DNA from: a virus | DNA length: 24,326 nt | IMG/VR virus record: IMGVR_UViG_3300044530_000167 | Location: 1 to 24,326 of that record | Strand: one strand, 5' to 3' | Shown: in pieces, positions 1 through 24,326 of the stretch | How the letters are laid out: the number at the start of each line of letters is the position of its first letter | Position numbering within the stretch: position 1 is the first letter of the stretch | Translations under genes and position numbers: made by a program | Notes under the pieces: model-generated | What the model was told of the DNA's origin: nothing | The model's input: only the letters and a program-made list of their open reading frames with translations | The model's database searches: none

Positions 1-12
1 GTAGAGGTTTTT

Positions 13-213
13 ATGCTGACAAACGGTAATTCCAACATGAATGGCGGTTCCGGCGACACAAGAAGCGGTCAAGACCGTTTTTCTTACAGTAATGACCAGC
101 CGAGAACAGGTAAATCGGAGCTAAAACAGATTTATCGCACCCCGCAACTCAATTATGGTCGTGCGACGATGAATCGCACGGGTTATCAACGCGCAGGAGG
201 TCGTTTCTCATGA
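13..213 (+). CDS. Small hypothetical phage protein, 66 aa
   Basis: I do not recognise this protein. It is hydrophilic, rich in Asn, Gly, Arg and Ser, with no membrane segment, and ends in a basic stretch (ATMNRTGYQRAGGRFS). The ATG is preceded by GAGG at a suitable distance, and a TAG just upstream (bases 2-4) may be the stop of the preceding gene outside the window. Its stop overlaps the ATG of a tiny downstream ORF. Its place ahead of the scaffold and capsid genes is where portal-linked small proteins usually lie, so a head-associated role is an inference only. Confidence 0.6.
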   Translation: MLTNGNSNMNGGSGDTRSGQDRFSYSNDQPRTGKSELKQIYRTPQLNYGRATMNRTGYQRAGGRFS

Positions 214-257
214 TGCAACGCAAAATGCTACGTTACGCACGGCCATCACGCCGTTAA
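210..257 (+). CDS. Possible 15-residue basic leader-like ORF
   Basis: An ATG at 210 overlaps the preceding stop (ATGA) and has the strong ribosome binding sequence CAGGAGG about 9 bases upstream. It reads MMQRKMLRYARPSRR and then stops at TAA. The peptide is very basic. It may be a real micropeptide, a leader that couples translation, or the broken start of a lost gene. The strong Shine-Dalgarno sequence with nothing longer to serve is the main evidence. A promoter-like sequence begins five bases after its stop. Confidence 0.35.
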   Translation: MMQRKMLRYARPSRR

Positions 258-261
258 TCGC

Positions 262-290
262 TTGACAGACGGTCGGTAAGTGGTTACAAA
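262..290 (+). promoter_or_regulatory. Candidate sigma70-type promoter upstream of the head genes
   Basis: TTGACA at 262-267 is a perfect -35 consensus, followed by exactly 17 bases and TACAAA at 285-290, which matches four of six -10 positions including T1, A2 and A5. It lies in one of the few gene-free stretches of the window, about 20 bases before the ATG of the next gene. It could drive the head gene cluster using host RNA polymerase. No experimental evidence is visible. Confidence 0.45.
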
Positions 291-310
291 CCGCCCTGAA
301 AGGACTCAAT

Positions 311-787
311 ATGGCTGTTAGCGCAGAAGAATTGATGAAGTTGATTCGCGGCGGTGCCAAAAACGGCAAGGCTTCGATGGAAATCGAGGTTGAAGAGGAA
401 GGCACTGAAGGCGAAGAAGGTGAAGAAAAGAAACCGGCACTGTCTGGCGCATCGTCACCCCCCATGTCTTCCCCCATGTCGACGCCGGAACCCAAAAAGG
501 GTGAAGAAATGCAGGGCCGCATTGATGTGCAGCTTGGTATGGGCATGTTGATGGGTGCCATGCAAAAGTTTCCTGATGGCTCGCCTGAGCAAAAAGCGTT
601 AAAAGATGCCATAGGAAAGATTGGATCGGCCTTTGGTGAGATGGATTACAAAGCCAAAGAGTTAGTACCATCTGAAATCATGCAAATGATTCAGACTTTG
701 CCTCAAGCTGGTGGCGCGTCTGCCGAGATGCGAGCAATGGCTGCGGCACCAACCCCTGGGACTCAAAACCCACCCTTACCTATCTAG
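311..787 (+). CDS. Head-region protein of unknown function, 158 aa
   Basis: The start is an ATG with AAAGGA upstream. The protein has a helical N-terminus (AVSAEELMKLIRGG), then a very acidic Glu-rich stretch at about residues 24-40, a Pro/Ser/Met-rich linker near 45-65, and a C-terminal part with Met-rich and helical segments ending in a Pro-rich tail. It has no membrane segment or recognisable enzyme motif. It lies two genes before the scaffold candidate and just after a promoter-like sequence. The strong acidic character would fit a scaffold helper or portal-associated protein, but I do not recognise the family and that role is only inferred from position. Confidence 0.6.
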   Translation: MAVSAEELMKLIRGGAKNGKASMEIEVEEEGTEGEEGEEKKPALSGASSPPMSSPMSTPEPKKGEEMQGRIDVQLGMGMLMGAMQKFPDGSPEQKALKDAIGKIGSAFGEMDYKAKELVPSEIMQMIQTLPQAGGASAEMRAMAAAPTPGTQNPPLPI

Positions 788-796
788 GAGATAGTG

Positions 797-976
797 ATGG
801 AATTGTTCAAACCCCGCGCTGGAACGATTCGTCGCCCGACGGATAACCAGCAAAAGAATGGTCAGATTTACAACCCACCTCGGTATGAGCCGTTTGGTGG
901 CTTGAGTGGAGCGAATAAGGTTACTAAAAACCAGATGACGCTTTCCAAACCCGGTGACACCAAGCGTGTCATTTAA
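797..976 (+). CDS. Small hypothetical protein, 59 aa, head gene cluster
   Basis: I prefer the ATG at 797, about 6 bases after AGGAG (786-790), over the in-frame GTG at 794. The protein is small, basic and rich in Asn, Pro, Lys and Gly (ELFKPRAGTIRRPTDNQQKN at the start), with no hydrophobic segment. It sits 9 bases after the preceding stop and is followed by a short AT-rich gap that can form a hairpin. I do not recognise it; a minor head protein is the most that context allows. Confidence 0.55.
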   Translation: MELFKPRAGTIRRPTDNQQKNGQIYNPPRYEPFGGLSGANKVTKNQMTLSKPGDTKRVI

Positions 977-979
977 CTA

Positions 980-1006
980 ATTGTTTTGAACGGCTGAAAA
1001 AACAAT
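980..1006 (+). promoter_or_regulatory. Inverted repeat covering the start codon of the scaffold candidate
   Basis: ATTGTTTT at 980-987 is the exact reverse complement of AAAACAAT at 999-1006, with an 11-base loop. The right arm contains the first two bases of the ATG at 1005. No Shine-Dalgarno sequence is visible before that start. In mRNA the stem would be weak (one G-C pair), so it may act only mildly on translation or be accidental. Confidence 0.3.
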
Positions 1007-1547
1007 GTCGCTAGAAAACCTTACCCCAGACGCCCGTGATGAGCTTGCTGCCTTGGCGAAAGCCTTGGCTGAGAATCCGAAAACCCGAAAGGAGTTTCTG
1101 AAGCTGACAAGGCAAGCGCATCCCGACCTTCCAGTTCCTGAACTTGAGATTGAAGAGCGAACCAACCAAGCTATTTCTGCACAGCAGCAAAAAATTGCCG
1201 AGTTGGAAGCACGATTGAAAGAAAAGGACGCTCGAACCGAGTTAGAAAAGCGTAGAAATACGTTGAAGGAGAAACGTCTTGCTGAATCGGATGATGATGT
1301 CAAAGCCATCGAGAAATTGATGATTGAAAAGGGCATTAGCAATCACGAATCGGCTGCTGAGTATTACAACTGGATGCGCCAGGCTGATAAGCCAACTCCT
1401 GCATTCAGCAATTCGCCAATTACCTCGAAGGTCAATGACTTTCAGAAGTATTTGAAGAATCCTGCAGCAGCGGCCAGGGAAGCAGCGGCGAGTGCACTCA
1501 ACGAGCTAAGACAGGGAAACCAGTCTCGCCCGATTGGACTTCGTTAA
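1005..1547 (+). CDS. Probable capsid scaffolding protein, 180 aa
   Basis: The protein is highly charged and mostly helical. Residues 1-40 form a charged N-terminal part, residues 52-95 a Lys/Glu/Gln-rich coiled coil (AQQQKIAELEARLKEK), and residues 140-175 an Ala-rich C-terminal helix with a basic end. It lies immediately before the major capsid gene, the usual place for a scaffolding protein, and its size and composition fit. Sequence alone does not prove the family. The ATG at 1005 is the first possible start after an in-frame stop at 987; there is no obvious ribosome binding site, and the start lies in a possible hairpin. A head-completion protein is the main alternative. Confidence 0.6.
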   Translation: MSLENLTPDARDELAALAKALAENPKTRKEFLKLTRQAHPDLPVPELEIEERTNQAISAQQQKIAELEARLKEKDARTELEKRRNTLKEKRLAESDDDVKAIEKLMIEKGISNHESAAEYYNWMRQADKPTPAFSNSPITSKVNDFQKYLKNPAAAAREAAASALNELRQGNQSRPIGLR

Positions 1548-1548
1548 T

Positions 1549-1574
1549 TAGGTCTGTTTCTTAAAAGGAACCTA
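1549..1574 (+). promoter_or_regulatory. Possible hairpin masking the capsid gene ribosome binding site
   Basis: TAGG (1549-1552) can pair with CCTA (1571-1574), and TTTCT (1557-1561) with AGGAA (1566-1570), leaving a four-base TAAA loop and a bulge on the left side. The right arm includes the AAGGA ribosome binding sequence of the capsid gene, whose ATG is at 1577. One pair is a G-T wobble. The structure is short and may be chance. Confidence 0.25.
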
Positions 1575-1576
1575 TC

Positions 1577-2578
1577 ATGCCTATTGGTGGCGGTATTATC
1601 CCAACAGCAGGCACCAGTCAGTACAATGAACTGACCTACGTTACCCGTAGGGCTTTCATTCCGAAACTGGTTGTCCAGCTTTACAACTCAACCCCCCTGC
1701 TTGCCGCATTGCTTGCCAATTCTCAGACCGCTTCAGGCGGTGTGTCATCGGTAACCGTGCCTGTTCAGGGTTCTCAGTTTGTCAACGCACAATGGTCGGA
1801 CTACAGCGGTTCGTTTGCACAGCCTAGCGTCATGCAGGGTGCTTACAACGCTGAATTCAACCTTAAGTTGATGATCGCTCCAGTTCCCTTCCTCGGTATG
1901 GAAGGTGCTGTACAGCAAGACTATGCTGTGATTCCTTTGATTGAGGCTCGCATGAACGATGCGACCAACGTCATGATGGATGCAATGGCAACAGCGCTGT
2001 ACAACAACACCAGCAACAGCCAGCAATTTACTGGATTGCCCATTGCAGTTGATTCGGCAGGCACCTATGGCGGCCTTAGCCGTTCGACCTATGCTTGGTG
2101 GCGTTCTAAAGAGTACACAGCAGGATCAGTTAACCCAACCCGTCAAAACATCCTCCAGTACATCTCTGGAACGGTGAAAAACGGTGCTGAGGTTCCTTCC
2201 TTTGGTGTTTGCGGCTTTGGTACTTGGACATTGTTGGCGCAAGACTTTGTAGGCCAAGAAACCTACATGATCACCCCTGGTAGCAACTTTGCTAGCGGTG
2301 AAGAAGGCCCAACGTCCGGTTTCCGTGCGCTCATGGTTGCAGGTGTGCCGATTTATCCTGATCCTTATTGCCCTGAGGGCACTTTGTACTTGCTGAACTC
2401 AAACTACCTCAGCATGTACATTCACGATCAGGCTGAGTTTGCGTTTACCGGCTTTGAGTCCACGCTGCCTAACTGGCAGATTGGTTATGTTGGCGCAGTG
2501 TTGACCATTGCTGAAATGGTGAGCACCAAGCCTAAGAGCATGACCGTGGTGACCGGCCTTAACTCACTCACGCTGTAA
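1577..2578 (+). CDS. Probable major capsid (coat) protein, 333 aa
   Basis: This is the best candidate for the coat protein, expected to adopt the HK97 fold and form the head shell. It follows the scaffold candidate, has a length usual for small coat proteins, is well balanced in composition with few charged runs, and has an AAAAGGAA ribosome binding site before the ATG. The N-terminal region (ELTYVTRRAFIPKLVVQLYN) followed by a Thr/Val strand-rich part and a mid-protein helix (IEARMNDATNVMMDAMATAL) resembles coat proteins of uncultured tailed phages. No separate protease gene is seen here, so maturation cannot be judged. The role rests on context plus general resemblance; I could not run a structural comparison. 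Confidence 0.75.
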   Translation: MPIGGGIIPTAGTSQYNELTYVTRRAFIPKLVVQLYNSTPLLAALLANSQTASGGVSSVTVPVQGSQFVNAQWSDYSGSFAQPSVMQGAYNAEFNLKLMIAPVPFLGMEGAVQQDYAVIPLIEARMNDATNVMMDAMATALYNNTSNSQQFTGLPIAVDSAGTYGGLSRSTYAWWRSKEYTAGSVNPTRQNILQYISGTVKNGAEVPSFGVCGFGTWTLLAQDFVGQETYMITPGSNFASGEEGPTSGFRALMVAGVPIYPDPYCPEGTLYLLNSNYLSMYIHDQAEFAFTGFESTLPNWQIGYVGAVLTIAEMVSTKPKSMTVVTGLNSLTL

Positions 2579-2588
2579 GGAGTCGATC

Positions 2589-2912
2589 ATGGCATTGGCA
2601 CTTAATAAAATCATCGTTAGTGGCTTAAGCAGCGATGCTGATGGCGCGTATTTTGATTACGTTACCCAATCGGTAACGGCAGGCACTGACTACACGCTAC
2701 CAGCAGGTCTGTACGTCATCTATCCCGTCGCAAACTGTAAGTATCAGGCTTATAACGGCTCTGCATGGGCTGATGTAATTGCAGCAAATACAGGTGGCAT
2801 GATGGTTTCTGATGGTCAGAACGTTAAAATTGTTTCGACCTCTGGCACTGTCACGGCACTGTTCTTGACCGTCAATGGCGGTCAGGCTGCTTCTGGCACC
2901 TACAACTCGTAA
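2589..2912 (+). CDS. Small beta-rich protein after the capsid gene, possible decoration protein
   Basis: The ATG follows a strong AAGGAG. The 107-residue protein alternates small hydrophobic, Gly, Thr and Tyr residues, a pattern of beta strands (TAGTDYTLPAGLYVIYPVAN in the middle), and lacks catalytic motifs or membrane segments. Its place directly behind the major capsid gene is typical of head decoration or stabilising proteins. No family was identified with certainty, so the role is inferred. Confidence 0.55.
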   Translation: MALALNKIIVSGLSSDADGAYFDYVTQSVTAGTDYTLPAGLYVIYPVANCKYQAYNGSAWADVIAANTGGMMVSDGQNVKIVSTSGTVTALFLTVNGGQAASGTYNS

Positions 2913-2924
2913 TTGGAGTAAAGC

Positions 2925-3344
2925 ATGGATGCAAACAAAGTCGGTAGTCTATTGCCGCAGCAGTTTGGAGGCATCCTGCTTGGGAAGTTGATCGGCGCGA
3001 ACATGAATTCCACCGCCGATCAGCAAATCACCATCTTTAGCAATCCGTCGAAGTTCATTCTTCGGCGCATTGTGGTGACGAATGCTTCAATCTCTTTGAC
3101 CACGGCTGCTGGCGGCGTTTATACCGCTGCTAGCAAAGGTGGTACAGCGGTTGTTGCAGCGGCCCAGGCTTACTCCTCGCTTACAACGTCAGCGCTTTTC
3201 CTTGATCTCACGCTTAGTACGACAAGCAGTGCAAGCACTACAGTGAAATCAAGCATTCCCAACTTATACTTATCGCTCACCACCGCTCAAGGTGCTGCAG
3301 CAACAGCGGATGTATATGTTTACGGGGATATTTTAGAAGCATGA
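2925..3344 (+). CDS. Conserved phage structural protein of unknown role, 139 aa
   Basis: A GGAG precedes the ATG. The protein is Ala/Ser/Thr-rich and beta-rich. Its central part (RRIVVTNASISLTTAAGGVY followed by TAASKGGTAVV) and its end (LTTAQGAAATADVYVYGD) look like a small family common in uncultured freshwater phages, whose function has not been established as far as I know. The stop overlaps the ATG of the next gene, so the two are probably translated together. A capsid decoration or surface role is plausible from its position between coat and adaptor genes. Confidence 0.55.
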   Translation: MDANKVGSLLPQQFGGILLGKLIGANMNSTADQQITIFSNPSKFILRRIVVTNASISLTTAAGGVYTAASKGGTAVVAAAQAYSSLTTSALFLDLTLSTTSSASTTVKSSIPNLYLSLTTAQGAAATADVYVYGDILEA

Positions 3345-3685
3345 TCTTTGTTACAAACAAAGGCTCTCAGCCACTGGTCGCCAAGTACGTCGATCAGTGG
3401 TTTGAGTTTCCGCCAGGCAAAAGCGTACAAATCGAACCTCATGTTGCGCGACATATCTTTGGGTATGGCGACGACAATAAGTACCAATACTTGGTGCGTT
3501 TAGGTTGGTTAAAAATGAACACCGACCACGATAAAGCGATGGCTCGCCTTGCTGAGTTCACCTTTACGGACGCTCCAGTAAAACCCGACCAACAATCAGC
3601 CGTGTTGGTGGAACGAGTAGCCCCTCCCGCTCCGCGTGGGCGAGCTGGGGTCAAAGTCCAGCCCCAGACAAGCGATGAGGCATAA
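3341..3685 (+). CDS. Hypothetical head-completion region protein, 114 aa
   Basis: The start overlaps the previous stop (ATGA). Residues 1-55 appear to form a compact domain (EFPPGKSVQIEPHVARHIFG, then a Tyr/Leu/Trp-containing strand), followed by a helical stretch and a basic, Pro-rich, probably disordered tail from about residue 80. It lies directly before the adaptor gene with no spacing. I do not know its role. Small proteins in this slot often join the head to the neck, and that is only a suggestion from position. Confidence 0.5.
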   Translation: MIFVTNKGSQPLVAKYVDQWFEFPPGKSVQIEPHVARHIFGYGDDNKYQYLVRLGWLKMNTDHDKAMARLAEFTFTDAPVKPDQQSAVLVERVAPPAPRGRAGVKVQPQTSDEA

Positions 3686-4327
3686 ATGGCAACCTACTCA
3701 GGGTATATCGCAGAAGTTAGAAGACTGCTGCATGATGCTGCTGGCAACTTCTGGACTGACACCGAGCTAACCGATTACATCAATGGTGCTCGGCATCGTG
3801 TCGTGCGTGACACGGGTTGTCTGCGCAATATCCTGACTGGTGCTACAACCACCTCGGTTGAAGTTTTTAATATATCAACCCTTACATTGCCATCATGGGC
3901 AGAGCAGATTCTTGATGTGCTAAACATCAATCTGTACTGGGGTAACACACGCATACCATTGCGATACATGTCATGGACGCAATTCAACGCTGAGTTGCGG
4001 TTTTGGCAGAACTACACGGGCAGACCCATTGCGTTTACACGTTACGGGCAGAATCAAATTTATTTTGGCCCGGTACCTGATCAGGTCTATGTGATTGAGG
4101 TTGATACCATCCTCTTGCCTGTTCCGCTTACATCAGACTCGCAGACTGAGGTGATCTTAGAGCCTTACACGTCGCCTGTAGCGTTTTATGCGGCCTACAA
4201 AGCCAAATACAAAGAGCAATCTTACGGTGAAGCAGAAATCTTCAATGCCGAGTACAAAAAGCAGTTGCTGGCAGCGATTAATTCGAGCTTCACGCGTCGT
4301 TTACCAACGCCTTACTCGGTTCAGTAA
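3686..4327 (+). CDS. Head-tail adaptor protein, SU10/P22 gp4-like
   Basis: The 213-residue protein opens with the typical adaptor helices: LLHDAAGNFWTDTELTDYIN, then ARHRVVRDTGCLR. This pattern (an Leu-Leu-His-Asp opening, Trp-x-Asp-x-Glu-Leu, then an Ile-Asn-x-Ala-Arg helix) is known in proteins that sit under the portal and form the first ring of the neck in podoviruses. A beta-rich middle (residues about 55-140) and a C-terminal helix with Tyr/Lys (AFYAAYKAKYKEQSYGEAE) complete the usual layout. It stands between small head genes and a nozzle-like gene, as expected. GAGG precedes the start. Naming it as adaptor is fairly secure; the exact family is inferred. Confidence 0.75.
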   Translation: MATYSGYIAEVRRLLHDAAGNFWTDTELTDYINGARHRVVRDTGCLRNILTGATTTSVEVFNISTLTLPSWAEQILDVLNINLYWGNTRIPLRYMSWTQFNAELRFWQNYTGRPIAFTRYGQNQIYFGPVPDQVYVIEVDTILLPVPLTSDSQTEVILEPYTSPVAFYAAYKAKYKEQSYGEAEIFNAEYKKQLLAAINSSFTRRLPTPYSVQ

Positions 4328-4329
4328 TC

Positions 4330-6069
4330 ATGGCCGCAGTTGAGCAAAAGAAGTCCTACCACGTTACCAAGGATTTCAAAGGGCTTAACACCAAAGCCAA
4401 TCGCACAGCTATTCAGGAAAATGAGTTTGCCTGGATAGAGAATGTGATGCCTATTGGGTACTCGAACCTGAAGGTCATACCCAAAGAAAAGCGCGTTACT
4501 TACAGCAGTACGAATTTCAGTTGGGGCGGCACGGTGCATTACATGGCACCAGCCAATATTGGCGGTGTCGCTTACATGTTTGCGTTCTTCACCAATGGAG
4601 GTGCGCAGTATGTCAGCTTGGAAACCCCTACCGCACCGATCACCCTGGCTAACTCAGGCACGTTCAGCGGAACCCGTACTCAGATTAGTCAATGGAAGAA
4701 TGAGCGAGTGCTCATCATTGACACAACTTATGGATACGCTACGTTTGACGGGACGAATCTCGTTCGGGTCGGTTCGGTCGGCACCATTACGATTACATCA
4801 GGAGGGTCTGCATACTCAGCGGCCCCAACCGTAACGATTAGTCCCCCTAATGAAGTTGGAGGTGTTCAAGCAACTGCAACCGCAACAATAAGCGGCGGGG
4901 TTGTAACTGCCATCACGATTACTGAGCCAGGTACAGGTTATACGTCAGCACCAACTATAACTTTTTCTAGCGGCGCCGCATCAGCTACGGCTACAGCAAT
5001 CAGCCAACCTGGCACTTGCATACAGTCCTTTTCTGGTCGTGTATGGATTGCGGACGGCAGAACCATTTACTACACAGCGGCGGATAGCTACAACGACTTC
5101 ACAAGCATTTCTGCTGGCAACATTACGTTGGTCGATGGCACTTTGTACGGTGACATCACGCAAATCATCGCTGCTAACAACTTTCTTTACATCTTTGGCG
5201 AATCGTCGATCAACGTTTTTTCGGATGTTCGCGTCAATACGCTTGGCGAAACGCTCTTTACTAACACCAATATCAGCGCTTCTATTGGTACAGAACTGTT
5301 TTTAGGTGTTTTTGCCTACTTTAGAAGCATCTTATTTATTAATCGGTATGGTGTTTATGCGCTAGTTGGCGCTACAACAACCAAGATTAGTGATGCACTT
5401 GACGGCATTTTCCCTAATATTGACTTTAGTTCAACGGTAACGGGTTGCCAGACACTGATTTACAACATTCTGGTGTCCGCATGGAACGTCAGATACAACG
5501 ACAATGGCACTTACCGGCGTGTGCAACTGGTTTTCTTTGATCGCAAGTGGTTTATTAGCTATCAAGGCAACCTAACGCACATTAATTCGTCGCCAGTCAA
5601 TGGTTTAATCAACTCCTATGGCGTCGAATCAGGCGGTGCGTTCTTCAGAATGTACGAAGACCAGACAGCTAACATCTCAACTGAGGTTGTTACAGCGCTA
5701 TGGGACTTAAAAGACCCGATTAGAGACAAGCAAGCGCTCAAACTTGGGGTTGAAGCAACATTTCCTGTTACGGTTGCTGGTTCATTGAATATTTCGATTG
5801 ATAGCGAGTCTCGCGCATCAACATCGATTGCGCTTGGCAATGCGGTTGCATGGCAAAACAATAGTTTTAACAACATTGCATGGACAAACAATGCTGGAAG
5901 CACCTTGCAATGGATTTCGTCTGGTTACCAGTTGACCGAAGGGTACAAACTGCTTAAGTACGATGCCCAAATGTATGGCAAATACCTTGGCATGACGGTA
6001 ACATCCACGGCACCAGCATTTACCTTCAACGGCTTCCAGCTTGAACATGAACTAAGAGCGAGGTTCTGA
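4330..6069 (+). CDS. Tail nozzle/stabilisation protein, P22 gp10- or T7 gp12-like
   Basis: The 579-residue protein begins with a segment typical of phage nozzle proteins (DFKGLNTKANRTAIQENEFA, then an ENVMPIGYSNLKV-like stretch), meaning 'parameters are set at N-terminus then a beta-propeller-like body'. The remainder is rich in short beta strands with aromatic residues (RVWIADGRTIYYTAADSYND), in line with a propeller. Residues about 152-225 are a Gly/Thr/Ser-rich insertion of two beta repeats that contains GTGYTSAPTITF. The gene lies just after the adaptor, where the distal ring of a podovirus tail is encoded. Its stop overlaps the start of the tail fibre gene. The role is well supported by order and style but not by a database match. 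Confidence 0.7.
   Translation: MAAVEQKKSYHVTKDFKGLNTKANRTAIQENEFAWIENVMPIGYSNLKVIPKEKRVTYSSTNFSWGGTVHYMAPANIGGVAYMFAFFTNGGAQYVSLETPTAPITLANSGTFSGTRTQISQWKNERVLIIDTTYGYATFDGTNLVRVGSVGTITITSGGSAYSAAPTVTISPPNEVGGVQATATATISGGVVTAITITEPGTGYTSAPTITFSSGAASATATAISQPGTCIQSFSGRVWIADGRTIYYTAADSYNDFTSISAGNITLVDGTLYGDITQIIAANNFLYIFGESSINVFSDVRVNTLGETLFTNTNISASIGTELFLGVFAYFRSILFINRYGVYALVGATTTKISDALDGIFPNIDFSSTVTGCQTLIYNILVSAWNVRYNDNGTYRRVQLVFFDRKWFISYQGNLTHINSSPVNGLINSYGVESGGAFFRMYEDQTANISTEVVTALWDLKDPIRDKQALKLGVEATFPVTVAGSLNISIDSESRASTSIALGNAVAWQNNSFNNIAWTNNAGSTLQWISSGYQLTEGYKLLKYDAQMYGKYLGMTVTSTAPAFTFNGFQLEHELRARF
4783..4998 (+). repeat. Two beta repeats inserted in the nozzle protein
   Basis: Residues about 152-225 hold two copies of a pattern: ITSGGSAYSAAPTVTISPP and ITEPGTGYTSAPTITFSSG, each followed by an Ala-Thr-Ala-Thr segment. 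Gly-x-x-Tyr-x-x-x-Pro-x-Val/Ile-x-Phe/Ile repeats of this kind are common in bacterial and phage surface proteins. The insertion interrupts the otherwise propeller-like sequence. Confidence 0.55.
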
Positions 6070-8645
6070 TGGCAAAGCCAGTAACAATTCCGAATACATT
6101 TGCCACCGCAACGACATCCATCCCGCTTGCTAACCTGGATGCTGATTTTTCTACGGTTGCAACAGCGCTTAATGACGCATCGACCTATAGCAACTATGCT
6201 TTAGATTCAGGTACGACGAATGCCTATGTTGTTTCGCTTTCTGGTCTATCAACAACGTACCAGGCTGGTCTTGCCATTCAGTTCCAAGCAACGAGTGCAA
6301 ATACCGGGCCTTGCACCTTAAACGTCAACGGTCAGGGCGCAAAGAACATCATTTACCCTGATGGCAGCACATTATCCGCTAATGCTATTGTGGTTGGCGC
6401 TATTTGCTCGCTCATGTATGACGGCTCTAGCTTTCAGTTGCTGTCTGTTAAGAATGCGGCAGGTGGTGGCGGCGGCGGGGGTAGTGTTTCCTCCGTTGCT
6501 ATGTCAGTACCCGCATTCTTGTCGGTTTCTGGTTCACCAATCACAACCTCTGGAACTTTAGCGGTAAGTTATTCTGGCACACCGTTACCGATTGCCAATG
6601 GTGGTACTGGTGCAACCACGGCTGCTGGCATACGAGTCACGATTGGCGCTGGCGATGTGAATGGCCCTGCTGCATCGGTTGATGATGAGATAGCGCTTTA
6701 CTCAAGCACCACTGGTAAAGTCATCAAACGTGCGACAACGACAGGCATCTTAAAAGCAACCTCCGGTGTATTGTCGGCTGCTACTGGAGGCACTGATTAT
6801 CTTGTTCCTGGCGGCGCACTTGGCACACCATCTTCTGGCGATCTATCAAACTGTACTAACCTTCCTTCTGGAAGTATTACCGGACTCGGTACTGGCGTAC
6901 TTACTGCCTTACAAACTGCTATTGGAGCAAGTGGTGCTTTTGTTCCTACAGGAGGTACAGGTGCCACCGGAACATGGAATATTGATGTTCTTGGTAATGC
7001 AGGCACTGTAACTAACGGCGTCTATACGACAGGCAGTTATGCAAATCCTGCATGGATTACATCAATTGCCGCAACCAAGATCACTGGCACATTGCCTATT
7101 GCTAATGGTGGTACAGGTCAAAGCGACAAGACATCAGCCTTTGATGCGCTAGCTCCAAATACAACCAAGGGTGACATGATTGTCTACACAGGTACGGACA
7201 ATGTTCGTTTACCTGTTGGCACAGACGGTCAAATACTGGTTGCTGATTCAAGCGCGACTGAAGGCGTTAAATGGTTTACTTCTTCGGGTGCTGGCACAGT
7301 TACATCAGTTGGAATATCTCCACCAGCATTCTTGACGGCAGGCTCTCCAGTTACCAGTTCTGGAAATATAACTCTTAGCTATTCCGGAACCGCTATTCCT
7401 ATTACTTCTGGCGGGACGGGGCTTACAGCGTTAGGAACTGCTGGTCAAGTTCTGCAAGTTAATTCAGGAGGAACCGCTCTTGAGTATGGTTCTCCTGTTG
7501 GTGTCGGCGATGTCGTAGGCCCAGCGTCCTCAGTCAATGCTCAAATTGCTTTATACAGTGGCACGACTGGTAAGCTAATCCAAGCGGCCACAACGACAGG
7601 CATGGTAAAGGCAACAAGCGGTGTTATTGCCGCTGCTGTTGCTGGCACTGATTACGTCGCACCAGGTGGTGCGCTTGGTACGCCTTCGTCAGGTACGTTG
7701 ACTAATACAACGGGTCTGCCAATCTCAACCGGTGTTGCTGGCCTTGGCACTGGCATTGCAACTGCGTTAGGACAATCCGTAGGCACTGCTGGTGCGCCGG
7801 TTCTATTTAATGGCGCATTAGGTACACCGTCAAGCGGTACGCTCACCAATGCTACTGGCTTGCCAATCAGTACTGGCGTATCTGGTTTGGGTACGGGTGT
7901 CGCAACGGCACTAGCACTGACTGCTGGCACAACGGGTGGCGTCGTTACTTATGATGGCGATGCCGGTACACCATCGGCGCTCAACCTTACTAACGCAACT
8001 GGACTTCCTTTATCGACAGGAATCACAGGAACGTTAGGTGTTGCGAACGGTGGTACAGGGTTGACTGCTATAGGTACGGCTAATCAGTACCTTAAGGTCA
8101 ATAGCGGCGGTAGTGCGCTTGAGTTTGCAACGCTGACAGCGGGTGATGTGAACGGGCCTGCAAGTTCGACAGATAATGCAATTGCTCGATTTGATTCGAC
8201 GACTGGTAAGTTGTTGCAAAACTCTAGTGCAACAATTACCGACCTTGGTCAGGCATCGTTTGTTGGCTATGCGCAGGTTACGGCTAATACAGGTGCTGGT
8301 ACATCGGGTTACTTAGAGCTACAAAGTAATGATGCAGGTTCTGGCACCAAAACGTTGCGCATCCAGCCAAGTAACGCAGCCACAACATCAACCCAGACTT
8401 ACACATTCCCAACGGACTATGGCTCTGCTGGTTACTTCTTGCAAAGCGATGGTGCTGGTGCGCTTACATGGGCTGCTGGCGGGGGTGGGGGCTCTGGTGG
8501 GCCGGTTCTTGAGTCGCAGATTGTGATTAGCCAGAACTACACATTCACAAGTAATACAAATGGATTATCAGTGTCACCTGTAACAGTAGCGGCAGGATAT
8601 TCGGTTACTGTTGGTACGGGCCAAGCCTGGATGATTTTAGGTTAA
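6069..8645 (+). CDS. Long repeat-built tail fibre protein, 858 aa
   Basis: The first 125 residues form a probable virion-attachment domain (TSIPLANLDADFSTVATALN near the start, a CTLNVNGQGAK strand later). A Gly-rich linker (about residues 131-139) leads to a long shaft made of repeats: LPIANGGTGATTAAGIR-type turns, GDVNGPAS...TTGK modules near residues 195, 480 and 692, and GALGTPSSGTLTNATGLP-type units near 249, 534 and 581 with a variant near 630. A second Gly-rich linker precedes a C-terminal motif (QNYTFTSNTNGLSVSPVTVA, then TGQAWMIL) widespread at fibre ends and probably a trimer-forming tip. It follows the nozzle gene with a TGATG overlap. The role is recognition of the host surface. 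Known family style makes the fibre call strong; the receptor cannot be predicted. Confidence 0.8.
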   Translation: MAKPVTIPNTFATATTSIPLANLDADFSTVATALNDASTYSNYALDSGTTNAYVVSLSGLSTTYQAGLAIQFQATSANTGPCTLNVNGQGAKNIIYPDGSTLSANAIVVGAICSLMYDGSSFQLLSVKNAAGGGGGGGSVSSVAMSVPAFLSVSGSPITTSGTLAVSYSGTPLPIANGGTGATTAAGIRVTIGAGDVNGPAASVDDEIALYSSTTGKVIKRATTTGILKATSGVLSAATGGTDYLVPGGALGTPSSGDLSNCTNLPSGSITGLGTGVLTALQTAIGASGAFVPTGGTGATGTWNIDVLGNAGTVTNGVYTTGSYANPAWITSIAATKITGTLPIANGGTGQSDKTSAFDALAPNTTKGDMIVYTGTDNVRLPVGTDGQILVADSSATEGVKWFTSSGAGTVTSVGISPPAFLTAGSPVTSSGNITLSYSGTAIPITSGGTGLTALGTAGQVLQVNSGGTALEYGSPVGVGDVVGPASSVNAQIALYSGTTGKLIQAATTTGMVKATSGVIAAAVAGTDYVAPGGALGTPSSGTLTNTTGLPISTGVAGLGTGIATALGQSVGTAGAPVLFNGALGTPSSGTLTNATGLPISTGVSGLGTGVATALALTAGTTGGVVTYDGDAGTPSALNLTNATGLPLSTGITGTLGVANGGTGLTAIGTANQYLKVNSGGSALEFATLTAGDVNGPASSTDNAIARFDSTTGKLLQNSSATITDLGQASFVGYAQVTANTGAGTSGYLELQSNDAGSGTKTLRIQPSNAATTSTQTYTFPTDYGSAGYFLQSDGAGALTWAAGGGGGSGGPVLESQIVISQNYTFTSNTNGLSVSPVTVAAGYSVTVGTGQAWMILG
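6651..8240 (+). repeat. Protein-level repeat modules of the tail fibre shaft
   Basis: Three modules begin GDVNGPAASVDDEIALYSST (from 6651), GDVVGPASSVNAQIALYSGT (from about 7507) and GDVNGPASSTDNAIARFDST (from about 8143). Between them lie GALGTPSSG units at about 6813, 7668 and 7809 and a variant at about 7957. The units agree well as protein but use different synonymous codons, so their DNA identity is only partial. Confidence 0.7.
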
Positions 8646-8654
8646 GGAAGCGAG

Positions 8655-9323
8655 ATGAGTAAGATCAAATTCCAAGGTAATGCAAGTGGCACTGGGACGA
8701 CAACGTTTCAGTCTGCCAACACCTCTTCTAATACGACGTTCACGCTTCCTGGCACGGACGGGACGAACGGGCAAGGATTAGTTACTGATGGTTCAGGGAC
8801 GCTTAGTTTTGCCACGGTAGGCGGCACGACAAGCAATGCGTTGACCATGAACAACGGTGGTTCTGGTGATGCATCAGGAACGACGTTTAACGGGTCTGCG
8901 GCCAGAATAATTAGCTACAACACCATCGGTGCAGTGCCGCTTAATGGTGCTTTAGGTACACCATCTTCTGGGACGCTTTCTAGTTGTACGGTAGATGGTA
9001 CAAACAAGGTTGGCTACATTGGTGCGCCACAAAGCACGAACACGACCGTAGCGGCAAGTGACGCAGGAAAGCACATTTACTTCACGGGCGGTTCGACTGC
9101 AACGCTTACAGTAAACACTAACTCGACAACTGCTATTGACGTAGGGACAGTGATTCTTGTGGTCAATAACAACTCTGGAAACCTAACAATCTCTGGCGCT
9201 GGCGTTACGTTCCAGCTTGCAAATGGTTCTACGGGTAACAGGACGGTAGCGACAAAAGGGATGGCGACGATGTTAAAGGTTGCAACCGATACTTGGTATG
9301 TTTCTGGAGCGGGGGTAACCTAA
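8655..9323 (+). CDS. Second tail fibre or spike protein, 222 aa
   Basis: AAGGAAG precedes the ATG, nine bases after the fibre stop. The N-terminal half is Gly/Ser/Thr-rich (SANTSSNTTFTLPGTDGTNG). A VPLNGALGTPSSGTLSSCTV unit near residues 95-115 repeats a module of the long fibre next door. Residues about 130-222 form a recognisable beta domain (VAASDAGKHIYFTGGSTATL, then GNRTVATKGMATMLKV and an end with TWYVSG) that recurs in many phage tail fibres. It is probably an extra fibre, or a distal part that joins the long fibre. Receptor contact is inferred. Confidence 0.7.
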   Translation: MSKIKFQGNASGTGTTTFQSANTSSNTTFTLPGTDGTNGQGLVTDGSGTLSFATVGGTTSNALTMNNGGSGDASGTTFNGSAARIISYNTIGAVPLNGALGTPSSGTLSSCTVDGTNKVGYIGAPQSTNTTVAASDAGKHIYFTGGSTATLTVNTNSTTAIDVGTVILVVNNNSGNLTISGAGVTFQLANGSTGNRTVATKGMATMLKVATDTWYVSGAGVT

Positions 9324-11395
9324 TGGCTGGCGCACTTACAGCGGCAATTGCAGCGGCGTTCTCTGGTGGCGCCGCAGTGGTCACCGACGACTACTTTGAA
9401 TACACCACGCTACTGCTTCCTGGCAACGGTACGAATGGCGCACAGAACAATACGTTCTTAGACGGTTCTACCAATAACTTCACCATCACCCGCAACGGAA
9501 ACACGACACAGGGTACGTTTAGTCCGTTCTCACAGACTGGGTGGGGGAATTATTTTGATGGTACTGGGGATTCTATTTACGCAAGTAGTGCAAATACTGC
9601 TAATGCAATGGGAACAGGGGATTGGACTATTGAGGCTTCTGTTTATAAAACAAATTCAACTGAAGGATATGTATTTGACACTTTGGCTTTAACTGGCGGG
9701 TCTACCGATGCAATTCGTATATCTATCTCTAGCAGTGGCGCAGTTTATTTTTATAAATATAGCACTTTATTAACATCCGGTGGATCAATTGCATTAAATA
9801 CATGGAATCATATTGCTGTAGTACGCCAAAGCCAGACAATAAAAATTTATTTGAATGGTACACAAGTAAATACAACGTATTCAGACACAGGATCAAACTA
9901 TACTTGCGGCACAAATAGACCCTTGGTTGGTATCAATGGATACGATATTGCTTCTGATCCATTTCAAGGATATATATCTAACTTGAGGGCCGTTAAAGGC
10001 GTAGCCGTCTACACAGGCAACTTTACCCCACCAACCTCACCATTGGCTGCTACACAGTCAGCAGGTACAAACATTTCTGCAATCACTGGTACGCAGACCT
10101 CCCTCCTCACCTGCCAATCCAACCGCTTCATAGACAACAGCAGTAACAACTTCACCATTACCAGAAACGGTGATACCAGAGTAGTCGCCTTCTCCCCATT
10201 CAACCCCACTGCTAGCTGGTCTGCTGCGACTAATGGTGGGTCAGGGTATTTCGATGGGAATGGGGATTATTTGACGGTTCCTGCAAATGCAGCGTTTACT
10301 TTAACAGGAGACTTTTGTGTTGAATTTTGGGTTTATAGCGGATTATTGGCAGGAGGAGCTACAAATCCAACATTTATAAATGATTCGGCCGGTTCTAATA
10401 GTTCTATTTTTTACGAAACAAATGGGTCAAATAGAGGGCTGTGTTTATACGCAGCAGGTGCAGCACGAATTACAACAGCAACTAATGTATTAGTAGAAAA
10501 CCAATGGAATCACGTTGCCATTGTTAGATCAGGAACGACGGGGACAAATACCGCTGCATTTGTAAATGGAACTAGAGTTGGTACTGCAACAGCTTTTACG
10601 GGTACAGTGGATTTTTCACCACCTGTTATTAACAGGTACGGCCCTAGCGCGGCAGGTTATCTAAACGGATATATGTCAAATTTTAGAATTGTCAAAGGAT
10701 CGTCTGTCTACGACCCAACATCATCAACCATAACAGTCCCCACAGCACCTCTCACCAACATCACCAACACCTCCCTCCTCCTCAACTTCACCAACGGCGG
10801 TATCTACGATGCTACTAGCAAGAATGATCTGGAGACGGTGGGGAATGCTCAGATAAGTACGACACAGAGCAAGTGGGGTGGAAGCAGTATGTACTTTGAC
10901 GGGACGGGGGATTGGTTGGCAGTCCCAACGTCTGTCCTTCCTCAATTTGGCACTGGTGACTTTACTATTGAGTTCTGGTGGTATCCAAATTCTTTAGCAA
11001 CGGCTCAACAAATAATTTCAAACACAAACGATTCAGCAGTTACAGGTTCTGGCGAGTTTGTTATTACGTACAACACTTCGCTTGGATTAAGATTTTATAT
11101 CAATGCAGGAGCGGTAGATATACAACAAGGTTCAACAACAGGCTGGACAACAGGCCAATGGTATTACGTTGCTGCTGTTAGAAGCGGTAATACACTTACG
11201 TTATACAGAAACGGAAGTTCTATTGCTTCGGGAAGTGTTACAGGCATAACAATAGGGGCAAATGTTCCATTTTATATTGGCGGCGAGCCAACGCAACCAA
11301 CATCAATAAACGGTTATTTACAAGATGTGCGAATAACTAAAGGCTACGCCAGAACGGTGACAACAAGCCCAACAGCAGCATTCCCAACCCTATAG
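9323..11395 (+). CDS. Triple LamG (concanavalin A-like) tail protein, 690 aa
   Basis: I choose the ATG at 9323 because it overlaps the preceding stop (TAATG) and follows GGGG; the longer reading from 9293 would run inside the previous gene. After an Ala-rich N-terminus come three LamG-type units, at about residues 72-233, 308-460 and 522-676. Each has the opening GxYFDGxGDxLxVP, the core TGDFTIEFWWYP, a W-N/Y-H/Y-VAxVR strand, an LYRNG turn and the closing GYLQDVRITKG. Linkers carry NNFTITRNG and SPF motifs. LamG folds bind sugars or protein surfaces, so a role in host attachment or as a virion side protein is likely. The linkers are C-rich and the domain cores AT-rich in their third codon positions, as if assembled from different sources. 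Confidence 0.8.
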   Translation: MAGALTAAIAAAFSGGAAVVTDDYFEYTTLLLPGNGTNGAQNNTFLDGSTNNFTITRNGNTTQGTFSPFSQTGWGNYFDGTGDSIYASSANTANAMGTGDWTIEASVYKTNSTEGYVFDTLALTGGSTDAIRISISSSGAVYFYKYSTLLTSGGSIALNTWNHIAVVRQSQTIKIYLNGTQVNTTYSDTGSNYTCGTNRPLVGINGYDIASDPFQGYISNLRAVKGVAVYTGNFTPPTSPLAATQSAGTNISAITGTQTSLLTCQSNRFIDNSSNNFTITRNGDTRVVAFSPFNPTASWSAATNGGSGYFDGNGDYLTVPANAAFTLTGDFCVEFWVYSGLLAGGATNPTFINDSAGSNSSIFYETNGSNRGLCLYAAGAARITTATNVLVENQWNHVAIVRSGTTGTNTAAFVNGTRVGTATAFTGTVDFSPPVINRYGPSAAGYLNGYMSNFRIVKGSSVYDPTSSTITVPTAPLTNITNTSLLLNFTNGGIYDATSKNDLETVGNAQISTTQSKWGGSSMYFDGTGDWLAVPTSVLPQFGTGDFTIEFWWYPNSLATAQQIISNTNDSAVTGSGEFVITYNTSLGLRFYINAGAVDIQQGSTTGWTTGQWYYVAAVRSGNTLTLYRNGSSIASGSVTGITIGANVPFYIGGEPTQPTSINGYLQDVRITKGYARTVTTSPTAAFPTL
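9464..11350 (+). repeat. Three LamG units with C-rich linkers
   Basis: The units at about 9535-10020, 10245-10700 and 10885-11350 share the same order of motifs as protein. The linkers between them (about 10020-10235 and 10715-10830) share sequence such as AACTTCACCATCACC at about 9476 and AACTTCACCATTACC at about 10148, and are unusually rich in codons ending in C. Confidence 0.65.
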
Positions 11396-11404
11396 GACTA
11401 GACC

Positions 11405-11719
11405 ATGCAATACTGGACAAAGAACGGGTCTATCCCAGGCACTGAAACTGATGGTACTGAAGGCTGGCAACAGGCTCCAGCACCACCGGCAGAGGTTCCT
11501 GCTAACAAAGAGGTTGTATGGTTAAACTGGGAATGGATCATCAGAGACCCTAAGCCAGCAGACAGGGCGGGTTATCAGTGGAACTGGCAGCACGAAGGTA
11601 AGACTTGGGTTGAGAGTGCTTGGGGTAACGTGGAAGTTGTAGAGGTTGTTCAGCCCCTGCAAGTTGAATCGTTTGCTACAGATCAGATTGTGAATCTAAC
11701 AACATCTCAGGTGATGTAA
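11405..11719 (+). CDS. Small Trp-rich protein in the fibre cluster, 104 aa
   Basis: AGGA precedes the ATG. The protein has eight tryptophans in its first 80 residues (WLNWEWIIRDPKP, then YQWNWQHEGKTWVESAWGN) and a beta-like pattern, with no membrane segment. It lies between the triple LamG gene and another fibre gene and its stop overlaps the next start. Small proteins in this position can be fibre assembly chaperones or fibre tips, but I see no match to known chaperone families. I leave it as unknown with a fibre-linked context. Confidence 0.55.
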   Translation: MQYWTKNGSIPGTETDGTEGWQQAPAPPAEVPANKEVVWLNWEWIIRDPKPADRAGYQWNWQHEGKTWVESAWGNVEVVEVVQPLQVESFATDQIVNLTTSQVM

Positions 11720-12285
11720 TGGCTAACACCATCAACGCCACGTCAGGCATAGGCATAGTCTCTACGGCTGACAACACCAACATCCTCACGCTACAGACCA
11801 ACGGAACTAACGGTCTTACGATAGACGCTTCTCAAAACGTATCGTTTGCTAATCAGCTATCGCTTGGCGTTAGCGGTACAACGATGCAGTTAAAGCTGTC
11901 TGCTGCGGCAGAGACGGTAACGATTTCAGCAACAGCGGCCACAGGTACGGTTAACTTTGACGTATCTACGCAGTCTATCCTGTACTACACAAGTAATGCC
12001 TCCGCTAACTGGACGCTTAACATTCGTGGGTCTAGTTCAACAACGCTTAACAGCATCATGGCTACAGGCCAGAGCGTGACGGTAACTCATCTGGTAACGC
12101 AAGGCGGTACGGCTTACTACAACTCAGCGGTTACGGTTGACGGTAGTAGCGTTACGCCTAAATGGTCAGGTGGTTCTGCGCCTAGTGCTGGAAACGCCAA
12201 TAGCGTAGACGTTTACACCTACACGCTTATCAAGACTGGTAGCGGTTCGTTCACGGTCTTTGCAAGCCAAACACGGTACGCATAA
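11719..12285 (+). CDS. Fibre-like structural protein, cyanophage style, 188 aa
   Basis: The ATG overlaps the previous stop (TAATG). The N-terminal part contains LQTNGTNGLTIDASQNVSFA, a motif common in fibre stalks. The C-terminal two thirds (ILYYTSNASANWTLNIRG, MATGQSVTVTHLV, and APSAGNANSVDVYTYTLIKT ending ASQTRYA) resemble a beta domain known in short tail fibres of T4-like cyanophages and many uncultured phages. It has no charged enzyme motif. It likely forms an accessory fibre. Its stop overlaps the next start, so the cluster is probably translated as a coupled unit. Confidence 0.7.
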   Translation: MANTINATSGIGIVSTADNTNILTLQTNGTNGLTIDASQNVSFANQLSLGVSGTTMQLKLSAAAETVTISATAATGTVNFDVSTQSILYYTSNASANWTLNIRGSSSTTLNSIMATGQSVTVTHLVTQGGTAYYNSAVTVDGSSVTPKWSGGSAPSAGNANSVDVYTYTLIKTGSGSFTVFASQTRYA

Positions 12286-12998
12286 TGCCTATCTTGTCTG
12301 CATTCGGTGCTGCTAAAGCAATAGGTGTTGCAGGCAATCCGTCTGTACAGAACTACTCCTATGATTTTAATAGCGGGGTTGTAACTTACCCAACCAGTTC
12401 ATCGTTTGCAATAGGATCAACAACAGACTTTTCAATTGAGTGTTTTGTTTACTTAGACGCTGCTCCTGCTATATCGGCTCCGGTACTAGACTTTGGATTC
12501 TCAACGACGCTAGGCACTACATACAATTTGAGATGTCAGTTTTACATTGATTCAAATAGACGCTTAGTGTTTGTTAGAAATTTGAACACTTCGATACAAA
12601 CTGTTAGCGGTACAAATCCTCAGATTTCTTTGTCAACTTGGACTTACATTGCTTGTTCGCGTGTTTCAGGTACGTTAAAGATGTTTGTTGGCACAACTCA
12701 AGTGGCGTCTACTTTGGTCGGCGGAACGATACAAACGGCTGCTGCGCCGCCAACAATTGGCAATGGTTCTGTGCAAACAAGCAGATACATTGACGGCAAG
12801 ATCAGTAACTTAAGATTTAACGTAGGTTCTGGATTTAGTTCTGCAACCATACCAACTCAGCCATTGACCGCAGGCGCTACGACAAAAATCTTGACTTGCC
12901 AGTCAGCTACGATCAAAGACAATAGCGTGGCTAATGCTGGTAGCCCGTGGTCTATTACTAGTTCTGGCGTTACTGTTTCTACTTCAGGGCCGTTTTAG
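12285..12998 (+). CDS. Single LamG-domain tail protein, 237 aa
   Basis: The start overlaps the previous stop (TAATG). A short hydrophobic N-terminus (MPILSAFGAAKAIGVAGN) is followed by a LamG/concanavalin A-like domain at about residues 20-190: a DFSIECFVYLD strand, a WTYIACSRVSGTLKMFVG segment, and the closing IDGKISNLRFNVGSGFSS. A C-terminal tail with CQSATIKDNS resembles the linker motif CQSNRFIDNSS in the triple LamG protein two genes upstream, so the two are related by duplication or exchange. Host surface binding is inferred. Confidence 0.75.
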   Translation: MPILSAFGAAKAIGVAGNPSVQNYSYDFNSGVVTYPTSSSFAIGSTTDFSIECFVYLDAAPAISAPVLDFGFSTTLGTTYNLRCQFYIDSNRRLVFVRNLNTSIQTVSGTNPQISLSTWTYIACSRVSGTLKMFVGTTQVASTLVGGTIQTAAAPPTIGNGSVQTSRYIDGKISNLRFNVGSGFSSATIPTQPLTAGATTKILTCQSATIKDNSVANAGSPWSITSSGVTVSTSGPF

Positions 12999-13000
12999 CC

Positions 13001-13339
13001 ATGAACCTAGACAATCTTTCTAACGTCGTTTTTGGGGATGCAGACGGTTTACGAGAGATGATCTTTGAGAACGCACAGCAACATCGTACGTTCTACATAC
13101 AGTTGCTAGATCAAGATATTGTGATACCTCAGTATCCACTTGCAGATGCTGATTTAGATGATCTTGATGACTGGTTATGGTCGCACTATCAAGAGCATGA
13201 AGTGCTTGCAAATAGACTAAGCCTTGAGAATCCTTTTGACTTGTTTGATACCGACTGGAACCAAGAAGATGATTTCTATGAATGGCTGCAAGGCCATCTA
13301 AGTATTCATCAATCCATCATCAATCGCTTGGGCTTGTGA
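13001..13339 (+). CDS. Acidic protein with duplicated WLxxHxxxH helices, 112 aa
   Basis: The protein is strongly acidic with many Asp, Leu and His. Two stretches share a pattern: Trp58-Leu59-x-x-His62-x-x-x-His66 and Trp95-Leu96-x-x-His99-x-x-x-His103, each followed after six or so residues by a Leu-containing helix end (NRLSL and NRLGL). A third histidine-bearing helix lies near residue 28. I recall similar short proteins in other phages near the ejection genes, but their role is not known to me. The Shine-Dalgarno sequence is weak. Metal binding or a helical dimer are possibilities only. Confidence 0.6.
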   Translation: MNLDNLSNVVFGDADGLREMIFENAQQHRTFYIQLLDQDIVIPQYPLADADLDDLDDWLWSHYQEHEVLANRLSLENPFDLFDTDWNQEDDFYEWLQGHLSIHQSIINRLGL

Positions 13340-13340
13340 T

Positions 13341-16300
13341 ATGTCTACTACGTTTCAAGTTCTTTTAGACGCAGGATTTGACCCTGATTATTTATCAGGG
13401 CTGTCTGATAGCATGAGGTCAAGGCTTGCCGCTCAGTTTGGTCTTGATGATGGATCAAATTATTCTGCTCCATCGTACGCTCCTCCTCCCGCGCCACCTC
13501 ATACTGGATTCCAGGCTCTGTTAAATGCGGGTGTTGACCAAGATTATTTATTAGGCCTATCTCCTGAAATGAGATCAAGACATGCTGCCCAGTTTGGTCT
13601 TGATACAAATTTAGATTATTCTGCTCCGCCAAACCTGCAAGCCGATTTCGCAGCAAGAGAAGCCGCAAGAATTGAAGCGGCAATACAAGCATCTCCAAGC
13701 CAAGTAGAAGCTAGATTAGAAGCTGAAAGACAAGAAGCAGCAAGAATAGCCGCTGAACGAGAGGCGGCTGTACAAGAAGCTATAAGGCAAGAAGTTGCTA
13801 GACAAGAGGCGGCAAGGATTGAGGCCGCTAGACAAGAGGAGGCAAGGGTTGAAGCGCAACGTGCGGCAGCAGCAGAAGCCGCAAGAGTAGAAGCCGCAAG
13901 AGTAGAGGCAATCCGTCAAGAACAAATACGGGCACAACAATTAGCTGATCAACAAGAAGCGGCAAGGCAAGAAGCAGCCAGAGTAGAAGCTGCAAGAGTT
14001 GAAGCTCAAAGAATTGAAACTGCAAGGCAGCAAGCGTTGGCTGCAGAACAAGCAGAACGGCAACGCGTACAAAATTTAACCAATGAACGACAAAACCTGT
14101 TTCGTCAGATTTATGGGAGAGAAGGCTCTCCAGATGAAATACAAGCCGTACTTGACATGCCTATTGATCAAGTTCGATCAACCTTACAAAAGGCTTACAC
14201 CGACTGGTTAAAGACTCAGCAGCCTGTTACGCAAGAACTTGCGCCAGTTCAAACCCCTGTTGTTCAACAGCCTTCCGCGTCATCTGCTGCAAGCCAATTG
14301 CAAGAAACAGAAGCTCAAATTGGAGTGCGCCCAAGAGAAAGCGTTGCGTCTTCTGTCGGCAATTTTGGTGAAGACGCAGCGATAGCGTTGCTTCCAGGTC
14401 TTGGGGAAGGATTGTTTGATAGTCAAGGTGACCGACATACAAGCACTTTTGTTAAAACATACAAAGTAATAAACGGTGAAATGGTTGAAACGCCATTTAC
14501 ACCGCAGGATGTTGGCTCTAATGATTTTGTTTTTTACATTGGCAGCAAAACAGGTGGCGAAGATAGAGAACGAGCGGCGCAAAGTTACCGTTTGCAAGAT
14601 GGGCAGCTTGTCCCAATAGGAGAACCATCGTATTACAAAGGCGCTCAAGATATAAGTTTTGGCGAAAGTTTTTTAAGAGAAGGGATTCCTTTTATAGCCT
14701 CAGTTGTTCCTGGTCTTAATGTAGCTATAGGCGCGGCTCTTGGCGCAACGAGCACGGTTATGGCTCAGGCGCTAGGCAATGCCGTGATGAATGCTGCATT
14801 GAGCGTTGCTGCTGGAGCAAAACCTGCTGACGCGCTAAAGAATGCTGCTGTAAGTTTTGGCGTGAGTCAGTTGGTTCCTAACCTTACAGGCAATCAATTT
14901 ATTGACAATGCTATTAGATCTGGTGCTACAGCCGCTTTAACTGGTAGCGATGTTGGGAATGCAGTAACAAATTCATTAATAGCAACGGGCGCTCAAGCGG
15001 CTTCTCAAGGTTTAAGTATTACAGGCGATAGAGCGATAGATAGTGGATTAGTATCTGCAGCAACTAGCGCGTTGCAAGCTCAAGTTACAGGGGCTGATTC
15101 TGGTTTATCCGCATTGCAGGGATTTATAAGTGGAGCAAATGCTTCGCTTAATCAAAAGCAAACACCAGAAATACCAGGCGCCTCAACAACTGTTGGTGGC
15201 GGCGCAGCAACTGATACAACCGCTCCTAGCGTTACGACAGGTGGGTTAGGTACTACGCCTGATGTCGGTATGGATACGACTGGTGGCGTTACGCAAGACG
15301 ATGTGCTTGGCATTGTGGCGCAAGAACAGGCGGCTAATCAGGCGCAGACGGTTAACCAAGCTATGCAGGGTGCGCAGCAAATTACAGCGGCAGAGGCTGC
15401 TGCTAGAGAACTTTATCCGTTGACCGAACGCTATCAAGGGCCAAACGGAACTATTTATCTAAGAGACATCAATACCGGAAAGATCACGCAATTACTGCCG
15501 ACTGGTGAAGCAAGTACGATTGCAGGTGGTGGTGTGTTTCTTGACAAACCTAACGTCATTGGCGCGGTTGAAGCATTGCCTGCTAATGCTGTATACCAAG
15601 GCATTCTCTATGCAGGCGATCCAAATCTCATCGGTAAACAGTTAACAGCTAACGATCTTGCAAGCCTGAGTATCAGCACGGAACGTGATACCAATGTATT
15701 GCCAGTAGGCAATCTTGTGGTTACTAAAAATGCTGATGGCACGGTAACGCAGCGAGATAAAGTAACGGGTGATACGGCCACCATTGACGCTAATGGCAAC
15801 ATTGTTAGCCAGACCAAGAGTGTTTACACCAGAACTAATGAAGTTGCTGGTGGTTTTACCGGCACAGCACAGGCTGGCCTTGGGGAGTTGGGCGCGGCTA
15901 TTTCCGCAACAGCGCAGCAATTAGGTGTTGACTCGCAAGGCGCTATAGATCGATTTAGGGCTATTCAAACGTCTGGCGAACTTATGCGGCCAGAGGTGGT
16001 AAATCAACAGTCGCAAGCATTTGTTGACGAGATTTACCGCGTTGCAAGCAATCCTAATTCAACAGCAGAACAAATTGCTAGAGCTATTGCTAGCGCTACG
16101 CTTAACAATCCTGCTGGCGCAGCGGCCATACTTGGTTCTGAACTTATTCAAGAACTTCCTAGTTTGTTATTGCCTGGTGGCAAAGTAGCGCAGTTCCTTG
16201 GCTCGATGGCATTAAACGCTGCCGAATCCGCTGGTGCTCAAGCCTTGCAAAAGATTGATGAACTTAGAGCAGCGAATCCTAATGCAACGCCACAAGAGCT

Positions 16301-18575
16301 TGCTCGCATGGCAAGACAGGACGCTGGTGTTGCGGGTGCCGTTACTGCTGCTATTGGCTTGATACCAGGTGCAAACAATGTCGTTGCAAGGACGTTACTT
16401 GAACCGGCAACTGAAGCATTAGAAGAAGGCTTAATTGAATACATCACGACTGGCGATGCTAATGCCGCTAAAGGTAAAGCGGTGCTTGGTGCCGTTATTG
16501 GCGGCAAGACTGCAGCCGCTATTAACACTGGTGAACAGTTAGCGGCAGCAGCACAAAACAACCTTGGTGTACAAGTGCCTGGTGGTGTGGCTGCCCCTCC
16601 TGGAGCATCGCTTACGGTTACGGGAACAAGGCTTCCTACAGATACAACGGGAACAATTCTTAATCCTAACGTTGATTTAACGCCTGGAAACCTTGGCACG
16701 TTGCTAACCGCCGGTGTTGACATACCGACTTTTGATGTTGCATCCGGCGCAACAAATACAGGCGTTGTTGTTGCTGTTGATGTAAACAGCAATCAAGCGT
16801 CTGTTATTGATAGCACTGGCGCATTAACCATTGTTCCTGCTAATGGTTTGAAGCCAGGTCAAACGACTGTATTGCCTACTGCGCCAACAGTAACGACACC
16901 GCCCGCACCGGTTGTAACTGGTGCTAGCAGTCAAGCTGCAGATGAAGTGTCATCTGTTGCGGCGCAGACTGGTTTGCCTAAATTTGTTGTTGCTAACCGC
17001 CTAAATGCCGGAGAAACGGCAGCACAAATTATCGCCAATCCAAGACCGGTGGTTGCAACTGGTGGTGGAACTGGCGGTGGAACTGGCGGTGGAACTGGCG
17101 GTGGTGGAGTAGCGGTTGACTCAGGCGGTGGGCAAGAGGTTGTAACTGGTAGTGATACGCAAGCCATTGATGAAGTTTCTTCAATTGCTGCGCAAACAGG
17201 TTTGCCTAAATTTGTTGTTGCAAATCGTTTAAGTGCTGGCGAGACTGCTGCGCAAATTATTGCTAACCCAAGACCTACGGTGACTCCTACCGGCCCTGTT
17301 GTTAGTAGTAGCGGAACTGGTGCTGCTGTAGATACTGGTACAACAATTACTGGTGTTGTCTTGCAAGACAATGGTAACGGTACATCGCTTGTGCTGACGC
17401 AAAGCGGTGGCGCAACAAACGTGCTATCAGTGGATGCAACAACGGGCACTGCACTCACTCCTGGAACAAGTGTTGCAGTTGACACATCCAATAACACGGC
17501 TACCGTTACTAGCACGGCTACAGACACAAGTACGGCGGTAACATCCGAGGCTGATACGTCTACGCAAACCGGCGCACAAACACAGACTGGCGCACAAACA
17601 CAGACTGGCGCACAGACTGCAACTGATACTGCAACGCAAGTTCAGCCTGAAGTTGCTACACAACCTACAGTTACTCCAACCGTAACTGCAGATGTAGCTC
17701 AGGCCCCTTCTGTCGCGCAACCTACATCGCCAGCAACAAATGCAACAACAGGCGTTGTCTTGCAAGACAATGGTGATGGAACCTCACTTGTATTAACCCA
17801 AGATGGAGGAGCTACTAATGTGCCATCAGTTGATACAACAGGGACTGTTTTAACACCAGGGACTAACGTAACTGTTGATACGGTTAACAATACAGCCACA
17901 TCAACAACAACCGCCGCAGATACTGCAGCGCAAACGGCTACGCAAACAGCTACAGATACAGCCACACAAGTTCAGCCCGAAACCGTTACACAAACCCAGA
18001 CTCAACCTGAAACCCAAACACAAACCCAGACCCAGCCAGAAACTGTCACGCAGACGCAACCAGAAACTCAGACGCAAACTCAAACACAAACTCAGACTCA
18101 AACACAACCAGAGCCTGTAACTCAGACTCAGCCTGAAACAGTTATACAGACTACGCCCGAACCTACGCCACAGATCAACACAGAAGAGCCTGAACCTACG
18201 CAGCCAGAAGACTTGATCTCGCCGCCTACTGATCTCACGCCTGAAGATCAATTGCTGCAACAAATCATTAAAGAGTTAGAGAAGCCAACTGTGCCTGAAA
18301 CGCCACCTCCTCCTCCTATCGAGCCACCATTTACACCGCCAGAATCAATTGTAGAAACACCGCCTATAACAGTTGAACAAACATTGACCGTTAAACCAAG
18401 AACGGTGCCAACTGTTCCGCCTGGAAGTAGGGTGCAAGAATCTGCTCAGATACTACCTATCAGGCCGGGCTTGTCAGAAGGCTATCTAGGTGATATAGAG
18501 GGTACGCCTGAAGAAAAGCAGGAGCCCGTCTGGAACGTTAGATCGTTGAAATTACGTCGATTGTTAGGAATCTAA
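13341..18575 (+). CDS. Giant modular internal-virion (ejection) protein candidate, 1744 aa
   Basis: This is the largest gene in the window. Order of parts: two N-terminal 40-residue repeats (residues 4-43 and 56-97, LLDAGFDPDYLSGLS type); a long Ala/Arg/Glu/Gln coiled coil (about 104-250); a short helical domain with YGREGSPDEIQAVLDM; a mixed region (about 340-440); two hydrophobic Ala/Gly-rich, possibly membrane-inserting regions (about 444-560 and 908-1067, the latter with LEPATEALEEGLIEY); beta repeats at about 1139, 1337 and 1471; two 37-residue helical repeats; a Gln/Thr-rich low-complexity stretch (about 1550-1600); and a basic end (NVRSLKLRRLLGI). Large size, membrane-active segments and position before three other helical virion proteins fit the T7 gp16-like ejection role. 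No lysozyme or transglycosylase active site is evident. Other options are a tape-like or tail-sheath protein. Confidence 0.6.
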   Translation: MSTTFQVLLDAGFDPDYLSGLSDSMRSRLAAQFGLDDGSNYSAPSYAPPPAPPHTGFQALLNAGVDQDYLLGLSPEMRSRHAAQFGLDTNLDYSAPPNLQADFAAREAARIEAAIQASPSQVEARLEAERQEAARIAAEREAAVQEAIRQEVARQEAARIEAARQEEARVEAQRAAAAEAARVEAARVEAIRQEQIRAQQLADQQEAARQEAARVEAARVEAQRIETARQQALAAEQAERQRVQNLTNERQNLFRQIYGREGSPDEIQAVLDMPIDQVRSTLQKAYTDWLKTQQPVTQELAPVQTPVVQQPSASSAASQLQETEAQIGVRPRESVASSVGNFGEDAAIALLPGLGEGLFDSQGDRHTSTFVKTYKVINGEMVETPFTPQDVGSNDFVFYIGSKTGGEDRERAAQSYRLQDGQLVPIGEPSYYKGAQDISFGESFLREGIPFIASVVPGLNVAIGAALGATSTVMAQALGNAVMNAALSVAAGAKPADALKNAAVSFGVSQLVPNLTGNQFIDNAIRSGATAALTGSDVGNAVTNSLIATGAQAASQGLSITGDRAIDSGLVSAATSALQAQVTGADSGLSALQGFISGANASLNQKQTPEIPGASTTVGGGAATDTTAPSVTTGGLGTTPDVGMDTTGGVTQDDVLGIVAQEQAANQAQTVNQAMQGAQQITAAEAAARELYPLTERYQGPNGTIYLRDINTGKITQLLPTGEASTIAGGGVFLDKPNVIGAVEALPANAVYQGILYAGDPNLIGKQLTANDLASLSISTERDTNVLPVGNLVVTKNADGTVTQRDKVTGDTATIDANGNIVSQTKSVYTRTNEVAGGFTGTAQAGLGELGAAISATAQQLGVDSQGAIDRFRAIQTSGELMRPEVVNQQSQAFVDEIYRVASNPNSTAEQIARAIASATLNNPAGAAAILGSELIQELPSLLLPGGKVAQFLGSMALNAAESAGAQALQKIDELRAANPNATPQELARMARQDAGVAGAVTAAIGLIPGANNVVARTLLEPATEALEEGLIEYITTGDANAAKGKAVLGAVIGGKTAAAINTGEQLAAAAQNNLGVQVPGGVAAPPGASLTVTGTRLPTDTTGTILNPNVDLTPGNLGTLLTAGVDIPTFDVASGATNTGVVVAVDVNSNQASVIDSTGALTIVPANGLKPGQTTVLPTAPTVTTPPAPVVTGASSQAADEVSSVAAQTGLPKFVVANRLNAGETAAQIIANPRPVVATGGGTGGGTGGGTGGGGVAVDSGGGQEVVTGSDTQAIDEVSSIAAQTGLPKFVVANRLSAGETAAQIIANPRPTVTPTGPVVSSSGTGAAVDTGTTITGVVLQDNGNGTSLVLTQSGGATNVLSVDATTGTALTPGTSVAVDTSNNTATVTSTATDTSTAVTSEADTSTQTGAQTQTGAQTQTGAQTATDTATQVQPEVATQPTVTPTVTADVAQAPSVAQPTSPATNATTGVVLQDNGDGTSLVLTQDGGATNVPSVDTTGTVLTPGTNVTVDTVNNTATSTTTAADTAAQTATQTATDTATQVQPETVTQTQTQPETQTQTQTQPETVTQTQPETQTQTQTQTQTQTQPEPVTQTQPETVIQTTPEPTPQINTEEPEPTQPEDLISPPTDLTPEDQLLQQIIKELEKPTVPETPPPPPIEPPFTPPESIVETPPITVEQTLTVKPRTVPTVPPGSRVQESAQILPIRPGLSEGYLGDIEGTPEEKQEPVWNVRSLKLRRLLGI
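13350..13632 (+). repeat. Two N-terminal repeats of about 40 residues in the giant protein
   Basis: Copy one contains LLDAGFDPDYLSGLSDSMRS and copy two LLNAGVDQDYLLGLSPEMRS, each followed by an AAQFGLD and YSAP segment. The DNA also keeps matches such as GCTGCCCAGTTTGGTCTTGAT-like stretches in both, so the duplication is not very old. Confidence 0.7.
16922..17280 (+). repeat. Two 37-residue helical repeats around a Gly-rich linker
   Basis: The motif AAQTGLPKFVVANRL, followed by a variant of NAGETAAQIIANPRP, occurs at about 16960-17050 and 17190-17280, preceded by an acidic DEVSS helix in both. Bases GGTTTGCCTAAATTTGTTG are identical in both copies. A Gly-rich linker built from a 12-base unit (GGCGGTGGAACT, 17061-17108) lies between them. 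Confidence 0.75.
17565..17618 (+). repeat. 18-base tandem repeat, three units
   Basis: Units at 17565-17582, 17583-17600 and 17601-17618 encode a Gln-Thr-Gly-Ala-Gln-Thr motif. The middle unit reads CAGACTGGCGCACAAACA; the first differs by two bases and the last by two or three near its end. Such units can change in number by slippage. Confidence 0.75.
17990..18125 (+). repeat. Gln-Thr low-complexity tract
   Basis: The sequence codes for alternating Gln and Thr broken by Pro-Glu (QTQTQPETQTQTQTQ style). Gln codons CAA and CAG are mixed and Thr codons vary, so the tract is kept as protein rather than as a simple DNA microsatellite. It is probably a flexible linker ahead of the Pro-rich C-terminal part. 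Confidence 0.7.
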
Positions 18576-18577
18576 TC

Positions 18578-19600
18578 ATGGCTAAACAACTTGCCGCACT
18601 TCTCGGTGGTGGCCTCGATCTCAAAGCCTTAGCAGAGATGCTACGCAGGCAGGGCCGTGGACAAGATACTATCTTGGCGCACATCACACCGCAAGAGGCT
18701 GCACTACTAAAGTCTAGAGGTGGTGCTGGAACCATGAATCCTACAACGGGATTGCCTGAGTTTGAAGATGGTGGATTTCTTGGTGGCTATGAAGACATGG
18801 CTCCTGCTGAACAGCAAGGACTTGATAACCAAGTCTTTTCGCCAGAAACTGTATCTCAACCCATTGATATGAGTAACGCATTTATTTACTCAGCGCCTGC
18901 CGATACGATGGAGCCAGCGCAAACTCAACCACAGTTTGAGCCAGCAATGACTAGATCGTTTACGCCTCAGTTGCCACAAATGCCTAATGAGTTTGTTGGG
19001 CCGCAGCAGGTTCGAGACTTCAAACAAGAAGCAATAGATCAAGGTGCTGCTCCTGGCCGTAGTTTTGAAGACATGCTCAAGACTGGCGCAAAACAAGTGC
19101 TAGGCACTAGAGAAGGGTTGGCTGGACTTGGCACTGCTGCCGCATTGTTTCAAGCTAGGCAAGCTGGGCAACAAGCTCGCAGAATGCAGCAAGAGTTATC
19201 TCAGATAGGCGCACCTAATCGCGCACTTGGTCAAGAGATGATTGCTCGCGGTCAGCGTGGTGAGTTGACTCCAGTGCAAATGCAGCAAATGGCGGCGCTT
19301 GATGCAAGGCAAAAGCAACAGCTTGCACAACGAGGCTTGACTAGCGGTACTGCACAGCAACAACAGCAAGCGCGTATGCAAGAGATGCAACAGCGTGGTG
19401 CTCAAGACTTGATTGACCAAGGCATCAAGATTGCTGGCATTGGTGATCAGTACCAGGCTGCCGCTATTCGTGCTGGTTACGCTGCTGATCAAGCTACGCG
19501 TGACATGCTCAATACGACATTGACCAATCTATACCGCACTATCTACGGCAATGTAGCAACGCCGGAAACAACTTCTAAGACGCCGCCACCGAGAGGTTAA
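18578..19600 (+). CDS. Helical internal-virion-type protein, 340 aa
   Basis: AGGAA precedes the ATG, two bases after the giant gene stops. The N-terminal 65 residues hold a recognisable phage segment: an Ala/Leu/Arg helix (LDLKALAEMLRRQGRG), then AHITPQEAALLKSRGG and GTMNPTTGLPEFEDGG. A Pro/Gln-rich disordered part covers about 75-150. From about residue 170 the protein is a long helix rich in Gln, Ala, Met and Arg (ARMQEMQQRGAQDLIDQG) that looks like a virion coiled coil. It has no clear membrane segment. The place among large helical proteins supports an ejection or inner core role; the precise function is unknown. Confidence 0.6.
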   Translation: MAKQLAALLGGGLDLKALAEMLRRQGRGQDTILAHITPQEAALLKSRGGAGTMNPTTGLPEFEDGGFLGGYEDMAPAEQQGLDNQVFSPETVSQPIDMSNAFIYSAPADTMEPAQTQPQFEPAMTRSFTPQLPQMPNEFVGPQQVRDFKQEAIDQGAAPGRSFEDMLKTGAKQVLGTREGLAGLGTAAALFQARQAGQQARRMQQELSQIGAPNRALGQEMIARGQRGELTPVQMQQMAALDARQKQQLAQRGLTSGTAQQQQQARMQEMQQRGAQDLIDQGIKIAGIGDQYQAAAIRAGYAADQATRDMLNTTLTNLYRTIYGNVATPETTSKTPPPRG

Positions 19601-19602
19601 TC

Positions 19603-21006
19603 ATGGCACTGCAAGACGCACTTGGTACGACTGGCGACCCAATCTCACGGGCTATGGGCGCTGTGTATAGCCGAAAGCCTGCTGAGGCTCAAACGCCAGA
19701 GCAAGGTATGCAAAGCAGGATAGCGCGTGGCACGATTGCTGAAGAGCAACTTCCTGGATTAATGGAGGCTCAACGTGCAGAAGCTGAAACATCGCAAGCG
19801 GACATTGCTGCAAAGCGCACGGGCATGGCTACGCGTGGCAAAGAGATCGGTGATGTCTTCGCTGCGAAAGAACGAGAACTTGTCGAGTCACCTGAGTATC
19901 GTCAAAAAGAGATTCCAGCATTTGAGCCAAGTTCTGCAAACCTGGAAGACATCCGAAACGTACTTGGCCTTAGCATTGTTGCTGGCTTCCTTACTGGTGG
20001 TGCTAGCAAGCGGTCAGGGATGGCTGCTATGGCAGCTCTTAACGGCGCTGTAGAAGGATTTAGGCAAGGCAGGCAAGACGTTTATAAACGTGAACTTGAT
20101 GTCTTCACAAAGAATGTAGAAGCTATCAAGGAAAACAATCGACAAACGCTTGATCGATTCAATAGGGCTATGAACCTATTGCAGACAGATCGTAAGGCTG
20201 CAGAAGGTGAGTTAAAGATACTGGAGGCGGAAACTCAAAACAGTGTTGCTGCTGCCGCTATGCGTCAAGGCATGTACAAGCAGGCCAGCGAAGCACTTAA
20301 CAAAGCAGTAGAAGGCTCTGATCGCGCTACACAGACGATGCTTCAACTGAAGCAACAAGCTGAAATGGCAAGAGAACGTATGCAAATGCAGCGTGAACTT
20401 GCACAAGATCGCATGGCGTTCCAGCGTGAACTAGCGCAAATGAAGCAAGAAGGAAAAATTCAATCGCTTCCTGGGCCCGTAGAAAAACGTTTGGAGAATC
20501 TTGGTTCTGTTAAAGATAGCCTTGGGCGTATTTCTTCTTCAGGAAAACCAGAATACTTTGGATTGTTTCCTCAGAAAGAAATTGCTGAAACGTTCCTAAC
20601 GCTTGTTGATAGAGGTTTGCCGGTTGGGCAAATTGCTAGCCAAGTGGCAAGTGCATTTGGCACAAAACTTCCTCCAGTAACTAATGACACTGTTAATTGG
20701 TGGAAAGACTATCGCGAGTTTGTAGCAAAGGTCAGAAATACGTTATTTGGACAGACGCTTACAAAAGCGGAAGAACGATCTTTTGACCAGTTCACAATCA
20801 ATCCAACAACAAGCGCTGATAACGCAAAAATGTACTTTGATAGGCAACTTGAAATCATCAACAACGCTGCTAATCGACAGCGGCAAATTGGCGGTTCGTT
20901 AGGAATAAATCAACAAACGCTTGATGCTTATTTAGGGCCAACTTTGCAGACTACTGTTAAGCCGCAAGGTGATGGAACGCCTGGCAATCCAATCAAACTT
21001 GATTGA
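19603..21006 (+). CDS. Internal-virion-type protein, 467 aa
   Basis: GAGAGG precedes the ATG. The N-terminal third is charged and helical, followed by a small hydrophobic Ala/Gly patch (about 126-160, LGLSIVAGFLTGG). A long Gln/Met/Arg/Glu coiled coil spans about 165-285 (EMARERMQMQRELAQDRMAF). The C-terminal domain (about 320-430) has WWKDYREFVAKVRNTLFGQT and ERSFDQFTINPTTS, which I associate with phage internal proteins, and the end reads DGTPGNPIKLD. It is in a row with similar proteins between the giant ejection candidate and the lysis region. Role in DNA ejection is inferred. A minor head protein is the alternative. Confidence 0.6.
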   Translation: MALQDALGTTGDPISRAMGAVYSRKPAEAQTPEQGMQSRIARGTIAEEQLPGLMEAQRAEAETSQADIAAKRTGMATRGKEIGDVFAAKERELVESPEYRQKEIPAFEPSSANLEDIRNVLGLSIVAGFLTGGASKRSGMAAMAALNGAVEGFRQGRQDVYKRELDVFTKNVEAIKENNRQTLDRFNRAMNLLQTDRKAAEGELKILEAETQNSVAAAAMRQGMYKQASEALNKAVEGSDRATQTMLQLKQQAEMARERMQMQRELAQDRMAFQRELAQMKQEGKIQSLPGPVEKRLENLGSVKDSLGRISSSGKPEYFGLFPQKEIAETFLTLVDRGLPVGQIASQVASAFGTKLPPVTNDTVNWWKDYREFVAKVRNTLFGQTLTKAEERSFDQFTINPTTSADNAKMYFDRQLEIINNAANRQRQIGGSLGINQQTLDAYLGPTLQTTVKPQGDGTPGNPIKLD

Positions 21007-21014
21007 GGTGATTT

Positions 21015-22631
21015 ATGCCTGTATACGAGTACAAAGGTAAAAGTTACGAGTTGTCGGAAACTGATCCAACAGCGGCTAAAGCTCGTATTCAAAAACACCT
21101 TGGCGAATCAACAGAAGATGTTGTTGCCAAAATACCTACCCCTGCTTTTACTGGCCCGTCTAGTGGGGCTGCACAAGAAAAAAGTACATTTGGCCGAATG
21201 GCCGAGAAGTTTGGCGAATATGCAACAGCAGTAGGGCCGGCTGGCGCAACCGCTGGTTACGCATTGAAACTTGCTGGCAAAGCACCGCAAGCAATGGGAG
21301 CGCTTGAACGAGGCGCAAGAGGATTTGCTCAAGCTATGTTTCCTCAAACTGGAAAACAGCTCGCAGGCATGACGGTTGGAGCGGGCGCAGCAGGTGCTGG
21401 TGGCGAATATGTCGCGACAAAAGCAAGAGAAGCTGGAGCGCCTGAACCTATTGCAGAAACTGCAAGGGTTGCTGGGGAGGTTGGCCCTTCAATGGTTCGC
21501 ACGGCTGCACGAAGAGCTTTGGCTCCAGTTGCTGAGAGTGTGCGTGAACGCATGTATACGATTCCAGAAAACATTCGTTCTGAAGAAAAGCAGCGTGTTC
21601 TTAGTCAGGCATTGCAAACAGGTATGCAGCCGCTTCCTAGTCAGATTAAAGAATCAAGAGCGCTGTCTGCAACTGAACGCGTTATGCAACTAGTACCTGG
21701 TTCTCGTGAACAGTTCATTAAGTTTGGCAGAGAGAATCAAGCCGCGGCAAATCGTGCAGTAGCTAAAGCGTTTGGCGGCGTTGAGCCGACATTAGTTCCA
21801 AGAGCTATGCGTGACGCTGATGACGCTCTAGCAAACCAATACAACACGTTGCTTTCAGGTAAAGAAATCAATGTAGATAACGCAGCAAGGAATCAACTAG
21901 TTGATGCTTTTAATAAGAACACAACCTTAAATGAGTTTAGGGTTGGAAGCCCTCGTGTTTCTGCCTTTGCTGAAGCACTGCAAGCTCGTCAGCAAATACC
22001 TGCGCCTTTATGGAAAGAAGTTCGTTCAGAAGTAGCTCAATATGTTTATGGACTAGAAGGTGCGCCAAAACAAGTTGGCATGAAAGTGCTTCAGCAGTTT
22101 GATGACATTGCAAAACGCAGTCTTGGCAAAGATGATTACGAGGCTCTTAGAGGTATTGATAAACAGTACGCAGCTCTTAAAGCATTTGAAGATGCTTACG
22201 CAAGAAACCCGGCAATCATTCGTGCTGGCGATGTGGACATCAATAAGTTTGCGCAACAGTATGCTGCTGTAGAGCCAACTAATGTTTTGTATGGAAGAGA
22301 GCGTGGGCGAGGCGGTGCATACGTTCCGTTGGCAGAGTCAGGGCAAACCTATAACATTTTTACTAGACCAAGAATTCCTCAAACTGAAGCAACAACGCTA
22401 GGTGGATTACTTAGAGCAGGAACAGGCTTAAGTTTGATGGGCGGTGGTTTTGCCGGAGATATTCCTTACCTTCCTGCTGCTGGCGCTGCAATTATGGCGG
22501 CACCTCCCGCCGCAAAAAGAATGGCTGAGTTGTATTTAAGGCCGGAAGATGTGGCTTCTCGTTTACGCCAGACTCGTGTAAGCCCTGTTGGTGTTGCTGC
22601 TGGCGCAGTAAATCGTGCTCAGGAGAAATAA
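21015..22631 (+). CDS. Internal-virion-type protein, 538 aa
   Basis: GAGGTGAT precedes the ATG. The N-terminal 30 residues form a small module (VYEYKGKSYELSETDPTAAK, then an RIQKHLG helix) seen at the start of other phage virion proteins. An Ala/Gly-rich, weakly hydrophobic part covers about 75-150. The middle (about 170-440) is helical with LPSQIKESRALSATERVMQL, SREQFIKFGRENQAAANRAV and LWKEVRSEVAQYVYGLEG. Near the C-terminus (about 460-510) is a second hydrophobic Ala/Gly/Met patch that could insert in membrane. No lysozyme or peptidase motif is seen. It is best read as the fourth member of the ejection set. Confidence 0.6.
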   Translation: MPVYEYKGKSYELSETDPTAAKARIQKHLGESTEDVVAKIPTPAFTGPSSGAAQEKSTFGRMAEKFGEYATAVGPAGATAGYALKLAGKAPQAMGALERGARGFAQAMFPQTGKQLAGMTVGAGAAGAGGEYVATKAREAGAPEPIAETARVAGEVGPSMVRTAARRALAPVAESVRERMYTIPENIRSEEKQRVLSQALQTGMQPLPSQIKESRALSATERVMQLVPGSREQFIKFGRENQAAANRAVAKAFGGVEPTLVPRAMRDADDALANQYNTLLSGKEINVDNAARNQLVDAFNKNTTLNEFRVGSPRVSAFAEALQARQQIPAPLWKEVRSEVAQYVYGLEGAPKQVGMKVLQQFDDIAKRSLGKDDYEALRGIDKQYAALKAFEDAYARNPAIIRAGDVDINKFAQQYAAVEPTNVLYGRERGRGGAYVPLAESGQTYNIFTRPRIPQTEATTLGGLLRAGTGLSLMGGGFAGDIPYLPAAGAAIMAAPPAAKRMAELYLRPEDVASRLRQTRVSPVGVAAGAVNRAQEK

Positions 22632-22814
22632 ATGCCCCTTAAAAAAGGTAGTAGTCAAAAGACTATTTCTAGCAACATCGGTGAGATGGTGCGGAAGTTC
22701 AAAGAAAGTGGCAAGATTGGCACAAGCCGTCCTGCTAGTAAGAGAGCTGCAGTCAAGCAGGCTGCGGCCATAGCCTATTCCACAGCGCGTAAAACCAAGA
22801 GAGGTATGCGATGA
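22632..22814 (+). CDS. Small basic phage protein, 60 aa
   Basis: AGGAGA precedes the ATG, which follows the previous stop directly. The protein is very basic: PLKKGSSQKTISSNIGEMVR, then a Lys/Arg-rich helix and the end RKTKRGMR. Short proteins starting PLKKGSS followed by TISSNI are frequent in phages near structural genes; their job is unclear. It overlaps the next gene by ATGA. Binding to DNA or packaging inside the head is possible from charge only. Confidence 0.6.
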   Translation: MPLKKGSSQKTISSNIGEMVRKFKESGKIGTSRPASKRAAVKQAAAIAYSTARKTKRGMR

Positions 22815-22990
22815 ACTACGATGGCATGATGAAGGCAGAGGGTAATAAAGAAATGAAGCGCCAGGAGGCGCAGGCAGCAGAGGCAGGTCGCAATGAAGTT
22901 GCAGGTTCGCTTGCAGCGCAACGTGCGTTAGGTCGCCAGCCTATGAACAAGATGCCTGAGCGCCAGCCCAAGCGTCGCATGATGCGGTGA
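22811..22990 (+). CDS. Small basic Met/Gln-rich protein, 59 aa
   Basis: The ATG overlaps the previous stop (ATGA) and is preceded by GAGAGG. The protein opens with NYDGMMKAEGNKEMKRQEAQ, continues as an Ala/Gln helix and ends in a basic run (MPERQPKRRMMR). Its stop overlaps the GTG start of the next gene. I do not recognise it. The overlapping layout and good ribosome binding site make it likely to be real. Confidence 0.6.
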   Translation: MNYDGMMKAEGNKEMKRQEAQAAEAGRNEVAGSLAAQRALGRQPMNKMPERQPKRRMMR

Positions 22991-23196
22991 AGCGTAAGCA
23001 GTCGGGCATAAACCCTGACTTAGAGGCTGCGATAAGCAAACTCTTGGCTGAAGTCATGGCAGACCCGGAAGCAAGCCTTACCGATAAGTCGAAGATTATT
23101 GATCGAGCATTGAAGTTAGAAGCCATACGCCTAAAAGCGAGTGATGCTGACTGGGGTAGAGGCTTTATGGATGAAGACGAAGATGAAGATAGTTAA
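22987..23196 (+). CDS. Small acidic-tailed protein, 69 aa, GTG start
   Basis: The start is GTG at 22987 (GTGA overlap with the previous stop). The first part is helical and mixed in charge (NPDLEAAISKLLAEVMADPE, then SKIIDRALKLEAIRLK); the end is a run of Glu and Asp. An in-frame ATG lies further in (about 23056), which would give a shorter form. I do not recognise the family. It resembles in shape small regulators or terminase-small-subunit-like helical proteins, but that is not enough for a name. Confidence 0.5.
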   Translation: MKRKQSGINPDLEAAISKLLAEVMADPEASLTDKSKIIDRALKLEAIRLKASDADWGRGFMDEDEDEDS

Positions 23197-23219
23197 GGTA
23201 GACTAGATAACCTTAATTA
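23190..23219 (+). promoter_or_regulatory. Hairpin between the small genes and the lysis region
   Basis: TAGTTAAGGT (23190-23199) pairs with ACCTTAATTA (23210-23219) over ten positions with one G-T wobble; the loop is ten bases. The left arm overlaps the stop codon of the preceding gene. There is no T-run after it, so it is not a typical factor-independent terminator. It may protect or divide the transcript. Confidence 0.4.
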
Positions 23220-23236
23220 ACCCCATGAGGCTGAAC

Positions 23237-23485
23237 ATGGATTCGAATCTTCTGTTGAAGGTAGTACGCATTAGTTTGAAGTTAGTGGTGGCGAGGGTGT
23301 TGACAATCTTGGCGTTGTCGATGACTTTTGCCTTAGCTTGCTGGACAATGTGGGGGCCGAGTTATGAGCGGATCGCCGCATTGCTTATCTTTGCCATCAC
23401 AGTGTTTTTACCATCCTTAATGAAGGAAACAAAGCATGATGACGATGACGAAAGTGGTGAGCAAACAGGTGGTGCTAAAGCCTAG
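23237..23485 (+). CDS. Two-TM small membrane protein, holin-like, 82 aa
   Basis: I take the ATG at 23237, six bases after GAGG, rather than the ATG at 23225, which has no ribosome binding site. The protein has a basic N-terminus (MDSNLLLKVVRISLK), a first hydrophobic segment (VLTILALSMTFALACW) and a second (IAALLIFAITVFLPSL), separated by a short Trp/Pro/Glu loop, then an acidic Asp-rich tail. Size and topology fit a class II-like holin or another small lysis-region membrane protein. It stands at the start of the likely lysis module. A function in membrane permeabilisation is inferred, not shown. Confidence 0.5.
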   Translation: MDSNLLLKVVRISLKLVVARVLTILALSMTFALACWTMWGPSYERIAALLIFAITVFLPSLMKETKHDDDDESGEQTGGAKA

Positions 23486-23600
23486 CCAAGGCACGGCCAA
23501 GCAGGTCAACCCTAACTTCCAGCCTAAGTTCACCAATGGTGCGCCATGCTATGGCACCATGACTGCAGCGCAGCAATGGGGGAACAAAGGTGGCAAATAA
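23436..23600 (+). CDS. Small ORF, 54 aa, overlapping the membrane protein gene
   Basis: An ATG at 23436 follows AAGGA and opens a reading frame of 54 codons that overlaps the last 50 bases of the membrane protein gene in a different frame and the start of the next gene by 11 bases. It reads MMTMTKVVSKQVVLKPSQGT, then PNFQPKFTNGAPCYGTMTAA and a Gly/Lys end. Only this frame fills the otherwise unassigned stretch 23486-23589, which is the best support for it. Hydrophilic and basic; no family recognised. Confidence 0.5.
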   Translation: MMTMTKVVSKQVVLKPSQGTAKQVNPNFQPKFTNGAPCYGTMTAAQQWGNKGGK

Positions 23601-23931
23601 TATTGCGTTTCTTGCTACTGGCAAGACTTACCTTTTAAGCGTAACGACAACATCTGCGAATGTTGCTGTTTACGCTGATACGCCTGCCAACCAGTTTGCA
23701 CTTTACAACGATGGCAACCATGAAATCTTTGTAAAGACAGGTGCAAGTAGCGGAACTACAGCAGTGATACCAACTTCTGGCGCTGGCGAGTATGGGTTTG
23801 TGGTTCCACCCAACACTAGAATTGTAATTACCAACGGCCAAGCCAATGGAACTAATCCGGTTTACTTTGCTGCCATCGTGGATACGGGTACGCACAACCT
23901 GTACATCACACCAGGCGAAGGGATGTCCTAA
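23590..23931 (+). CDS. Small beta-rich protein of unknown role, 113 aa, GTG start
   Basis: The start is GTG at 23590 (VANNIAF read as Met first), following GGGG. The protein is beta-rich and hydrophilic, with FALYNDGNHEIFVKTGASSG and a Gly/Pro turn region, and ends in a LYITPGEGMS motif. This style is known in small phage proteins that may decorate the virion. It sits in the lysis region, which is unusual for a decoration protein. No membrane segment. Role unknown. Confidence 0.55.
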   Translation: MANNIAFLATGKTYLLSVTTTSANVAVYADTPANQFALYNDGNHEIFVKTGASSGTTAVIPTSGAGEYGFVVPPNTRIVITNGQANGTNPVYFAAIVDTGTHNLYITPGEGMS

Positions 23932-24105
23932 ATGGAAGTGTCGATGTCAGTAGTCATACAAGCCCTGATTGGTGCTGCTGCTGGAGCGTTTGGTGCATAT
24001 GTGGCTATTCGTTCAGACCTGGCGGAACTCAAGGCTAAGGTTGAGCATCTGCATATGACCGCCGACAAGGCGCATACACGCATTGACCAGATTCTGAACA
24101 AGTAA
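23932..24105 (+). CDS. Small one-TM coiled-coil protein, 57 aa, possible holin-associated (XhlA-like)
   Basis: The ATG at 23932 follows the previous stop directly, with GAAGGG upstream; an ATG at 23944 is an alternative. A hydrophobic segment (VVIQALIGAAAGAFGAYVA) at about residues 7-25 is followed by a charged coiled coil (LAELKAKVEHLHMTADKAHT and an RIDQILNK end). This layout of one membrane segment and a helical tail recalls the XhlA-type haemolysin and other small lysis partners, here with the order of the two parts reversed from XhlA. It overlaps the next gene (TAATG). Lysis role is inferred. Confidence 0.55.
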   Translation: MEVSMSVVIQALIGAAAGAFGAYVAIRSDLAELKAKVEHLHMTADKAHTRIDQILNK

Positions 24106-24326
24106 TGTTTGACCTGCTATCAGGTGGTTTGCTTGGCAGTATCTTTGGTGGTCTGTTCAGGCTAGCACCAGAAGTGTTGAAGTTCCTCGATAAAAAGAAT
24201 GAACGTCAGCATGAGCTGAACATGTTTCAGTTGCAGACCGATCTTGAGAAGATGCGCGGTACTTTCAAGATGGAGGAAAAGTATGTGGACTACAGTGTTC
24301 AGCAACTTGATACCATCAAAGCGGCC
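24105..24326 (+). CDS. Holin of the 3-TM gene-transfer-agent type, N-terminal part
   Basis: The gene runs off the window; 74 codons are visible. The start overlaps the preceding stop (TAATG). The N-terminus LLSGGLLGSIFGGLFRLAPE followed by VLKFLDKKNERQHEL and a helical Gln/Leu/Glu stretch with LEKMRGTFKMEEK matches the pattern I know from the family of 3-TM holins for gene transfer agent release (Gly-rich opening, R-L-x-P-E-V-L-K, then a charged helix). The transmembrane part would lie mostly beyond the window. Holins make pores in the inner membrane to start lysis, and an endolysin would be expected nearby. Confidence 0.7.
   Translation, partial: MFDLLSGGLLGSIFGGLFRLAPEVLKFLDKKNERQHELNMFQLQTDLEKMRGTFKMEEKYVDYSVQQLDTIKAA

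Follow-up and report, generated by a model that had tools for sequence, protein, structure and literature searches.

A triple-LamG phage protein whose variable cores appear to be exchanged within a conserved framework

Domain exchange is established for phage receptor-binding proteins (Smug et al. 2023, PMC10684548), and the sections of that study drawn on here describe recent exchange in host-contact proteins of both related and unrelated phages, a situation similar to the one reported below. The tail-fibre example in those sections joins a conserved N-terminus to differing C-termini, whereas the protein described here shows three successive alternations of conserved and variable parts; the terms lectin, laminin, and concanavalin are absent from the main text of the study. 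In aquatic phages, variable lectin-like host-recognition genes have been described (Mizuno et al. 2014, PMC3909814): in the sections concerned, host-recognition genes of marine metaviromic islands, nine of them annotated as lectin-like, under-recruit reads and show variability inside the gene, as here. The same sections are based on read recruitment, and framework/core exchange and codon composition are not reported in them. For cryoconite phages, the excerpt considered (PMC7468147) describes gene variants that shuffle independently, with near-identical variants, host-recognition genes included, in varying combinations that are attributed there to recombination, a description that differs from ours in being given there at the level of gene modules. 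Pelagimyophage structural proteins, according to the part of PMC7029224 used, include concanavalin A domains. Among the matches listed from the open-licence PMC literature, no title or abstract opening deals with an exchange of cores in LamG proteins of phages. What sets the present locus apart from these known systems is the repeated alternation of framework and core, the slot-wise assortment of cores, and a codon signature.

The locus lies in a window of 24,326 bases of viral DNA (the whole stretch analysed), where a plus-strand gene at 9323..11395 encodes a 690-aa product with three LamG/ConA-like units, as seen in the list of open reading frames (ORFs), in Pfam, and in an AlphaFold2 model. 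Its start codon (ATG) overlaps the preceding gene's stop, and the open frame can also begin at a TTG at 9293. Pfam Laminin_G_3 matched the protein in three stretches (181.4 bits at a curated cut-off of 27.6; E 1.6e-53), the domain that characterizes phage LamG/ConA-like lectin virion proteins. The gene sits within a block of virion-structure genes, with a major head protein (1577-2578) and head/tail protein families (3686-6069) upstream in the same window, and six of the ten PHROG families that matched its product are baseplate wedge or virion structural, the other four being of unknown function. Among deposited phages, the lake phage DSL-LC04 is the best relative (48.6% over 97%). From its fold, its place in the gene block, and the way it varies, we infer a role in adhesion with exchangeable specificity for the protein, and we consider it quite probable that the protein is a modular phage adhesin of three LamG units, with cores exchanged by ordinary recombination and with receptor binding as its presumed task.

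For comparison, we collected 237 ORFs with LamG units, 138 of which had exactly three; 122 of these were near-complete and 109 remained in a set non-redundant at 95%, which includes the window and yields 5,886 pairs, ORFs of more than 95% overall identity having been removed first. Most of the relatives' records are metagenome contigs and fragments, and relatives are named below by locus numbers (L003 and so on). Because 82 of the 108 relatives were fetched by patterns in the second framework segment (linker 1), counts for that segment are biased towards high values. Six peptide patterns, of which five lie in cores and one lies at 9380-9403, supplied the remaining 26, and that peptide search retained 80 of 90 relatives. 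Apart from the pattern at 9380-9403, no search was aimed at linkers 0 and 2. The two groups of relatives gave conservation profiles of the same shape, and C at two-fold sites was more frequent in linkers than in cores both among the 82 (0.62 versus 0.30) and, as a weaker excess, among the 26 (0.52 versus 0.28). A collection of bacterial genomes returned nine pattern matches, of which four were relatives, though weak ones (24-50% in their best-matching segment), and no bacterial host could be assigned by this route. One of the relatives, a 331-kb viral contig (L016), carries three successive three-LamG ORFs at 5829-13910, and L018 carries two.

Along the window gene, framework segments and cores follow one another in a regular order, all on the plus strand. 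Framework segment L0 (9399..9556, C-rich at third positions, its edge at ~9557 being a breakpoint against L003) precedes variable core 1 (9578..9960, AT-rich, GC3 0.23); segment L1 (10058..10237, SLLTCQSNRF...SPFNP, third-position C up to 0.70) precedes core 2 (10262..10655, AT-rich, GC3 0.23); and segment L2 (10688..10909, NTSLLLNFTN...FDGTG, third-position C up to 0.70, with a breakpoint against L003 near 10780) precedes core 3 (10910..11303, AT-rich, GC3 0.29), which is common to L003. An end segment at 11306..11392 is delimited by its conservation among the relatives. The layout usual for mosaic receptor-binding proteins, a conserved N-terminal anchor with a variable C-terminal binding part, is not seen; the parts alternate along the protein. 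A first, sequence-only reading of this DNA had named conserved linkers with variable cores in relatives as a pattern that would support exchange, and this is what we observed, with mean pairwise amino-acid identities of 0.59-0.67 for linkers and 0.23-0.26 for cores across the 109 three-unit ORFs, the window included, rather than equal conservation of the two. At the DNA level, the mean number of matching loci among 102 non-redundant ones was 72.2 for linker 0 (9413-9550), 35.3 for linker 1, the search target (10097-10260), and 46.2 for linker 2 (10745-10900), compared with 1.0 for core 1 (9600-9950), 0.1 for core 2 (10340-10650), and 1.1 for core 3. The deposited DSL-LC04 genome repeats the pattern, with linkers at 0.77-0.91 amino-acid identity and GC3 of 0.56-0.67, and cores at 0.27-0.33 identity and GC3 of 0.19-0.27.

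The third-position profile of the gene, taken in 30-codon windows in the frame of 9323-11395, is far from flat. The same reading had placed two C-rich blocks at 10020-10235 and 10715-10830, which is right to within tens of bases: the fraction of codons ending in C (C3) was 0.47-0.70 within 10058-10237 (0.70 at 10103-10207) and 0.50-0.70 within 10688-10852 (0.70 at 10718-10822). It had overlooked a third, N-terminal block at 9353-9550, where C3 was 0.37-0.50 within 9353-9547 and reached 0.50 at 9413-9502. The cores, as had been stated, are AT-rich at third positions, with GC3 mostly at 0.17-0.30. The sharpness of the alternation exceeds that expected from a shuffle in which synonymous codons traded places within the gene and the protein was kept: the linkers hold 63 C-endings in 132 codons, compared with a shuffle mean of 31.9 (SD 4.2, maximum 47 in 10,000 shuffles). 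Because the linker limits had been set from the profile itself, we added a boundary-free test, in which the richest 40-codon stretch held 28 C-endings, compared with at most 23 in 3,000 shuffles. The C-richness of the linkers is not an amino-acid effect, since 14 of 15 amino acids end in C more often in linkers than in cores over the 109 ORFs including the window, the exception being His. The end segment of the window gene is conserved, yet has a GC3 of only 0.30-0.37.

That cores have been exchanged, as the sequence-only reading proposed, is supported by proteins that have a single core in common and are unrelated in their remaining cores. Recent sharing of cores is seldom seen (17 of 5,886 pairs): at an amino-acid identity of at least 0.7, 5869 pairs share no core, 16 share one, 1 shares two, and 0 share all three. 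Across pairs, the rank correlation of identity was 0.04-0.09 between cores and 0.33-0.54 between linkers. Where the mean linker DNA identity was at least 0.75, 638 of 645 cores were below 0.4 amino-acid identity, 2 lay at 0.4-0.6, none between 0.6 and 0.7, and 5 at 0.7 or above, and it is this near absence of intermediate core identities at similar linkers that points to replacement rather than gradual divergence. A near-identical segment joined to an unrelated one in two phages is visible directly in two comparisons with the window. Against L003, L0 is 0.99 identical in nucleotides, core 1 only 0.17 and core 2 0.29 in amino acids, and core 3 0.96 in amino acids and 0.97 in nucleotides; DNA identity of 99% from ~9402 to 9556 collapses abruptly near 9557, and similarity returns near 10780 and extends across core 3 as far as 11644, inside the next gene. 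Against L205, the linkers are 0.91-0.93 identical in nucleotides, with all three cores at 0.24-0.27 in amino acids. An assembly chimera is argued against by the identity of L003 with L004, which come from metagenome records of different number and agree over 13.9 kb, and by that of L002 with the window over 14.1 kb.

Beyond the window, L010 and L028 share one core with a DNA identity of 1.00, next to cores at only 0.30-0.44, and among complete units cores are also shared across slots: L191 slot 1 resembles L188 slot 3 (0.75 amino-acid identity), L173 slot 1 resembles slot 2 of L201 and of L137 (0.73), and slot 3 of 5 in L174 resembles slot 1 of 3 in L175 (0.95). Of the window's own cores, core 1 has its nearest relative in slot 1 of 5 of L010 (0.74) and core 3 in L003, and no relative of core 2 reaches 0.7 among the loci compared. 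Our listing of shared cores has 204 rows, 120 of them not marked as duplicates, and we treat these 120 as examples rather than as a count because they include overlapping or truncated contigs (such as L005/L020, L202/L195/L204, and L126/L160). A 6-mer screen of ORFs with complete units returned 0 pairs with two shared cores and an unrelated third, and 0 pairs of otherwise matching genes that differ in one core only, so that the cleanest type of swap is not in hand. The edges of shared blocks vary: in several of 16 pairs examined, those from overlapping or closely related contigs, the shared block extends far beyond the framework, and in others it falls into pieces, with edges not all in the framework; L018/L016 was left out of these 16 pairs, both loci having several three-unit ORFs.

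The composition contrast runs through the family, with linker GC3 above core GC3 in 107 of the 109 ORFs, and for this reason it does not by itself date a swap here. The earlier suggestion that the alternation is a sign of swapping is compatible with the data, but the proof comes from shared sequence and not from composition. When we regressed GC3 on that of the locus's own backbone (101 of the 109 loci, those with at least 800 backbone codons; 98 loci for the gene controls), the slope was 0.44 for cores (bootstrap 0.29-0.64), 0.86 for linkers (0.68-1.04), and 0.91 for ordinary genes (0.80-1.04 over 300 random draws). Core GC3 still correlates with the backbone (rho 0.63), and cores within one gene are alike in GC3 (rho 0.48-0.56, or 0.30-0.45 after removal of the backbone), so either the donors are not random or amelioration has been substantial. 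Linker GC3 also lies above that of its own genome in 83 of 101 loci; with amino acids matched, this holds for linkers at 81 and for cores at 8 of the 101 loci, an excess of the linkers that imported cores do not explain.

Such an excess speaks for an alternative that accepts the exchange and attributes the contrast to region-specific selection for C-ending framework codons, acting on accuracy, speed, or mRNA structure. We regard this as possible but doubtful. It fits the presence of the contrast in nearly all ORFs, the more frequent C-endings at conserved than at variable linker columns (0.62 versus 0.49), and the presence of a resident gene of the window, at 11719-12285, that is just as C-rich at two-fold sites (0.78). 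Conserved core columns, on the other hand, are barely more C-ending than variable ones (0.31 versus 0.29), which is where conservation-driven codon accuracy fails as a cause, and selection on linkers does not predict a core slope half that of ordinary genes. Overall, the composition is consistent with imported, AT-biased cores, and codon selection has likely also acted on the framework to some degree.

A dedicated diversification system, either a diversity-generating retroelement or site-specific shuffling, would be another way to produce fixed and variable parts in alternation, and our data do resemble such systems in outline. An exact 30-base stretch of linker 1 recurs across 10 viral contigs, of which one is near-identical to the window over the region available and three are alike; in distant pairs, linkers also have a synonymous identity a little higher than expected (0.375 versus 0.331; cores, 0.390 versus 0.377). 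We nevertheless judge this explanation very unlikely: neither a reverse transcriptase (PF00078) nor a serine recombinase (PF00239), the two families searched for, was found in any of 15 records (0/15 each, in records that may be fragments), and it is whole cores that differ. A fixed DNA crossover site is likewise not supported, given that the linker 1 motif takes 116 DNA forms among the 148 copies found and that synonymous identity barely exceeds expectation. Also very unlikely is the view that nothing was exchanged and that cores diverged in place under strong diversifying selection while structural constraint held the linkers, which is in keeping with the LamG fold and the few conserved positions that the cores retain and with the lack of gene pairs differing in a single core, but is at odds with the scarcity of intermediate identities (2 of 645 at 0.4-0.6), the identical L010/L028 core beside divergent ones, and the related cores in different slots. 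Core replacement by ordinary homologous recombination across conserved framework DNA remains, in our opinion, the simplest agent.

An AlphaFold2 model of the 690-aa protein (mean pLDDT 87.9, pTM 0.90), built from an alignment of 60 sequences (the window protein, L003, and 58 of 60 references drawn randomly from the 108), indicates what piece of the protein is replaced. The segments called linkers in the sequence-only reading are predicted to be ordered, strand-bearing framework and not flexible connections: 14 of 15 ten-residue blocks in residues 31-80, 251-300, and 471-520 have a pLDDT of at least 90, and strands are predicted at 56-58, 62-64, and 75-79 in the first, 259-263, 278-282, and 286-288 in the second, and 483-487, 504-506, and 510-512 in the third. 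Because of these ordered strands in the model, the exchanged piece would be the middle of each unit, between framework segments. Foldseek matched the units to laminin, neurexin, and pentraxin LG domains, as expected for a LamG jelly roll; laminin and neurexin (5xau and 3qcw, with the pentraxin 3flp) share the general LG/LNS fold, and the former two also the tandem arrangement, but these are animal proteins at 10-17% identity among the matches listed (of 50). Since trans-sialidases and clostridial toxin binding domains are also among the matches, no function can be read from the fold by itself. A whole-length match in BFVD, A0A6J7WT99 of an uncultured Caudovirales phage (TM 0.84, 35% identity), is named merely as belonging to the ConA-like lectin/glucanase superfamily.

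The mechanism that we propose would run as follows. In a virion adhesin in which each LamG unit combines a conserved framework with a variable core, single cores would be replaced independently by recombination, yielding a three-slot mosaic, as the sequence comparisons support; in several clear cases the replacement edges lie in or near the framework, and related cores occupy different slots in different phages. The framework follows the resident genome in its composition, and the cores, lower in GC3 and following the genome half as steeply, may be drawn from a shared and on average AT-richer pool in other aquatic phages. Homologous or near-homologous recombination across framework DNA could move them, with no dedicated recombinase. 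If each core bears a ligand site, for a glycan or a surface protein, its exchange would alter adsorption specificity, and core exchange probably lets aquatic phages alter what they stick to.

The sequence-only reading had also spoken of a fixed frame of linkers. The framework is indeed conserved, but it is not tied to one phage lineage: in L205, L206, and L207, framework DNA is 0.81-0.93 identical to the window, and when 11 proteins of the window were compared with the DNA available for these loci (14.8 kb for L205, 4.9 kb for L206, 11.0 kb for L207), matches came only from the two LamG proteins and the product of 11405-11719, with the exception of one extra 31-aa match in L207. As read from these contigs, the frame is not confined to a single lineage and apparently moves too. 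A wider picture, to which we give about an even chance of being correct, is that many aquatic phages, very large ones such as that of the 331-kb contig included, share a pool of LamG cores for a mostly three-slot frame, that this frame and a 104-aa companion gene move between unlike phages, that cores assort slot by slot without a dedicated enzyme, and that the resident frame and the travelling cores can be told apart by their codon composition. Framework motif, slot number, core identity, and GC3 offset would together provide a sequence-only handle for tracking natural swaps of adhesion specificity; they make it testable whether a swap takes in a whole domain or the central part of a fold, bounded by framework strands, and time series combined with complete genomes would allow donors and rates to be counted.

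The 104-aa companion gene (11405..11719, plus strand) is recognized by its position after the LamG ORF and by its relatives. Its product is 64-72% identical in L003, L205, L206, and L207, and the gene lies directly 3' of the LamG ORF in 54 of 61 loci with a match (not dereplicated; L210 and the window's own locus, L001, excluded). A small chaperone gene after a fibre gene is a common arrangement in phages, and because of this order our guess, by analogy, is that the product may be a fibre chaperone or cap. Farther downstream, a second LamG gene at 12285-12998 encodes a single unit (237 aa) that is weakly similar to the LamG regions of the relatives. The backbone composition of the window is itself uneven, since the four big downstream genes (13341-22631) have a GC3 of 0.31-0.40, below the 0.47-0.55 of the genes upstream of 9323, except 6069-8645. 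The first of the downstream genes, a 1744-aa ORF at 13341-18575, found no match at E 0.01 in PHROG and NCBIfam searches. It has 15-base tandem repeats near its start (13658-14026), and its end (17057-18383) consists of many short tandem repeats coding for Thr/Gln/Pro-rich sequence, where GC skew falls to -0.25 and AT skew rises to 0.39.
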